DNA of 64,000 nt from Microbacteriaceae bacterium (GTDB taxonomy: Bacteria > Actinomycetota > Actinomycetes > Actinomycetales > Microbacteriaceae), in assembly GCA_004297935.1 (NCBI GenBank), contig SCRE01000021.1, positions 62,001-126,000 on the forward strand, written 5' to 3'. This document shows, piece by piece, positions 1 to 64,000 of this stretch. Every line of letters starts with the position of its first letter. Within the stretch, counting starts at the first letter, position 1. The translations under genes and the position numbers were made by a program. Under the pieces are notes generated by a model. That model was not told the DNA's origin, made no database searches, and saw only the letters and a program-made list of their open reading frames with translations.

Positions 1-1860
1 GCCGCGGCCATCACGCCCGATGAGGACACACCGGGCACTGCGCGCGCCGGTGCCGCCATCGACGCACCGGCCGCTATGGACACTCGAGCGGATGCCGCAC
101 CATCCGTCGCCGACCTCACGACCCGCCTCGCACGCTGGGGCGCCCCGCCCGCCGCATTCGGCGCCCCGCCCACCACATTCACCCAACCGGAGGCCATCCA
201 GGCCCGCATCGAACACCTGGCCCGCCTGCACCTGATCGCCGTCGTCGACGGGCGCGTCAGCGTCTACTCGGCCGTGCGCGAGCGGTTCGCCGCCTGGCCG
301 TCAGAGGGGCTGCCATCCGGCCGCGAGCTGGCTGCAACCCCTCCACCGCCCTCGCGGGTTCCATCCGTCGCCGCGGCCTCCCCCGACCCGAATCCGGATG
401 CGGAAGCGGGCGTCGATCAGCGACTCACCGACCGGCTCGCGGCCGAACAGGCGTTCGCGGCCGTCGGTGCCACGGCCGGCCTGCTGACCGAGCTGTCTCG
501 GGAACCCGCCCGGCGGCTGCAGAAAGGCGGGATCGCGCATCCGGACACCCGCCGGCTCGCGGCCGCGACCGGGCAGCACGACGACACGGTCGCCACCCTG
601 CTGTGGTGCGCAGACACGACGGGTCTGACCGCGCTCGACGGCGCATTCGTCTCGGCAGCGCAGGCGGCGGACGATTGGTTCGGGCTTGACACCAGAGCGC
701 GCTGGGCGGCGCTGGCCGACGGCTGGCGTGCGGAAATGCCCGACGACGTGCGCAGCGTCCTGACTTATCGCGCGCACGCGGACTGGGCCGACGACCTGCT
801 GGAATTCGCACGCTGGCTGTATCCGGCGGATCAGAAACGGCTGGCGCGACGCCTCGACACATACGGCAGTGCGGCGGCGCTGCTCGGCATCACGGTGGGC
901 ACCGCGCCGACCCGCGCCGGTACGGCGCTGCTGGAGGCGGGCACGGATGCCGCATCCGCAGTGATCGCCGAACAGCTGCCGACCGAGATCGATCGGGTCT
1001 ACCTGCAACCCGATCTGTCGATCATCGCGCCCGGCCCGCTGCAGCCTGCGATCGACACCCGGCTGCGCGGGTTCGCCGATCTCGAGAACCGCGCGCTCGC
1101 ATCCGCCTTCCGGGTGTCGGCTGCGAGCATCACCCGAGCCATCGGCGCCGGCGAGGACGTCGCAGGGTTGCGAGCGTTCCTGCAGGAGATCTCGCTCACC
1201 GGCATCCCCCAGCCGCTGGATTACCTGTTGACCGAGACGGCGGCGCGTTACGGCCTGATCCGGGTTGCGGCGCTGGACCCCGAACGCGGGATCGAGCAGA
1301 TCGCCAACGACCGTCTCGAGATCGTGGATGCCGGCGACCCGCGAGCGCGCAGCCGGGTGCACTCGGCGGACACCGCGCTCCTCGACCGAATCGAGATCGA
1401 CCAGACGCTGGCCTCGCTCGGGCTCACCCGCACCTCGGACCACCAGCTGGACAGCCGATTCGAGCGCGATATCGTGTTCTGGGCGCTCTCGGACGCACGC
1501 TATCCGGTCGCGGCGGAGGACGCGGCCGGCCGGATCGCCGCCCCGCGACGCCGCGCGAGCGCTCCGCGGGCACTGCACCGCAGCGTCGACCCGCTGGATG
1601 CGTTGCTCGCGCGCCTGCGCGCGGCCGGCTCCCCGGGCGAGGAAAGCACGGTGCAAGCCTGGCTGGCTCGGCAGTTGGACGCGGCCGTGCGTTCCCGGTC
1701 CACCCTCATCGTCACCGTAGCCAGCCCGGGCGGCGGCGAGCGCGAGTACACCCTCGAACCGACCGGTCTCGGCGGCGGACGACTGCGCGGGCGCGATCGC
1801 ACCGTGGATGTCGAACGCACGCTTCCGCTGTCGAGCATCCGAGGCATCCGCACGCCGTAG
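1..1860 (+). CDS. Helicase-associated protein with XPB/Ssl2 N-terminal-like domain (5' partial)
   Basis: The frame is open from the first base of the window, so the true start probably lies upstream; the first ATG inside is at 76. The centre of the protein carries the block LQPDLSIIAPGPL followed by a region rich in ADLENRALAS-type residues, which is typical of the Helicase_C_3 (XPB/Ssl2 N-terminal-like) domain in actinobacteria. Family members are usually encoded directly before an XPB-type helicase, as here, where only 11 bases separate the two genes. A role as helicase partner in DNA repair is inferred from this context. No ATPase motifs are present in this protein itself. Codon use is strongly GC-biased and matches its neighbours. 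Confidence 0.85.
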   Translation, partial: AAAITPDEDTPGTARAGAAIDAPAAMDTRADAAPSVADLTTRLARWGAPPAAFGAPPTTFTQPEAIQARIEHLARLHLIAVVDGRVSVYSAVRERFAAWPSEGLPSGRELAATPPPPSRVPSVAAASPDPNPDAEAGVDQRLTDRLAAEQAFAAVGATAGLLTELSREPARRLQKGGIAHPDTRRLAAATGQHDDTVATLLWCADTTGLTALDGAFVSAAQAADDWFGLDTRARWAALADGWRAEMPDDVRSVLTYRAHADWADDLLEFARWLYPADQKRLARRLDTYGSAAALLGITVGTAPTRAGTALLEAGTDAASAVIAEQLPTEIDRVYLQPDLSIIAPGPLQPAIDTRLRGFADLENRALASAFRVSAASITRAIGAGEDVAGLRAFLQEISLTGIPQPLDYLLTETAARYGLIRVAALDPERGIEQIANDRLEIVDAGDPRARSRVHSADTALLDRIEIDQTLASLGLTRTSDHQLDSRFERDIVFWALSDARYPVAAEDAAGRIAAPRRRASAPRALHRSVDPLDALLARLRAAGSPGEESTVQAWLARQLDAAVRSRSTLIVTVASPGGGEREYTLEPTGLGGGRLRGRDRTVDVERTLPLSSIRGIRTP

Positions 1861-1871
1861 ACTGGATGGTT

Positions 1872-3512
1872 ATGTCTGACGGCCCCCTCATCGTGCAAAG
1901 CGACCGCACGGTGCTCCTCGAAGTCGCACACCCGTCGGCCGAGGACGCCCGGCACGATCTGAGCGTCTTCGCCGAACTGGAACGGGCGCCCGAGCACATC
2001 CACACCTACCGAATAACGCGGCTCGGCCTGTGGAATGCGCGTGCGGCCGGGCACCAGGCATCCGACATGCTCGCAACGCTTCAGACGTACTCGAAGTTCC
2101 CGGTGCCGCAGACGGTCGCCGTCGACATCGTCGAGACCGTCGCACGCTATGGCCGGCTGACGATCGAACGCGACGACGAGGGTGCCCTGCTGCTGCGCAG
2201 CGACGACCTGGCCGTCCTGACCGAGGTCGCCGGCGCCAAACGCATCTCCCCGTTGCTGACCGGTCGGGTCGACGACACGACGTTCACGGTCGAAGCGTGG
2301 GCGCGCGGTCAGCTCAAGCAGGAGTTGGTGAAGCTGGGCTGGCCGGCGGAGGACCTGGCCGGCTACACGCCGGGCACCCCGCATCCGATCGCGCTTGTCG
2401 AAGACAGCTGGCAGCTGCGCGGCTACCAGCAGAAGGCGATCGACAATTTCTTCGGCGGTGGCTCAGGTGTCGTCGTGCTGCCGTGCGGCGCCGGCAAGAC
2501 CCTGGTCGGGGCGGGCGCCATGGCCACCGCCCAGACCACGACGCTCGTGCTGGTGACCAACACGGTGTCGGCTCGTCAGTGGCGCGACGAACTGCTCAAA
2601 CGCACGACGTTGACGGTCGAGGAGATCGGCGAGTACTCCGGGCAGGTCAAGGAGGTGAGGCCGGTGACGATCGCGACGTACCAGATCCTCACCGCGAAGC
2701 GAAAAGGGCACTATGCGCACCTGGCGTTGCTCGACGCGATGGACTGGGGGCTCGTCGTCTACGACGAGGTGCACCTGCTGCCGGCCCCGGTCTTCAAACT
2801 CACTGCCGAGCTGCAGGCGCGTCGCCGCCTCGGGCTGACGGCGACCCTCGTCCGTGAGGACGGCCGCGAGGGCGACGTGTTCAGCCTGATCGGCCCCAAG
2901 CGTTTCGACGCACCGTGGAAGGAGATCGAAGCGCAGGGCTTCATCTCGCCCGCTGCCTGCTACGAGGTCCGCATCGACCTGCCGCAATCCGACCGGCTCT
3001 CCTACGCCGCGGCGGCGGACGACGAACGCTACCGCCTGGCCGCGACCGCGCCGGCGAAACTGGATGTCGTGCGGCAGCTGGTTGCGCGCCACACCGGTGA
3101 GCGCATCCTCGTCATCGGACAGTACCTCGACCAGATCGACGAGTTGGCGGCGGCCCTGAATGCGCCGTCCTTGACCGGTGCGACGCCGGTGGACGAGCGC
3201 GAGCGCCTGTACCAGGAGTTCCGCGAGGGACGCACTCTGGTGCTCGTGGTCTCGAAGGTGGCCAATTTCTCCGTCGATCTGCCGGAGGCGACGGTGGCCA
3301 TCCAGGTGTCCGGCTCGTTCGGATCACGACAGGAGGAGGCGCAGCGACTCGGGCGACTGCTTCGACCGAAGGAGTCGGGACTGTCCGCGAACTTCTACAC
3401 ACTCGTCGCCCGGGACACCGTCGACCAGGATTTCGCTCAGAACCGTCAACGGTTCTTGGCCGAGCAGGGCTACAGCTACACGATCCTGGACGCCCACACC
3501 CTCGCTGCGTAG
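1872..3512 (+). CDS. XPB-family DNA repair helicase
   Basis: A superfamily 2 helicase of the bacterial XPB type, expected to use ATP to open DNA in repair. The N-terminal domain (about residues 1-170) precedes a Walker A motif PCGAGKT near residue 205, a DEVH box in YDEVHLLPA near residue 298, the motif LTATLVREDG soon after, and a C-terminal motif VI QRLGRLLRP. The ATG at 1872 gives the N-terminus MSDGPLIVQSDR, which fits the family; an in-frame ATG lies two codons upstream at 1866. It follows the helicase-associated gene by 11 bases and is very likely cotranscribed with it. The gene ends convergent with the reductase gene at 3570. Confidence 0.95.
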   Translation: MSDGPLIVQSDRTVLLEVAHPSAEDARHDLSVFAELERAPEHIHTYRITRLGLWNARAAGHQASDMLATLQTYSKFPVPQTVAVDIVETVARYGRLTIERDDEGALLLRSDDLAVLTEVAGAKRISPLLTGRVDDTTFTVEAWARGQLKQELVKLGWPAEDLAGYTPGTPHPIALVEDSWQLRGYQQKAIDNFFGGGSGVVVLPCGAGKTLVGAGAMATAQTTTLVLVTNTVSARQWRDELLKRTTLTVEEIGEYSGQVKEVRPVTIATYQILTAKRKGHYAHLALLDAMDWGLVVYDEVHLLPAPVFKLTAELQARRRLGLTATLVREDGREGDVFSLIGPKRFDAPWKEIEAQGFISPAACYEVRIDLPQSDRLSYAAAADDERYRLAATAPAKLDVVRQLVARHTGERILVIGQYLDQIDELAAALNAPSLTGATPVDERERLYQEFREGRTLVLVVSKVANFSVDLPEATVAIQVSGSFGSRQEEAQRLGRLLRPKESGLSANFYTLVARDTVDQDFAQNRQRFLAEQGYSYTILDAHTLAA

Positions 3513-3569
3513 CGAAGCCCCTCTCGCTGAGGTGCGGATTGGCGGAGGTCGGCGGGGTGGCGGCGCTTC

Positions 3570-4337
3570 TCAGCCCGCGGAATGGGCGCGCAGATAGCGC
3601 AGCAGCAGCGTGTCATCGGAGGCGAGAACGTGCGCGAGCCGCAACCGTGCGGGAGCCTCGGGCACGTAACCGCTGATGATGCCGAGTCCCGTCGCGCCCT
3701 CCAGCAGCGGGCTCACGGTGAGGCACAGCTCATCGACGGCGTCATCCGCGAGCATCGAACCGAACAGATGCGGCCCGCCCTCCGAATGCACCTGGGCGAG
3801 GCCGCGCTCGGCGAGCGAACGCAGCATCCAGGCGGTGTCGACATCGTCCTCGCCGCAGACCAGCACATCGGCGACGTCGGCGAGCGCCGTTCGCCGGCCG
3901 ACGGGCGAGCCTGCACCGGTCACGACGATCGGTCGCACGGGGGCGTCGACGAAGATCCTGTCGTCCGGCTCGAGGTTCAACGACGCGGAGACGAGCGCGA
4001 ACACCGGTTGCGGCGCCAAACCGGCTGCCAGCCGTCGCGCCTCCGCCGCCGCCGCGACGCGCATCGGCCCGTAGCCCTCCGTGCGTACGGTTCCCGCCCC
4101 GACGACGACGACGTCGCACAGGGTGCGCAGCAGATCGAACACCCGGTGATCCGCGGCATCCGACAGCCCGCCGGAGAGGCCGTTGTGGGTGGCAGCGCCG
4201 TCGACGCTCGCGACGAAGTTGACGCGCGCCCAGCGTGCCGCGTTCGCCGGGGGCGCGTACCAGGCTGCGATGTCGTCATCCGTCGCCTCTGCGGATGCCG
4301 GCAACGGCCAGATCCGCGTGATCGTCGCGTCACCCAT
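3570..4337 (-). CDS. RibD C-terminal-type pyrimidine/dihydrofolate reductase family protein
   Basis: The protein (about 255 residues) has the fold signature of the RibD C-terminal/DHFR-like reductases: NFVASVDGA near the N-terminus, VVVGAGTVRTEGYGP in the middle and SEGGPHLFGSML towards the end, the last being the usual NADPH-binding and substrate loop. It lacks the deaminase half of a full RibD. The start at 4337 is chosen because an AAGAGGG ribosome site lies just before it; the gene then overlaps the 3' end of the FolP2-like gene by 8 bases, which indicates translational coupling. Whether it reduces a riboflavin precursor or a pterin is not decided by sequence; the folate-type neighbours make a pterin substrate attractive. 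Confidence 0.85.
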   Translation of the reverse strand: MGDATITRIWPLPASAEATDDDIAAWYAPPANAARWARVNFVASVDGAATHNGLSGGLSDAADHRVFDLLRTLCDVVVVGAGTVRTEGYGPMRVAAAAEARRLAAGLAPQPVFALVSASLNLEPDDRIFVDAPVRPIVVTGAGSPVGRRTALADVADVLVCGEDDVDTAWMLRSLAERGLAQVHSEGGPHLFGSMLADDAVDELCLTVSPLLEGATGLGIISGYVPEAPARLRLAHVLASDDTLLLRYLRAHSAG

Positions 4338-5286
4338 CGCTGCCCTCTTCATCGCTGTCCACGGTATTGATCTCTCCCATGTTGTGCTTCAGGTACGCCG
4401 GCGCGCGGAAGCCCAGAATCGCCTCCGTCATCCGCACGGCTGCGACGGATTCCGCCACGTTGTGCATGCGCACGATCCGTGCGCCCTGCACGATGGCGAA
4501 CACCGCGGCAGCGAGCGAGCCTTCCAGGCGGCCGCCGCGCGCAGCGTTCAGCGTCTCCCCGATGAAGTCCTTGTTCGAAACGGCGGCGAGAGTCGGCAGC
4601 CCGAGGGCGGCGATTTCGGAAAACCTGCGCGTGAGTTCGAGGGACTGCAGCGTGTTCTTGTTGAGGTCGTGGCCCGGATCGATCACGATGCGCGATTCCG
4701 GCACACCGAGGCCGACCGCGTATTCGACTCGATCGTGCAGGAACGCTGCGATCTCGCCGGCCACGTCGTCGTAGTGCGGGCGCGGGTAGAACGTGCGCGG
4801 CCTCGCCAGGCTGTGCGTGATCACGAGCGTCGCGTCGCTGTCTGCGACGACCCGAACGATCTCGGGATCCCGCAGTCCCGTGGTGTCGTTGACGACGTTG
4901 GCCCCGGCCTGGATGCAACGCTGTGCCACCTCCGCTCGGAACGTGTCGACAGAGATCACGACGCCCGAGCGCTCGCGCACCGCCGTGACCACCGGAAGCA
5001 CGCGGTCCAGTTCCTCGCTCACCGGCACCTCGGGGCCGGGCGCGAACGGCGCCCCGCCGATGTCGATCCAGTCCGCACCGGCCTCCGCTGCGTCCAGGCA
5101 GGCGCGCACAGCGGCATCCAGCGCAAAGGTGGCACCGCGATCGTAGAACGAGTCCGGCGTGCGGTTGACAACCGCCATCACCGCAACGTGCGTGCTGAAG
5201 TCGAAGCTGCGCTCGCCGATGGTTCTCACCGGCGAGCGCAGCGGAGGCAGGTACACGGCAGGTGCGGGCGGCGCAGCGAACGACAT
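4330..5286 (-). CDS. Dihydropteroate synthase family protein, FolP2-like
   Basis: A TIM-barrel of the pterin-binding family with the motifs VNRTPDSFYDRGATF, VISVDTF, NDTTG, DPGHDLNKNT and SNKDFIGE. The NRTPDSFYD variant (instead of NVTPDSFSD) is the mark of actinobacterial FolP2, and mycobacterial FolP2 is reported not to act as a normal dihydropteroate synthase. The function may therefore differ from sulfonamide-target FolP. Starts at 5295 (ATG) and 5325 (GTG) are also possible; 5286 is preferred because homologues begin shortly before the LRSPVRTIG block. It is transcribed with the RibD-type gene downstream and lies close behind the FAD reductase gene. Confidence 0.87.
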   Translation of the reverse strand: MSFAAPPAPAVYLPPLRSPVRTIGERSFDFSTHVAVMAVVNRTPDSFYDRGATFALDAAVRACLDAAEAGADWIDIGGAPFAPGPEVPVSEELDRVLPVVTAVRERSGVVISVDTFRAEVAQRCIQAGANVVNDTTGLRDPEIVRVVADSDATLVITHSLARPRTFYPRPHYDDVAGEIAAFLHDRVEYAVGLGVPESRIVIDPGHDLNKNTLQSLELTRRFSEIAALGLPTLAAVSNKDFIGETLNAARGGRLEGSLAAAVFAIVQGARIVRMHNVAESVAAVRMTEAILGFRAPAYLKHNMGEINTVDSDEEGSDG

Positions 5287-5336
5287 ATCACCCATCGTGC
5301 CGGAAAAGCCTGTTCGGCGCCTCACACCTCAGCGCC

Positions 5337-6575
5337 TCACACCTCTGTGATCGGAATGCTCGCATCCGCGAGTCGAGCGGCATCCACGCTGCGCGCCGAC
5401 CGCACGAGCGACTGGATGTCTTCACTCACGTCCCACACGTTCACGTTCATCCCGGCGACCACGCGTCCGTCGGCAGCCTGCCAGAATGCGATGAACTCGC
5501 GCGTGGCGGGATCCCCCCGGTAGACGACCGTCGCGTCGCCGGTGAGCGTGGGATAACCGGCGTACTCCATCCCGAGGTCGTACTGGTCCGTGTAGAAGTA
5601 GGGGATGTCGTCGAACACGACGTCCTGGCCGAGCATGCTCTTCGCAGCCACCTTGCCTGCATTGATCGCGTTCGCCCAGTGCTCATTGCGCATGTGCACC
5701 TTGACCACCGGGTGGAGCGCGTTCGCCACATCGCCCGCCGCGAAGACATCCGGCGCACTGGTCTGCAGCCGCTCATCCGTTTCGATGCCGCGGTTGATGG
5801 TGATTCCGGCGGCCTGGGCGAGGTCGACATTCGGTATGGCGCCGGCGCCGACCACGACGAGATCGGCGGGCAGCGTTTCGATCCCTGCTGCCCCCTCGAT
5901 CACCACGCCGGTGACGTGGCCGTCCTTCTCCTCGAACTCCTTCAGGCTCGCCGGCAGCCGGAACTCCACGCCGTGTTCGCGGTGCATCTTCTCGAAAACT
6001 CCGCCGAGCTCATCGCCGAGCGCAACGCTCAGCGCCACGTTCTCCATGCCGATGACCGTGACGTTGTTGCCGTAGCCACGCGCCGCTGCGGCGATCTCCA
6101 GGCCGATCCAGCCCGAGCCGACGATGACGAGTCTCTTGCCCCCGACACTCAAGGCGTCGCGCAGCGCTTCGCTCTCTTCGACGGTGCGCAGGTAATAGAT
6201 GCCGCTCGCCTCATAGTTCGGCACATGCAGCCGACGCGACGATGCGCCGGTGGCCAGCAGCAGCTGGTCATAGTGCAGTCGATCGCCCGAATCGAGCACA
6301 ACCTCGTGTGCTGCAAGATCGAGCGCGGCCGCGGGGCTGTTCAGCAGCAGCTCCACCTTGTTGTCGGCGTACCACTGGTCCGGATGCACGAAGATCGTGT
6401 CGCGGGCTGCGTCGCCCTTGAAGTACTCCTTCGACAGCGGCGGCCGAAGATACGGATGGTGCGACTCGGCCGCCACGATGCGCAGGCTCCCGTCGAAGCC
6501 CTCGGCGCGAAGCGTCTCTGCGGCCGTGGCCGCCGCGAGGCCTCCCCCGACGATGACGATTTCTTTATTGCTCAT
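5337..6575 (-). CDS. NAD(P)/FAD-dependent ferredoxin-type reductase
   Basis: A 412-residue pyridine-nucleotide-disulfide-fold oxidoreductase. The FAD dinucleotide motif VIVGGGLAAATAAETL opens the protein, the NAD(P) motif VIVGSGWIGLEIA lies near residue 150 and the second FAD motif DVFAAGDVAN near residue 270. There is no redox-active CxxxxC pair, and the C-terminal part fits the reductase domain of ferredoxin/rubredoxin/putidaredoxin reductases. The start at 6575 has an AAGGGAGT ribosome site. No cognate ferredoxin or oxygenase gene is nearby. Its position between folE and the FolP2-like gene may be operonic, but no biochemical link to pterins is evident. Confidence 0.9.
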   Translation of the reverse strand: MSNKEIVIVGGGLAAATAAETLRAEGFDGSLRIVAAESHHPYLRPPLSKEYFKGDAARDTIFVHPDQWYADNKVELLLNSPAAALDLAAHEVVLDSGDRLHYDQLLLATGASSRRLHVPNYEASGIYYLRTVEESEALRDALSVGGKRLVIVGSGWIGLEIAAAARGYGNNVTVIGMENVALSVALGDELGGVFEKMHREHGVEFRLPASLKEFEEKDGHVTGVVIEGAAGIETLPADLVVVGAGAIPNVDLAQAAGITINRGIETDERLQTSAPDVFAAGDVANALHPVVKVHMRNEHWANAINAGKVAAKSMLGQDVVFDDIPYFYTDQYDLGMEYAGYPTLTGDATVVYRGDPATREFIAFWQAADGRVVAGMNVNVWDVSEDIQSLVRSARSVDAARLADASIPITEV

Positions 6576-6616
6576 GCTGTACTCCCTTGCCTGATAACTG
6601 TGTCCGATAGTGGCTG

Positions 6617-6680
6617 TGCTCGATGACGATGGTGCTCGATGACGACTGTGCTCGACAGTGACCGCGCTCGATGAAACGGA
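6617..6680. repeat. Imperfect 16-bp tandem repeat, four copies
   Basis: Four consecutive 16-base units based on TGCTCGATGACGATGG lie between the FAD reductase start and the end of folE. The first two copies are nearly identical and the last two are degenerate. Any leader RNA of the reductase would include them. It is one of several such short tandem arrays in the window. Confidence 0.8.
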
Positions 6681-6690
6681 TGGCTGCGCT

Positions 6691-7356
6691 TCAGCGACGG
6701 CCGTCACGGAAGAAACGCTCGCGCAGGTCCGCGCGTTCCTTCAGAGCGCCAGTGAATGTCGAGGTGATCGTCAGCGCTCCGCGCGCCTGGATGCCGCGAA
6801 TCGTCATGCAGGTGTGTTCGGCTTCGATGACCACGCCGGCTCCGACCGCGTCGAGCTCCGAGTCGATCCAGTTCGCGATCTGGCGGGTGAGTCGTTCCTG
6901 CACCTGCAGGTCATGGCTGAAGAAGTCCACAACGCGTGCGAGCTTGGACAGGCCGATCAGCCGCTCACCCGGCAGGTAGCCGACATGTGCGACGCCCTGA
7001 AACGGCAGCAGGTGGTGCTCACAGAGCGAATGGAACGGGATGTCACGCACGAGCACGAGCTCGTCGTATCCTTCCGTGTTCGGAAAGGTCGTCGGCGAGA
7101 AGTCCTTCGGACGCAACTGCTCGATGAATGCGTCGGTGACGCGGCGCGGCGTATCCGCCAGATGCTCGCTGTGCGGGTCGCGTCCGAGCGCCTTCAGCAG
7201 CTCGGTCACCGCGGCCTGGGCCCGGATGCGGTCCACGCTGCCCGTTCCGTCGGCCTCGATGGGGTCGTCGATGACCGGCCTGAGGAGGCTCGCCGCGGCC
7301 GCGGCCCGTTCGGTGTCGATGGTGCGCATCCGCAGATCTGTGGCATTGATGGTCAT
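6691..7356 (-). CDS. folE: GTP cyclohydrolase I
   Basis: Converts GTP to 7,8-dihydroneopterin triphosphate, the first step of folate synthesis. The 221-residue protein has the expected family length beyond a roughly 30-residue variable N-terminus. Diagnostic motifs are DTPRRV, the zinc-ligand segment SLCEHHLLPF, GYLPGERLIGLSKLARVV, QERLT and EAEHTCMTIRG, which together carry the Cys-His-Cys zinc site and the catalytic histidine. The gene precedes the FAD reductase and FolP2-like genes on the same strand, so it may supply a pterin to the reductase pair downstream. Confidence 0.96.
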   Translation of the reverse strand: MTINATDLRMRTIDTERAAAAASLLRPVIDDPIEADGTGSVDRIRAQAAVTELLKALGRDPHSEHLADTPRRVTDAFIEQLRPKDFSPTTFPNTEGYDELVLVRDIPFHSLCEHHLLPFQGVAHVGYLPGERLIGLSKLARVVDFFSHDLQVQERLTRQIANWIDSELDAVGAGVVIEAEHTCMTIRGIQARGALTITSTFTGALKERADLRERFFRDGRR

Positions 7357-7410
7357 CGAGACCCTCCCGTGGCTGCTTCCCAGTCTCTCATCGAATGACC
7401 CTCTCCTCTT

Positions 7411-7872
7411 TCACGCGGCCGTGCCGCGGGATTGTTCGCGTGACTGTGCGCGAGCCGCCGGGCTCACCGAGAGTCGCCAGAGCGCGAGTGCCGCGACCAG
7501 CAGCCCGAAGTCGCGCAGGGCGACATCGAAGTATCCGGGCAGCACCAGAAGGTCGATGATGATCCCGGCGAGCCAGAGGCTCACCAGCAATGACCCCCAG
7601 CGCGGCACGAGTGCGACACAGACGCCGGCGACGATCTCGATGATTCCGACGATGTACATGAATTGCTGCCCCGTCATTGGGGCCACGTCGGTGACCAGCG
7701 GTGCCAGATAGTGCGGCCAGAACGTCAGGATGTTGAAGAACTTGTCGATGCCGAAGGCGATCGGCGCGATGGTGAACACGGTACGGAGCAGGAGGAACGC
7801 CTGCCTGGCCGGGTCTGCGTCGAGCAACGAGCGGCCTCGAATCGCCGCCGAGTGTGGTGTTGTGGTGACCAT
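7411..7872 (-). CDS. DoxX-like integral membrane protein
   Basis: A 153-residue protein with four hydrophobic segments (roughly residues 28-45, 68-88, 92-110 and 114-132) and the early motif RTVFTIAPIAFGIDKFFN, which fits small DoxX/DoxD-like membrane proteins. The biochemical role is unknown; members of this group are often linked to redox or sulfur stress. The start is preceded by AAAGGACG. The gene is divergent from a COG2345 regulator, which probably controls it through the shared 117-base intergenic region. Confidence 0.75.
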   Translation of the reverse strand: MVTTTPHSAAIRGRSLLDADPARQAFLLLRTVFTIAPIAFGIDKFFNILTFWPHYLAPLVTDVAPMTGQQFMYIVGIIEIVAGVCVALVPRWGSLLVSLWLAGIIIDLLVLPGYFDVALRDFGLLVAALALWRLSVSPAARAQSREQSRGTAA

Positions 7873-7931
7873 GGAACGTCCTTTCGATGTTGTGGCGGGT
7901 ACGCATGAATTCCAAAACTCAACAGTTCGAC

Positions 7932-7959
7932 TTTAGAAGCATCGATATTCTTTTGTCAA
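7932..7959 (-). promoter_or_regulatory. Candidate sigma-70-type promoter of the DoxX-like gene
   Basis: On the minus strand TTGACA (7959-7954) is separated by 16 bases from TCTAAA (7937-7932). The region is AT-rich compared with its surroundings. A short inverted pair CAACAG/CTGTTG flanks it (starting near 7919 and 7963) and could be an operator for the divergent regulator; that part is inference. Confidence 0.55.
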
Positions 7960-7989
7960 GATCTGTTGTTTTAGAGTTATCCTGGAATC

Positions 7990-8673
7990 ATGCAGTCTTC
8001 CACTCCCGATCGACTCTCGGCGCTCGCCGCCGTCAGCGACCCCGTGCGGCGCGCGCTGTTCGAACTCGTGGGTGCGCGCGATCAGCCGATCAGCCGGGAC
8101 GATGCGGCCGCCGCACTGGGGCTGGCCAGAAGCACGGCGGCCTTCCATCTGGATCGGCTCGTCGAGGAGGGCCTGCTCGCCGTCGAATTCAAGCGGTTGA
8201 GCGGGCGAACCGGGCCCGGCGCAGGCCGACCCAGCAAGCTGTACAGCCGCGCCACCGACGAGATCTCGGTTTCGATCCCGGAACGGCACTATGAGCTCGC
8301 CGGCGAACTGCTCGCCTCGGCGATCGACGATGCCGACCGCACCGGCAGTCCGGTTCGCGACGCGCTCGCGAACGTCGCCGAGCAGACCGGCCGCGAACTC
8401 GGCGCTGCCGCCGACTCATTGCAGACCGCGCTGCACCGGTGCGGCTACGAGCCCTACGACGACGACGCCGGCGGGATGCTGCTGGCGAACTGCCCCTTCC
8501 ACCGACTCTCGACCAGCCACGCCGATGTGATCTGCCACGCGAACCTCGACCTGCTGCGCGGCATGGCCGACGGCGTGGGCGATGACGCGCACGAGATCGT
8601 GTTCGCGCCCGGAGAGGGTCCGTGCTGTGTGCGCATCGCCGGCCGCGCCGGCCGAACGGATGCTACGAGCTGA
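7990..8673 (+). CDS. COG2345-type winged-helix regulator with conserved cysteines (SufR-like)
   Basis: The N-terminal half is an ArsR-like winged helix (AAALGLARSTAAFHLDRL recognition region) followed by the basic wing GPGAGRPSKLY. The C-terminal half carries cysteines in the order C-x16-C-x13-C and then a CC pair near the end; the CPFH and C-x13-C spacing resembles the iron-sulfur ligands of SufR-type COG2345 regulators. A redox- or Fe-S-sensing repressor is therefore likely, acting on the divergent DoxX-like gene. No clear Shine-Dalgarno site precedes the ATG and TTATCC lies just upstream, so the message could be leaderless. The 3' end overlaps the small zinc-ribbon gene on the other strand by 11 bases. 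Confidence 0.8.
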   Translation: MQSSTPDRLSALAAVSDPVRRALFELVGARDQPISRDDAAAALGLARSTAAFHLDRLVEEGLLAVEFKRLSGRTGPGAGRPSKLYSRATDEISVSIPERHYELAGELLASAIDDADRTGSPVRDALANVAEQTGRELGAAADSLQTALHRCGYEPYDDDAGGMLLANCPFHRLSTSHADVICHANLDLLRGMADGVGDDAHEIVFAPGEGPCCVRIAGRAGRTDATS

Positions 8674-8854
8674 CGCGCTCCTCGCCCGGCTTCAGCCCGC
8701 AGCGCCAGCACGGCCCGGTGTGACTCTCCAGCACCGCACCGCACTCCGGGCACAGCAGCGAGAGCCAGCAGGCCGGGTCGCCACCCGGCTCGGCATCCGA
8801 TTCGGTGCTGCGCCACTCATGCGGCGACCGGTCAGAATGTTCCTCGACGCCCAT
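8663..8854 (-). CDS. Small zinc-ribbon-like protein
   Basis: A 63-residue protein whose second half has two pairs of cysteines, CPEC and CWRC, separated by about ten residues, a probable zinc ribbon; another Cys lies in PACWLSLL. The start at 8854 is supported by a perfect AGGAGG site five bases upstream. The 3' end overlaps the convergent regulator gene. No specific function can be given. Confidence 0.7.
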   Translation of the reverse strand: MGVEEHSDRSPHEWRSTESDAEPGGDPACWLSLLCPECGAVLESHTGPCWRCGLKPGEERVSS

Positions 8855-8934
8855 CAGTCCTCCTAGTGCCAGCGTAACTCCGACCCACCAGGGACTCACA
8901 GGATAGATCCAGCCCACGCGCAGATACTAGGGGG

Positions 8935-9627
8935 ATGAACGCCGGACCACGTATCCTGATCGTCGACGACGAGCCCAACATCCGCGACCTCCTGACCACC
9001 AGTCTCCGCTTCGCCGGCTTCGCCGTGCGCGCTGTCGGCAACGGCGCTCAGGCCATCTCCGCGGTCCTCGAAGAGGAGCCCGACCTGATCATTCTGGACG
9101 TCATGCTGCCCGACATGAACGGATTCGGCGTGACCAAGCGTCTGCGCGGTGCCGGTTACACCGCACCCATCCTGTTCCTCACTGCGAAGGATGACACGGA
9201 AGACAAGATCATGGGGCTCACGGTCGGCGGGGACGACTACGTCACCAAGCCGTTCAGCCTCGACGAGATCGTCGCGCGCATCAAAGCGATCCTGCGTCGC
9301 ACCATGCAGGCCGACGACGATGCGGTCATCCGAGCCGGCGAGCTGACCATGGACCAGGACACGCACGAGGTGTTCGTCGGCGACACCGGCGTGGAGCTGA
9401 GCCCCACAGAGTTCAAGCTGCTCCGCTATCTGATGCTCAACCCGAACCGCGTGCTGAGCAAGGCGCAGATCCTCGATCACGTCTGGGAGTACGACTTCAA
9501 CGGCGACGCCGGCATCGTGGAGAGCTACATCTCCTATCTGCGCCGCAAGGTGGACGCGCACTCGAGCGAGCCGCTCATCCAGACCAAACGCGGGTTCGGG
9601 TACATGCTGAAGGCGGCCAAGGTCTAG
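8935..9627 (+). CDS. OmpR-family response regulator, PhoP-like
   Basis: A two-domain response regulator of 230 residues. The receiver domain shows ILIVDDEPNIRDLL, the phospho-acceptor Asp55 in LIILDVMLPDMNG, the switch threonine in FLTAKD and the lysine in VTKPFSLDE. The C-terminal winged helix has LSPTEFKLLRYLM and ends TKRGFGYML. The overall pattern is close to mycobacterial PhoP/TcrX. A GGGGG run just precedes the ATG. The kinase gene follows after 30 bases, so this is a complete two-component system; its signal is unknown. Confidence 0.93.
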   Translation: MNAGPRILIVDDEPNIRDLLTTSLRFAGFAVRAVGNGAQAISAVLEEEPDLIILDVMLPDMNGFGVTKRLRGAGYTAPILFLTAKDDTEDKIMGLTVGGDDYVTKPFSLDEIVARIKAILRRTMQADDDAVIRAGELTMDQDTHEVFVGDTGVELSPTEFKLLRYLMLNPNRVLSKAQILDHVWEYDFNGDAGIVESYISYLRRKVDAHSSEPLIQTKRGFGYMLKAAKV

Positions 9628-9657
9628 GCCCAGCTTCCGACCTTAGGCTCGAGCCCC

Positions 9658-11376
9658 ATGCAGCACTCAGTCCTGGACAGCTGGAACGCGATCTCGCTGC
9701 GGACCAAGATCACCGGAGTCACGGTGCTCGTCCTGACCTTCGGGCTGCTCATCTCGGGACTCGGCACGCTGGCGATGCTCAAGCCGGTGTTGCAGCAGCA
9801 GCTCGACAACCAGTTGATCGCGGCGTCGCAGAACCCCAACCCATACATGCCGGGCAATGGCACGGCAGACGGCAAGGTCAGCGGAACAGCAGGCAGCGTC
9901 AGCTATTTCGTCGCCCTGTACGACGGCAACGGCAATCTGATCGATCACAACTGGCGCAGCAAGACTGCCGGAGACCTGCCGAACATCCCCAAGACGTTGA
10001 CGCTGCAGGATGGTGTCGACTGCGCCGCCGAGGGGGTGACGACACGCGAGAGCGTCGACGGGCATTCCGAATTCCGCAGCCTGTGCACGGTCGTGAGCTT
10101 CACCAACTCGAATCCGACGCCGGCCGGCACCGCCATCGTTGCGGCTTCCACGGGTCAGAATGACGCGATCATCGCCAGCTATCTTTCGATTTCGTTGGGG
10201 ATCGGCATCCTGGTCGTCGTATTCGGCGCCGTGCTGACCGGGATGCTGGTCGGCAACACATTCGCACCGTTGCGCCAGGTCGAGTTGACGGCAGCGGCCA
10301 TTGCGGACGGCGACTTCAGCCAGCGGCTCGGTGGTGCGACGCCGAACACCGAGGTCGGTCGCCTGAACCGCTCCCTCAACACCATGCTCAACCGCATCGA
10401 CCGCGCCTTCAAGGATCGCGCACGCACCATCGAGCAGATGCGTCGCTTCGTGGGCGATGCCAGCCACGAGTTGCGCACCCCGCTCGTTTCCGTTCGCGGC
10501 TACGCCGAGCTGTATCGGATGGGCGCCCTCCAGAAGCCCGAAGACGTCGCCCAGGCGATGGAACGCATCGAGAAGGAGGCGATCCGGATGGGCGGGCTGG
10601 TCGAGAACCTGCTTCAGCTGGCCCGTCTCGACGAGACGCGACCGCTCGAGCTGATGCCGGTGGATCTGCTCCCCCTTGCGAAGGATGCTGCCCTCGACGC
10701 GACCGCAGCGCATCCGGGGCGCGCTGTGACGGTGACCACGTCACTGCCGCCGGTCTCCGTACCATTGCCCGCGCCATCCGCGCGGCCGGAGTCCGGAAAC
10801 GCGCTGGTGCACCCGCCAGGCCCCGGAGCAACCAGCACGGGTCCGATCTCATTCGCCGGAGCCACGCTCGCCAGACTGCGCGGGCGTCGACCCCGCCGCG
10901 CGGAACTCGACACGGACACCGTGCCGCTCGAACTACACGAGATACCGGAACCGGTCACCGTTCAGGCGATCGTCTTCGCCGAGGAGAACAAACTCCGCCA
11001 GGTGCTGAACAATCTGATCGGCAACGCCGTGCGCTACACACCCGACGATTCACCGATTGAGATCGGCGTCGTCGTCGATCGCGACACGCGCCGCGCGCGT
11101 CTGGATGTGATCGATCACGGCGACGGCATCCCCGAACAGATTCGGGAGAAGATCTTCCAGCGGTTCTGGCGGGCCGACACGTCCCGAACACGCGAGACCG
11201 GCGGCAGCGGTCTGGGACTGGCCATCGTCTCATCGATCGTCGCCGCACACAACGGCACCGTCGACGTCGTCGAGACGCCCGGCGGAGGCGCGACATTCCA
11301 GGTCTGGCTCCCACTGGCCGACTCACCCAATGCGCCACAGGGCGGCGTGATGCAGAACCAACCGCCGGCTCCCTGA
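9658..11376 (+). CDS. HAMP-domain sensor histidine kinase
   Basis: Membrane kinase partner of the preceding regulator. Transmembrane segments at about residues 18-41 and 173-198 bracket an extracytoplasmic sensor region of about 130 residues with two cysteines. A HAMP domain follows, then the H box VGDASHELRTPL with His270, the N box NLIGNAVRYTP near residue 451, the G1 box DHGDGIP and the F/G2 region FWRADTSRTRETGGSGLGLA. Between the dimerisation domain and the N box there is an insertion of roughly 60 residues rich in Pro, Ala, Ser and Arg (about 362-420), which ordinary kinases of this type lack. It is likely disordered. Confidence 0.93.
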   Translation: MQHSVLDSWNAISLRTKITGVTVLVLTFGLLISGLGTLAMLKPVLQQQLDNQLIAASQNPNPYMPGNGTADGKVSGTAGSVSYFVALYDGNGNLIDHNWRSKTAGDLPNIPKTLTLQDGVDCAAEGVTTRESVDGHSEFRSLCTVVSFTNSNPTPAGTAIVAASTGQNDAIIASYLSISLGIGILVVVFGAVLTGMLVGNTFAPLRQVELTAAAIADGDFSQRLGGATPNTEVGRLNRSLNTMLNRIDRAFKDRARTIEQMRRFVGDASHELRTPLVSVRGYAELYRMGALQKPEDVAQAMERIEKEAIRMGGLVENLLQLARLDETRPLELMPVDLLPLAKDAALDATAAHPGRAVTVTTSLPPVSVPLPAPSARPESGNALVHPPGPGATSTGPISFAGATLARLRGRRPRRAELDTDTVPLELHEIPEPVTVQAIVFAEENKLRQVLNNLIGNAVRYTPDDSPIEIGVVVDRDTRRARLDVIDHGDGIPEQIREKIFQRFWRADTSRTRETGGSGLGLAIVSSIVAAHNGTVDVVETPGGGATFQVWLPLADSPNAPQGGVMQNQPPAP

Positions 11377-11410
11377 CGCGCCCGGGCTCGCAGCCGCTCG
11401 ACATGACGCC

Positions 11411-11490
11411 GTCTTCTCCTCAACCGCGCCGTCTTCTCCTCAACCGCGCCCTCTCCACCTCCACCGCGCCCTCTCCGCCTTCACAGGGGC
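11411..11490. repeat. 20-bp tandem repeat, four copies decaying in identity
   Basis: Two identical units GTCTTCTCCTCAACCGCGCC are followed by two diverged copies. The array lies between the histidine kinase and the WXG100 gene and is not in a convincing coding frame. Confidence 0.85.
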
Positions 11491-11587
11491 AGCCGCCCGT
11501 CGCATCCCACCGATCGGTGCAGCTGCCTCCCACGCCGCGCGCGGGATGGCTAGCGTCGAGCGCACGAGGTCGATTCGAGGAGGAACC

Positions 11588-11878
11588 ATGACGAGCTATC
11601 AGGTCGACAGTGAGGCGGTGATCATGACCACGGGGGCCGCGCGCTCCGCGATCGCCCGACTGCAAAGCGAGGCCGCGGGGCTCACCGGGCAGCTGACCGG
11701 CCTGCAGGCCAGCTGGACCGGGCAAGCGTCCATCGCCTTCCAGTCCGCCGTCAGCGACTGGCGAACCACCCAATTGCGGGTCGAGGAGGTTCTGGCTGCA
11801 TTGACCCATGCGCTCGGCCAGGCTGGGCAGCAGTATGCGGAGATCGAGGCAGCCAACACGCGGTTGTTCGCCCACTGA
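11588..11878 (+). CDS. WXG100 (ESAT-6-like) family protein
   Basis: A 96-residue helical-hairpin protein with the central turn SWTGQAS, the WxG signature, and the usual length of the family. Such proteins are type VII (ESX) substrates or small structural partners. The start at 11588 is set by an AGGAGG site; the in-frame extension to 11546 would ignore it. There is no ESX ATPase or EccC gene in the window, so this copy is an orphan here. A terminator hairpin lies downstream. Confidence 0.85.
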   Translation: MTSYQVDSEAVIMTTGAARSAIARLQSEAAGLTGQLTGLQASWTGQASIAFQSAVSDWRTTQLRVEEVLAALTHALGQAGQQYAEIEAANTRLFAH

Positions 11879-11949
11879 CCGAAGCGCGACCGGCGCAGCG
11901 CGGGCGCAGGAGCATCCGCAGCACGCAGCGGCATCCGCAGCACAAAAAT

Positions 11950-11983
11950 GCGATGGGCGCCTCCCGAAGGAGACGCCCATCGC
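11950..11983 (-). terminator. Rho-independent terminator of groL
   Basis: A 15-bp stem with one mismatch (GCGATGGGCG arms) and a CGAA loop. Read on the minus strand it is followed by ATTTTTG, a usable U-tract for groL. On the plus strand it may also stop WXG100 transcripts. Confidence 0.85.
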
Positions 11984-11986
11984 GTG

Positions 11987-12023
11987 GATCTCGATACGGC
12001 CGCGAGCGACCTACTCGATCACC
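11987..12023. repeat. Dispersed intergenic repeat (TATCGAGA...GGTGATCGAGTAG type)
   Basis: A degenerate copy of the family seen in full at 33563-33712: TCTCGATAC is followed by a GC-rich palindromic core and CTACTCGATCACC. It sits between the groL stop codon and its terminator. Similar elements are widespread in Microbacteriaceae intergenic regions; that statement is from general knowledge. Confidence 0.6.
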
Positions 12024-12028
12024 GGGAC

Positions 12029-13724
<1,696 letters not shown>

Positions 13725-13728
13725 GTCG

Positions 13729-13757
13729 ATTCTGGCACTCCGACTAGGAGAGTGCAA
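13729..13757 (-). promoter_or_regulatory. CIRCE-like element 2 overlapping a candidate groL promoter
   Basis: GCACTC (13735-13740), nine bases, then GAGTGC (13750-13755) is a shorter second CIRCE core, centred about 34 bases from the first. On the minus strand the same bases contain TTGCAC and, after 17 bases, CAGAAT, a plausible -35/-10 pair, so a repressor bound here would block the promoter directly. Confidence 0.75.
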
Positions 13758-13794
13758 GTGCACGTGACGAGGATCGCTCGGCCGGCGCACGCAG

Positions 13795-13833
13795 GGAAGG
13801 CGCCATCCGCACTCGATGCGGACGGCGCCTTCC
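13795..13833 (-). terminator. Terminator hairpin downstream of the cold-shock gene
   Basis: Arms of 17 bases (GGAAGGCGCC plus seven more pairs, one mismatch) enclose a five-base loop. There is no U-tract, as is common in actinobacteria. Confidence 0.75.
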
Positions 13834-13853
13834 GTCGATTGCGTTGTCGTGTG

Positions 13854-14063
13854 TTACGCGGAGGCCAGCCGAACCGACTCGGCTTGCGGGCCTTTGTTGC
13901 CGTTGCCGACCTCGAAGACGACGTGCTGGCCCTCTTCGAGAACCTTGTAGCCGCTCATGTCAATGGCGGAGTAGTGGACGAATACGTCTTGCCCTCCCCC
14001 GTCGACGGTGATGAAGCCGTAGCCTTTTTCAGCGTTGAACCACTTGACGGTTCCGTTCGCCAT
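13854..14063 (-). CDS. Cold-shock protein (CspA family)
   Basis: A 69-residue single OB-fold protein with both nucleic-acid-binding motifs: [10 protein letters not shown] (RNP1) and VFVHYSAI (RNP2), after the standard [14 protein letters not shown] start. It is expected to act as an RNA chaperone in the cytoplasm. GGGAG lies seven bases before the ATG, and a hairpin terminator follows. It is transcribed alone. Confidence 0.97.
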
Positions 14064-14185
14064 TGATTACTCCCATTGCTGTATTCCTCGACGCGTGCGG
14101 GGGCGCTACTCGCCGTTAGATCCAGATACTAATGGAGGACATGCGCCACTAGACGGGGTGTTCCCAGATTGAGACAAAGTGTTAT

Positions 14186-14743
14186 CTATGGCGTAGCAGG
14201 CTTGTAGTCGCTGCCGATCACGACCGTGATGTCGGCACCGGAATCGACATATGCCTGTGTCAACTCGATCGTCGAGCCGGGAAGCGACCGCGCCACGCCC
14301 AGCGCTGCGGCCTTGTTCGCGTCTGCCGAGTAGTAGACGACGGTGTGGGTGATCGAGTTGTCGCTGGCATTGGCCGTCGAGATGTTGTGCCATCCGGCCG
14401 CAGTGAGAGTTGCGGCCACCGAACTGGCGGCGCCTTCGATCGTCGTGCCGTTGAGCACCGTGACCTGGAGGGAAGGATTGACGGTCGGCACGATGGTCGG
14501 GGTCGGAGTCGCGGTCGGGGCCGGAGTCGAGGTGCCGATGCCGGTACCCGCCTTGAAGTCGATCGTGCCGTTGATGAACGACAGGCCGATCACGCCGGCT
14601 GCGATCAGAATGGCGCAGGCCAGCGCGGACCAGCCGACCCAGATCCAGCCGCGCCCCTTGCCGCGCGGCGCACGGTGCGCACCGACCCGCTGCAGGCCAT
14701 CGGGGGTGACGTCAAAGCGGTCCTTCGGATATTTGTGTGCCAT
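14186..14743 (-). CDS. LytR C-terminal-domain protein, membrane anchored
   Basis: A 185-residue protein: a short basic cytoplasmic N-terminus, one membrane segment (WSALACAILIAAGVIGLSFI, about residues 39-58), a Thr/Pro-rich linker and a LytR_C domain starting near VTVLNGTTIEGAA. LytR_C proteins are envelope-associated in actinobacteria but their reaction is not defined; no LCP catalytic domain is present here. It follows the DUF3263 gene by 17 bases on the same strand and is probably cotranscribed. Confidence 0.85.
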   Translation of the reverse strand: MAHKYPKDRFDVTPDGLQRVGAHRAPRGKGRGWIWVGWSALACAILIAAGVIGLSFINGTIDFKAGTGIGTSTPAPTATPTPTIVPTVNPSLQVTVLNGTTIEGAASSVAATLTAAGWHNISTANASDNSITHTVVYYSADANKAAALGVARSLPGSTIELTQAYVDSGADITVVIGSDYKPATP

Positions 14744-14760
14744 CTTTTTCGTGTTCGAGG

Positions 14761-15066
14761 TCAGTCAGTGTAAAGCGTTCGCATGGCCCGTGCCGTCACG
14801 CGCGCATCGCGTGCGCGCTGCAGCCGCTTGACCAGCATGGGATCGTGGACCAGTGCAGCCGGATCATCGATCAGAGCACTCAGCACTTGATAGTACCGGG
14901 CGGCAGACAAGCCGAACTCATCTCGGATCGCCTGTTCTTTCGCACCGGCGTGCCGCCACCACTGACGTTCGAACTCGAGAATTGCAGCATTCCGACCGGA
15001 CAGTCCCTCTCCGCGCGGTTGCGACGCACCGGCAGGCTCGCTCCCGCGCGCTGGGTCCATGCTCAT
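14761..15066 (-). CDS. DUF3263 family protein
   Basis: A 101-residue actinobacterial protein with the family core AILEFERQWWRHAGAKEQAI followed by FGLSAARYYQVLSALIDDP. The region reads like a small helix-turn-helix (FGLSAARYYQVL), so DNA binding is possible but unproved. Two start codons, 15066 and 15060, lie two codons apart; only a weak GAG-rich site precedes them. It is paired with the LytR_C gene downstream, an arrangement common in this phylum. Confidence 0.85.
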   Translation of the reverse strand: MSMDPARGSEPAGASQPRGEGLSGRNAAILEFERQWWRHAGAKEQAIRDEFGLSAARYYQVLSALIDDPAALVHDPMLVKRLQRARDARVTARAMRTLYTD

Positions 15067-15291
15067 CTCGCTCTCAATCGGTCGCAGTACTTCGCGAGTC
15101 ATCCTATGCCGCACCGCCTGTGCATCCGCCAAGGCGCGAGGCACGCCGCAAAGGCGCGCCGTTCTGATGCATGCCGTGCTGTCGTGCACTGCTGCGACGC
15201 CCCGGAGACATCCGGAATGGCGCCGGGGCGTCTGCTGTTTAGTCTTGTAGTGCTGGAGTGTGTGCCACATCGGTGGGAAAGGACCGTTGAA

Positions 15292-15717
15292 ATGACTTAT
15301 GCCGTGACCAAGAGCGAAGAGCAGTGGCGCGAGGAACTCGGCCCCGAGAAGTATGCGGTGCTGCGGCAAGCCGCCACCGAACGACCATGGACCGGTGAAC
15401 TCCTGGATGAGCACCGTGCCGGCGTCTTCACCTGCGCTGCCTGCGGCGCCGAACTGTTCAAGAGTGGAACCAAGTTCGATTCTGCCTGCGGCTGGCCGAG
15501 TTTTTACGAATCGGTGCGCCCCGAAGCAGTCCAGCTTCTGGATGACGACAGCCTCGGCATGCATCGTACGGAGGTGCGCTGCGCCGCGTGCGGTTCGCAC
15601 CTCGGCCACGTCTTCGACGACGGATTCGGAACACCGACGGGTGACCGTTATTGCATGAACTCGCTGTCTCTCGATTTCGCCGCAGCGGATGCCGTCGAGG
15701 CGCCGACGCAACCGTGA
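15292..15717 (+). CDS. msrB: Peptide-methionine (R)-S-oxide reductase
   Basis: Repairs the R epimer of methionine sulfoxide in proteins. The 141-residue protein has two zinc-binding CAAC pairs, the GTKFDSACGWPSFY and HLGHVFDDGFG motifs and the catalytic Cys121 in RYCMNSLSL. An AAGGA site lies upstream of the ATG. The last bases overlap the start of the nitroreductase-like gene (GTGA), so the two are translationally coupled and may serve oxidative-stress defence together. Confidence 0.97.
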   Translation: MTYAVTKSEEQWREELGPEKYAVLRQAATERPWTGELLDEHRAGVFTCAACGAELFKSGTKFDSACGWPSFYESVRPEAVQLLDDDSLGMHRTEVRCAACGSHLGHVFDDGFGTPTGDRYCMNSLSLDFAAADAVEAPTQP

Positions 15718-16265
15718 GCGACCTGCGAGCGCGGGTCGCCACTCGTCGATCCCACTCACACGTGACAGAAGAGTGCCCGACCCATGAGGAACTCATCGAA
15801 CTGGTCACGGCGGCCGGACGCGTAGCCGACCACGGTTCCCTGCGCCCATGGCGGATCATCGAGTTGCGCGGCAAGGCGCGTGACCGCTTGGGCGCGGCGC
15901 TGGTCGAAGCGGCCGGCGCCACCGGCGCATCCGCGCAGAAGCTCGCCGGAAAACCGTTGCGAGCGCCGCTTCTGCTTGCGATCGTGGCGGTGCGACGCCG
16001 AAGCGACAAGATAGCAGGGTGGGAGCAGGACGCCGTCGCCTCCGGCGTCGCCCACCTGCTGAGCCTGCTGCTGCACGATGCAGGCTGGGGTGTGATGTGG
16101 CGCACCGGCGAATACACGCGCACGAAGCCGGTGCACGCGATGCACCAACTCCGAAAGAATGAGCGCCTGCTCGGCTGGCTCTATATCGGCGGCCTTCAGG
16201 CCGGGCGGCGAGAAGGCACGCGCAAACCGATCGACGCCGAACAGTTTCTGACGGTGTTGGGCTGA
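15714..16265 (+). CDS. Nitroreductase family protein
   Basis: A 183-residue FMN-binding-fold protein. The N-terminal VTAAGRVADHGSLRPWRII matches the flavin-contact loop of nitroreductases, and the C-terminal LGWLYIGG segment is typical of the family. The GTG at 15714 overlaps the msrB stop codon as GTGA, which sets the start. The physiological substrate is unknown. Operonic with msrB. Confidence 0.82.
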   Translation: MSDLRARVATRRSHSHVTEECPTHEELIELVTAAGRVADHGSLRPWRIIELRGKARDRLGAALVEAAGATGASAQKLAGKPLRAPLLLAIVAVRRRSDKIAGWEQDAVASGVAHLLSLLLHDAGWGVMWRTGEYTRTKPVHAMHQLRKNERLLGWLYIGGLQAGRREGTRKPIDAEQFLTVLG

Positions 16266-16334
16266 AGCGTGCGGCACTGCGCGTAGCGGCGTCAAGGCCT
16301 CCGCGAGCCGGTCACCCCTCTCCCGGTCGCGCCT

Positions 16335-16472
16335 CTACTTTGTCGGAGCATCCGTCGGTATCGAATGCGGCCACCAGGCGTTGTTGATTTCGGGACACGC
16401 CGATTTCTCCGTCGACAGATCGTATTCGTCGACGTCGGACCCCTCAACCGTGCTCTCGCGCACGACCTTCAT
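16335..16472 (-). CDS. Small hypothetical protein (45 residues)
   Basis: An open frame beginning MKVVRESTVEGSDVDEYDL and ending SIPTDAPTK, preceded by a strong GGAGG site at a good distance. The N-terminal half is acidic; the C-terminal half contains one Cys and a WW pair. It fills a stretch otherwise without a gene (16266-16591). No family is recognised and no maturation enzyme is adjacent. The ribosome site and non-random composition support it, but a gene this short remains uncertain. Confidence 0.5.
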   Translation of the reverse strand: MKVVRESTVEGSDVDEYDLSTEKSACPEINNAWWPHSIPTDAPTK

Positions 16473-16591
16473 GACGACCTCCAGCCGTCAGTGCTCTCAT
16501 GCTCACGGTAACCCCTTCGACCGGCGGCGGCGCAATAAATCTTGTGGGCACGCGCGCATGCATCGGCGTCGTCGAGGCGGCGCCCACCTGG

Positions 16592-16762
16592 TCAGTCGAA
16601 CTTGTGCAGCCAGTGGATCGGCAGTCCGAACGACAGAGCGACGCACAGGATGCCTGCTATGAATGTCTCGGCCTGAAACGCCGTCAGCGTCGCAGCCAGA
16701 TACATCAGAAACAGTCCGCCCAAAAAGAACACGAACGACACAATCAGGGCGATTACATTCAT
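16592..16762 (-). CDS. Small two-segment membrane protein
   Basis: A 56-residue hydrophobic protein with two predicted membrane helices (IALIVSFVFFLGGLFLMYLA and FIAGILCVALSFGLPI) and the C-terminus HWLHKFD. The start at 16762 has a GGGAGG site five bases before the ATG; a longer in-frame start at 16861 would add a Pro/Arg-rich extension without such support. Function unknown. It is divergent from the membrane protein gene at 16933. Confidence 0.65.
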   Translation of the reverse strand: MNVIALIVSFVFFLGGLFLMYLAATLTAFQAETFIAGILCVALSFGLPIHWLHKFD

Positions 16763-16932
16763 CACGGCCTCCCACACCCAGCGTAGCGTGCCGGCGAGCC
16801 CGGTCCGGGCCGGCTGCCGTCTCGGCGACCATTCCAGGGGGACAGCATCAGCGTCCCCCATGTCCCCCTAAAGGCCGCTACACACCGAGTATCAAACGCG
16901 CCATCCTGGAAAGAGATCAGAAAGGCCGTCGA

Positions 16933-17511
16933 GTGTCCCAACGCCGTGTCGTCGCGGGTTCTCCTATGGCTGCCCGCGTTCTGCGGCCCGTGCCCCGACT
17001 GCTTCGACAGGGTGTCGTCACCATGATCGCCCTGACCGCACCCGTGTTCGCGGTGCTCTATTGGCTGACGATCCCGCACCGGCAGTGGCTGATCGTGCTT
17101 GCCGCGCATCTGCTCGTGATGGGGCTCAGCGCCCTCGTCGGCTGGGGCTACGCCGCGGCGTCGGTCCGGGTCTCTCCGGAGGGTCTGCACGAACGCGGCT
17201 TCTTCGGTCGCAATCGGAGCTACCCCCTCAACGAGATCGGCAGCATCGTGTTGCTCGAGACGTATCGGGACAGCGCATTGGACAGCCAGCCGCAGCTGTT
17301 CGTCTGCGGCCACGATGGCCGCACACTGCTCCGGATGCGTGGCGCGTTCTGGCAGCGCGCCGATATGGACGCGCTGCCAGAAATCCTCGACGTGCCCGTA
17401 CACGTCGTGGACGGCACATTCACGATGTCGGAGCTGCGGCGCACTCGACCCGAATTGCTGTACTGGTTCGAGCGGTTCCCTTGGACGCGCCCCGGTTCCG
17501 CGCGCGCCTGA
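16933..17511 (+). CDS. Membrane protein with PH-like C-terminal domain
   Basis: A 192-residue protein with two membrane segments (about residues 28-48 and 54-76) followed by a soluble region of the bacterial PH-like type, with alternating strands VRVSPEGLHERG and QLFVCGHDGRTLLRM. The GTG at 16933 has GAAAGG upstream and is preferred; an ATG at 16966 is the alternative. No function can be named. Confidence 0.65.
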   Translation: MSQRRVVAGSPMAARVLRPVPRLLRQGVVTMIALTAPVFAVLYWLTIPHRQWLIVLAAHLLVMGLSALVGWGYAAASVRVSPEGLHERGFFGRNRSYPLNEIGSIVLLETYRDSALDSQPQLFVCGHDGRTLLRMRGAFWQRADMDALPEILDVPVHVVDGTFTMSELRRTRPELLYWFERFPWTRPGSARA

Positions 17512-17598
17512 GCCGGTCGTCCGATGCGACGATCCGCGGGCATGACAATCCGCGGGTGCGAGATCCGTTTGCACAACAATCCGCCGATCCGACGGCGG

Positions 17599-18207
17599 TC
17601 AGACGATCGCATCCGTCGTGAGACCGAGCAACCCGCCTGCAGTGCCACCGGATGGCAGCGGCCGGAACCCGAGCGCCGCATAGAAACCGCGCGCGGCCAG
17701 GTTCTGCGGCGACACACCGAGGTGCACGCCCGGCACGCCGCGTCCGCGCAATTCGGTGAGCAACCGCCTGATGAGCGCGCGCCCGAACCCCTGGCCCTGC
17801 AGTTCGGGGAGCAGATCGATGTGCAGATGCGCCGGGTATGCGTCCAGCTCGGGGATGAGCATCCGCTCGGGGGTGTAGCCGACTTCAACGAACTGGTCGG
17901 ATGCGGTCAGCGGCGGCTCCACCCGCGGGTAGCGCCGCGCGAAACTCGGCAACCACTCAGCGCGGTAGCGCTCGACGAAGGCGCGGGTATCCGCCGTTGC
18001 GACCAGGTAACCGGCGACGCGCTCACCGGTGTCGACGAGGAAGGCGCGTTCGGGTTCGAATGCGATGTATGGCAGCACGTAGATGTCCGGCAAGAGGCCG
18101 TCTGACACGTGCAGGCCAGTGGCGTCGCCGCCCAGGTTGCCCGTGCGCAGACAGACCTCCGCCACATCGGCACGGTCGGTCGGTCGGTAGGTGCGAATCT
18201 GAGCCAT
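17599..18207 (-). CDS. GNAT-family N-acetyltransferase
   Basis: A 202-residue acetyl-CoA-dependent acyltransferase. The pyrophosphate-binding motif QGQGFGRALI follows the strand HIDLLPEL, and the C-terminal NLAARGFYAALGF segment is the usual motif B. The N-terminal part includes an extra region (about residues 30-110) that contains LPDIYVLPYIAFEP. The acceptor substrate is unknown. Monocistronic by position. Confidence 0.9.
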   Translation of the reverse strand: MAQIRTYRPTDRADVAEVCLRTGNLGGDATGLHVSDGLLPDIYVLPYIAFEPERAFLVDTGERVAGYLVATADTRAFVERYRAEWLPSFARRYPRVEPPLTASDQFVEVGYTPERMLIPELDAYPAHLHIDLLPELQGQGFGRALIRRLLTELRGRGVPGVHLGVSPQNLAARGFYAALGFRPLPSGGTAGGLLGLTTDAIV

Positions 18208-18434
18208 CGTTCTATCCTGGCACCGCCTGAGCGGACGCTGAACGGGCGGCGCCGGCTAGGACCATCCGACATACTGACGGGTCAACGAATCGGGAGGGCG
18301 CTGCGCCGGGCGCCGACCGTCACGCCAGCCCGGAGTTTGCGCGACAAACAGGATGCCGATCGCCATCCCGCCGGTCTTGCGTCAAAAGTCCGGTGCAGCG
18401 TGACGGCCGGCCAGCACCGTGCCGGTGCGGTGCC

Positions 18435-19664
18435 TCAGTCCGTGAGTGCAGGCACCGTGCGCGGCCGAACCACCAACCAGAGCACGACGACTGAGATCAA
18501 CGACGTTCCGATCATCACGGCGCCCATCGGAGCCGCGTTGCTCACGCCGAGGATACCGACGATCGGCGAGATGATCCCGGCCATGCCGAAGTTGACGGCG
18601 CCCAGCAGCGACGCCGCGGTGCCCGCCTCGTGCTCGTGCGTGTTGAGTCCGAGAACCTGGATGCACGGGAAGCTGAAACCGCAACATGCGATGAAGAACC
18701 ACAGGGGGATCAGGATGCCCCACAGGCCGGCGCCTGCGATGTCCAGCACCACGATCGTCGCGCCGAGCATCAGCATCGCGGCGGTCGTCCCGACCAGGAT
18801 CCATTGCGGACCGAGATATTTCGTCAAACGGGCACTGGCCTGCACGCCGAACACGACGCCCAACGAGTTGACCGCGAAGAGCAGCCCGTACTGCTGCGCG
18901 TCGAATGCGTAAACCTGCTGGAACAGGAACGGCGATGCCGAGAGATACGCGAACAAACCGCTGAAGGTCATGCCACCCACGATGGCTGTGCCGACGAACA
19001 CACGGTCGGTGAGCACCGCACGGTAGCGGTCCCGCAGAGTCGAGTGCCCGGCATCCTGCCGCCGTTCGGCCGGGCGGGTCTCTACGATGAAGAACCAGAC
19101 GGCCGACAGTACGACGGCACCGTAACCGGCGAGGACCCAGAAGATGCCTCGCCACGGCATGATCGAGAGCAACTGCGATCCGATCACGGGAGCCAGCACC
19201 GGCGCGAGTCCGCTGACGAGGGCAAGGCGGGACAGCATCCGCACCAGGGGGCGTCCGCCGAACAGATCGCGCACCATCGCCATCGCGACCACACCGCCGG
19301 CAGCCGCGCCGAACCCTTGCAGAATCCGAAAAACCGCCAGCCAGGCGATGTCGGGAGACAACGCAGCACCCGTCGACGAAGCGATATGCAGCCCGGTCGC
19401 CAGAATCAGCGGCAATCGACGCCCCACCTTGTCACTCCAGGGCCCGACCAGCAACTGGCCGACCGCGAAGCCGACGGTGGTTCCGGTGAGCGTGAGCTGA
19501 ATCGCCGCCGCCGACACGTGCATATCGCCCTCGAGCACCGGGAACGCGGGCAGATACAGGTCGATCGTGAACGGGCCGAGCGCCGTGAGAGCGCCGAGCA
19601 CCAGAATATAGACGAGTCGTTCGCGACCGGAGAGCGAGTCTCCCGGATGGGCAACGGTAGTCAC
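18435..19664 (-). CDS. Bcr/CflA-type multidrug efflux MFS transporter
   Basis: A 12-helix major facilitator of about 409 residues. Motif A-like GPWSDKVGRRLPL lies between helices 2 and 3, and GPFTIDLYLPAFP in helix 1 is the mark of the Bcr/CflA drug:H+ antiporter group. The GTG at 19664 places the start right before helix 1, with AAGGA 11 bases upstream; the open frame runs further but through a repeat-derived stretch that is unlikely to be translated. Expected to export small hydrophobic compounds. Confidence 0.88.
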   Translation of the reverse strand: MTTVAHPGDSLSGRERLVYILVLGALTALGPFTIDLYLPAFPVLEGDMHVSAAAIQLTLTGTTVGFAVGQLLVGPWSDKVGRRLPLILATGLHIASSTGAALSPDIAWLAVFRILQGFGAAAGGVVAMAMVRDLFGGRPLVRMLSRLALVSGLAPVLAPVIGSQLLSIMPWRGIFWVLAGYGAVVLSAVWFFIVETRPAERRQDAGHSTLRDRYRAVLTDRVFVGTAIVGGMTFSGLFAYLSASPFLFQQVYAFDAQQYGLLFAVNSLGVVFGVQASARLTKYLGPQWILVGTTAAMLMLGATIVVLDIAGAGLWGILIPLWFFIACCGFSFPCIQVLGLNTHEHEAGTAASLLGAVNFGMAGIISPIVGILGVSNAAPMGAVMIGTSLISVVVLWLVVRPRTVPALTD

Positions 19665-19816
19665 GAAGCGTGTAATCCTTGTGTGAAAGTTAAAAGTCAG
19701 TGCGGCGAAGTCAGTGCGGTGCCGTCGGCGCGGGGCCGTCGTTGTTGTGCCGCCGGTGCGGGGCCGTCGGCGCAGAACGGCCGACTCCGTAACGGTGTCG
19801 ACTCCAGGTCGTCGCT

Positions 19817-19884
19817 GAACCGGCTCCGTCCCAGAACCGACTCCGTGCCAGAACCGGCTCCGTCCCAGAACCGGCTCGGTGTCG
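19817..19884. repeat. 17-bp tandem repeat, four copies
   Basis: Four units based on GAACCGGCTCCGTCCCA lie in the leader of the MFS gene. Immediately downstream (about 19705-19785) is a second, more degenerate G/C-rich array with GTGC and GCCGTCGGCGC words. The interval 19665-19933 holds no gene. Confidence 0.85.
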
Positions 19885-19933
19885 AATCGATTCGACGCGA
19901 ACCGATCAAGCATAGCGGACAACGCGCCGCACG

Positions 19934-21115
19934 CTATCGCATCGGCGCGAATGCCGCCGGATCGGCCAGCAGCGGCGCGAACGCCAGTTCCGCTGCGCCG
20001 ATCATCAGCAGATCGCGGCCGAGCTCGGCGCGCACTATGCGCAAGTGTTCGCCGGATGCCGCCAGCGCCGTTCCCAGGACAAGCTCGCGCAAGCGCCCCG
20101 GCGCCGCGGCGACCAGCGCGCCGAGGAATCCGCCCAACACGATCAGCTGCGGATTGAAGATATTGGTCGCGTTGCGCACGGACACGGCAAGAAAGCCCAG
20201 CTGTCGTTCGATCTCATCGCGCACCGCGGGCGAATCGGATGCAGCGAGCGCCTGTTCGAGTCCCTCGCCGTCCGCGCTCTCCCGGCCCAGCACGGTGAGA
20301 AGGGACCGCTGATTGACCTCGGTCTCGAGACATCCGATCGCACCGCAGTGGCAACGCACCCCGGAGCTGTTGACCAGGGTGTGGCCGAGTTCCCCGGCAT
20401 AGCCGGCCAATCCGGTCAATGTGCGGCCGTCGGCGATCACTCCGCCGCCGATGCCGCTCGCGCCGCCGTTGAGGTACACGAGGTCGCTCACTCCGCGTCC
20501 GGCGCCGAACAGTCGCTCCGCGTTCGCGCCGAGGTTCGCGTCGTTGGCGGCGACAACGGGGAGCCCGGTCAATTCGCGCAATTGCTCGGTGAACGGCTCG
20601 TCGACCCAATTCAAGTGCGGGGCAAGGCGCACCAAGCCGTCGCTGCGGCGTACCAACCCCGGCACCGCAACGCCGATGGCCTTCGGTGCAGCACCAAGAT
20701 CGGCACGCATGTCGTCGATGACCCCGGCTGCGATGCGCGCCGCTTCCGGGGAACCGACGGGCGCGGGCGTGGCATGGCGCACCCGGCGCTGCACCCGCGC
20801 GTCGAGGCCGACCAGGCCGACCGTCACGGCGTCGATCTCCGGATTGACCGCGAGCGCGGTGATCGCGGCGTTGGCGGCGACGACGGGGCTGGGCCGCCCG
20901 ACGCGGTTGCTGGCATCCGGTTCGCCCTCGCTCGCCAGTCCGAGGTCGGCGAGTTCGGCGACCAGTGCTCCGATCGTCGACCGGTTCAGCCCCGTGGCGG
21001 CGGTGAGTGCTGCGCGCGACGACGGTCCTTGCCGATGCACGAGACCGAGCACGGTCGACAGATTGTGCTGTCGAATGCTGTCGAGATTGTTCCCTCTGCC
21101 GGTCGGTGCTGCCAC
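19934..21115 (-). CDS. ROK-family transcriptional regulator
   Basis: A winged helix at the N-terminus (GPSSRAALTAATGLNRSTI) is fused to a sugar-kinase-like ROK domain with GVAVPGLV, the NDANLGANAE motif, LNGGASGIGGG and the zinc motif CHCGAIGCLE. Such NagC/XylR-type proteins repress sugar genes and respond to a sugar or sugar phosphate. The start is a GTG without a clear ribosome site. It lies next to the Gfo/ThuA pair and is on the same strand, so those genes or the xylose genes are plausible targets. Confidence 0.92.
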   Translation of the reverse strand: MAAPTGRGNNLDSIRQHNLSTVLGLVHRQGPSSRAALTAATGLNRSTIGALVAELADLGLASEGEPDASNRVGRPSPVVAANAAITALAVNPEIDAVTVGLVGLDARVQRRVRHATPAPVGSPEAARIAAGVIDDMRADLGAAPKAIGVAVPGLVRRSDGLVRLAPHLNWVDEPFTEQLRELTGLPVVAANDANLGANAERLFGAGRGVSDLVYLNGGASGIGGGVIADGRTLTGLAGYAGELGHTLVNSSGVRCHCGAIGCLETEVNQRSLLTVLGRESADGEGLEQALAASDSPAVRDEIERQLGFLAVSVRNATNIFNPQLIVLGGFLGALVAAAPGRLRELVLGTALAASGEHLRIVRAELGRDLLMIGAAELAFAPLLADPAAFAPMR

Positions 21116-21196
21116 GCTCGGCAGCCTAGTCCGGCCGACGCACGGAGGGGGAAACCCGACAGGTCCGGGGGCGCTGCCCCGGCGATCCCGAACCTG

Positions 21197-22324
21197 CTAC
21201 CAGCTCTCCGGTCGTACGCCGAGAGGAACGGCGGCGGGGCGTTCCGCCGTGCTGGTGAGCTCGATCACACGGTGTTCGTGACCGGCGCTCAGCACGGCAT
21301 CCATGATCTCGAGCACGTGGAACGCAAGTTCACCTGAGGCGCGGTGCGGGCGATCAGTCGCGATCGCGCGAGCCATGTCCGCCAGGCCGAATCCTCGTCC
21401 GGCGTCGGCGTAACCGCCGGCGACGGGAACGGCGTGCCACTCGGGTTCCTCGGTCGTCCAGACCTCGACCGGGTCGGAGAACCGATTCGGGTCGGGTACG
21501 GCAATGGTGCCGGCGGTCCCGTACACCTCGAACAACGGCGTCCGCGACGCCCAGATCTCGAAGCTGACCGTGACCGTGGAGGTCACGCCAGTGGCATGCT
21601 CGAGAATCGCGCTGACATGGGTGTCGACATCGACAGGGATCATTGTGCCGGCGGCGGGTCCGGTCGCAATGGTGCGTTCGCGGCTGGATCGTGTGGCGAC
21701 TCCGGATACGCGTACGACCGGGCCGAACAGCGTGACCAGGCTGGTCAGATAGTACGGCGCCATATCGAGCAGCGGGCCACCGCCGGGCTGGTAGTAGAAC
21801 GCGGGCGCCGGATGCCACCGCTCGTGTCCGGGCGAGGCCCATTGCACCGATGCCGCGACCGGGTCGCCGATCGCGCCGGAATCGAGCACCGCCCGCGCAG
21901 TCTGCACGCCTGTGCCCAGCACCGTGTCCGGCGCGCTACCGACGCGAAGCCCGCGGGCGGCCGCGAGTTCGAGCATCGGCGTCGCCTCCTCCGGGGTCAA
22001 CGCGAGCGGTTTCTCGGCGAACACGTGCTTGCCCGCCGCAAGTGCGCGCATCCCGATCTCGACATGCGCCGCCGGAATGGTCAGATTCAAGACGGCGTCG
22101 ATCCGCGGATCCGCGAGCAGCACATCGACGCTGAGTGCCTCGACGCCCTGTTCGGCAGCGACCTCGGCGGCGCGCGACTCATTCAGGTCAGCGACGGCGA
22201 GCAGGCGCAGCCCAGGCAGTTTGGGCAACTCAGCGAAATACTGCGCACTGATGGTGCCGACACCGATCACTCCGATGTTGAGCGGGCGACTGTTCAGCGG
22301 GCTGCTGTTCAGCGGGCTGCCCAC
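21197..22324 (-). CDS. Gfo/Idh/MocA family oxidoreductase
   Basis: NAD(P)-dependent sugar oxidoreductase of 375 residues. The Rossmann motif IGVIGVGTISAQY is followed by the family signature AGKHVFAEKPLA and a C-terminal alpha/beta domain with GGGPLLDMAPYYL. The GTG start at 22324 has GAGAGAGGCC upstream and overlaps the end of the ThuA-like gene by 16 bases, implying translational coupling. The first 15 residues come from a 15-bp repeat and read as a PLNS repeat. The pairing with ThuA recalls the rhizobial ThuA/ThuB pair for 3-keto-disaccharides; the actual substrate is unknown. Confidence 0.88.
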   Translation of the reverse strand: MGSPLNSSPLNSRPLNIGVIGVGTISAQYFAELPKLPGLRLLAVADLNESRAAEVAAEQGVEALSVDVLLADPRIDAVLNLTIPAAHVEIGMRALAAGKHVFAEKPLALTPEEATPMLELAAARGLRVGSAPDTVLGTGVQTARAVLDSGAIGDPVAASVQWASPGHERWHPAPAFYYQPGGGPLLDMAPYYLTSLVTLFGPVVRVSGVATRSSRERTIATGPAAGTMIPVDVDTHVSAILEHATGVTSTVTVSFEIWASRTPLFEVYGTAGTIAVPDPNRFSDPVEVWTTEEPEWHAVPVAGGYADAGRGFGLADMARAIATDRPHRASGELAFHVLEIMDAVLSAGHEHRVIELTSTAERPAAVPLGVRPESW

Positions 22325-22325
22325 A
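22281..22325. repeat. 15-bp in-frame tandem repeat, three copies
   Basis: Units based on AGCGGGCTGCTGTTC span the ThuA stop codon and the beginning of the next gene. On the minus strand they encode the repeated S/PLNS residues at the start of the Gfo/Idh/MocA protein. Confidence 0.8.
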
Positions 22326-23016
22326 GCAGGCCTCTCTCCACGATCCTGCGCACGTTCGGGTTGTCGAGAACCTCGAGGCGGTGCCCCGGCGCCGAGACGA
22401 AGATCCGCCCCTTCCCCCACTGCCTGGTCCACACGGCAGGAGCGGTGACCGGACGGTTCCAGGCATCCCACGGCCTCACCGACTGCGTGGTGGTCGCCAG
22501 CACATCGTTGTATGAGTCGCTCAGCACCCAGTACTGCTCGGTGACGAGATCGAAGTCCTCGATGCCCGCCGTGATCGGATGCGTCTTGCCGAGTTCTGTG
22601 ATGTGCACCGTGTAGGGAATGTAGTTGTCCGACTGCTCCCCGGTGCGCTCCGCAGGATCCTTGCCCGCGTGGTGCGCGAACTGGCCGCCGATCATGTGCA
22701 GGTAGTCAGCGTTGTTCCGGTACGAGTCCGCGATGCCGCCATGCCATCCGCCGAGACCTGTGCCGTTCAGAACGGCCTGCTGCAGGCCGGCGAACTCGTC
22801 TTTCTCGATGGTCGACATCGTCACGATCTGCAGGATCAGGTCGACGGTCGCAAGGTATTCGACGTCCGTATAGATCGCGGTCGATTCTTCGACACGCACG
22901 GTGAAGCCATTGCGCTCGAGAAACGGAATCATCGATTCGGTGGTTTCGACGGGCTGGTGCCCGTCCCATCCGCCGCGCACGATCAGAGCGTTTCGGGGCC
23001 GAATATCCGAGGTCAT
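22309..23016 (-). CDS. ThuA-like domain protein
   Basis: A 235-residue protein of the ThuA/glutamine-amidotransferase-like fold. Key segments are ALIVRGGWDGHQPVE, LNGTGLGGWHGGIADSY (the nucleophile-elbow position lacks a cysteine), GKTHPITAGIEDF and VWTRQWGKGRIFVSAPGH. ThuA homologues occur in trehalose and 3-keto-sugar utilisation operons. It overlaps the Gfo/Idh/MocA gene downstream and follows the TIM-barrel gene by 73 bases, so 25269 to 21197 can be read as one transcript. Confidence 0.9.
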   Translation of the reverse strand: MTSDIRPRNALIVRGGWDGHQPVETTESMIPFLERNGFTVRVEESTAIYTDVEYLATVDLILQIVTMSTIEKDEFAGLQQAVLNGTGLGGWHGGIADSYRNNADYLHMIGGQFAHHAGKDPAERTGEQSDNYIPYTVHITELGKTHPITAGIEDFDLVTEQYWVLSDSYNDVLATTTQSVRPWDAWNRPVTAPAVWTRQWGKGRIFVSAPGHRLEVLDNPNVRRIVERGLLWAAR

Positions 23017-23089
23017 AGTTGCTTTCTTCTGCTTGTGTCCGCTGAGTTCCCTGCCGCACGGCGCGGCCGAATGCCGCTGCGAACGGACG

Positions 23090-24091
23090 TCATCTCGTGC
23101 TGAATGCGGCGTCGAAGGCAGCGCCTGGTGCGTCGAACGCGAACCGTTTGACGAAGTCGAGGGCTTCGGGGGCGCCGACCAGCCGGTCCATGCCGGCGTC
23201 TTCCCACTCGACCGAGAGCGGGCCTTGGTAGTCGATCGAGTTCAGCATGCGGAACGCGTTCTCCCACGGCACGTCGCCGTGGCCGGTCGAGATGAAGTCC
23301 CAGCCGCGGCGCGGATCCGCCCACGCCAGGTGCGAGGAGAGGCGCCCGTTGCGGCCGTTGGTCATCCGTTTCTTCGTGTCTTTGACGTGCACGTTGTAGA
23401 TCCGGTCGCGGAAGTCCCAGAGGAAACTGACCGGGTCGATGTCCTGCCAGACCATGTGGCTCGGGTCCCAGTTCAGCCCGAATGCCTCCCGGTGCCCGAT
23501 CGCCTCGAGCGTTTGCACGGTTGTCCAGTAGTCGTAGGCGATCTCAGACGGGTGCACCTCGTGCGCGAACCGCACCCCGACCTGATCGAACACGTCGAGG
23601 ATCGGGTTCCACCGGTCTGCGAAATCCTGGTACCCGGCATCGACCATCGCCTGCGAGGCCGGCGGGAACATCGCCACGTACTTCCAGATCGAGGACCCGG
23701 TGAACCCGGTGACCGTCTTCACCCCCAGCCTCGCCGCCAGGCGCGCCGTGTTCTTCAGCTCCTCGGCGGCACGCTGACGCACACCCTCCGGGTCACCGTC
23801 GCCCCACACCCGGTCGCTGAGAATGCCGCGGTGCCGCTGATCGATCGGATCATCGCACACCGCCTGACCCTTCAGATGGTTGGAGATCGCCCAGACGCGG
23901 AGGCCATTCTGCTCCAGCACGGCCTTCTTGCCTGAGACGTACTCGTCGTCGTCCCAGCGCCACGGGTCCAGGTGATCGCCCCAGCAGGCGATCTCCAGAC
24001 CGTCGTAACCCCAGCCGCCGGCCAGCTCGGCGACCTTCTCGAACGGCAGGTCGGCCCACTGGCCGGTGAACAACGTGATCGGACGGGTCAA
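23090..24091 (-). CDS. Sugar phosphate isomerase/epimerase-type TIM-barrel protein
   Basis: A 333-residue AP-endonuclease-2-fold TIM barrel. Metal-site residues are visible in [34 protein letters not shown] and [10 protein letters not shown]. The start is a TTG at 24091 that overlaps the preceding stop codon as TTGA; a long AAGGAGGAG site lies just upstream, which leaves little doubt. The partner upstream is a Gfo/Idh/MocA enzyme. Proteins of this type act on sugars and on 3-keto-glycosides; the reaction here is not known. Confidence 0.88.
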
Positions 24092-25269
24092 CGGTCTCCT
24101 CCTTCTATTTGTGTCCACACGCTCGCGGCTGCTGCGCTGGCCTCGATCGAGGCGAGCACCCGCTGCACCTGCAGACCGTCCGCGAACGACGGCCGCGGTT
24201 GCCTGCCGGCCGCGATGTCCGCCAGCAGGTCGTTGACCTGGTGCGAGAACGGATGTTCGTAGCCGATCGCGTGCCCGGTCGGCCACCAAGCAGACATGTA
24301 CGGATGCTCCGGCTCGGTCACCAGGATCCGTCGGAACCCCTGCAACCCGGCCTGATCGGTGCGATCGTAGAACTCGAGCTCGTTCATCCGTTCCAGATCG
24401 AACGCGATCGCACCGTCTGAGCCGCTGAACTCGAGCCGGAACGCGTTCTTGCGTCCCGTCGCATACCGGGTCGCCTCGAACGAACCCAGCGCGCCGCCGG
24501 AAAGCCGGGCGGTGAACAGGGCCACATCGTCGACGGTGACCTTGCCGCGCTCGCTTGAGGCCGTGCCGCCGAGCCCGATCGACTCGCCCAACAGCGGACG
24601 CTCGGTGACCAACGTCTGGAGCGTGCCGCTGACACCGGTGATGCACTGCCCGGCGATGAACTGCACCGCATCGATCGCGTGCGCGCCGATATCTCCCAGC
24701 GAACCGGACCCGGCCGACGCCTTGTCGAGGCGCCACGTCATCGGCCCCTCGGCATCCACTAACCAGTCCTGCAGGTACGCAGCCCGCACCTGACGCAGCT
24801 GACCGATTCGACCCGCAGCGACCAGGTCCCGGGCGAACGCGATCGCCGGCACCCGACGGTAACTGAACCCGACCGTCGCGAACACGCCACGCTTCGCAGC
24901 ACGCTCGGCCGCCGCGCTCATCGCTTCCGCCTCCGCGACCGTGTTCGCCAACGGCTTCTCACACAGAACATGCTTGCCCGCCTCCAGCGCAGCAATCGCG
25001 ATCTCGACATGCGAGGCACCGGGGCTGCAGATATCGACCAGGGCGATGTCATCGCGCCCGACAGCGCGGCGCCAATCGGTCTCCGCTTCCGCCCAGCCGA
25101 AACGCTCGGCCGCAGCCGCGACCCGCGACCGATCCCGCCCGACGATCACCGACATCCGCGGATCGTATGGCAGGTCGAAGAACCGCGGCGCAACACGCCA
25201 CGCCTGCGAATGCGCCGCACCCATGAAACCATACCCGACCATCGCAACGCCGAGCGAAGGGTGACTCAT
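24088..25269 (-). CDS. Gfo/Idh/MocA family oxidoreductase
   Basis: A 393-residue NAD(P)-dependent oxidoreductase: Rossmann motif [17 protein letters not shown], the [15 protein letters not shown] signature and [17 protein letters not shown] in the substrate domain, with the catalytic Lys in EKP and His in the last motif. AAGGAGT precedes the ATG. It is the first gene of the unit that continues with the TIM barrel (TTGA overlap), ThuA-like and second Gfo genes. Typical of inositol or 3-keto-sugar metabolism. Confidence 0.9.
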
Positions 25270-25468
25270 TGTTTGCGGACTCCTTCGTCTGGTGGGCCTT
25301 CAGCTGTGAAATCATCGGTTTCCTGATCGGCGAGCGCACGCATCACGACGACCGCTTGTCTGAGTTCACGCTAGCCCCAATGCCCGAATCAGCGCAAGTT
25401 TTAGATGCGAATCAAGAAACATATCGCTTGCGATCTCGAAAAGGCGCGTATCCGGCCGCCTCCACCGG

Positions 25469-25510
25469 GTGCCGCGAGGTCAGTGCCGCGAGGTCAGTGC
25501 CGCGGGGCCG
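25469..25510. repeat. 14-bp tandem repeat across the LacI stop codon
   Basis: Two identical GTGCCGCGAGGTCA units followed by a third, partly diverged one. The array contains the LacI stop codon (25494-25496), and each full unit carries a TGA on the minus strand, so changes in copy number could alter the C-terminus only slightly. About 35 bases before it, 25423-25434 reads ATCGCTTGCGAT, a short inverted repeat. Confidence 0.75.
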
Positions 25511-26516
25511 CGGTGCTGCTGCGCACGATCAGGTTCGTCGCCAGATCCAGCCGAACGGTGCTGCGTTCCGGGTCGTTGCGCAGCGCCAGCACCAGGTGCA
25601 CGGCCTGTTCCGCCATCTCTTTCAACGGCTGATGCACCGTGGTCAATTGCGGCCCGACCCAGCTTGCGGACGGCACGTCGTCGTAGCCGACGACCGACAC
25701 GTCTTCCGGGATGCCCAGTCCGAGCGAGCGGGCCGCTTGATACACCCCGAATGCCTGCAGATCGTTCCCGGTGAAGATCGCCGTCGGGCGATCCGGGCGC
25801 GACAGCATCCGCGTGCCCGCCTCGACGCCGTTCTCGTAGTGGAACTCCCCGATCTCGATCAGGCTCTGATCGATCGGGATGCCCGCCTCGTCCAACGCTG
25901 TGCGATAGCCGGAGAGCCGTGCGCGGGAGCACAACATGTCTGTGGGGCCTGTGATGATGCCGATCCGGCGGTGACCGAGTTCCACGAGGTGGCGTGTCGC
26001 CATGAGTCCGCCCGACCAGTTCGCAGTGCCGACCGATGCGACGTCAGGCGCCGGGTCGCCCGCGGGATCCACGACGACGAATGGGATGCCCCTGGTGCGC
26101 ATCTGGCGTTTGTGATCCGCAGAGAGATCTGAAAACAGCAGGAGCACTCCGGCCGGCTGACGCTGAAGCACGCCGTCGATCCAATCGGCAGGGCGCGAAT
26201 GGCGGTCCCCGCTCTCGGTGAGCACGACGCTCATGCCGTTCTCGCGCGCCACCTTGTCCGCCCCCCGAATGATCTCGAGGGACCACTCGCTGTCGATGTT
26301 CTCGAACACCAGCTCGACGAGACGGCCTCGGGAGTTCTCCACGCCACGGCGACTGTATCCCGACGAATGCAACAGGTTCTCGATACGGTCGCGAACGGGC
26401 TCCGAGACTCCGGAACGACCGTTGAGCACCTTGGACACGGTCGACATCGACACCGATGCATCCCGGGCGATTTCGGCGAGTGTCGCCCGCGGAGACGAAA
26501 CCTTTTGCACACTCAT
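25494..26516 (-). CDS. LacI-family transcriptional regulator
   Basis: A 340-residue repressor. The helix-turn-helix and hinge read TLAEIARDASVSMSTVSKVL and NGRSGVSEPVRDRI, followed by a periplasmic-binding-protein-like effector domain (GVLLLFSDLS, GHRRIGIITGP, AIFTGNDLQAFG, VSVVGYDDVP). It lies between the Gfo/TIM/ThuA unit and the ABC importer operon, divergent from the latter, so both are plausible targets and a sugar is the likely inducer. Confidence 0.93.
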   Translation of the reverse strand: MSVQKVSSPRATLAEIARDASVSMSTVSKVLNGRSGVSEPVRDRIENLLHSSGYSRRGVENSRGRLVELVFENIDSEWSLEIIRGADKVARENGMSVVLTESGDRHSRPADWIDGVLQRQPAGVLLLFSDLSADHKRQMRTRGIPFVVVDPAGDPAPDVASVGTANWSGGLMATRHLVELGHRRIGIITGPTDMLCSRARLSGYRTALDEAGIPIDQSLIEIGEFHYENGVEAGTRMLSRPDRPTAIFTGNDLQAFGVYQAARSLGLGIPEDVSVVGYDDVPSASWVGPQLTTVHQPLKEMAEQAVHLVLALRNDPERSTVRLDLATNLIVRSSTAAPRH

Positions 26517-26806
26517 GGCCTAATCGTACCCATGAATCTGCCGGTCCTGGGGTTTTCTTGGCGCCGCCGGAGCATCGGCCCATCGTCCATGGCCGGCATG
26601 GACGCGCCCTCATCGGATGCCCCGAGCAGGCATCAGCTGCCTCGATTCCTGTGTCTTCGGGGGTCTGGGCGGTGGTGTTGACTTCCACGGCTTGGCGATG
26701 AATACTGAAGCCGTCGCAACGAAATATTGCTGAACAGTGAGCGACACTTGCATTCAATGTCGAATCGTGGTCGCCGGAGGCATCGGTGACTCGGAAGGAA
26801 CCTGCT
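26517..26806. promoter_or_regulatory. Divergent control region between LacI regulator and ABC importer
   Basis: No gene was found in these 290 bases. Around 26713-26745 the sequence is richer in A and T and holds GCAACGAAATATTGC, a short inverted repeat, nested in an outer GTCGC/GCGAC pair. This is a reasonable place for a LacI operator but is not a proved site. An AAGGAA ribosome site for the binding-protein gene follows at 26795. Confidence 0.4.
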
Positions 26807-28129
26807 ATGGCTTCTCAATCCACGGGTGCTTCGTTCACCCGCCGTGGCTTTATCGGACTCGCAGGTGGCGTTGCAGCCACTTCGCTCCTCGCCGCTTGTT
26901 CCAGCGGGGGTGGTGGCGGCGCCGGCAGCGGCAAGCCCATCAAATTCTGGAACATGCCGTGGGGCGGTACCGAGTTCAACCCGCTCGACAAGAAGATCAC
27001 ACTGGCCTACAAGCCGGCATCCGGTCTTCCGGCGGCCACGTATCAGGAGATCCAGTGGGCGAACTTCACCCAGACGTTCTCCTCTGCGATCGCATCGAAC
27101 ACCGGTCCGGCGGTCAGCTCCGGCGGTGGAACCCAGGCATTCCAGTTCGCCCACCAAGGCAAGATCGCCTACGCAGACAACCTGCTCGACAGCTGGAAGA
27201 AGAACGGCATCTACGACGACTTCTTCCCCGGCCTGGTCGACACGATGAAGACCGATCAAGGCTATGCTGCCGTGCCGTACAACCTCGACGTGCGCATCTC
27301 GTGGTACAACAAGGCACTGATGCAGCAGGCCGGCGTCCAGCCGCCGACCACCTGGGACGAGTACCACAACGTCTGCGCCGCGCTGAAGAAGATCGGCGTG
27401 TACGGCTTCGGTCAGGGCGCAGGCGCCGGCAACTTCACCGGCAGCCACATCCTCACGGCGTTCATGATCAACAACGGCGGGGGTCTGTTCAACGCCGACA
27501 AGAAGCCGGACTGCGTGACGCCGGAGAACATCGAGGCGATGCAGTTCGTCCTCGATCTCGTGAACAGCGGCTACTCCGACCCGGCGGCAGCCACCTACAC
27601 GAGCGCGAACGTTCAGGCGCAGTGGAAGGCGAAGAAGTTCGGCTTCGGCTGGGATGGAGCGGGTCTGCCACAGGGTGCTGTCGGAGACGTCGCCAGTGAC
27701 CTGGTGGTCGGCAGCCCACTCACCAGCCCGAGCGGCAAGAAGGGGGGCCTGTACTTCCCGAACAACATCATGATGTACAAGAACACGCCAAGCCAGAAAG
27801 GGTCCGAGGCGTTCCTCACGTACTACTACCAGAACATGAAACCGCTGTGGACGAAGAACACCGGCATCGGTCTGCCACCGCTGAAGTCCTTGACCGAGAC
27901 GACCGAGTTCAAGCAGAACGCGAACAACGTGAAGATCGTCAACGAGTGGCAGCCGATCTTCAAGACCTGGGCGGCACCGGGCGGAACCGGCCTGTTCTAC
28001 AACATCGCCAACACGGTTGACGGCACCGCCCCGATGACGAACTTCGCACAGTCGATCTTCGGCGGTAAGACGGATGCGAAGACCGCGCTGACCACGCTTC
28101 AGAACGCGATAGAAGGGTTGATGAAGTAG
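26807..28129 (+). CDS. ABC sugar-binding lipoprotein (Tat signal)
   Basis: Extracellular solute-binding protein of family 1 type, 440 residues. The signal region has a twin-arginine motif FTRRGFIG and a lipobox LLAACSS, so the mature protein is a lipoprotein secreted folded. The body carries AVPYNLDVRISWYNKAL and the usual W-rich sugar-binding surface. AAGGAA precedes the ATG at 26807. It is the first gene of an operon with two permeases. The sugar is not known; the neighbouring xylose and oxidoreductase genes suggest a plant-derived glycoside or xylo-oligosaccharide. Confidence 0.93.
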   Translation: MASQSTGASFTRRGFIGLAGGVAATSLLAACSSGGGGGAGSGKPIKFWNMPWGGTEFNPLDKKITLAYKPASGLPAATYQEIQWANFTQTFSSAIASNTGPAVSSGGGTQAFQFAHQGKIAYADNLLDSWKKNGIYDDFFPGLVDTMKTDQGYAAVPYNLDVRISWYNKALMQQAGVQPPTTWDEYHNVCAALKKIGVYGFGQGAGAGNFTGSHILTAFMINNGGGLFNADKKPDCVTPENIEAMQFVLDLVNSGYSDPAAATYTSANVQAQWKAKKFGFGWDGAGLPQGAVGDVASDLVVGSPLTSPSGKKGGLYFPNNIMMYKNTPSQKGSEAFLTYYYQNMKPLWTKNTGIGLPPLKSLTETTEFKQNANNVKIVNEWQPIFKTWAAPGGTGLFYNIANTVDGTAPMTNFAQSIFGGKTDAKTALTTLQNAIEGLMK

Positions 28130-28211
28130 CAGCAACTCGATCCGGGTGGGCACCGGCATCGGCCGCGCCCACCCGCTCGCATCAGTGGGACGACCTTCGA
28201 AGGAGAAGCAG

Positions 28212-29177
28212 ATGTCGACCGAGTCGGTGGCAGGAGCCCTGAAAAGGGCGCGGAGAGGCATCGGGAACGCCGGATCGGGTCTTCCCCCGGATGCGAGATC
28301 GCATCGCAAGCGCGGCAACACGCACACGAAGGCGTTCATCCTGTTCGCCCTGCCATCGCTGACGCTGCTGGTACTCCTGAACCTGTACCCGGTGATCTAC
28401 GCCGGTCTGCAATCCCTGCGCAACGGCGATCTGCTCAGCGCGGGCGACTTCGTTGGACTGCAGAACTACATCTCAATCGTGCAGACGCCGGCCTTCTGGC
28501 ACGCGGCCGGCTTCACCGCGGTCTTCACCATCACCGGTGTCTTCGGCAGCTGGGCGGTCGGCCTGGCCCTGGCCCTGTTCTTGCGCACCCGCATCCCGGC
28601 CAACGGGTTGTTCAAGGTTTTGCTGTTGCTGCCGTGGGTGGTACCCGTGGTCGTCTCGGCCACCTCCTGGAACTGGCTCGTGGCCACACCGCAATCCCCG
28701 TTGCCTGTCCTCTTTCACGCACTGGGGTTCGGGGATGCGCTGTTCCTGGCCGATCCGCTGCTCGCGCAGGTCACGGTCTGCGTCTTCAAGGTGTGGATCA
28801 GCTTTCCATTCATGATGATGATGATGGCCTCCGCGCTGGCATCGGTCGACACCAATGTCTATGAGGCATCCAAGGTCGACGGCGCTACCAGCTGGCAGAC
28901 GTTCCGGCAGATCACCCTGCCGATGATCTCGCGATCCACCTACATCAGCTGGATTCTGATGACGATCTTCTGCGTCAACGACTTCCCGACCATCTTCCTG
29001 CTCACCGGCGGCGGACCCGTCCACGCGACCGAATCGCTCGTGGTGATGGCATACATCACCGTGTTCCAGAACTTCCAGACCGGTCCCGGTGTGGCGATCG
29101 CGTTCATCATGACGCTTGTGCTCGTGATCATCGCGACACTGCTGTACCGCCAGATTCGAAAGGTGAACATCGAATGA
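28212..29177 (+). CDS. ABC sugar transporter permease (MalF-like)
   Basis: A 321-residue permease with about six membrane helices; the N-terminal 45 residues are basic and cytoplasmic. The EAA loop reads EASKVDGATSWQTFRQITLP, where it contacts the ATPase. AGGAGAAG lies before the ATG. It ends in an ATGA overlap with the second permease. Confidence 0.94.
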   Translation: MSTESVAGALKRARRGIGNAGSGLPPDARSHRKRGNTHTKAFILFALPSLTLLVLLNLYPVIYAGLQSLRNGDLLSAGDFVGLQNYISIVQTPAFWHAAGFTAVFTITGVFGSWAVGLALALFLRTRIPANGLFKVLLLLPWVVPVVVSATSWNWLVATPQSPLPVLFHALGFGDALFLADPLLAQVTVCVFKVWISFPFMMMMMASALASVDTNVYEASKVDGATSWQTFRQITLPMISRSTYISWILMTIFCVNDFPTIFLLTGGGPVHATESLVVMAYITVFQNFQTGPGVAIAFIMTLVLVIIATLLYRQIRKVNIE

Positions 29178-30064
29178 GCGCCGACACCGCAAACCAACCG
29201 CTCACCGGGAAGCTTCAGTTCGGTGTGACCTCCGGCAAGCGCCGAACCCTCGGCGCCGAGGCCGAACGCGGCAAATGGTGGCGCCTGCTGGCCGTCCTAG
29301 TGATCACCGCCGTCGTGCTCGTGCCGATCATCTCGGTCCTGGTCCTCTCCTTGGAACCCTCGCTCGGCAGCACCGCCACCGGGCTCACCCTCGAGAACTT
29401 CGCCAACGTCTTCCAGCAGACCTCCGTCGGAACGTGGCTGGGGAACAGCCTCATCGTCACCCTGGTGACCGTCCTCGTCGCCGTAGCGGTGGCGGCGCCC
29501 GCCGGCTACGTGCTGTCGCGCGGGCGGAACAAACTCGTCTCCAGCTACTCGCTCATCCTGTTCATCGTGCAGTCGTTGCCCGTTGTCACGGCGATCATCC
29601 CGCTGTTCATCCTGTTCGCCCAGATCGGCCTGGTCGACAACCTGGCCGGTGTCACGATCATCTACGTCGGCTCGACCATGTCGGTCGCCGTCTGGATGAT
29701 GGCTGCCTACTTCGACTCGATCCCGATCTCCCTCGAGGAGGCCGCCTGGATGGATGGATGCTCGGTGTTCGGCAGCTTCAGCCGCGTCGTTCTGCGCAAC
29801 TCGCTACCGGGCATTCTCTCGACCGCGATCTTCTCATTCCTGCTCGCCTGGAACGACTACCTGGTCGCCGTTGTGTTCCTGAGATCCGACCAGAACTACA
29901 CCCTCCAGATCGGGCTGCAGACCTTCTTCCAGCAGAACCAGACCAACTGGGGCCTGGTCATGGCCGTCGCCGTCATCATGATGCTGCCACCGGTGATCAT
30001 CTTCTCGGTACTCAACAAGTACTTCAGCGTCGGCGGCATCGGCGGCTCGCTTGCCGGCAAATAG
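29174..30064 (+). CDS. ABC sugar transporter permease (MalG-like)
   Basis: A 296-residue permease with six helices and the EAA loop EEAAWMDGCSVFGSFSRVVL. It starts in an ATGA overlap with the first permease. No ATPase gene is present in this operon, so a shared MsiK-type ATPase encoded elsewhere is likely, as is usual for actinobacterial sugar importers. Confidence 0.94.
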   Translation: MSADTANQPLTGKLQFGVTSGKRRTLGAEAERGKWWRLLAVLVITAVVLVPIISVLVLSLEPSLGSTATGLTLENFANVFQQTSVGTWLGNSLIVTLVTVLVAVAVAAPAGYVLSRGRNKLVSSYSLILFIVQSLPVVTAIIPLFILFAQIGLVDNLAGVTIIYVGSTMSVAVWMMAAYFDSIPISLEEAAWMDGCSVFGSFSRVVLRNSLPGILSTAIFSFLLAWNDYLVAVVFLRSDQNYTLQIGLQTFFQQNQTNWGLVMAVAVIMMLPPVIIFSVLNKYFSVGGIGGSLAGK

Positions 30065-32174
30065 CTCGGGCGAACTCTTCACGGCGACCATTCGTGCAGC
30101 GGTCGACCGGATCATCCCGGCCGACCGCTGGCCGGGCGGATGGGACGGTGGCGTCGCAGTCTATGTCGATCCGGAGAACCCGGATCTCGGCTGGGCGGCG
30201 CCCTCGCTGCGCTGGCTGAACGCGACCCTCGATGCGGCTGCGCGCGCAGTCGGCGTCGACTCGTTCGCCGCACTGGCCGAACAGCGGCAGGATGCGATCC
30301 TGGCCGCCCTCGAGACGACCTCGCCCGATGCGGACGGCGACGCGGAGACCGGCGACACCGTTGACCCTGCGGCCGGCGCGGCTCACTTCGCCGCACTGCG
30401 CCGCATCTGCTGGGAAGGTTTCTACGCGGCATCCGACCGACATCGGCCGATCGGGCTGGAGATGGTCGGATTCCGTGCCGTGCCGGACGGGGTTACGCCC
30501 GTCGAGCCGGACCCGATCGAAGGGCTGCGCCCGGAACAGGTGCGAGCCGGCTACGACGCGATCGTGATCGGGAGCGGGCCCGGCGGCGGCGTCGCCGCGG
30601 ACACGCTGACCAAGGCCGGCAGGACCGTCCTGCTGATCGAACGCGCACTCCCACTGCCGAACGCCGCACTGCGCGGCGACCACCTGCACGGCAAGCGCAA
30701 CGCCGTCTACTGGCCGTCGGCAGGCCCGGGTCTCGGCCATCCACGGCTGGCCCACCTGCCGGACGGCGAAGACCGCGTCATCGACGGCACGGGCGACGCA
30801 TCGCTGTACGGCCTCAACGCGATGGTCTTCGGGGGCGGCACCCGGCTGTGGCAGGGCATGGCGTGGCGGTTCCTGCCGCAAGACTTCGAGATGAAGAGCC
30901 GATATGGAAACCCTGACGGCGCCAGCCTGGTCGACTGGCCGATCGGGTATGACGAGCTGGAGCCGTACTACACCCGGGCGGAACGGGAACTCGGTGTCTG
31001 CGGCGCGGAAGGCGACCTGACCTCGCGTACGCCGCGCTCGGCCGGCTATCCGATGCCGCCGATGCCCACCGAGCCTGCACGCGAACGCCTCGGCGCCGCC
31101 GCGGAGAAGCTCGGCTGGGGCTGGGGACCGATCCCGCTGGCCATCAACAGCGTTCCGCACGACGGCAGGCCCGCCTGCGTGCTGTGCCCACAGTGCGTCG
31201 GCCATGCCTGCCCGGTCAATGCCAAGAACGGGTCGAACAACACCTTCATCCCCCGCGCTGTCGCGACCGGACTGTGCGACGTGCTGTACGATGCCGAGGT
31301 CATCCAGGTGCGCGACGGTGCGAGCACGGCCGGGGTGACGATCATGGCCTCCGCGTCGAGCACGCCAACCGAGATCGAGGTGAACGCCGACGTCGTCGTG
31401 GTGTCCGCCGGGGCCGTCGAGACGCCGCGGCTGCTTCTGGCCAGCGGCATCGGCAACGATCAGCTCGGCCGGAATCTGCATGACCACCGCTTCGTCACCG
31501 TGCTCGGCACCATGGACGAAGCCGTCAAACAGTACATCGGTCCCGGCCACTCCGTCGCGACACTGGACCATGTGCACGGCCGGAGCATTCCGTGGGGCGG
31601 CGGCGTGATCGTCGACCTGATGAGCCTGCTGCCGCTGACCTCGGCGTCACACCCGGCATCGACGGGTTCAGGGCCGGGCGTGCCGTTGTGGGGCGCGGGG
31701 CACAAGGAGTGGATGCGCGGTGAACGCTCACACGCGTTCGGCGTGTTCGGCATGGGGCAGGAGATCCCGATGGCCTCCTCACGGGTCGCGCTCGCGCCGG
31801 ACATCCACGACCGCTGGGGCAAACCGGCGGCGGCATTGCGCAAAGACGTGCACTGGGCGTCGGTCGAAGTCGAGGACGGCCTGGCGAGGCAGGGGGCGGC
31901 CTGGCTGCACGCCGCAGGTGCCCGCGACATCCGTCGTCAACTCGACACCGTCACCGCATCGGCGGCCGGCGAACATTCCAGCGGCACTGCGCGGATGGGT
32001 ACGTCCCCCGAATTCTCCGCGACCGATGCCTACGGCCGCGTTCACGGAGCGAAGCGCATCGTCGTCTGCGACGCGTCACTGCATCCGACGAACGGAAGCG
32101 TCAACCCGACTTTGACCATCGTCGCGAATGCGATGCGCATCTCGGACCGCCTCGTGCAGGACTGGCCTACGTAG
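30051..32174 (+). CDS. GMC oxidoreductase fused to a gluconate 2-dehydrogenase subunit 3-like domain
   Basis: A 707-residue protein. Residues about 8-125 resemble the small subunit 3 of gluconate 2-dehydrogenase (AAVDRIIPADRWPGGWDGG). From about 165 a GMC flavoprotein follows: AIVIGSGPGGGVAADTL binds FAD, a cysteine cluster CVLCPQCVGHAC sits mid-protein, and GEHSSGTARMG with NGSVNPTLTI supplies the C-terminal catalytic His/Asn region. In related glucoside 3-dehydrogenases these two parts are separate subunits. The start is a TTG overlapping the permease end by 14 bases; no better start exists before the domain. Likely oxidises a sugar or glycoside, possibly at C3. Confidence 0.85.
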   Translation: MPANSSGELFTATIRAAVDRIIPADRWPGGWDGGVAVYVDPENPDLGWAAPSLRWLNATLDAAARAVGVDSFAALAEQRQDAILAALETTSPDADGDAETGDTVDPAAGAAHFAALRRICWEGFYAASDRHRPIGLEMVGFRAVPDGVTPVEPDPIEGLRPEQVRAGYDAIVIGSGPGGGVAADTLTKAGRTVLLIERALPLPNAALRGDHLHGKRNAVYWPSAGPGLGHPRLAHLPDGEDRVIDGTGDASLYGLNAMVFGGGTRLWQGMAWRFLPQDFEMKSRYGNPDGASLVDWPIGYDELEPYYTRAERELGVCGAEGDLTSRTPRSAGYPMPPMPTEPARERLGAAAEKLGWGWGPIPLAINSVPHDGRPACVLCPQCVGHACPVNAKNGSNNTFIPRAVATGLCDVLYDAEVIQVRDGASTAGVTIMASASSTPTEIEVNADVVVVSAGAVETPRLLLASGIGNDQLGRNLHDHRFVTVLGTMDEAVKQYIGPGHSVATLDHVHGRSIPWGGGVIVDLMSLLPLTSASHPASTGSGPGVPLWGAGHKEWMRGERSHAFGVFGMGQEIPMASSRVALAPDIHDRWGKPAAALRKDVHWASVEVEDGLARQGAAWLHAAGARDIRRQLDTVTASAAGEHSSGTARMGTSPEFSATDAYGRVHGAKRIVVCDASLHPTNGSVNPTLTIVANAMRISDRLVQDWPT

Positions 32175-32323
32175 CACCGTCGATCGCCGTTCACGGCATT
32201 GCGGTCGCCGGCCAACGTCACTGCGGCTTCCCGGTGCGCGCGGACTGCGCCTCGCCGCAAACCACAAGGCGGCGCGCGACGGCAGAAGTCATATCCCGCG
32301 AGCGTCAGTTTTCCTGATATGTT

Positions 32324-32331
32324 TATGCATA
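32324..32331 (+). promoter_or_regulatory. AT-rich leader of xylA with palindromic core
   Basis: TATGCATA is a perfect 8-bp palindrome within an AT-rich stretch (32310-32345) directly before the AAGGATC ribosome site of xylA. It is a candidate operator for the ROK or LacI regulator or a promoter element; nothing more can be shown. Confidence 0.3.
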
Positions 32332-32363
32332 CAACAAATCATCAAGAAAGCTGAAGGATCACC

Positions 32364-33557
32364 ATGGCTGCACAACCCACTCGTGAAGACAAGTTCTCCT
32401 TTGGCCTGTGGACCATCGGCTACAACGGCACCGACCCGTTCGGTGGCCCGACCCGCCCGCCGCTCGACGTCGTCGAGGCCGTCGACAAGCTCAACGAGCT
32501 CGGCGCATATGGCCTGACCTTCCACGACGACGACCTGTTCGCATTCGGGTCGACGGATACCGCGCGACAGAAGCAGATCGACCGCCTAGGGCAGGCACTC
32601 GCCGACACCGGAATCGTCGTACCGATGATCACCACCAACCTGTTCAGCGCGCCGGTCTTCAAGGACGGCGGATTCACCTCGAACGACCGCTCTGTGCGCC
32701 GCTTCGCGCTGCGCAAGGTGCTGCGCAATCTCGACCTCGCCGCGGAGCTCGGCGCGAAGACGTTCGTGATGTGGGGCGGGCGCGAGGGTGCAGAATACGA
32801 CTCGGCCAAAGACATCCGGGCGGCGCTCGAGCGGTATCGCGAGGCCGTCAACCTGCTCGGCGACTACGTCACCGACAAGGGCTACGACATCCGCTTCGCG
32901 ATCGAGCCGAAGCCGAACGAGCCGCGCGGCGACATCCTGCTGCCGACGCTCGGGCATGCGCTCGCATTCATCACGACGCTCGAACGGCCGGAACTCGTGG
33001 GCATCAACCCGGAGGTCGGCCACGAGCAGATGGCCGGGCTGAACTACGCAGCCGGCATTGCACAGGCGCTCTACCAGGGCAAGCTGTTCCACATCGACCT
33101 GAACGGTCAGCGCGGCATCAAGTACGACCAGGACCTCGTCTTCGGCCACGGCGACCTGCAGAACGCGTTCGCGCTCGTGGACATCCTCGAGAACGGCGGA
33201 CCCCAAGGCGGCCCATCCTACGACGGCCCGCGCCACTTCGACTACAAGCCGTCGCGCACCGAGGACGTCTCCGGCGTCTGGGACTCCGCGGCCGCGAATA
33301 TGCGCACCTACCTGCTGCTCAAGGAGCGTGCAGCCGCGTTCCGTGCCGACCCGGAGGTTCAGGAGGCGCTTGCCGCCTCCCGCGTGCCTGAGCTGTCGGT
33401 GCCGACGCTCGGCGCAGGCGAGTCGTACGACGACCTGCTGGCCGATCGCAGCGCATTCGAGGACTTCGACGCAGACTCGTACTTCGGCGCGAAGGGCTTC
33501 GGCTTCGTCCGCCTGCAGCAGCTCGCCCTCGAGCATCTGCTCGGCGCGCGAAGCTGA
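32364..33557 (+). CDS. xylA: Xylose isomerase
   Basis: Interconverts D-xylose and D-xylulose in the cytoplasm. A 397-residue TIM barrel of the actinobacterial class: [12 protein letters not shown] has the catalytic His, [26 protein letters not shown] and [15 protein letters not shown] hold metal ligands, and [16 protein letters not shown] completes the site. The ATG at 32364 has AAGGATC upstream. Followed by xylB after an intergenic repeat; together they feed xylose into the pentose phosphate pathway. Confidence 0.98.
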
Positions 33558-33562
33558 GCAAG

Positions 33563-33712
33563 TGGTCGAGTAGTGAGGCGCTGGTCGAGTAGGCCGCCCG
33601 CGGCCGTATCGAGACCAACGAGCGTATCGAGACCGCGTCACCAGGTCTCGATGCACTCGCTAGCGCTCGTTACTCGACCACCAGCAGCGCTCGCTGCTCG
33701 ACCACCAGCACG
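33563..33712. repeat. Dispersed intergenic inverted repeat cluster
   Basis: Two GGTCGAGTAG words (33563, 33583), two TATCGAGACC words (33607, 33625), then the inverse forms GGTCTCGAT (33644) and two CTCGACCACCAG words. The arms can fold into long stem-loops in the xylA-xylB RNA. A diverged copy lies at 11987-12023. Confidence 0.8.
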
Positions 33713-33724
33713 CAAGGAGTACAG

Positions 33725-35407
33725 ATGACACTCGTCGCCGGTGTCGACTCGTCGACCCAGAGCTGCAAGATCGTGATTCGGGATGCCGCTACCGGCGCAC
33801 TCGTGCGCTCCGGTCGTGCGGCGCACCCGGAGGGCACGGAGGTTGACCCAGCAGCGTGGTGGGATGCCCTGCTCGCCGCCATCGCGGATGCCGGCGGGCT
33901 CGATGGCGGTGGGCCCGATGGTGCCGGATCCAAAAGTGCGCGATCCAACAGTGCCGGATCCAACAGTGCCGGATCCAACAGTGCCGAGTCCAACCGGGTC
34001 AGCGCGATCTCGGTGGCCGGGCAGCAACACGGCATGGTGGTGCTGGATGTCACGGGTCGCGTCATCCGCCCCGCCCTGCTCTGGAATGACACACGCAGCG
34101 CTCAGGCCGCGCTCGATCTGATCGGCGAGGTCGGTGCGGATGAATACGCGCGCCGCACCGGGACCGTGCCGGTCGCATCCTTCACCGCGGCCAAGCTGCG
34201 CTGGCTGCGCGACGCCGAGCCGGAGAACGCGGCTCATGTTGCCGCGGTTGCCCTCCCCCACGACTGGCTGACCTGGCGATTGCGCGGTTACGGCCCGGTC
34301 GACGAGAGCCCGCTCGGTCCGGTGCTGGAAGAGTTGACGACCGACCGATCCGATGCGAGCGGAACCTCCTATTGGAGTCCGACGACCGGCGGCTACGACC
34401 GCGACCTGCTCATACGTGCACTGGGGCACGACGCCATCGTGCCGCGCGTGCTCGAGCCGGGTGAACGCGCGGGTGTGACCGCCGCGTTCTCTGCATCCGA
34501 CACCCGTCCCGCATCCGTCGGTCACCCGACATCCATCGACGCTGCACGGTCACAAAACGACGGACTTTCTTCGCGACATGCCGATCACGCTGCGCGACAC
34601 GCCGTTGCCGGCAGAGAATCTCCGTCGTTTTCAATACCGGCCGGGATCGTCGTGGGGGCGGGGGCCGGCGATAACGCGGGGGCCGCGCTCGGTCTGGGGG
34701 CGGCATCCGGCGACGTGATCGTCTCGATCGGCACGAGCGGCACCGTTTTCGCGGTCACCGAGCAACCGACGCACGACGGAACGGGTGCCGTTGCGGGTTT
34801 CGCGGACGCGTCCGGACTGTTCCTGCCCCTCATCGCGACGCTCAACGCCGCACGCGTGCTCAGTTCGATCGCGGGCGTGCTCGACGTTGACCATGACGGG
34901 CTCGCGCGGCTGGCCCTCGAAGCGGATGCCGGTGCCGGCGGCGTCGTGCTCGTCCCGTATTTCGAGGGCGAGCGCACCCCCAATCTTCCGGATGCGACAG
35001 CGAGCTTCCACGGGCTGACGCTCGCTTCGGGCACACGGGCAAATATCGCGCGCGCCGCAATCGAGGGTATGCTCTGCGGGCTCGCGGATGGGCTCGACGC
35101 CGTGCGCGCGGTCGGTGTGCGCGAGCAACGGCTGCTCCTCATCGGCGGTGCAGCGCAGAATCCGGCGGTGCAGGCGATCGCGGCGCAAGTCTTTGACGCG
35201 CCTGTGATCATCCCTGCACCCGGCGAATATGTCGCGGACGGTGCCGCCGTACAGGCTGCGTGGGCACTGACCGGTGCGCGCCCAGCGTGGCCGCTTGCGA
35301 TCGCCGCACAGCCCGCGCACGACTTCCGCCCGGTCATCCGGGAGCAGTATGCGCGCCACGCGGCGCAGGTGGCCACCGCAACGGTCGCGACTCGGCACTT
35401 CACCTGA
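33725..35407 (+). CDS. xylB: Xylulokinase with low-complexity insertions
   Basis: Phosphorylates D-xylulose. FGGY-family motifs are clear: [50 protein letters not shown] and [21 protein letters not shown] precedes the ATG. At 560 residues it is longer than the usual 460-510: residues about 60-92 hold a SNSAG-type repeat encoded by a 15-bp tandem array, and about 260-300 hold a second Ser/His/Ala-rich insertion. The catalytic regions look intact and the frame is open, so it is probably functional. Confidence 0.94.
33921..33995. repeat. 15-bp in-frame tandem repeat in xylB, five units
   Basis: Five units based on GTGCCGGATCCAACA; the third and fourth are identical. They encode the pentapeptide repeat S-N-S-A-G. 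Changes in copy number would keep the reading frame. Confidence 0.9.
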
Positions 35408-35521
35408 CTATCCCATCGTCGACAAGTCCGGATCCTTGCCACACCCCCGATTGCAGTGAACGCAGAAGCCCTACGTGCCACTATCTGGTTCTCCATGCAT
35501 GTAGCGAGCTTTCCCAGCCCT

Positions 35522-36547
35522 CTAGAGCGGAACTAGGCCGCCCGCACGATGTGACTTCACCGCGCCAAACACCATCGCAAGGGTGTTCAGATTATCTCGC
35601 CCGCTACAAACAGGAATACGCTTCTCTGCCACCGCGCTTGCGAATTCGTGAAGCGTACCTCGCCTCTCTTCGAACTGAAGTTCCCTCAGCGGCACGTCCA
35701 TTTCATTCCCGTTGCGTTCGATCGCACCGTCGAGATATACGGAGTCATCGATATAGTGCGCGTAGAACTTTACCCGGTTTGCGATCCACGTCACACAACC
35801 TCGATCGCCTTCGATAGTCCAGCTGCCGTCCCAGCTTGTCAGTGGACCACGCTCGCACCATGACCCTTGATAGTTTATGGTTGCTCCGGCTGCACAGCGG
35901 AATTCAACGTTTGCACACGCATTACCTTGGAACGGACTCCACGATGGGTTGAAGCTGTGTGCATATACTTCTGTCGGTTCAACTCCCAGCACCGCACGCA
36001 TCAGGTCAAAATGGTGAATCGCCATATCGACAATCAATGGTTCATCCATTGACAATCGAAACCCGGTGAATGACGGTGCAGCACCAAATCGGACGCTCAC
36101 CCTCTCAACGGCCCCAACGGCTTTACGCTCGTTCACCAGCCAAGCTACCGTCGCTGCCGCCCGCTTGAACCGATAGTTCTGCGCAGCCATAACGACACAA
36201 TTTTTGCGATCGGCTTCGCTCACGATCGTTGCTGCCTCGTCTAGCGTCGGGGCCAGAGGCTTCTCAACGAGACACGCGAGGCCATTTTCAATCGCTTCAA
36301 GCGCCACATCTAGATGTGCACTCGGAGGCACGGTGATGAGCACCGAGTCCACATCCGTCACACGAGATAAGCACTCGGACAACGATGCGAATACCATGCC
36401 GGCATTGACTGCACCACTCCCAACCGCCCAGGCGCGGGCGCTCTCGTCGTTATCGACCACAGCCACCAATTGGACGTCATCGGATCCTGCCAGGATCTGC
36501 ATCCACCCTCGGCCCCAAAAACCCAAGCCCACCTGCACGATTTTCAT
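35522..36547 (-). CDS. Gfo/Idh/MocA family oxidoreductase (low-GC island)
   Basis: A 341-residue NAD(P)-dependent oxidoreductase with MKIVQVGLGFWGRGW at the N-terminus, NGLACLVEKPLAPTLDE as the EKP signature and DMAIHHFDLMRAVLG in the C-terminal domain. Its codons are less GC-rich than those of genes before 35.4 kb. It ends the minus-strand unit that contains the ribose-type importer; AGGAGG lies some distance upstream of the ATG, and a GTG directly before it is the alternative start. Confidence 0.88.
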   Translation of the reverse strand: MKIVQVGLGFWGRGWMQILAGSDDVQLVAVVDNDESARAWAVGSGAVNAGMVFASLSECLSRVTDVDSVLITVPPSAHLDVALEAIENGLACLVEKPLAPTLDEAATIVSEADRKNCVVMAAQNYRFKRAAATVAWLVNERKAVGAVERVSVRFGAAPSFTGFRLSMDEPLIVDMAIHHFDLMRAVLGVEPTEVYAHSFNPSWSPFQGNACANVEFRCAAGATINYQGSWCERGPLTSWDGSWTIEGDRGCVTWIANRVKFYAHYIDDSVYLDGAIERNGNEMDVPLRELQFEERRGTLHEFASAVAEKRIPVCSGRDNLNTLAMVFGAVKSHRAGGLVPL

Positions 36548-36567
36548 CACGGTATCCCACGCCCTCC

Positions 36568-37653
36568 TTAACTCTTCACTTTCATCCGTCGACTGTTCTG
36601 CTGCGAGCGATATACGAGGTGCCGCATCCGACCGGGTGACCTGAGGCGGAGAAGAACGATAGACAAAACAATCACGATGCCGAAGGCAAACTGCGTATAG
36701 AACCCGGAGAGCCCGCTCGTGACAATCCCGGTGTTGATGAAGGCCACCGTCAGCGCACCGACAAAGGCGCCGGCCACGGTGCCAACTCCTCCGACAAGTG
36801 GGGTCCCGCCCACGAAAACTGCGGCCAATGCAGGTAGCTGGAGGCCATCTCCAGCGGACGGATAAAAATTCGAGTTTACGAGTGTCGTCAAGATCCCCAC
36901 TACGCCGGCACATGCGCCAAGCAAGAGAAAGCTCCCGAGTTTCACGCGTGCAACAGAAATCCCTGTGCTTTCGGCTGCCCCGCTGTTATCACCGACTACC
37001 ATCACGTGAGCACCGAATCTGCGGCGCGAGTATACGACCAGACAAATCGCGGAAATCAGCACTGCCCATAGCGCTTGAGCCGGAATGGGCCCAAGCATGC
37101 CGGTCGCGGCCTTGACGAGGCCGTCATCACTGATCTGTTGGACACCTATTCCATTACCGTCCGCTAAGACGTTGACCAAGCCATCCCACAGATAAAACAT
37201 GCCGAGTGTTACCACAAACGACGGGAGTCCCGCATATGCAACGAGTAATCCGCTTACTCCCTCGGCAGCAATCCCTATCGCAATCGCAACGAGCATTCCA
37301 ATGGCCACCGGCGCCCCAAGATCCACTAGCTTCGCGAACCCGAATGAAGAGACTGTGAGAACGGACGCGAACGATAGATCTATTTCACCCGAGACGATGA
37401 CGAACACTAAGCCAACGGCGAGAATCGCGTACTGCGGAAAGGTCGTAGCGATCGCGCTGTATATCTGTGTATTGAACCAAACTTGCGGATTTGCAATAGC
37501 AAACCCGGCCAGCATAATGAGGAAGAACACGATCGCGCTGGTGAACTCGCGGTGCTCGCTAACGACATGTCCGAACTTGCGCACTGTGACGGTCGTTGTG
37601 GCGTCCAAGCTGATCGTGTCTTCGACTCGCGTCAGGCTCTTAGCGTCTTTCAT
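36568..37653 (-). CDS. Ribose-type ABC transporter permease
   Basis: A 361-residue permease of the RbsC/branched-chain type with about nine hydrophobic segments; FVIVSGEIDLSFASVLT, GLPSFVVTLGMFYLWDGLVN and VFVGGTPLVGGVGTVAGAF are family marks. The start overlaps the ATPase stop codon as ATGA. Together with the ATPase and the binding protein it forms a complete importer. Confidence 0.93.
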   Translation of the reverse strand: MKDAKSLTRVEDTISLDATTTVTVRKFGHVVSEHREFTSAIVFFLIMLAGFAIANPQVWFNTQIYSAIATTFPQYAILAVGLVFVIVSGEIDLSFASVLTVSSFGFAKLVDLGAPVAIGMLVAIAIGIAAEGVSGLLVAYAGLPSFVVTLGMFYLWDGLVNVLADGNGIGVQQISDDGLVKAATGMLGPIPAQALWAVLISAICLVVYSRRRFGAHVMVVGDNSGAAESTGISVARVKLGSFLLLGACAGVVGILTTLVNSNFYPSAGDGLQLPALAAVFVGGTPLVGGVGTVAGAFVGALTVAFINTGIVTSGLSGFYTQFAFGIVIVLSIVLLRLRSPGRMRHLVYRSQQNSRRMKVKS

Positions 37654-38432
37654 GATCTCGCCGCCGATTCCATAAAATTGACGAGCTCGCTCAGCGTGAT
37701 TTCGCTTCGCGTAAATCTTCGGAGGATGCGACCACGATCTAAAACGATAAATGCGTCACCCACCTCGTATGCGTCTGATACGTTGTGCGAAATCAGTAGC
37801 ACGCCGAGCCCCCGCTTCGCCGTGGTCTTTACCAGCTGCAGTACATGCTTACTCTGCGTCAGGGATAGTCCGGTTGTTGGTTCATCGAGGATCATCACGC
37901 TTGTGCCGAAGAGGGACGCCCTCCCAATCGCGATTCCCTCTCGTTCGCCGCCTGACAGGTTTCGTACCTTTGAATGAACCGACAGGACCTGTGACCGGAA
38001 ACCTATGTCTCGCAGGAGGGCTTCGGTTTGGCGATTTTGCTCTTTTGTATTGATGAAGCCGAGCCGGCCAACGAGCTCTCTGCCCATAAAGACGTTCTGC
38101 GCGACCTTTTGGTTTTCGGCCAGTGCTTTGTCTTGGAAAACGGTCTCGATGCCACATCGTCTAGCTACGCGCGGCTTCCAATCCGGTCGAACAGATCCTC
38201 TGAACCGAACGCTGCCGCGATCAGGGCGCGTCACACCTGTCAGTACACGGACGATACTGGACTTTCCTGCGCCATTATCGCCGAGAAGGCAAAGCACACG
38301 CCCACTCGTGATGCTCAGATCGATATCAGTCAGCGCCGTCACACCGCCGTATCGGACATGGACCTCTTCTAGAGCCAAGAGCTCGGTCCCGGTCGCTTCG
38401 TCTGTCGTCAATAGTCCATCCTTGTGCCACAT
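37650..38432 (-). CDS. Ribose-type ABC transporter ATP-binding protein, single domain
   Basis: Walker A GDNGAGKSS, signature LSGGEREGIAIGRAS, Walker B VMILDEPTTGLS and H-loop LLISHNVSDAY are present. At about 260 residues it has one ATPase domain, unlike RbsA which has two; the FrcA-type systems are similar. The ATG at 38432 and a TTG at 38438 are both possible and neither has a good ribosome site. Energises the permease encoded in the overlapping downstream gene. Confidence 0.92.
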   Translation of the reverse strand: MWHKDGLLTTDEATGTELLALEEVHVRYGGVTALTDIDLSITSGRVLCLLGDNGAGKSSIVRVLTGVTRPDRGSVRFRGSVRPDWKPRVARRCGIETVFQDKALAENQKVAQNVFMGRELVGRLGFINTKEQNRQTEALLRDIGFRSQVLSVHSKVRNLSGGEREGIAIGRASLFGTSVMILDEPTTGLSLTQSKHVLQLVKTTAKRGLGVLLISHNVSDAYEVGDAFIVLDRGRILRRFTRSEITLSELVNFMESAARS

Positions 38433-38512
38433 AGCCAATTAGTTGCTTTTGCACACGTGTCAACTCGGCTTCTTTGGCGCTCTTGGGGCGCCATTAGCCA
38501 AGGCTGCTCACT

Positions 38513-39589
38513 TCACGCGACAATTCCCGCCCTAATTTGGGGGAGAAGCGGCTTCACGTTCTTTTCTGTAATGAAGCCGTGAGCAGTATCGACGTCTAGA
38601 CCTGCAAAGCCGTCCCCGCCCCAGCGCTTTCGCATGCACAGGTTAAGTACGGGAAGGTAGCCCTGTAGAAATGGCTGCTGGCTTGCAACCATCTGCGCCC
38701 AGCCCTGCTGAAGCATCGTGACGACCCCAGGGATCGCGTCAAACCCAATCACCGCAACGTCCCCGGCCTTACGTCCGGCGGCCTTCAGGTAGACGGAGGC
38801 CTCACCTACCCACTGTCCACCAGACAGAGACATAACTTTGGCATCTGGGTATTTCGACAGCGCGCCTGATACGACGCCCGTCTGTGAGGCAGGGTTCCCG
38901 CCAGACGATATATCCAGGACCAGTTTCACAACGTTAAGTCCGGCCTTGCTGAACGCATCCGCTACGCCGTTATCACGGGGGGCGTTACCAGGGACATTGA
39001 AGAACCCGAAGACAATGGCTCTGTCACCAGCCTTCAGATTGAACTCTTTGATCGCCTCGTTACCGAGGCCGAGCCCTTCGTTGTACTGGTCTGCTCCAAC
39101 GTAACCGGATCCAAACTCAGCCCGAACCTTCGGGACGTCTGTGTTGCAATATTCGACATATATGCCAGCTTCTTCGGCCTGCTGAGCTAGCGGCATCAGT
39201 GCTTCGTCGCCTGGTTGACCCATCATCGCAATGCCGTCTGGCTTCGCAGCTATGGCTTCACGAAATTGACTGACAAACTTCGACACATCCCAGTCGGAGT
39301 AGACCGTTGTGATGTTGCAGCCCAGGTCGGTCGATGCTTGCTTGTAGCCATTGACAACAACGCGCCCGAATTGGTCGCCGGCCGGGCCACCACCAAAAGT
39401 ATAAAGCCGAATATCTCGGGCCCACGTTGCGCCCATACCCGCCGCGCCGGCTGCAGGTTTTGCAGTGTTGGCCCCTTTCTCTGATGACGTGCATCCCGCG
39501 AGCAAGCCACCCGCTGCGGCAACGCCAACCGTGGAGAGAAGCTGTCGACGGCCAAACGGCCGTCCCTCTTGAACCACTCCTGATCGCAT
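38513..39589 (-). CDS. Ribose-type ABC sugar-binding lipoprotein
   Basis: A periplasmic-binding-protein of the RbsB class (358 residues). The signal has a twin-arginine motif FGRRQLLS and lipobox LLAGCTS. Sugar-contact regions include GMMGQPGDEALMPLA, YVGADQYNEGLGLG and VIGFDAIPG. The ATG at 39589 follows GAGGTG. The ligand is probably a monosaccharide or polyol; the three epimerase-like genes upstream suggest a rare ketose or derivative. Confidence 0.92.
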   Translation of the reverse strand: MRSGVVQEGRPFGRRQLLSTVGVAAAGGLLAGCTSSEKGANTAKPAAGAAGMGATWARDIRLYTFGGGPAGDQFGRVVVNGYKQASTDLGCNITTVYSDWDVSKFVSQFREAIAAKPDGIAMMGQPGDEALMPLAQQAEEAGIYVEYCNTDVPKVRAEFGSGYVGADQYNEGLGLGNEAIKEFNLKAGDRAIVFGFFNVPGNAPRDNGVADAFSKAGLNVVKLVLDISSGGNPASQTGVVSGALSKYPDAKVMSLSGGQWVGEASVYLKAAGRKAGDVAVIGFDAIPGVVTMLQQGWAQMVASQQPFLQGYLPVLNLCMRKRWGGDGFAGLDVDTAHGFITEKNVKPLLPQIRAGIVA

Positions 39590-39649
39590 TTCCAATCACC
39601 TCATGCTTTTTCGTGTACTGTTCCGGTCTCTCGCAGTCTCACCTGTGCG

Positions 39650-40504
39650 CTATCCCCATAGGCTCTCCTCAACCTCACGCATCCGCGCGATCGACTCATT
39701 TGTGTACTTGTCGAGGAAGTCCTGGTGTCCACCTTCAGCCATTACTCGGAACGGATCCGCTGAACCTGGCAGAAGTTCGAAAGTCAGATACCCGGCGAAC
39801 CCGATCTCGTCCAGCGCCTTGAGCACCGGTCGGAAATCGGCGTGCCCATAGCCCGGCGCCGCCCTGTTGGTGTCCGCTAAATGCACGTGGTTCAGAAACG
39901 CGCCGGCATCCTTGTAAGCATCAGCCACCGATCTTTCCTCGATGTTCATATGGAACATGTCCCCATGTACTCCGCCATTATCAATTTCACACGCCTGTAA
40001 GAATGCAACAGCTTGATCGAGACGGTTGATGAAGTAGGTCTCGTACCGGTTCCACGCCTCAAGCGTGATGTCGACCCCTTCAGACGCGGCGTGGTTCGCG
40101 ATCGCACGTACCCCCTCGATTGCCCAGTCGCGTTCCTCTGCTCGAGATGACGTAGGCCCTACTTTCCCCACTGGGGCTGGCCCCACGATGATTACGGGTG
40201 CGCCTACCGCTGACGCGAAGTCTGCGACGTTACGGCCATAATCGATCGCCTTGCGCCTCACGCTCGCTTCTGGGTGAGTCAGATCTCTTTCTTCGCCAGA
40301 CCAAACGCTACATATGGAACTAACGGCAATCCCGTACTCATCCCGCAAGTTATTAACTTCGTCTACCGAGTAGCGGTCAGGCTCTCCCACCAGTTCGATC
40401 GCGTCGTACCCAGCAGCAGCAACGCGAGCAAAGCTCGAGGCAACGTCCTCTTTGTAGTAAACCAACGCATTGTATGAATACCGAAATTTCTTCATGGTCG
40501 TCAT
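39650..40504 (-). CDS. Ketose 3-epimerase-like TIM-barrel protein
   Basis: A 284-residue TIM barrel. DITLEAWNRYETYFINR (catalytic Glu in the usual NRYE context), GDMFHMNIEER, HLADTNR and GHADFRPV match D-tagatose/D-psicose 3-epimerases, including the metal-ligand positions. Expected to invert C3 of a ketose or a related sugar. Two ATG codons three apart make the start uncertain. Part of the island unit with two further TIM-barrel genes and the importer. Confidence 0.87.
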   Translation of the reverse strand: MTTMKKFRYSYNALVYYKEDVASSFARVAAAGYDAIELVGEPDRYSVDEVNNLRDEYGIAVSSICSVWSGEERDLTHPEASVRRKAIDYGRNVADFASAVGAPVIIVGPAPVGKVGPTSSRAEERDWAIEGVRAIANHAASEGVDITLEAWNRYETYFINRLDQAVAFLQACEIDNGGVHGDMFHMNIEERSVADAYKDAGAFLNHVHLADTNRAAPGYGHADFRPVLKALDEIGFAGYLTFELLPGSADPFRVMAEGGHQDFLDKYTNESIARMREVEESLWG

Positions 40505-40572
40505 CCGCCCCTTAGAATCCAGTTGAAATAAAGTGATGTATGAAGTTGTGTAGGAGGTCGCCGGGGCCTGCG

Positions 40573-41412
40573 CTAATTAGCGGCCCCGAGAAACTGGCGC
40601 ACTACTGCAATCGCCGCGCGGCAGTTCGCATCTTTTTCTCGAGCCGATACGCCAAGCGACCGGACGTCATACGGATTCCCCGCAGCGGGCAGGTACTCCA
40701 TGGCCACGGAACCCGCATAATTCATCTGTTCGAGAGCGGCAAATATTGCTCTGAAGTCGAGGTGCCCCTGGCCTGGGGGTCGCCGGTTACTGTCAGCAAG
40801 CTGCACATGCCACAATCTGTCTTTTATGGTAGACAGGGTCGGCACTGGGTCAGGCTCCTCAATGCTCATATGAAATGTATCCAGCATTACGCCGACATCT
40901 TGTGAGCCCGTCGCTTCTGCGAGAGAGTGCGCGGCAGTTACCGTATTGACCAGGTACGTTTCATACCGGTTCAGTGCTTCGACGACGAGCCGAACATTGC
41001 TGCCGCTAATCCGAGCCGCAATGCGCGCCAGAGACTCAGCTGCATTGCCTAACTCGCTCTGACGTGAGCTGATCGGCGAAGTGCGACCAACCGCAGTCGG
41101 CACGACTATCACAACTCCAGACCCAAAGGATGACATAAGCTCTGCGCATCTGACGACGTAGTCTTGGGCCTGAGTACGTACGGACGAATCCGGGTGGGAA
41201 AGATCTCTATCTGGTGAATACAGCCCACAAATTGACGGTACTTCGAGCTCACGAGATCGAAGATCCGAGAGATCCTTCGCGCTGAAGCCATCTGGCTCCC
41301 CCGCCAACTCGATCCCGTCGTACCCCAGACGCTCGAGCCGCTCCACAGTGTCAGATAGTGGCTCGCGTCCAAATATCCACTGGCTAGCAGTTAGATGCGG
41401 TTTCATGTGCAT
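40573..41412 (-). CDS. Ketose 3-epimerase-like TIM-barrel protein (second copy)
   Basis: A 279-residue relative of the previous protein: YDGIELAGEPDGFS, VVEALNRYETYLVN, LDTFHMSIEEPD, HVQLADSNRRPPG and GHLDFRAI. The two share the same motifs but differ widely elsewhere, so they are diverged paralogues, not a recent duplication. AAGGAG lies about ten bases before the ATG at 41412; a second ATG follows two codons later. Confidence 0.87.
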   Translation of the reverse strand: MHMKPHLTASQWIFGREPLSDTVERLERLGYDGIELAGEPDGFSAKDLSDLRSRELEVPSICGLYSPDRDLSHPDSSVRTQAQDYVVRCAELMSSFGSGVVIVVPTAVGRTSPISSRQSELGNAAESLARIAARISGSNVRLVVEALNRYETYLVNTVTAAHSLAEATGSQDVGVMLDTFHMSIEEPDPVPTLSTIKDRLWHVQLADSNRRPPGQGHLDFRAIFAALEQMNYAGSVAMEYLPAAGNPYDVRSLGVSAREKDANCRAAIAVVRQFLGAAN

Positions 41413-41486
41413 TGTTTTGCAGCTCCTTTTAGTAATTAGGAATCTTCGTAAAGGCGTAACCGGTTGATCGACAGTTTCACAACGAT

Positions 41487-42416
41487 TCAACGCACTTCAC
41501 CTTCAGACACCACCAGCGGGCGTAGCGTCCTCAGAGCGATTCCCAGCCCCGTTTTGACACGGTCTTCAGATCCACTCCAAACGGGATCTTCGTGCTCTAC
41601 CGACAGCACACCATTGAAGCCGCCTTCATACAGAAGATCGACATAGCGGCGCCAATCGACTTGACCAAGGCCGGGTATGCGATAGCGCCACCATCCGACG
41701 TCCCATGGTGTAGCTCGTCCTATTGCCTTGCCAGGCCATCCGTAGCGGTTTCGCCTGCCCTTGAATAGTTCGATATCTTTAGCCTGGGCGTGCGGGACAC
41801 GTGAAATATAGGGCGACAGGACTTTGATCGGGTCAATGCCCATCCACAGCAAGTGGGATGGGTCAAAGTTCAGATACAAACCGAGGTCGAACATCCACTC
41901 CCACAGCTCTGGGGAGTATGCGAGGTTGCCGGGGTATCCATCTGGATGCCAGCCTTCCATCACGCAATTTTCGATAATGATCGACACTCGGCGCTCTCCT
42001 GCATAGTCAACGAGCGGGCGAAAGTACCTTTCCGCGAGGACCAGGTTCTCTGAAACCGTTTTGGTCCAGTCGCGACCGATGAACGTCCCAACGTATGGCA
42101 CGCCCAGCGAAGATGCAGCATCGACTACAGACTTCAGATGGGCATGTATCGCGTCTTGCCGTGCCAGGTCCGGATGCAGATTGTTTTCGTAGTAGGCGAG
42201 CGCCGATATTTCCAGCCTGAGATCTGCGATTAGGGCTTTGGCGCTATCTAACGCAGCGGGATCGGACACTGCGATGTGCGAGGCCTCGAACTCGCGTCCA
42301 CCGACCGACGGCCACGCCGCGACCTCAAGGGCTTCATACCCGGCCCCGGCTGCCCATGCGGCAACTTCGTGTAGCGATAGGTCAGGAAAACAGGCGGTGA
42401 CCATCCCGATCTTCAT
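41487..42416 (-). CDS. Sugar isomerase/epimerase-type TIM-barrel protein
   Basis: A 309-residue TIM barrel of a different subgroup, closer in its motifs to the protein at 23090: IIIENCVMEGW, LYLNFDPSHLLWMGIDPI, HAQAKDIELFKG and VLSVEHEDPVW. An AAGGAGTG site precedes the ATG, which overlaps the stop codon of the small upstream gene as ATGA. It probably acts on the same imported compound as its neighbours. Confidence 0.88.
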   Translation of the reverse strand: MKIGMVTACFPDLSLHEVAAWAAGAGYEALEVAAWPSVGGREFEASHIAVSDPAALDSAKALIADLRLEISALAYYENNLHPDLARQDAIHAHLKSVVDAASSLGVPYVGTFIGRDWTKTVSENLVLAERYFRPLVDYAGERRVSIIIENCVMEGWHPDGYPGNLAYSPELWEWMFDLGLYLNFDPSHLLWMGIDPIKVLSPYISRVPHAQAKDIELFKGRRNRYGWPGKAIGRATPWDVGWWRYRIPGLGQVDWRRYVDLLYEGGFNGVLSVEHEDPVWSGSEDRVKTGLGIALRTLRPLVVSEGEVR

Positions 42417-42631
42417 TGCTGCACTCCTTGCATGTCCGGCTCGTGCCATTTCCAGACGTTCGGAGAAGTAAGGACGTCATCCTTTGCGTCCTTCGCCGCA
42501 CACGCCATCGCTATGAGAGTCGCCACCCACATCTCACCGTAGATGTCATTTCCAACGTGGGGGAGAGAAGCGTCTTGATAGGGCAAAACGGAGTCGAACT
42601 CGACAGGATCAGTTACAGCCGTCTTCGGCAT
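42413..42631 (-). CDS. Small protein of unknown function, coupled to the TIM-barrel gene
   Basis: A 72-residue protein starting MPKTAVTDPVEFDSVLPYQD with the middle segment YGEMWVATLIAMACAAKDAK and ending in WKWHEPDMQ. AAGGAG lies before the ATG and its end overlaps the next start as ATGA. No family is recognised. The middle segment faintly recalls the last helices of Gfo/Idh/MocA proteins, so it could be a remnant or a small accessory subunit. It is the first gene of the island's minus-strand unit. Confidence 0.6.
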   Translation of the reverse strand: MPKTAVTDPVEFDSVLPYQDASLPHVGNDIYGEMWVATLIAMACAAKDAKDDVLTSPNVWKWHEPDMQGVQQ

Positions 42632-42644
42632 ACTGTTGTTCTCC

Positions 42645-42670
42645 TTGACTCATCTGATTGACTCATCTGA
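42645..42670. repeat. Perfect 13-bp direct repeat
   Basis: TTGACTCATCTGA occurs twice without a gap, 13 bases upstream of the first island gene. TTGACT resembles a -35 box only on the plus strand, away from that gene; a tandem regulator site is equally possible. Confidence 0.7.
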
Positions 42671-43075
42671 AACATTGGCTTGGGACGTGGCTGGATTATG
42701 CGCATTCATGTGCAACCGCGCGCGTTTTTTCGGTAGCACGCACCGGTAACGCAAGTCGGCGCCTGGCCGCGCATGGGTAGGCCCAGCGAACACCACGGTC
42801 GATGAATGGCATCACGCCCATCGGGAACGCTCTGCCCAAACCGCGATTTCGCCACGCTGAACCTCTCCACGAACACGACCGATGGCGGAGTGAAAGTCAG
42901 CGGCAGGGTGGTAAGTTCCCGCGTTGCCACACAACGGTCCAGACGATGCACGCCACCCGAAGACCTTTCGCTGCAACACTCCAGCAAATTCATATTATAC
43001 ATATATGCACTAGGTGTAAAGACTCTAGTCATATTCACTCTGTATTCGAGCTACCGGACACGGTTTACTGATCGA
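42671..43075. promoter_or_regulatory. Divergent intergenic region at the island edge
   Basis: No convincing gene was found here. The stretch 42985-43050 is very AT-rich for this genome (ATTATACATATATG) and probably contains promoter elements for the XRE regulator; GC-rich sequence of the usual type resumes just after 43075. Confidence 0.4.
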
Positions 43076-43381
43076 GTGCCTGAGCCCATCTCCATCGCCG
43101 CTCAAACGCTGGGCAAGAGGGTTCGCGAACACCGACAACAGCTCGGAGTGAGCCAAGAGACGCTGGCGGAACTCTCGGGTGTGCACTGGACCTTCATCGG
43201 CCAGGTCGAGCGCGGAATGCGCAACCTCAGCCTGCACAACATCGTGAAGATCGCGGATGGACTCGGAGTGGACCCGGCCGTCCTCGTCCGCGGCATAGAG
43301 GCACGGGACATCCCCCGTTCGGACCCGCCGAAGGAGAGCGCCGCGAGCCGGATCCGCCGCCAGCGGACGACGTCAGAATGA
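43076..43381 (+). CDS. XRE-family helix-turn-helix regulator
   Basis: A 101-residue Cro/C1-type DNA-binding protein: LGKRVREHRQQLGVSQETLA then GVHWTFIGQVERGMRNLSL form the helix-turn-helix, and GLGVDPAVLV closes the domain. The C-terminus is short and basic. The start is a GTG at 43076 without an evident ribosome site. At the boundary of the low-GC island, it may control the divergent operon. Confidence 0.85.
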   Translation: MPEPISIAAQTLGKRVREHRQQLGVSQETLAELSGVHWTFIGQVERGMRNLSLHNIVKIADGLGVDPAVLVRGIEARDIPRSDPPKESAASRIRRQRTTSE

Positions 43382-43427
43382 AGACGGCCTGGCGCACTCG
43401 ACGGCACAGCCAGAGCTGGACGAACGC

Positions 43428-44306
43428 CTAGGCGCCGGCGGATGGGCCGCCGAGGAACGGGGCTACGAAGCGACCGAAGGCCGACGCCGTGCGCTCGGCC
43501 ACCTCGGCGAACGGCGCATCCCACACCGCCTGATTGAAGATCTCGACCTCGATGTCGCCGGCGTAGCCGGCAGCCAGCACCGCGCGCGTGATCGGACCGA
43601 AGTCGATGTGCCCATTGCCCATCATGCCGCGCGCCAGCAGCAGATCGGCTGGCAGCGGGGTGATCCAATCGCAGACCTGATAGCCGGCGATGCGGCCGAG
43701 CCGTCCCGCGCGCGCGAGCTGTTCGTCGAGCCGCGGATCCCACCAGACGTGGAACGTGTCCACCACGACACCGACCGAGGGGCCGAACTGCTCAGCGATA
43801 TCGATCGCCTGCCCTAGCGTGGAGACGACTGCGCGATCGGCGGCATACATCGGATGCAGCGCCTCGATCGCGAGCGTGACTCCGGCGGCCGCCGCATCCG
43901 CTTCGAGTTCGCCGATGGCATCGCGCACCCGCTCGCGAGCACCGGGAAGATCGCGTGATCCGTCGGGCAGCCCGCCTGCGACAAGAACGAGCACAGCCGC
44001 GGAGCCTGCCGCCCCGGCCGCGACCAGCGCCGCAGTCTCATCGATCGCACGTCGGTTGTCATCGATGGCTGCAGTGCGACGCTCACCGTGCAGCGCGGTG
44101 AAGAATCCGCCGCGGCACAGGCTCGAGACGCGCAGGCCCGAGTCGCCAACGCGCCGACCCGACTCATCGAGTCCGAGCGCAGCGACCGGCTCGCGCCACA
44201 GGCCAATGCTGTCGATGCCGGCGGCTGCGGCCGCCTCAAGCGCTTCAGCGAGCGTCGCGCGTTTGATCGTCGCCTGGTTCAACGACAGGCGCGGATGCGC
44301 ACTCAT
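43428..44306 (-). CDS. Sugar phosphate isomerase/epimerase family protein
   Basis: A 292-residue TIM barrel: SLNQATIKRATLAEALEAAA at the N-terminus, LAIEALHPMYAADRAV with a metal-ligand Glu, VVVDTFHVWWDP and GNGHIDFGPI with further ligands, and IEVEIFNQ. GC-rich codon use matches the core genome. The start overlaps the end of the truncated DUF993 gene as ATGA, showing that they once formed one operon; its former partner is now broken. Confidence 0.87.
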   Translation of the reverse strand: MSAHPRLSLNQATIKRATLAEALEAAAAAGIDSIGLWREPVAALGLDESGRRVGDSGLRVSSLCRGGFFTALHGERRTAAIDDNRRAIDETAALVAAGAAGSAAVLVLVAGGLPDGSRDLPGARERVRDAIGELEADAAAAGVTLAIEALHPMYAADRAVVSTLGQAIDIAEQFGPSVGVVVDTFHVWWDPRLDEQLARAGRLGRIAGYQVCDWITPLPADLLLARGMMGNGHIDFGPITRAVLAAGYAGDIEVEIFNQAVWDAPFAEVAERTASAFGRFVAPFLGGPSAGA

Positions 44307-45085
44307 GCGGTCACTCCGCTCTGAGCTAGCAGGCGGTTCCAGCGTGCCGCAGCCAGTTCCGGTCGCTCGAGGGCACCGGAATCGTTGGCCAGTCTCACTA
44401 TTTCCGACAGGTGCGGCAGGCTCCGTGCCGATTGCAGGCCGCCCACCATGCCGAACGCATCCTGATGACCGTTCAGCCAGGACAGGAACGCGATGCCCGT
44501 CTTGTAGTAGAAGGTCGGCGCGGCGAAGATCTGCCGGGAGAGCGCTTCGGTCGGGCCGAGGATGCGGTAGTGGGCATCCCGGTCGCTGCGATCGAGCGCC
44601 TGGATGGCGGCGGAGGCGTTCGGCGCGACCGCCGCGAACGCTCCGAGAAGGGCGTTCGAGTACGACCCGCCGGTCGAGTTGCGGGCACCGGCGAGCCTAT
44701 CGAGGCCCAGCGAACTGGTCTGGATCCGCTCGTTCCTCGCTACTGGACCGACGAGGGCGTCGCCCGCGATCAGACCGACATAGTTGAAGTCGTCGCCGGT
44801 GAACATGGCTGTGGTGCCGGGCAGCCGAGTGCGCAGCGCGATCTCGGCGGACGCATCCAGCAGACTCATCTTGATGCCGAACACCTTCGCCGCATTCGCC
44901 TCGACGATCCGGACGACGGCGTCCGATGCCTCCGCTACCGAGCGCGACCCGAAATAGCCCGCGAGCGCCGGGTCGAATGCCCCACCCAGCCAGTGCAGGA
45001 TGACCGGGGCGCCCGCGTGCGCGAGTACCGCACCGTAGACGCGCTCGTAGTCCGCGGCGGTTTGCGCGGCGCGCGCGAGGTGCCG
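44303..45085 (-). pseudogene. DUF993 (dihydrodipicolinate synthase-like) gene, N-terminus deleted
   Basis: The C-terminal two thirds of a DUF993 TIM barrel are intact and in frame: DYERVYGAVLAHAG, PVILHWLGGAFDPALAGY, VFGIKMSLLDASAE and TAMFTGDDFNYVGLIAGD. The family is normally about 380-400 residues, and the N-terminal third including the first barrel strands is missing. Instead the frame runs upstream into an out-of-frame piece of a lacI gene. The junction lies at about 45083-45093. An open frame up to 45142 exists but is unlikely to be functional. Confidence 0.8.
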
Positions 45086-45748
45086 CGAGGCCGCTGATGA
45101 AACCGTCGACACGCTGTTGCATCGCAAGCAGCGGAGTAGCACTTCCCAACACCAAGCAGCGACGATAGCCGAGTTTCACAATGTCCCGCGCAAGCTGACG
45201 CGCACCTTCCTGGTTGTCGAATGCGACCGTCTCGAACGGCAAATCTGATCGGCTGATCAGCACGACCCGCCCGCCCGTGCTCTCATACCGCCGCAGTTCG
45301 TCGGTCAGGCTGTCGTCCGTTGACGGCTTCAGGTAGCCCGTGCCGGCAAGGATTATCGCGCGCGGTTGTTCCCGCGTATCTCCCTGACAAGTTCCAACTC
45401 CCGCTCGACTTGCCGATCGGTTACCGCGATCGACACCCGGAGGCCCATTGTCTCTGCCTGGCGCATGATCGCAGCGGCCACGGCCGAGAAGTACGGATCC
45501 GAGATGCCGCTGATCACCAGAGCGATGGTGCGTGAACTTCCACGCGCGACGGCTTGTGTGGAGAGGTTCGGCGTGTAGCCCAACTCGGCCGCGGAGGCGA
45601 GCACACGCTCACGGTAGCTCTCGTTCACCTTTCTGGCGCTGCCATTCAGCACACGCGACGCTGTCGGCTGAGACACGCCGGCATGGCGGGCGACATCGCC
45701 AAGGGTGGCAGGCCTGCGCGGGCTGCTCTCGCCTGGTCTGTCGCTCAC
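45086..45748 (-). pseudogene. LacI-family regulator, frameshifted and 3' truncated
   Basis: The N-terminal part (GTG at 45748) is a clear LacI protein: TLGDVARHAGVSQPTASRVL, NGSARKVNESYRER and TIALVISGISDPYF. The frame stops at 45353. The sequence continues in another frame with AIILAGTGYLKPS, GRVVLISRSDLPFETVAFDN and GYRRCLVLGSATPLL, so one base has been lost near 45374. After RVDGFISGL the LacI homology ends where DUF993 homology begins. The effector domain is thus incomplete even if the frameshift were repaired. Confidence 0.82.
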
Positions 45749-45879
45749 GCGAGCAGGATATCGCGCGATGGCCCCACTCCGGTTCAACGGCTCGGTCGTT
45801 GCGACCGGGAGACCACCCGATGTCCCAGCGAGATGCCAGGCCTCAGAAGCCCCTGCGCAAGCCGCCAGCCGTTGCCCGG

Positions 45880-46347
45880 TCAGGCGTTCTCGAGCTCGGC
45901 GATCATGATCTTCTTCTGGCTCATCATCACGCCGATCTGTTCGGGACGTCGGGTCAGGTCGGCCATGTTCTCCGGGATGATCTGCCAGCTGACGCCGAAC
46001 CGGTCCTTGCACCAGCCGCACTGCTCCGCCTCGGGCACGTGCGACAGCTTCGACCAGTAGCGGTCGATCTCCGCCTGATCCGCACACGAGACAACGAACG
46101 AGATCGACTCGTTGAAGGTGAATATCGGTCCACCGTCGAGGCAGACGAAGTCCACCCCATTCAACGTGAATTGACCGTTGAGCACCTTGCCGGACATGCC
46201 CCTGAAGTGTTCGTCGAGTGCCTCGTCGGGATACTCGACGATCGTGCCGACGCGCGAATTCGGGAACACCTCTGCATAGTACGCCATCGCTTCGCGCGCC
46301 TGGTCGTCGAACCACAGGCATGGCTGGATGGGTGAGAGCTGAGCCAT
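45880..46347 (-). CDS. VOC-family protein (PhnB/3-dmu-9_3-mt type)
   Basis: A 155-residue vicinal-oxygen-chelate-fold protein: PCLWFDDQAREAMAYYAEVF, FTLNGVDFVCLDGGP and CGWCKDRFGVSWQIIPENM are typical of the PhnB-like branch, which contains no assigned enzyme activity in most members. GGAGG lies eight bases before the ATG at 46347. It is intact although both flanks hold gene remnants. Confidence 0.87.
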   Translation of the reverse strand: MAQLSPIQPCLWFDDQAREAMAYYAEVFPNSRVGTIVEYPDEALDEHFRGMSGKVLNGQFTLNGVDFVCLDGGPIFTFNESISFVVSCADQAEIDRYWSKLSHVPEAEQCGWCKDRFGVSWQIIPENMADLTRRPEQIGVMMSQKKIMIAELENA

Positions 46348-46386
46348 TTCAGAACCTCCATGTTCGTCCATTGCTTTCGTGCAGTT

Positions 46387-46875
46387 CTAACGCAGACGGG
46401 CGACGTTGGCAACCGTGTAGTTCGTTGACAGGCGCAGCGCGGCCACGCGCCATTTCTCCCACGGTGCGCCCGATAATCGGGCGCGAGGCGGCAGAAATGG
46501 CGCGTGGCAACCCGAGACGCCGAGAGCCACCTCAGATCCCGCGCGCCCGACCGGCAGCTTCGGCAGCGGATGCGGCGGCTCGACGACGTCGACGACGTTC
46601 GCCACGAGGCGGAACCGGTCCCGCATGTCCGACAGTGCGACGACGACGGCGGGACCCGCATCCGCGGTGAAGACCAGACGAACCGGGTCGTCCTTGCCGC
46701 CGATGCCGAGCGGGTGGATCTCCAGCGTCGGCTTTGCACTGGACAGACTCGGACACACCTCGAGCATGTGTGCGCCGAGGATCAGCTCGCCGCCGGGCGT
46801 CAGGTCGTAGGTGTAGTCCTTCATCAGGCTGGCGCCGCCGGGCAACCCGGCGGCCATCACCTTCGCCGCGCGCAT
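46387..46875 (-). pseudogene. araA: L-arabinose isomerase remnant
   Basis: About 112 residues (46540-46875) match the C-terminal third of Ara[49 protein letters not shown] and [10 protein letters not shown]. The first 300 or so residues of the enzyme are absent, and after LPVGRA the expected SEAWxxAGxxHHTV region, with the catalytic histidines, is replaced by unrelated sequence. The frame is open but cannot encode an active isomerase. The region 46876-47042 holds no further araA sequence. Confidence 0.82.
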
Positions 46876-47042
46876 CCAGGTTGCGACCTTCGCGGCGACA
46901 CCCGGTTGCCTCCTACAGTCCCGGGCGATAGGAACTCCTCGCGCGTTTCATCCCTGTCAAACCTCCACGATGCCTTGGATCACAGCTGTGGCTGTCGCAT
47001 TGATCTTCGCCCTCCCTGATCGTCGGTTTCTCAACGCTCTCG

Positions 47043-48326
47043 TCAGCGTCCCAGAAGCTCCGGGTGCAATTCAGTCGAAACGACGGTGCGAGCCAGTATC
47101 CGCCCCGATTTGATCACGATGCGATCCTCCGACGATTGCGCCATTGCCTGCTCCAACGATTCACCTTTGATCGCCAGTAGATCCGCGGGGAATCCGACCG
47201 CCACTTCGACGGAGGGAAGGCCCATCACGGCACGCGCGCACGAGGACACGCTCGCATATGCTTCGAGGGTGCGCAAATGCGCAGCCGAGACCAGAAGTGA
47301 TGCGGTTTCCATCGCATCGATCCTGCCCATTGGGTTGAACGGGTCTCGCCAATTGTCGCTTCCGCCGGCGACGGTGACGCCCGCATCAATGAGAGTCCTC
47401 ACCGCCGTCAAGCCGCGCGGCTTCTTGGTCACAGACTCACGTCCCTGCAGGTAGAGGTTGGTCTGCGGAAGGGTTATGACACCGACGCCTGCGTCCGCAA
47501 CAGCCCGTGCAGTAGCGGACGCAGTTTCACGATCCTGCACACCCAGGCTGACACAGTGCGATGCAGTCACGGGCAGAGCGAATCCTGTAGTACACACCAT
47601 GTCAGCCAGTGAGCGCAAGACCAGCATCTGCGGATCCGTCGTCTCATCCAGGTGCAGGTCCATGCCTTTTCCGTAGGCACGCGCCACGGCCATCAATTCG
47701 ACCAAGGAGCCGACTCGGTCATCTTCGAGCGCCGGACATCCTCCAACGATGTCGGCTCCAGCAGACATGGCCTGATCGAGTAGTTCGCGGCCCACGACGC
47801 CACTTGGCCCGCTCACGTCTTTGGAGAGCGCGACAACCTGGACGTCAACGATACCCTGCAGTCTTTCGCGCACCTCGACCAGTGCGTCGACTCCGCGCAT
47901 GCCTACGCCAACGCCACAATCGACATGTGTCCTCACGGCCGTGTAGCCATGGGTCACCGCCGCCGTGAGTGCGGCAAGGGCTCTGCGCCCGATATCTTCC
48001 GGCGTCATCGAGTCGTAGGCAGCTTCGATCGCCTCAATTGCACCGGCGAGGTCACCGGTCACATTGGGAACGCGTGCCGCGACGAGCGCTTTGTCGAGGT
48101 GAGCGTGTGGTTCGACCGGAGAGGGGAGCAGAACGTAGCCGCTCAAGTCGATGTCAGCCGGCGGCTCGAACCCTGCCATGGACTCGCCGAACCTCGACTC
48201 CCGCCCGCCGGGAGATTCGGACTCGACGACGTCCGTTATCCGCCCGTCTCGAATCATCACATCCACGACTCGCCCATCTTTGAGTGTGGCAGAGCGCAGT
48301 TGATGCGTGGAGTGGCCTGACATCAT
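47043..48326 (-). CDS. Cytosine deaminase-like amidohydrolase
   Basis: A 427-residue metal-dependent hydrolase of the CodA/TrzA-type amidohydrolase group. Metal ligands are seen in EPHAHLDKA, LHLDETTD, TASHCVSLG and GGSDNWRDPFNPMG. The cytosine-deaminase fingerprint DNWRDPF is clear, but the true substrate could be another aminated or amide heterocycle. ATG codons at 48326 and 48323 are adjacent and no ribosome site precedes them. Divergent from the FadR-type regulator, and the first clue to the catabolic region that follows. Confidence 0.9.
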   Translation of the reverse strand: MMSGHSTHQLRSATLKDGRVVDVMIRDGRITDVVESESPGGRESRFGESMAGFEPPADIDLSGYVLLPSPVEPHAHLDKALVAARVPNVTGDLAGAIEAIEAAYDSMTPEDIGRRALAALTAAVTHGYTAVRTHVDCGVGVGMRGVDALVEVRERLQGIVDVQVVALSKDVSGPSGVVGRELLDQAMSAGADIVGGCPALEDDRVGSLVELMAVARAYGKGMDLHLDETTDPQMLVLRSLADMVCTTGFALPVTASHCVSLGVQDRETASATARAVADAGVGVITLPQTNLYLQGRESVTKKPRGLTAVRTLIDAGVTVAGGSDNWRDPFNPMGRIDAMETASLLVSAAHLRTLEAYASVSSCARAVMGLPSVEVAVGFPADLLAIKGESLEQAMAQSSEDRIVIKSGRILARTVVSTELHPELLGR

Positions 48327-48331
48327 ATAAT
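48319..48331 (-). promoter_or_regulatory. Candidate operator overlapping the amidohydrolase start
   Basis: ATATGATGTC (48328-48319 on the minus strand) with A/T-rich sequence directly upstream. The same ten bases recur at 50847-50856 in the same relation to a gene start. It may be a binding site of the FadR-type regulator encoded next door; this is inference from two occurrences. Confidence 0.35.
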
Positions 48332-48485
48332 CATGCTAGCAAGTACGAAGGTCAGACAGCGAGTGACGCCGAGGGCCTACACTTTCCCGAGGCTGCGTGA
48401 ATTGACAACGGAGTAATTGCAAGCCGCTCAGCAAGTGCGACCGACGACTATTTCCCCAGACACCGAGATTGGAAAAATCACAACG

Positions 48486-49238
48486 ATGGCTGCGACAAGT
48501 CGACCAACCTCAAAACCGAGCTTTGTGACAGTTTCACGACTTGGACCGACCCAGCAAGCACAGAATCAACTGCTTGCTGCGATCAGCAGCGGCGATTACC
48601 CGCCCGGCACCCTACTGCCTTCAGAACGCGTGCTTTGCGAGATGTTCGGCGTCAGTCGGGTGAGCATTCGTGAGGCGTTGGCTGGACTTGCCGCAACCGG
48701 CCTCATAGACATTCAGCAGGGCAAGGGCGCCTTCGTACGCCCTCGAGTCGCGGACGAATATGCCGGCCCATTCGGGCTCTACATCGAGATGCACCGCGAT
48801 GAGCTCTCCGAATTGCTGCGCGTTCGCGGCGCTTTGGACGGCCTTGCAGCCTCGGAAGCGGCAGTACACGCTTCTGCCAAAGCCCGGGCTTCTCTCACTC
48901 GGGCACACGATGACTTCAAGGCTGCCGTCCTGGCCAGTGCTACCCCTCAAGCGCTCACCGCCCTCGATGTCAAATTCCACGAAGCCATCGCGTCGTCCGG
49001 GCGCGGGACGCTGTTGCCCGGCTTGCTCAAAGAGCTCAACAATCTCCTGGTCGAGTCGCGACACATCCTGTTCGCTCGTGAAGGGCAACCGAAGCGGTCT
49101 GTTGCCGACCATGCAGTCATTCTGCAGGCTATCCTCGACGGAGACTCGGCCAAGGCGCAACTCTGTGCAACCGTGCACGTCGAAAAGATGTGGAGTTGGG
49201 TTGAGGAGTTCCACAGCAGTAAGCTCGGCGCCTCTTAG
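48486..49238 (+). CDS. GntR-family regulator, FadR subfamily
   Basis: A 250-residue regulator. The winged helix reads SGDYPPGTLLPSERVLCEMF, GVSRVSIREALAGLAATGLI and the FCD effector domain follows with RGALDGLAASEAAVH and KFHEAIASSG, containing the His/Asp residues that usually bind a metal and a carboxylate ligand. A TTG at 48417 with GGAG just before it is a possible earlier start. It sits divergently to the cytosine-deaminase-like gene and is the only regulator in the 47-64 kb catabolic region, so it probably controls the whole set. Confidence 0.9.
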   Translation: MAATSRPTSKPSFVTVSRLGPTQQAQNQLLAAISSGDYPPGTLLPSERVLCEMFGVSRVSIREALAGLAATGLIDIQQGKGAFVRPRVADEYAGPFGLYIEMHRDELSELLRVRGALDGLAASEAAVHASAKARASLTRAHDDFKAAVLASATPQALTALDVKFHEAIASSGRGTLLPGLLKELNNLLVESRHILFAREGQPKRSVADHAVILQAILDGDSAKAQLCATVHVEKMWSWVEEFHSSKLGAS

Positions 49239-49270
49239 CCGTCGGCTGAGTTCGCCTCTCAGCGCCCAGA

Positions 49271-49312
49271 ACTGGCGGGGCTCAGGACTGGCGGGGCTCA
49301 GGACTGGCGGGC
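49271..49312. repeat. 16-bp tandem repeat
   Basis: Two perfect ACTGGCGGGGCTCAGG units and a partial third, between two convergent genes. Confidence 0.85.
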
Positions 49313-49348
49313 ACTCAATCGGCCCGCGCTGGTTCGGCTGATGACGCA

Positions 49349-50776
49349 TCAGTCGTACAGTGTTGTGGTCGTGGGAACATCGTGCGTCAACCCCGCCCGC
49401 TCCACGATCGAAGCCGCACGTTCGCGTGCCTCAGCACGTAACGCACGCTCGTCAATACTCGGGATCGCACCGTCCGCGAATACCGCCGTTCCAGCCACCC
49501 ACGTTTCGACAATACTGGCGGCGCTTGCCGACCACACCAGTGCCTGTTCCGGATCACGATAGGGCGTCCACTCATGGTGATCAAGATCGAAGAAGACCAG
49601 GTCCGCCTCCTTGCCGACCTCAAGCGAACCGATCTGATCGTCCCAACCGAGCGCTTTGGCGCCGTCGATGGTTGCCATTCTGATGGCCTTGCGTGCGCCG
49701 ACCAGGTTTGGGTCGCGACGCGAGTCTTTGAACAGACCCGCGACAAGGTGAATCTGGCGGTGCAGGTTGAGGTTGCCTGCCGCTGACACGCCATCCGTGC
49801 CCAAGCCGACGGTCACACCGCGCTCGATCATCTCGGGATACTTGCCGATGTCGGTTGCGCCCTTGGCCAACTTGAGCGAGGTCGACGGGCAGAAGGCGAC
49901 GGACGTCCCGGCCTGTGCGATCAGGTCGACCTCGGCATCCGTCAGGGCCACGGCGTGCGCGAGCACTAAGTTCGAGCCAAGCCCATCATGCTGCGCGATG
50001 CGAGTGACCGGCCAGACCCCGTGCCTGTGCTCGCTGCCCATCGACTCTTCCAGGCTGGATGCGATGTGGTAGGTCGTGCCCACACCAAGCTCCTGGGCCA
50101 ACGCACGAGCACCGATGTGCAGCTCGAGGCTGCATGGCTCCTTGCCTTCAATGTTGACCCAGCAACGCACCCGGCCATCGGCGTAGCCGTTCCATTCCTT
50201 CACGGATGCCTCGAGAGTTTCGAGTGCCACTTCGTAGTTGGAAAAGAAGTGGTGGTCCATCATCTCGTCTGACCACCCTGCCGGGGCCTTGTCCGGTCGC
50301 ACGTCGGCGGCGTGCCGTGCGACAACACCACGGATGCCGATCCGCTCGGCTGCACGGGCGGTAAGCCCTGCATCGTTTTGCGCGCCCATGTCGAGGAAAC
50401 AGGTCGTGCCGCTGCGCAGCATCTCTGCCGTCCCGGTGAGCACGCTGACGCGTTCATCTTCCTCGTTGACATGGGCGTAGAACGGCTTGGCCCAGTGGAA
50501 CACCCAGGCACGCGTTGCCAACAGGTCGGGGAAAACGGCACGGCTCAATGATTCAGAAAGATGCACGTGGGTATCGATGAACCCCGGGGTGACGCCGCGC
50601 GTACTGCCATCGACAACACGCTCAGGGGTGCTGCCCGCGAGCCGTTGACGCACCTCGCTCGCTGTCCCGATGTCGACGATCTTCGTTCCGTCGATCAAGA
50701 GCGCAGCATCGCGGATGACGCGGTCAGCGCGATCGGCCGTGATTGCGAATTGCAAGTGCTCGATAAGCGTGGCCAT
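49349..50776 (-). CDS. TrzN/AtzA/SsnA-type amidohydrolase
   Basis: A 475-residue COG0402 metal-dependent hydrolase. VTPGFIDTHVHLSESLSR carries the HxH metal pair, LVLAHAVALTDAEVD the next His, FCPSTSLKLAKGATD and GLGTDGVSAAGNLNLH the catalytic Asp region. Relatives deaminate or dechlorinate N-heterocycles (guanine, S-adenosylhomocysteine, s-triazines, hydroxy-aminopyridines). The substrate here is unknown. Divergent from the M24 gene at 50894 across a short control region. Confidence 0.9.
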   Translation of the reverse strand: MATLIEHLQFAITADRADRVIRDAALLIDGTKIVDIGTASEVRQRLAGSTPERVVDGSTRGVTPGFIDTHVHLSESLSRAVFPDLLATRAWVFHWAKPFYAHVNEEDERVSVLTGTAEMLRSGTTCFLDMGAQNDAGLTARAAERIGIRGVVARHAADVRPDKAPAGWSDEMMDHHFFSNYEVALETLEASVKEWNGYADGRVRCWVNIEGKEPCSLELHIGARALAQELGVGTTYHIASSLEESMGSEHRHGVWPVTRIAQHDGLGSNLVLAHAVALTDAEVDLIAQAGTSVAFCPSTSLKLAKGATDIGKYPEMIERGVTVGLGTDGVSAAGNLNLHRQIHLVAGLFKDSRRDPNLVGARKAIRMATIDGAKALGWDDQIGSLEVGKEADLVFFDLDHHEWTPYRDPEQALVWSASAASIVETWVAGTAVFADGAIPSIDERALRAEARERAASIVERAGLTHDVPTTTTLYD

Positions 50777-50846
50777 TGTCCTGACTTCACCTCGTTTGAA
50801 TCGAATCGACGCTTAATTCATACCGTAGCGCCCTCATCAGATACTA

Positions 50847-50856
50847 ATATGATGTC
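50847..50856 (+). promoter_or_regulatory. Second ATATGATGTC element, upstream of the M24 gene
   Basis: The same ten bases as at 48319-48328. They are preceded by TACTAAT and flanked by CAGA/TCTG. The ATG codons inside the element are in frame with the M24 gene, so a start at 50849 would add 15 residues; the ATG at 50894 with its GGAGG is preferred. Confidence 0.35.
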
Positions 50857-50893
50857 TGTTGTAATACCAGCTGATCACCTTGGAGGAGTGCCC

Positions 50894-52015
50894 ATGCGAG
50901 ACGACGTCGTAACCCGCTTGCGTGCAACCATTGCCGAGCATGGATTAGGGGCCCTCGTCTGTCTCTCCCCCGAGAATGTCGCCTATACTGCCGGCTTCGT
51001 CATCCCCTCACAATCGCTCATGCGCTGGCGACACGCTGCGACCGTCATCCATGCCGACGGGCGACAAGCGGTCGTTTGCGTCGACATGGAAGAGACGACC
51101 GTGCGCGCCCACATCGGCGAGCATGACGAGGTGCGGGTATGGAAAGAGTTCGTCGATAAGCCCATGGCCATCCTCGCCCGACTTCTGCTGGACTGGGGCC
51201 TTGGCTCCGCCGCAGTCGGCACCGAGTTGGACTACCTCTCGGCAGACGACCACGCACAACTCATGGAGTATGCACCTGACATTCGCCTCGTTGCGGCAGG
51301 GCCGTTGCTCACCGAAGCCAGGCAACCCAAGACGCCGAGCGAACTCGTGCTGCTCGAGCAGCTCTCACGCATTTCCGACACCGCGATAAAGACCGCGTTC
51401 GAGGCCGTGCGAGCGGGATCGACCGAGATGGATATCGCAGCCGCCCTCACCCGAAGCGTGTACGAGCAAGGTGCGCAACAGTTCAAACTCATGATTGTGG
51501 CCACAGGTGAGCGCAGTCAACTGCCCAATGTGGGGCCGACAATGCGCACCCTCATACCAGGCGACATCTGCCGAGTGGAGATCTTCTCCGTGATCGACGG
51601 ATACCAGGCCGGGGTTTGCCGCACTGCCGTTGTCGGAGAGGCCAGCGCAAAGGCATCCGAGATCTACGCCAACTTGGTCGAGTGCAAGCACGCCGTTTTC
51701 GATGCGATTCGCCCCGGCGCGAGCTCTCGTTCGGTGTACGACCTGTACCGCGGGATTTTCAACAGGCTCGGACTGCCCGCGATCTCGTTCGTGGCCCACT
51801 CCATCGGGGTCAATCTGCACGAGGCACCGTACTTCGGCCCGTACTCGGACCATGTCATCCGAGAGGGCATGGTGCTCGGCATGGAGCCACTCGTCTACCG
51901 CAGTGGCCACGGCTTCGGCATGCAGATCAAGGACATGATCGCGGTCGAGTCCGATGGAGCGCGCCTTCTCTCCGATGTGACGGACACCGACACTCTCTTC
52001 CAGATCGCCGCCTAG
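50894..52015 (+). CDS. M24-family peptidase-like/creatinase-like hydrolase lacking metal ligands
   Basis: A 373-residue pita-bread-fold protein with the two-domain layout of prolidase and creatinase. The catalytic-domain motifs are AFEAVRAGSTEMDIAAAL, CRVEIFSVIDGYQAGVCRTA, FVAHSIGVNLHEAPYFG, VLGMEPLVYRSG and IKDMIAVESDG. In metal-dependent members the second motif holds two aspartates; here they are not conserved, as in creatinase, which cleaves C-N bonds without metal. A GGAGG site precedes the ATG. Its stop codon shares CTAG with the stop of the convergent ALDH gene. Confidence 0.87.
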   Translation: MRDDVVTRLRATIAEHGLGALVCLSPENVAYTAGFVIPSQSLMRWRHAATVIHADGRQAVVCVDMEETTVRAHIGEHDEVRVWKEFVDKPMAILARLLLDWGLGSAAVGTELDYLSADDHAQLMEYAPDIRLVAAGPLLTEARQPKTPSELVLLEQLSRISDTAIKTAFEAVRAGSTEMDIAAALTRSVYEQGAQQFKLMIVATGERSQLPNVGPTMRTLIPGDICRVEIFSVIDGYQAGVCRTAVVGEASAKASEIYANLVECKHAVFDAIRPGASSRSVYDLYRGIFNRLGLPAISFVAHSIGVNLHEAPYFGPYSDHVIREGMVLGMEPLVYRSGHGFGMQIKDMIAVESDGARLLSDVTDTDTLFQIAA

Positions 52016-53496
52016 AACAGGTTGACGTTCGAGTCGAAGTTGAGATGCTTGGTCTCCGTGAACTCGAGGATCCCTTCGATGCCTTGCTGGCGTCCGACTC
52101 CCGAGCGCTTGAACCCGCCGACCTCGGTCTCGCCGTAGAAGTGGTGGTAGGTGTTGATCCAGATCGTGCCGGCCTCCACAGCACGGCCGACGCGCCAGGA
52201 ACGATCAAGATTGGTCGTCCACAACCCGCAGGCCAAGCCGAACTCTGTTCCATTGGCGATGGCGATCGCCTCTTCCTCTGTGCTGAACTTCTGTACGGCG
52301 AGAACCGGGCCGAAGACCTCTTCGGCGATCAGGCGCGAATCCGGTGCGATGTCGGTCACGATGGTCGGCTCGACGAAGTGCCCACGATCATATGGCGCGT
52401 CTTCCAGCAGGGTTCCGCCTGTGACGATCGTGCCGTCTTGTCGGCCGATCTCCACATAGCCGAGCACCGCCTTCTTCTGCACAGCAGAGACAAGCGGCCC
52501 CATCTGAGTGGATGCATCGAGTCCATCACCCACGCGCATCGCCTTGGCGCGTACGGCGAGCCTCTCAACGAACTCGTCGTGGATGCTTTCCTCGATGACA
52601 AGACGGCTGCCTGCCGTGCAGATCTGACCCGCAGCGGAGAAGACGGCGTTCTCTGCACCGGCTAGCGCCTTCTCCAGGTTGGCGTCCGCGAAGACGATAT
52701 TCGGTGACTTGCCGCCCAGCTCGAGCGAGACCTTCTTGAGGCCGTCTGCCGCATGCTTCATGACATTGATACCCGTCGTGGAGTCACCGGTGAAGGCGAT
52801 CATCTCGACGTGGTCACTCTTGACCAGTCGGTCGCCGACTGTCGCACCTGAGCCGACAACGGCCGCGATGATTCCGTCGGGGATGTCCTGATCGACTGCA
52901 AGCAACGAAAGGGCCTGGACCACGATCGCCGGAGTCAGGCTTGCCGGCTTCACAATCACGGCGTTGCCCGCGGCCAGTGCCGGCGCCACAGCGCGGATCG
53001 TCAGGTTCAGCGGATAGTTCCACGGGGTGATTGCGGCGACGACACCGACTGGCTCACGCAGAATCACACCGTGAACTCCGTCATTCAGCGCGAGCGAACG
53101 GCCGTACAGGGCCCGAGCAAGACCGGCGTTGTACTCGATCATGCTGATGCTGCTTGCGACCTCACCGCGAGCTTGACCGATCGTCTTGCCCTGCTCACGG
53201 GTCAACAGTTCTGCGAGTTCTTCAGCGTGAGAGCGCATGGCTTCAGCCCACCGGTTGAGCACACGGGCGCGGGTGGCGCCGTCATTGCGCCACGGCGTGG
53301 AGCGAAAGGCTGTGCGAGCAGAATCGATAGCACTGTCGACATCGGAAATACTGGACACCGCGATGTTGGCGACCAGGTCGCCAGTGGCCGGGTCGAAGCT
53401 CTGCAGTCGGTCAGCCGATGCAATCAGGCACGGGGCAGAGCGTCGATCGAGCTCCAACACCGCCCAGGGCTTTCTCGGGGAAAAAGAGGCACTCAC
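52012..53496 (-). CDS. NAD(P)-dependent aldehyde dehydrogenase
   Basis: A 494-residue ALDH: FTGDSTTGINVMKHAA (cofactor-binding), SLELGGKSPNIVFADANL with the catalytic Glu, SAAGQICTAGSRLVI with the nucleophilic Cys, and EEVFGPVLAVQKF near the end. The GTG start has AAAGG nine bases upstream. Betaine-aldehyde- and amino-aldehyde-type dehydrogenases look alike, so the substrate is open; an aldehyde formed in the catabolic region is likely. Confidence 0.95.
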   Translation of the reverse strand: MSASFSPRKPWAVLELDRRSAPCLIASADRLQSFDPATGDLVANIAVSSISDVDSAIDSARTAFRSTPWRNDGATRARVLNRWAEAMRSHAEELAELLTREQGKTIGQARGEVASSISMIEYNAGLARALYGRSLALNDGVHGVILREPVGVVAAITPWNYPLNLTIRAVAPALAAGNAVIVKPASLTPAIVVQALSLLAVDQDIPDGIIAAVVGSGATVGDRLVKSDHVEMIAFTGDSTTGINVMKHAADGLKKVSLELGGKSPNIVFADANLEKALAGAENAVFSAAGQICTAGSRLVIEESIHDEFVERLAVRAKAMRVGDGLDASTQMGPLVSAVQKKAVLGYVEIGRQDGTIVTGGTLLEDAPYDRGHFVEPTIVTDIAPDSRLIAEEVFGPVLAVQKFSTEEEAIAIANGTEFGLACGLWTTNLDRSWRVGRAVEAGTIWINTYHHFYGETEVGGFKRSGVGRQQGIEGILEFTETKHLNFDSNVNLF

Positions 53497-53766
53497 GCGG
53501 TTCAGCCTTTCAGCTTGTCTTCACTGCCCGACCCGGCTGCTGCCGACATCGTCATCCAACCCTTCAGATGACCAACTGGACTGACATGTGATATGTTTGC
53601 TTATTGGTTGCTATCGTCTATCGGACTGGCAGGGATGTCAAGACGGAAGGCGATTCGCACAGGGTTTTCAGTCGCTGCGCGAAGCGTGCAATTGATGATC
53701 ACCTGCAGAGAACCGCGACAGGACGACACGCATCCAGCCGCGACGAGCCAGCGAAGGACACAGACA

Positions 53767-53961
53767 ATGCCGTTTGTTCAGATCCACATGTGGGAAGGGC
53801 GCTCTGTCGAACAGAAGCGCAAACTCACTCAAGCAATCACGGACGCCATGGTCGAGTTCGCCGATGCAAAACCGGATGGCCTGCACGTGGCCATCTCTGA
53901 GTACTCTCGCGAAAACTGGGCCCGCGCAGGCGTGCTCGGCATTGACAGGAAAGACGCATGA
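53767..53961 (+). CDS. 4-oxalocrotonate tautomerase-type protein
   Basis: A 64-residue tautomerase with the catalytic Pro after the initiator Met (MPFVQIHMWEGRS) and QKRKLTQAITDAMVEF as the helix. Such enzymes ketonise dienols and related acids. The next gene begins in an ATGA overlap at 53958, so they are cotranslated. The region 53497-53766 before it is the divergent promoter region with ALDH and holds an AT-rich TGACATGTGATATGT stretch near 53581. Confidence 0.9.
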   Translation: MPFVQIHMWEGRSVEQKRKLTQAITDAMVEFADAKPDGLHVAISEYSRENWARAGVLGIDRKDA

Positions 53962-54956
53962 ACGAGAACCCGGCCATCAGCAGCTTGAGCAGGGAATCCG
54001 CGGCACTATTGATCATCGACCCGCAGAATGCGTTCGTGCACCCCGAAGGCACGCTCGGCTTGTCCGGTGTGAACATCGCCCCCGCGCAGCAGGCGATCCT
54101 CTCCATGCGTCGTCTGGCAGAGCAGTTCAAGGCAGCCGGCCTGCCGGTGATCTGGACGAAGCAGATCCATCTCGAGAAAGACGCCTCACGCGACAAGAAG
54201 AAGCTGGCATCCCACACTCAGAAGCGCAAGCAGGTTTCCTGCCTCTCCGGCAGTTGGGATGCCGAGTTCGTCGACGAGATCAAAGATCTGGCCGACGACC
54301 CCGCCTATGTCGTCGTCAAGCACCGATTCGGTGCCTTCCACGAGACCCGGCTCGACACGCTGCTGCAGATGCTCGGTGTGCAGACACTGTTCGTCACGGG
54401 GGTGACAGCCAACGCATGTGTCGAGACCACGCTGCGCGAGGCCTACCTGCGTGACTATGATTCCGTCGCCGTCACCGACGCCATCGCGGCGGTGCGGCCC
54501 GAGTGGATCGATACGGCTCACGCCGTATGGGCACAATACCTCGGTGTGCTGGCCACAGAGGCCGAGGTTCTCACCTGGCTGGAGACAAGCAGCGCACCAC
54601 AGGCGCTCGGATTGCATCACCTGCTACTCGAGGCATCCGACCTGTCCGCGTCGGAGAAGTTCTACTTCGATATTCTCGGCTTCACCGAGCGCAAGCGCGA
54701 AGACTTCCGCGATGGCCGCAGGTTCGTCTCAACGCAGCAAGGCCTGGGGCTGGTTGAGGGCCGCGGCAGGGGAACGAAAGAGGGCGGAACTCTTGAGCAC
54801 TTCTGCTTCAGCGCACGCGGGGTCGATGCCTTGGCCGAGCGCGCCCGTGCTGCCGGTCACCGCATCGTGCGCGGCCCTGGCCCTGGCCCTTATGGACACA
54901 CCGTTTACATCGAAGATCCAGACGGCAACGAAGTCGAGCTCTTCGAGAACGACTAA
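53958..54956 (+). CDS. Isochorismatase-like cysteine hydrolase fused to a VOC domain
   Basis: A 332-residue two-domain protein. Residues 1-205 form an isochorismatase-like hydrolase with the triad Asp21 (LLIIDPQNAF), Lys121 (VVKHRFGAF) and Cys154 (TGVTANACVETTLREA); such enzymes remove amides or carbamoyl groups (ureidoacrylate, biuret, N-carbamoyl compounds). From about 213 to the end lies a vicinal-oxygen-chelate domain (GLHHLLLEASDLSASEKFY to IEDPDGNEVELFEND). Both are complete and joined by a short linker. The fusion suggests that one compound passes through both active sites. Confidence 0.9.
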   Translation: MNENPAISSLSRESAALLIIDPQNAFVHPEGTLGLSGVNIAPAQQAILSMRRLAEQFKAAGLPVIWTKQIHLEKDASRDKKKLASHTQKRKQVSCLSGSWDAEFVDEIKDLADDPAYVVVKHRFGAFHETRLDTLLQMLGVQTLFVTGVTANACVETTLREAYLRDYDSVAVTDAIAAVRPEWIDTAHAVWAQYLGVLATEAEVLTWLETSSAPQALGLHHLLLEASDLSASEKFYFDILGFTERKREDFRDGRRFVSTQQGLGLVEGRGRGTKEGGTLEHFCFSARGVDALAERARAAGHRIVRGPGPGPYGHTVYIEDPDGNEVELFEND

Positions 54957-54995
54957 GTCGCCCCCGACCTCTCACTGGTAAGCGAAAGCGAAGAC

Positions 54996-56150
54996 ATGAA
55001 GATCACCGACATTATCGTGCACCTGGTGCAACTGCCTTCTCGGCGCGACCACAACTGGGCCTCCAAGATGAACACGCCCATCGGCCACCACGCGATCATT
55101 GAAATCCTCACCGACGAAGGTGTCGTCGGATGGGGCGAGGCTCCCGCAGGTGCAACCTGGGGTGGTGCCCACGGGCGTTACTTCGGCGAGTCGCCTGAGA
55201 CCGTCCAGGTCGTCATCCGCGACTATCTGCTTCCCGCTATCACGGGTATGGATCCGGCGCACATCTCACTGATCCACGCGGCAATGGACAAGGCCGTCAA
55301 GGGCCACCCTTATGCCAAGGCATCCGTCGATATTGCCTGCTATGACCTTGCCGGCAAGGCATCGGGGGTGCCGGTGAGCACCCTGCTCGGCGGTTCGCAC
55401 CGTGGCTCCATCGAGGTTGCGCACTCGCTCGGCATCATGGAGCTTGACGCTTGCTATGCAGAGGCCGAGCAGGCTGTTGCCGAAGGCGCGCTCACCATCA
55501 AGTGCAAGACGGGCTTGGATGAAGAGCGCGATGTCACCCTGGTGCGTGAACTGCGTCGCCTGCTCGGGCCGAAGATCAAGATTCGGGTGGACGGCAACGA
55601 AGGTTACACCAGCGTCGCCAGTGCTGTTGCGGTCACCAAGGCACAAGAGGAGTACGACCTGTTGCTCTGCGAGCAGCCGGTCGTGGGCGCCGTGGGCCTT
55701 GGCCGCGTTGCCGGACGCATCTCCAGCCCGGTCATGGCGGATGAATCAGCCTGGAACGTCCACGACGTACTCGAACTGGACAAGCTCGACGCCGCTGCCT
55801 GCATCTCGCTGTACGTCACCAAGCCGGGTGGCCTGTACCGCGCCAAGCAGGTCGGCGACCTTGTCGAGTCGCTTGACATGTACTGCGACATCGGCGGCTC
55901 AATCGAAACCGGTATCGGCAATGCGGCCAACCTGCACCTGGGCAGCGCCACCCGCGTGGCAACCCTGCCCAGCGTGTGCCCGGTCTCCCAGCCAGAAGGC
56001 GGCAACGGCCCGAAGATTGCCGGTGTCTACTACGTCGACGACCTGATCACGCAGCCGTTGAAATACGAGAACGGTCGTGTCTTCACTCCCACCGGCCCTG
56101 GCCTGGGAATTGAGGTCGACCGTGAGAAACTGATCCGGTATTCGGTATGA
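54996..56150 (+). CDS. Enolase-superfamily (mandelate racemase/muconate lactonizing type) enzyme
   Basis: A 384-residue member with capping domain and barrel. Acid-base Lys residues occur in LTIKCKTGLDEE, metal ligands in RVDGNEGY, CEQPV and MADESAW, and the second catalytic Lys in LYVTKPGG, the pattern of the MLE subgroup. It could be a cycloisomerase, an epimerase or a dehydratase; the subgroup does not settle it. A weak site lies before the ATG; the end overlaps the next gene as ATGA. Confidence 0.9.
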   Translation: MKITDIIVHLVQLPSRRDHNWASKMNTPIGHHAIIEILTDEGVVGWGEAPAGATWGGAHGRYFGESPETVQVVIRDYLLPAITGMDPAHISLIHAAMDKAVKGHPYAKASVDIACYDLAGKASGVPVSTLLGGSHRGSIEVAHSLGIMELDACYAEAEQAVAEGALTIKCKTGLDEERDVTLVRELRRLLGPKIKIRVDGNEGYTSVASAVAVTKAQEEYDLLLCEQPVVGAVGLGRVAGRISSPVMADESAWNVHDVLELDKLDAAACISLYVTKPGGLYRAKQVGDLVESLDMYCDIGGSIETGIGNAANLHLGSATRVATLPSVCPVSQPEGGNGPKIAGVYYVDDLITQPLKYENGRVFTPTGPGLGIEVDREKLIRYSV

Positions 56151-57226
56151 CCGTAGCGGTTCTCGGGGCAGGCGGTGGTGGCCTCTCGGCCACCATCGAG
56201 CTCACCCGTGACAAGAACGACGTGATCCTCTGGAACCGCAATCCTGCCCGGTTGGCGCCTTACCGGGAAACCGGTGAGATCCCCTTTCGCGGGATCTGGG
56301 GCAGCGGCACCTCTCGTCCGTTTGCGTTCAGCACCGACTTAGCCGACACGCTCAGCCGAGCAGACGTCGTCGTTGTGTGCCTGCCCGGTGTCGTGCATCC
56401 GCAGCTCTTTGCTGAACTGGCACGGTTGAAGCCGAGCGCGCCGATCATCCTCAACCCGGGGCACACCGGTGGGGCACTGCATCTGCGCACGGTCTTCACC
56501 TCTCTGGGTGTCACGCCGCCACCGGTCGCCGAGTTCTCGACGCTCACCTACGTGGCGCGAGTGGATGCCGACGGCACAGACCACATCATGGGTCGCGCCG
56601 GCGCGGTCAGGGCTGCCTGTCTTCCCGGCGGGCACGAGGCTCTGGATGCGGCCGTGCGCCTCTTCCACGGCGCAACCCCGGTGTCGGATGTGCTGGCCTC
56701 CAGCCTCTCCAATGTGAACCTCGTGCTCCACCCGCCCGGTGCCATCCTCGGGGCCGCCTGGGTCGAGGCGACCGGTGGCGACTTCACGTTCTACGTCGAC
56801 GGGATGACGCCGGGCGTGGGGCGAGTACTCGATCAGTTGGATGCAGAGCGCTTGGCCGTGGCATCCGCTTTTGGCCACGCACTGCCCTCGCTGCTCGATG
56901 AAATGGTCGAGGTCGGCACGGTCGATGTGGAAGCCGCCAAGCGTGGTGACACCGTCGCCGCAATCCGTGGCGGCGTTGCCAACAGCACCATTGCAGCACC
57001 CGATTCATTCAGGCACCGCTACTACCAGGAAGATCTGGCGTTCGGGTTGCAGCCGTTCAGTGCTCTTGCCACCGTGGCCGGGGTCGATGTTCCTGTTGCG
57101 AACTCGCTGATGAAGCTGGGCGGCATCGCCGTCGGTGGCGACCTTCTCTCCCACGGACTCACCGGTGCGAGGCTGGGCCTTGACGGGCTCACCCGCGACG
57201 AGTTGGTCGCTTCCGTGACATCCTGA
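56147..57226 (+). CDS. Octopine/nopaline dehydrogenase family protein
   Basis: A 359-residue NAD(P)-binding protein with the dinucleotide motif VAVLGAGGGGLSATIEL, GHTGGALHL in the middle and the C-terminal helical domain LHPPGAILGAAWVEATG typical of the opine dehydrogenase family. Opine enzymes join or split an amino acid and a 2-oxo acid by reductive amination. Here an oxidative role in releasing an amine is conceivable. Starts in ATGA overlap with the enolase-type gene. Confidence 0.85.
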   Translation: MTVAVLGAGGGGLSATIELTRDKNDVILWNRNPARLAPYRETGEIPFRGIWGSGTSRPFAFSTDLADTLSRADVVVVCLPGVVHPQLFAELARLKPSAPIILNPGHTGGALHLRTVFTSLGVTPPPVAEFSTLTYVARVDADGTDHIMGRAGAVRAACLPGGHEALDAAVRLFHGATPVSDVLASSLSNVNLVLHPPGAILGAAWVEATGGDFTFYVDGMTPGVGRVLDQLDAERLAVASAFGHALPSLLDEMVEVGTVDVEAAKRGDTVAAIRGGVANSTIAAPDSFRHRYYQEDLAFGLQPFSALATVAGVDVPVANSLMKLGGIAVGGDLLSHGLTGARLGLDGLTRDELVASVTS

Positions 57227-57253
57227 AACAACCTGCGAAACGGACCGATATCA

Positions 57254-58144
57254 ATGACGCTGTCAGATCGAACTATCGCTGTCGTCGGCGGTGACGAGCG
57301 TGAGCAAGAAATCGCACGCCTGGCTGCCACAACGGGTGCGCGAGTCACGGCGTACGGGTTTCCATGGCCCGAGGATGGCGTCGAAGGCGTGACCCGTGCT
57401 TCCAGCGCCCGGGAGGCGCTGGAAGGCGCGGACTACGCGCTGTTTCCCATTCCCGGTCAGGCAGAAAATGGCATCCTGTTCGCGCCGGAGTCGCCCGAGC
57501 CGATTCTGCCTGACGAAGAACTGCTGAGCGTCATGAACCCGGGAGCAACCATTGTTCTCGGCTGGCCGAACAAGGCTCTGGCCACGGCTGCAGCCAATCT
57601 GGGCATCCGCATCAGCGAATATGAGCACGACGTAGAACTGATGTTGCTGCGGGCACCGGCCATCGTCGAGGGGGCCCTGCAGCAGGCGATCGCCAATTCC
57701 GACGTGACCATCCATAACAGCGATGTGCTTGTCGTCGGGCACGGCAATATCGGCCGCATTCTCGCCCGTACGCTGGTGCTGCTCGGTGCGCGCGTGCACC
57801 TGGCTGCGCGCAACCCTGTGCAGCGTGCGGATGCGCTCGCCTCCGGCTGCATTCCGCATCCGCTTGAAGATATCCCTAGCCTCGCCCCCGCTGTGCGCAT
57901 GGTCTTTTCGACCGTGCCATCCCGTGTCGTCGACGTGCACGCTCTGTCTTTGCTCCCCCCGAAGTCGCTCGTAATGGATCTGTCAGCGCCTCCCGGAGGA
58001 ATCGACTTGGCCGCGGCAGCGCGCTACGGTCACACCGCCGTGTGGGCCCGCGGGCTTGGCCGGCGGGCGCCGATCACCGTGGGCGCAAGCCAATGGAGCG
58101 GCATCTCACGGCGCATCTTTGCTATCGAGGAGGAGAAGAAATGA
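57254..58144 (+). CDS. Dipicolinate synthase subunit A-like protein
   Basis: A 296-residue protein: IAVVGGDEREQEIARLAATT resembles the N-terminal domain of DpaA/SpoVFA, and VLVVGHGNIGRILARTLVLL is an NAD(P)-binding motif of the same family. In sporulating Firmicutes the subunit helps form dipicolinic acid, but this organism shows no sign of endospores, so another role on a dicarboxylic N-heterocycle or imine is likely. It ends in a frame overlap (TGA/ATG) with the hydantoinase gene, whose GAGGAGGAG ribosome site lies inside this gene. Confidence 0.82.
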   Translation: MTLSDRTIAVVGGDEREQEIARLAATTGARVTAYGFPWPEDGVEGVTRASSAREALEGADYALFPIPGQAENGILFAPESPEPILPDEELLSVMNPGATIVLGWPNKALATAAANLGIRISEYEHDVELMLLRAPAIVEGALQQAIANSDVTIHNSDVLVVGHGNIGRILARTLVLLGARVHLAARNPVQRADALASGCIPHPLEDIPSLAPAVRMVFSTVPSRVVDVHALSLLPPKSLVMDLSAPPGGIDLAAAARYGHTAVWARGLGRRAPITVGASQWSGISRRIFAIEEEKK

Positions 58145-59535
58145 GCAAGGCCGATCTCATCATCACCAATGCCCGGCTGGTTGATCATGCCGGCGAGCAG
58201 CACGGTGCGATCGCCATCAAGGGCGGCCGAATCTTTGCGATCGGCACAGCGGATGCCATGCCAGAGACCGAACGCACCATCGATGTGGGCGGCAATGTCG
58301 TCATGCCCGGTGTCATCGACCCGCACTGCCACCTCGGCGTGAACTACGGCTATGACGAGGACATGCACACCGAGACGGCCGGCGCAGCTCGTGGCGGTGT
58401 GACCACGATCATGTTGTTCGCACGCAGCATGGATGGTCCCTATGTGCCCTACTACTTCGATCGCCGTGCCCGTGGCGAGGCCGCTGCGGTGATCGACTTC
58501 GGTTTCCACTTCGGCATCCAGCGCCCAGAGCACGTCGGCGAGATCGCCGAGATCGCCGAGAAGACAGGCGTGCAGTGCTTCAAATGCCACATGGGTTATG
58601 AAAAGGGCAACTCGATCGGCATCAACTCCTCTACCGATGGGTGGGTATTCGGAGCCATGCGTGAGGCGGCAAAGCTGCCCCACGGTGTGGTGGCGGTGCA
58701 CTGCGAGAACACGGAGCTGGTCGAACTGCTCAAGCCTGAGATGATGGCAACCGGCCGCGACGACCTTGCCGCGTACACGGAGTCACGCCCCGTGTTCGTG
58801 GAAGAAGAGGCCATCGAGCGGATGATCCGTTGGTCATCCGTCACCGGCTGCCCGCTCTACGTCGTGCACACGACCGCAAAGAACGGCCCGAAGATGGCCG
58901 CCGAGGCACGCACGCGTGGGGTGGATGTCACGATCGAGACCTGCCCGCATTACCTCACTCGTACCGCCTACGACGAAGACCTGGGCAAGACGGCCAAGAT
59001 CTCGCCACCGCTGCGTGATCGTGAGCAGCTGGAAGGTCTCTGGGAGGGCATCTTCAACGGAACGATCGGAACGTTGGGGACCGACCATGTGCCGTTCAAG
59101 AAGAACGGTGGCGATATCTGGCACGAGAAGCCGGGCGTGGTCTCCTTCCCGTGGGAATTGCCGCTCATGCTGCACTTCGGTGTGCACGAGCGCGGACTCT
59201 CGCTTTCGCGCCTGTCGGAGCTCAACTCCTACAACCCGGCCAAGCAGTTCGGCCTGTACCCGCAGAAGGGCGCATTGGCGGTCGGTTCGGATGCCGACCT
59301 TGTTGTGGTCGACCTCGACGAAGAGCGCATTGTCGAACATGATGGCAAGGGAACCTGCCTCTACGAGGGCTGGAAGCTGCGCGGTTGGCCCGTGCTGACG
59401 GTCTCGCGCGGCGACATCGTCTACGACGCGGCCAACCCTGTCGAGCCGGAATATGGCCGCGGCCGTTGCGTGACGATCCCCGACTCAGAGCGCCTCGGCT
59501 CAGGGCGCGAGGGCCTGGCCGCCGCATCCGCCTGA
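58141..59535 (+). CDS. Dihydropyrimidinase/hydantoinase-type cyclic amidohydrolase
   Basis: A 464-residue binuclear-metal amidohydrolase: VIDPHCHLGV holds the HxH pair, CFKCHMGYEKG the lysine expected to be carbamylated (Lys148), VAVHCENTEL and VVHTTAKNGP two further His ligands and LGTDHVPFKK the catalytic Asp. Such enzymes open cyclic imides, hydantoins or dihydropyrimidines. Substrate unknown; the NYGYDED loop differs from classical dihydropyrimidinases. Last gene of the unit beginning at 53767. Confidence 0.92.
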   Translation: MSKADLIITNARLVDHAGEQHGAIAIKGGRIFAIGTADAMPETERTIDVGGNVVMPGVIDPHCHLGVNYGYDEDMHTETAGAARGGVTTIMLFARSMDGPYVPYYFDRRARGEAAAVIDFGFHFGIQRPEHVGEIAEIAEKTGVQCFKCHMGYEKGNSIGINSSTDGWVFGAMREAAKLPHGVVAVHCENTELVELLKPEMMATGRDDLAAYTESRPVFVEEEAIERMIRWSSVTGCPLYVVHTTAKNGPKMAAEARTRGVDVTIETCPHYLTRTAYDEDLGKTAKISPPLRDREQLEGLWEGIFNGTIGTLGTDHVPFKKNGGDIWHEKPGVVSFPWELPLMLHFGVHERGLSLSRLSELNSYNPAKQFGLYPQKGALAVGSDADLVVVDLDEERIVEHDGKGTCLYEGWKLRGWPVLTVSRGDIVYDAANPVEPEYGRGRCVTIPDSERLGSGREGLAAASA

Positions 59536-59568
59536 CCGGATCGCCCAGGCCTTCACCCGTGCTCCGAC

Positions 59569-60318
59569 TCAGGCCGTCAACGCCGCATCGGCAGTGATCT
59601 CGGTACCTGAGATGTAGCTGCTGGCGTCGCTCGCCAGGAACAGCGCAATCGTGGCAACCTCCTGCGGCCTGGCAACACGGCCATTGGGAACCATGGCGGC
59701 CAGATGGTCAAGGACCTCAGGGCCGCCTTCGATCATGGGTGTGTCCACAACGCCGGGCGAGATCGAGTTGATACGGATGCCGAACTGTGCGAGCTCATGC
59801 GCCGCGCTGCGGGTCATCCCCCGCACGGCCCACTTGCTCGCTGCGTAGGCGAATGGCTGGTCGCCGCCTTTCATCCCCGAAACGGAACAGGTGTTGACGA
59901 TGGCCCCGCCGCCCGCCCTCCTCATGCCGGGAACGATCGCGGCCATCCCCAAATACATGCCGTACTGGTTGACATCGATCACCCGCCGGTACTCTTCAGG
60001 AGAGGTCTCTTCGAGCCCTTTCATCAGCCACACCCCGGCCGTGTTGAGCAAGACGGTGACTGTGCCCCAGGTCTTCTCTATGAGCGCTACCGCTTCGGCC
60101 CACTGCTGGGGCGATGTGACATCCAGCGGAACGAACATCGCCTTGTCGCCGAGGCTGTCGGCGATCTCGGCTCCGGCCGAACCGGGGAGATCCGCGATCA
60201 CAACCCGAGCGCCGTGCTCCACGAAGAGCCGTGCTTCCGCCTCACCCTGGCCACCGATCGAACCGGCCCCGGTGATGAATGCGATTTTTCCCGTGAGGTC
60301 TGTGAGGTCTGTACTCAT
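59569..60318 (-). CDS. Short-chain dehydrogenase/reductase
   Basis: A 249-residue SDR. The cofactor motif reads FITGAGSIGGQGEAEA, slightly altered from TGxxxGIG; NTAG, the catalytic Ser in SVSGMKGG and YAASK follow, and the C-terminus ends SYISGTEITADAALTA. Probably NAD-specific (VIADLPG). It lies eight bases after the Hyi-like gene with its ribosome site AAGGAAA within that gene's end. Confidence 0.93.
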   Translation of the reverse strand: MSTDLTDLTGKIAFITGAGSIGGQGEAEARLFVEHGARVVIADLPGSAGAEIADSLGDKAMFVPLDVTSPQQWAEAVALIEKTWGTVTVLLNTAGVWLMKGLEETSPEEYRRVIDVNQYGMYLGMAAIVPGMRRAGGGAIVNTCSVSGMKGGDQPFAYAASKWAVRGMTRSAAHELAQFGIRINSISPGVVDTPMIEGGPEVLDHLAAMVPNGRVARPQEVATIALFLASDASSYISGTEITADAALTA

Positions 60319-60326
60319 TGTTTTCC

Positions 60327-61118
60327 TTACCGGTTGGCAGGCATGAGCCGGTCAATGGCCGCTACTGCTGTCTGCGGGTTGCCGTCGCTCGGCGACGTTT
60401 CGAAGGTGACAGTGCCATCCCAGTGCTGGTCGCGGAGGATCCCCAACAGGTATCCCAGATCGATCTCCCCGGCGCCTGGCTCGAATCGACCGGGAACTTC
60501 GGCCAGGTCAACCCGGGCAAGATAAGGAATGGCGCCGACAAGGCTGTCGGCCAGCCGGCCTTGGCCGAGCTGCTGGTGGAAAGCATCGAAGACAACACCG
60601 ACTTCTGGCCGATTCAACTCGCGCGCCAGGCTCACGACGGTGTTCACGTCGTCCCACAGATAACCAGGCAAGAACAACGTGTTCAGGTGCTCGAGCACAA
60701 GCTGGACTCCGGAACCTGCGACGATGTCCGCTGCCTCGTTCAGACCCTCTAAACAGTGTTCCAGCAGTGTTGCCCGAGCCAGTGGCGGGCTGGGAACAAC
60801 AATCCCACCCGGCCGGATGGCGTTGGAGAACATATGCATCTGGCGCGCACCCACGCGCACCGCAACCTCAAGGTTGGTCTTGATCTCGTCCAAGACAGCG
60901 GTGCGGCTCGCCCTGTCACTGAGCGACGTGTCTCGGGTGGCGAAGAACCCGTTGATTCCGATGCCGGCATCGACGGCCGCATCGTGAACCCGGTCGATAT
61001 CGCTATTGCGCCAGTCCCACAGATCGACCAGATCGAAACCGGCTGCAGCAGCCTCGCCGACGCGCTCGGCAAACGGTTTGTCCGTCCACATCAACTGGAT
61101 AGACACAGATCGCAGCAT
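60327..61118 (-). CDS. Hydroxypyruvate isomerase-like TIM-barrel protein
   Basis: A 263-residue barrel. LVLEHLNTLFLPGYLW has the Glu and Asn of the Hyi family, VVFDAFHQQLGQGRL and LARVDLAEVPGRFEPG the next metal residues and TVTFETSPSD closes it. Relatives isomerise hydroxypyruvate and 2-oxo-tetronate-type compounds. GGGAGGT lies before the ATG. Cotranscribed with the SDR gene and probably with the importer genes upstream. Confidence 0.85.
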   Translation of the reverse strand: MLRSVSIQLMWTDKPFAERVGEAAAAGFDLVDLWDWRNSDIDRVHDAAVDAGIGINGFFATRDTSLSDRASRTAVLDEIKTNLEVAVRVGARQMHMFSNAIRPGGIVVPSPPLARATLLEHCLEGLNEAADIVAGSGVQLVLEHLNTLFLPGYLWDDVNTVVSLARELNRPEVGVVFDAFHQQLGQGRLADSLVGAIPYLARVDLAEVPGRFEPGAGEIDLGYLLGILRDQHWDGTVTFETSPSDGNPQTAVAAIDRLMPANR

Positions 61119-61323
61119 CTATACCTCCCACAACGACACCGGCGCTCGAACAGATCCTCATTACAAGCTGTAAGATATCCTACCATCATCTATCCTGTTG
61201 TCCTGAGATCCGTGCAGATCGTCGCGCTGATCCGTCGGCTTCGCCCCGACGGTCAGGCTGACGCTGTCTTGAGCGATCGAGATATCACCATCGACATCGA
61301 ACCGGTCCTGCTGAAGAGCCAAC

Positions 61324-61360
61324 GGTGGGCAGGCGACCCGTGTCAGGTCGCCTGCCCACC
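61324..61360. terminator. Strong terminator-like hairpin after the binding-protein gene
   Basis: A perfect 15-bp stem (arms GGTGGGCAGGCGACC) with a seven-base loop, between the binding-protein gene and the Hyi-like gene. No long U-tract follows on either strand; it may act as a transcript-end or partial attenuator. The rest of 61119-61404 has an AT-rich stretch at 61160-61195 that could be a promoter; no gene is seen. Confidence 0.75.
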
Positions 61361-61404
61361 GTGCGAGAGTAAAATCCTTCAGCTCTTGCTCAGGCTCGGG
61401 CTCT

Positions 61405-62406
61405 TCACTTACCGCTCGGCAAGAACTCCGTCGTGAATGCCGACTTGTAGTCCATGTCCGGCTTGACCTGCTTGATCTCAGCAAGCTGGTCACGGAGTTC
61501 TTTCATTCGGGCATCGCTGATCTGACCAATGTCCGGCGTACCCAGAATATTGTCCTTCTTCATCAGGTTGACCGCGAAGTCGAAGACGCCAGGGTCCGCG
61601 TCTGGGTTCTGCTTCTTGACGAAAGCCGCCGTGGCCGACGGATCGGTCAAAAGCTTGTTCCAGCCATCGACAGTGGCCGCGACCACAGCCTTGACGACGT
61701 CAGGGTGCTGCTTCGCGAAACTCTCCGTGGTGAAGAGCATGTCCTGGTAGGCGTTGTATCCGCTGTCCTTGACGCGCAGGTAGCCGATGTCACTCAGGCC
61801 CATCTTCTGGATGGTGTACGGCTCATTGGTGATGAAGCACTGCAGCACCATGTTCTGATCCTTCTGGAACGCTGCCAGAGAGGTGATGTTGACAACCTTG
61901 ACGTCATTCAGGTGGAAGTGGCCCTGAATGAAGTCCCAATACGGACTGGGCACGCGGGAAACAGTGACATCCGGCTTGTTCAATGAGGCAAAGTCCGTGA
62001 TCCCTGTGCTCTTGTGATAAGCCAGGCACTGCAGGTTTTCAGCAGGCCCCGCGGCTACCGCAACGATGGGCAGGCCACTTTGGCGGGCGACCAGAATTTC
62101 ATCGGCGTTGCCGACTCCGAATTCGGCCTTGCCTGCCGCAACCTGCGGGATCGTCTGAATGCCCGGGCCGCCCTGCTTGAAGTTGACCTTGACGCCGTAC
62201 TTCTTGCCCAGGTCGTTCGCGTCTGCCGCGATGTAACCGCCCATCTCAGCTTGGGCAAACCAGTTACCGAGTATCGTCGCTGATCCTAGGTCCTTCTTGC
62301 CGGTGCTGCCCCCAGAAGACGACCCCCCGCCACTGGCGCAACCGCTGATACCGAGAGTCACCGCGGCCGCGATGGTGACACCAACGAGCCATCTGTTCTT
62401 TTTCAT
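61405..62406 (-). CDS. ABC substrate-binding lipoprotein (NMT1/THI5-like)
   Basis: A 333-residue binding protein of the SsuA/THI5/NMT1 type. The lipobox ISGCAS follows the signal helix; the binding part begins ILGNWFAQAEMGGYIAAD with PQVAAGKAEFGVGNADEI. This family carries pyrimidine precursors of thiamine, taurine, alkanesulfonates or aromatic heterocycles, so a nitrogen heterocycle is a fair guess here. AGGAGG precedes the ATG. Confidence 0.92.
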   Translation of the reverse strand: MKKNRWLVGVTIAAAVTLGISGCASGGGSSSGGSTGKKDLGSATILGNWFAQAEMGGYIAADANDLGKKYGVKVNFKQGGPGIQTIPQVAAGKAEFGVGNADEILVARQSGLPIVAVAAGPAENLQCLAYHKSTGITDFASLNKPDVTVSRVPSPYWDFIQGHFHLNDVKVVNITSLAAFQKDQNMVLQCFITNEPYTIQKMGLSDIGYLRVKDSGYNAYQDMLFTTESFAKQHPDVVKAVVAATVDGWNKLLTDPSATAAFVKKQNPDADPGVFDFAVNLMKKDNILGTPDIGQISDARMKELRDQLAEIKQVKPDMDYKSAFTTEFLPSGK

Positions 62407-62462
62407 GACAATGTCCTCCTGCTTGGCTACTCACTTATTTGGGTACAAAGGGAATTGCTGTT

Positions 62463-63338
62463 TTACTCGTCAACCTTCATTGCGGATTCGTGCCAGTTCC
62501 TGATCAAACGGTTTCCGATCCAGCTCACGACGATGAAAAATGCGAAACCAAGCAGGGTCGCTGCCAAGACTTCCGCGAAGAGCAGGGGGGTTTGCAGGCG
62601 AGTCTGGGCAAAAATGACTTTGACTCCAAGACCGCCTTGTTCCCCACCGGAGCCGATGATGAACTCGCCGACGATCGCTCCGATGACGGAGAGGCCCGCA
62701 GAAATCTTGAAGCCGGCGAATATGTGCGGAAGCGCACCCGGCAGGCGCAGCTTGACGAACTCGGTCACCTTGTTCGCCTTGTGCATGCGGAACAGATCAA
62801 GCTGGTTCCGGTCGGCACTGGAGAGCCCGAGGAGCGTGTTGTTCAGAATCGGGAACAACGAAATCATGAAAGCAATCACGATCACCGAGTTGGTGTTGTA
62901 GCCGAACCACAACACGATAATCGGGGCCACCGCCACAATCGGCACCGTCTGAAGGAGCACCGCATAGGGGTAGAAGCTGGTTTCCAACGGTTTGCTCAGC
63001 GACATGATGATCGCGCCGAGCATTCCGACAATGATGGCCGCGATGAACCCGATGGCTGATTCGGTGAAGGTGATCCACAGTCCACCGGCCAACGTGTCAA
63101 GGTTTTGCCAGGCGGCCTCGGCCACCTGCAGAGGTCGCGGCACCAGGTAATTCGAGTCTCCGTAAACCGTGACCGAAACCAGCCACCATACAAAGATGAA
63201 CAATACGAAGACCAGCACGGGCGGTCCGGCTCGAAATACCAGCCTTTTCCAGCGAGGTTCTTTCTGCAGGGCCTTGACTGCCTGGTCTTTTCCGGCACCC
63301 GGTTGTGCACCCAAGCCGACGGGTGATGTTGCAGTCAT
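62463..63338 (-). CDS. ABC transporter permease (SsuC/TauC/ThiX type)
   Basis: A 291-residue permease with six helices; the cytoplasmic EAA-type loop is [20 protein letters not shown]. It starts in an ATGA overlap with the ATPase stop codon and is followed by the binding-protein gene after 56 bases. Confidence 0.94.
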
Positions 63339-64000
63339 TGTGCAGCCGCCTCACGTAGGCACTGGGATATTTCCTGGGAGAGCTCGACGAACGTTGGGTC
63401 GTGACGGATCTCTTCACGACGTGGGAAATCGAATGGAATGTCAAAAATTTGCTGAATACGCCCGGGCCGTGCCGACATCACAACCACACGGTGTGACAAG
63501 AACACGGCCTCATAAAGGTTGTGCGTGACAAACAGCGAAGTGAATCCGGTCTCTTCCCAGATGCGTGACAACTCCGACTGCATCTGCTCGCGAGTGATTT
63601 CATCCAGCGCAGAGAACGGCTCATCCATCAAGAAGAGTTCCGGTCCCAGCGCCAGAGCGCGGGCAAGGGAGGCACGCATTTTCATACCGCCTGAGAGGCC
63701 TCTCGGGTACGATTTTTCGAACCCAGCCAACCCGACCATCTTCAGCGCGTTCCGAACACGCTCTTTGCGCTCGGGCTTGGGAATGTTCTCCAACTCCAGC
63801 AGTAGCCGAGTATTGGCATCGACCTTGCGCCAGGGAAGCAGCGTCGCATCCTGAAAGACGAAGGCACGGGAAGAATCTCCGTGGATATCGATCTCGCCGC
63901 CGGTGGGTGAAATCAGCCCGGCGATGATGCGTAACAGTGTGGACTTGCCGCATCCAGACGGTCCCAGCAGAGAGACGAACTCCCCGTGACCAATAGCAAG
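63335..64000 (-). CDS. ABC transporter ATP-binding protein (partial, 5' end beyond the window)
   Basis: The frame is open to the last base. Walker [11 protein letters not shown] lies at the window's edge, the Q-loop is [10 protein letters not shown], the signature [15 protein letters not shown], Walker [14 protein letters not shown] and the H-loop [12 protein letters not shown]. It is the SsuB/TauB-type partner of the downstream permease. Only the first few N-terminal residues, before [14 protein letters not shown], are missing. Confidence 0.95.

Follow-up and report, generated by a model that had tools for sequence, protein, structure and literature searches.

An isochorismatase-like hydrolase fused to a vicinal-oxygen-chelate domain tags a catabolic gene cluster common to Actinobacteria and Alphaproteobacteria

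Introduction

In creatinine breakdown, N-carbamoylsarcosine amidohydrolase removes the carbamoyl group once a hydantoin-type ring has been opened, and clusters that pair a hydantoinase with an N-carbamoyl amino acid hydrolase (hyu clusters) follow the same order, ring opening and then carbamoyl removal. Glyoxalase I has four protein metal ligands, which are H/E/H/E in E. coli GloA. RutB yields carbamate and 3-aminoacrylate, the latter being deaminated by RutC of the Rid family (PMC8113886), and the substrate-stabilizing residues of the E. coli enzyme are Gln27 and Asn73 (PMC12553813). For the biuret hydrolase BiuH and seven homologues, nine active-site positions are listed as conserved (PMC5806882).

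Here we analyzed a 64,000-nucleotide window of a Microbacteriaceae contig, in which an earlier note had described an isochorismatase-like hydrolase (ISO) fused to a vicinal-oxygen-chelate (VOC) domain. No relevant paper on the fusion or its gene cluster was found in open-licence PubMed Central, and the paper on plasmid pUSP1, which carries a related cluster, makes no mention of isochorismatase, hydantoin or opine genes (PMC8460812).

Architecture of the fusion

The fusion and its two domains are positioned in the window as follows.

53958..54956, plus strand: ISO-VOC fusion ORF of 332 aa (translation; 23 full-length sequences examined)
54000..54563, plus strand: isochorismatase-like cysteine hydrolase domain (ISO), aa 15–202 (PF00857, E 7.7e-39)
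54609..54941, plus strand: VOC/glyoxalase-fold domain, aa 218–328, with the putative metal triad H221/H281/E327 (PF00903, E 7.9e-18)

The translated reading frame is open throughout from ATG 53958 to TGA 54956 and, as the earlier note had it, neither a stop nor a frameshift interrupts it between the two halves. The ISO half matches PF00857 over the full length of the model (positions 1–174 of 175) with 134 bits against a curated 27, and the VOC half, which the same note had called complete, covers positions 1–121 of the 121 in PF00903 with 65.4 bits against a curated 20.6 (Pfam). A chance origin of these matches is untenable because the Pfam scores are so high, and by its sequence the protein is a member of both the isochorismatase-like (PF00857) and the VOC (PF00903) superfamilies; both models were also matched in 15/15 members of one fusion alignment. 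Structure prediction, a check that had been suggested from the sequence, gave complete folds for both halves in an AlphaFold2 model built from a 40-row alignment with two plasmid sequences left out (pLDDT 93.9, pTM 0.84), as compared with a pLDDT of 78.7 for an earlier model from 15 rows. No chain among the structure matches listed by Foldseek is described as joining ISO and VOC domains. A scan for promoters and terminators around the fusion ORF found nothing, and an Rfam scan of window positions 40000–64000 gave no match.

Genes around the fusion

The following genes surround the fusion in the window.

47043..48326, minus strand: cytosine-deaminase-like amidohydrolase
48417..49238, plus strand: GntR/FCD regulator
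49349..50776, minus strand: amidohydrolase of the 5'-deoxyadenosine/8-oxoguanine deaminase–atrazine chlorohydrolase group
50561..52015, plus strand: M24 creatinase/prolidase-like hydrolase, N-terminal extent uncertain
52012..53496, minus strand: aldehyde dehydrogenase (ALDH), divergent from the fusion operon
53767..53961, plus strand: 4-oxalocrotonate tautomerase (4-OT)-type enzyme, 64 aa, starting Met-Pro (PF01361)
54996..56150, plus strand: muconate-cycloisomerase-like enzyme of the enolase superfamily, with the KxK, D, E, D and K motifs present
56147..57226, plus strand: opine-type dehydrogenase (nearest solved structure N-(1-D-carboxylethyl)-L-norvaline dehydrogenase 1bg6, E 3.5e-47)
57254..58144, plus strand: dipicolinate-synthase-A (DpaA)-like dehydrogenase
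58042..59535, plus strand: hydantoinase/dihydropyrimidinase-like amidohydrolase (nearest solved structure L-hydantoinase 1gkr, E 2.5e-70)
59569–60318, minus strand: SDR dehydrogenase
60327–61118, minus strand: xylose-isomerase-like TIM barrel
61405..64000, minus strand: NMT1/THI5-type ABC transporter, comprising substrate-binding protein, permease and ATPase (cut by the window end)

The stop codon of the tautomerase overlaps the fusion start by 4 bases (ATGA), and the 58-codon upstream extension of the listed tautomerase ORF (53593–53961) is probably untranslated. The metal motifs of the hydantoinase-like amidohydrolase are complete (HxH, K, H, H, D), and its true start probably lies downstream of 58042. 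The gene at 57254–58144 belongs to a catabolic cluster that has nothing to do with sporulation, and the name 'dipicolinate synthase' transferred to it is probably misleading. Both the SDR dehydrogenase and the TIM barrel have homologues in several actinobacterial clusters. Farther upstream, at 44303–46875, lie neighbors with DUF993 and 3-dmu-9_3-mt matches and a short ORF that matches only the C-terminal domain of L-arabinose isomerase and is possibly a gene remnant.

Occurrence and history of the fusion

The fusion is genuine and not an assembly artefact. The same architecture in one open frame of 321–338 aa recurs across the 23 sequences examined, which come from independent records, some of them complete plasmids. 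This leaves a negligible chance that a frameshift, a chimeric assembly or read-through of two genes produced it, and nothing in favor of such an origin was found. Separate ISO and VOC genes, which the earlier note would have taken as a sign of an assembly error, were looked for in the cluster, and no such split homologues occur among those found.

Our genome scan, which relies on six short peptides and thus yields a lower bound, recovered 16 further loci with the full fusion at 47–78% identity, both in Actinobacteria (Arthrobacter, Leucobacter, Nakamurella and other MAGs) and in Alphaproteobacteria (Bauldia, Afifella, Rhodoplanes, Pseudochelatococcus, Nitratireductor and others). In addition, 14 plasmid records from Aminobacter, Shinella and Phyllobacterium carry the fusion, annotated there as 'isochorismatase family protein' only. 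Laboratory strains with the cluster include Shinella sp. HZN7 and Aminobacter sp. MSH1, and a colony of the latter remained able to grow after loss of pUSP1. Among 396 sampled genomes of its own phylum it was found in four, its own and three others (about 1%), and the full-length protein is absent from the 58 nearer relatives examined (0/58). These counts agree with the earlier view that the fusion is uncommon. In the libraries searched there was no matching family model and no known family of this architecture, which, had it been large, would have counted against that view. The rarity of the fusion, its patchy occurrence and its presence in different phyla point to horizontal transfer; further, unrelated ISO-VOC fusions may occur elsewhere.

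On A. aminovorans plasmid pAA03 (L109), copies of a Mu-transposase/TniB/TniQ unit at 5022–8377 and 23329–26684 flank the catabolic cluster, in which the amidohydrolase is shortened and lies at one end; this arrangement may make the cluster a mobile catabolic unit.

The ISO halves form one clade relative to eleven stand-alone relatives (support 99/99). A single clade of VOC halves is not rejected (p-AU 0.77) and fits better than a free quick tree, but the long branches of the fusion at locus L014 and of several stand-alone rows make this the weaker evidence. Between the ISO and VOC halves, pairwise distances show a correlation of 0.84. By simple NG86 counts, seven pairs give dN/dS values of 0.00–0.15 for the VOC half, much like those for the ISO half; dS is close to saturation for window/L001.

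Conservation of the cluster

We compared the context of the fusion across 25 loci, with identity thresholds chosen by the analyst. The most constant partner is the hydantoinase-like amidohydrolase, present in 23/25 loci, with the contigs of the other two (L005 and L006) ending before it; at L011, L012 and L014 it is the sole tested cluster gene near the fusion. The tautomerase follows in 22 loci, the opine-type and the DpaA-like dehydrogenases in 21 each, the cycloisomerase-like enzyme and the deaminase-type amidohydrolase (homologue of 49349..50776) in 20 each, and, at a low identity threshold, the cytosine-deaminase-like amidohydrolase in 17; an NMT1-type transporter is often in the cluster. 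A close DpaA-like gene (at least 60% identity) occurs in the same 4/396 genomes as the fusion, one further genome having a distant 35% match (Fisher p 1e-9, uncorrected for relatedness). On plasmids, the records with a close DpaA-like gene are precisely the 14 that carry the fusion, and four further DpaA matches there are distant (29–34% identity).

The clusters of Aminobacter, Shinella and Phyllobacterium additionally encode a Rid protein, a CobW-type GTPase and an NAD(P) transhydrogenase. The Rid protein is encoded as a separate gene in many alphaproteobacterial clusters, and it was looked for in the actinobacterial loci and not found. Aminobacter clusters contain inserted genes for D-amino acid dehydrogenase and malate synthase G, and in strain MSH1 (pUSP1) a glycine riboswitch lies upstream of them (L087:11478–11568), a second one being present in a homologous cluster at L089:8124–8226. 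The riboswitch in the MSH1 cluster suggests that glycine is one product there.

Several further genes accompany the cluster. Genes for ThDP-dependent dehydrogenases of the E1 type lie nearby at L007, L008, L014 and L099–L101, and a partial one at the edge of L001. At L009 (16643–18310) and L016 (14138–15799) the CobW-type GTPase is fused to a domain of about 220 aa that has no Pfam match and resembles a stand-alone gene, annotated 'resolvase' or hypothetical, next to the ISO-VOC gene at L010–L013, at L015 and on the plasmids. A PhyH-type oxygenase assignment for the 216–253 aa protein of some clusters was rejected: Pfam gives no match, and at L009 and L016 a domain resembling it is joined to CobW.

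The ISO half resembles carbamoyl hydrolases

The triad that the earlier note had placed at Asp21, Lys121 and Cys154 lies at exactly these positions and is invariant in all 23 aligned full-length fusions, as are Q23, Q69, H71 and E156. RutB (E. coli; PDB 8bkd) is the top match of the ISO half in both sequence (E 9e-22) and fold (Foldseek E 1e-16); it shares the D/K/C triad and the Gln, and it acts beside pyrimidine-ring opening. Unlike the fusion, however, RutB has no VOC domain, and two of its substrate-site residues are replaced, with Asn73 aligning to Q69 and the Tyr three residues past the catalytic Lys aligning to F124, which counted against a RutB-like reading. Except for the Rid-family gene in alphaproteobacteria, no other gene of the rut cluster was recognized near the fusion. 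An identity with RutB itself was rejected, as the TIGR03614 equivalog model gives 93.9 bits against a cut-off of 377.95.

Foldseek, run on the 40-row model, placed the biuret and triuret hydrolases BiuH and TrtA directly after RutB. They share the fold, the triad and the conserved active-site positions with the ISO half, in which all nine are present at the same spacing (D21, Q23, F26, K121, F127, T130, G148, C154 and T158), whereas they have no VOC domain and the biuret-binding Lys145 of BiuH corresponds to F124. Given this replacement and a score of 71.7 bits against the cut-off of 370 for NF050097, an identity with BiuH was rejected as well. N-carbamoylsarcosine amidohydrolase (PDB 1nba, Arthrobacter) is also among the best matches and has the fold of the ISO half, but its identity is low, it has no VOC domain and the neighbors of the fusion are mostly not creatinine-breakdown enzymes.

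The ISO half might instead cleave a simple terminal amide, maleamate- or nicotinamide-like, and release ammonia rather than act on a ureido group. Maleamate amidase and nicotinamidase are indeed fold matches, and the tautomerase and the muconate-cycloisomerase-like neighbor recall aromatic diacid chemistry; yet both amidases rank below RutB, BiuH and TrtA, and the constant partner of the fusion is a cyclic-ureide-type hydrolase, so we regard this alternative as unlikely. Because of the fold, the active-site residues and the gene context, the ISO half would most likely be a urea-type (carbamoyl) hydrolase working most like RutB. The amide cleavage previously proposed as an example for the first half fits it, given RutB, BiuH and TrtA as nearest relatives and the adjacent ring-opening amidohydrolase.

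The VOC half carries a putative metal site

The putative metal ligands, for which the earlier note named no residues, are H221, H281 and E327 (spacing H-60-H-46-E), conserved in 22/23 fusions. In the one at L014 (9998–10963) all three are lost and the fusion is retained. Close to this gene are an E1/E2 dehydrogenase set and a gene resembling those for molybdopterin xanthine dehydrogenases. Among solved structures, Foldseek with the 15-row model (pLDDT 78.7) matched the VOC half best to E. coli glyoxalase I (1f9z), which, like FosA, shares its fold and the H, H and E ligands. In contrast to glyoxalase I, the fusions have no conserved fourth ligand: position 267, by inspection the equivalent of the second glyoxalase I ligand, varies among E/Q/S/D/H/A/G/N. 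With the four-ligand site not conserved and scores far under all the equivalog cut-offs, a glyoxalase I identity was rejected, as was that of the fosfomycin thiol transferase FosA (26 against a cut-off of 250 bits). At L001 (3546–4010), L003 (5284–5775) and L005 (5268–5759) the cluster has a second, separate VOC gene with methylmalonyl-CoA-epimerase-like scores.

Alternatively, the VOC half could work as a small ring-cleaving extradiol dioxygenase that supplies a meta-cleavage route involving the ALDH and the tautomerase. The 2-His-1-Glu triad, weak matches to the HpaD and catechol 2,3-dioxygenase models and the ALDH and 4-OT neighbors would suit such an enzyme, but the domain is single and short, its scores are more than 10-fold under the curated cut-offs, and the catalytic-histidine position holds G or E in the actinobacterial forms, though H in most alphaproteobacterial ones. 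The type I extradiol signature PS00082 is unmatched in 23/23 fusions, on which a type I extradiol identity was rejected, and the dioxygenase reading appears very improbable.

Mean column conservation is 61% in the VOC half as compared with 74% in the ISO half, and with this lower conservation its role may vary. Only the ISO half might be catalytic, the VOC half serving as a structural, dimerizing or ligand-binding module. VOC folds can bind without catalysis, as the antibiotic-binding TnmS1 and TnmS2 among the fold matches illustrate, and the L014 protein kept its domain despite losing the metal ligands. Retention of the metal triad in 22/23 fusions across two phyla and the low dN/dS speak against a purely accessory role, which we consider doubtful; the same two lines of evidence, the triad and purifying selection, argue for the VOC half as a putative working domain.

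Proposed pathway

We propose, with a probability of about 0.5, that the fusion would be a bifunctional catabolic enzyme, in which the ISO half removes the carbamoyl group of a ureido compound and the VOC half then converts the product. As judged from the neighboring genes, the hydantoinase/dihydropyrimidinase-like hydrolase encoded four genes downstream would first open a cyclic ureide or similar ring to give a ureido acid. Cys154 would then attack the carbamoyl group, with Asp21 as the base and Lys121 in support, as the fold, the active-site residues and the context suggest, giving carbamate (CO2 and NH3) together with an amine or enamine, in the manner of RutB on ureidoacrylate. The VOC half may bind a divalent metal through His221, His281 and Glu327 and convert the unstable product or the carbon skeleton by isomerization, enolization or lyase chemistry, after which the tautomerase, the cycloisomerase-like enzyme and the two NAD(P)-dependent dehydrogenases would complete the route. 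The presumed role of the fusion would be hand-over of a reactive intermediate. Of the two successive steps on one metabolite that the earlier note suggested, the second, there exemplified by a metal-dependent rearrangement, is putative.

The linked ring-opening amidohydrolase in 23/25 loci counted for the ureido-hydrolase reading, and the Rid protein in many alphaproteobacterial clusters, RutC being of the same family, counted for a RutB-like one. For the bifunctional enzyme as a whole we also counted the clade results of the two halves and the AlphaFold2 model. Against it we counted that Rid proteins come from genes of their own and turned up in none of the actinobacterial loci, together with the ligand loss at L014 and the lower conservation of the VOC half.

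The pathway substrate is likely an N-heterocycle or a cyclic guanidine or ureide; hydantoin- or creatinine-like compounds, purine ring-opening products, the pyrimidine part of thiamine and opines were each set aside for too little support. Only tentatively do we suggest the fuller scheme, in which a bifunctional enzyme of single origin would pass its product directly from ISO to VOC at the center of an undescribed, mobile cyclic-ureide/guanidine pathway ending partly in glycine.

Discussion

The proposed order of ring opening and carbamoyl removal would parallel that of hyu clusters. In contrast to these, carbamoyl removal here would fall to an isochorismatase-fold cysteine hydrolase with a VOC domain joined to it, and the partners are a tautomerase, a cycloisomerase-like enzyme and an opine-type dehydrogenase.

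Our analysis indicates that the fusion reliably marks a conserved catabolic cluster of 8–12 genes, which Actinobacteria have in common with Alphaproteobacteria and which also occurs on plasmids of Aminobacter and Shinella strains. The catabolic pathway is apparently undescribed; both enzyme types joined in the fusion are already known. The fusion joins two enzyme superfamilies in what would be one series of steps and is a candidate for the hand-over of a reactive intermediate. The substrate, once found, would give names to genes now annotated as unrelated fragments, such as tautomerase, cytosine deaminase, dipicolinate synthase and opine dehydrogenase.
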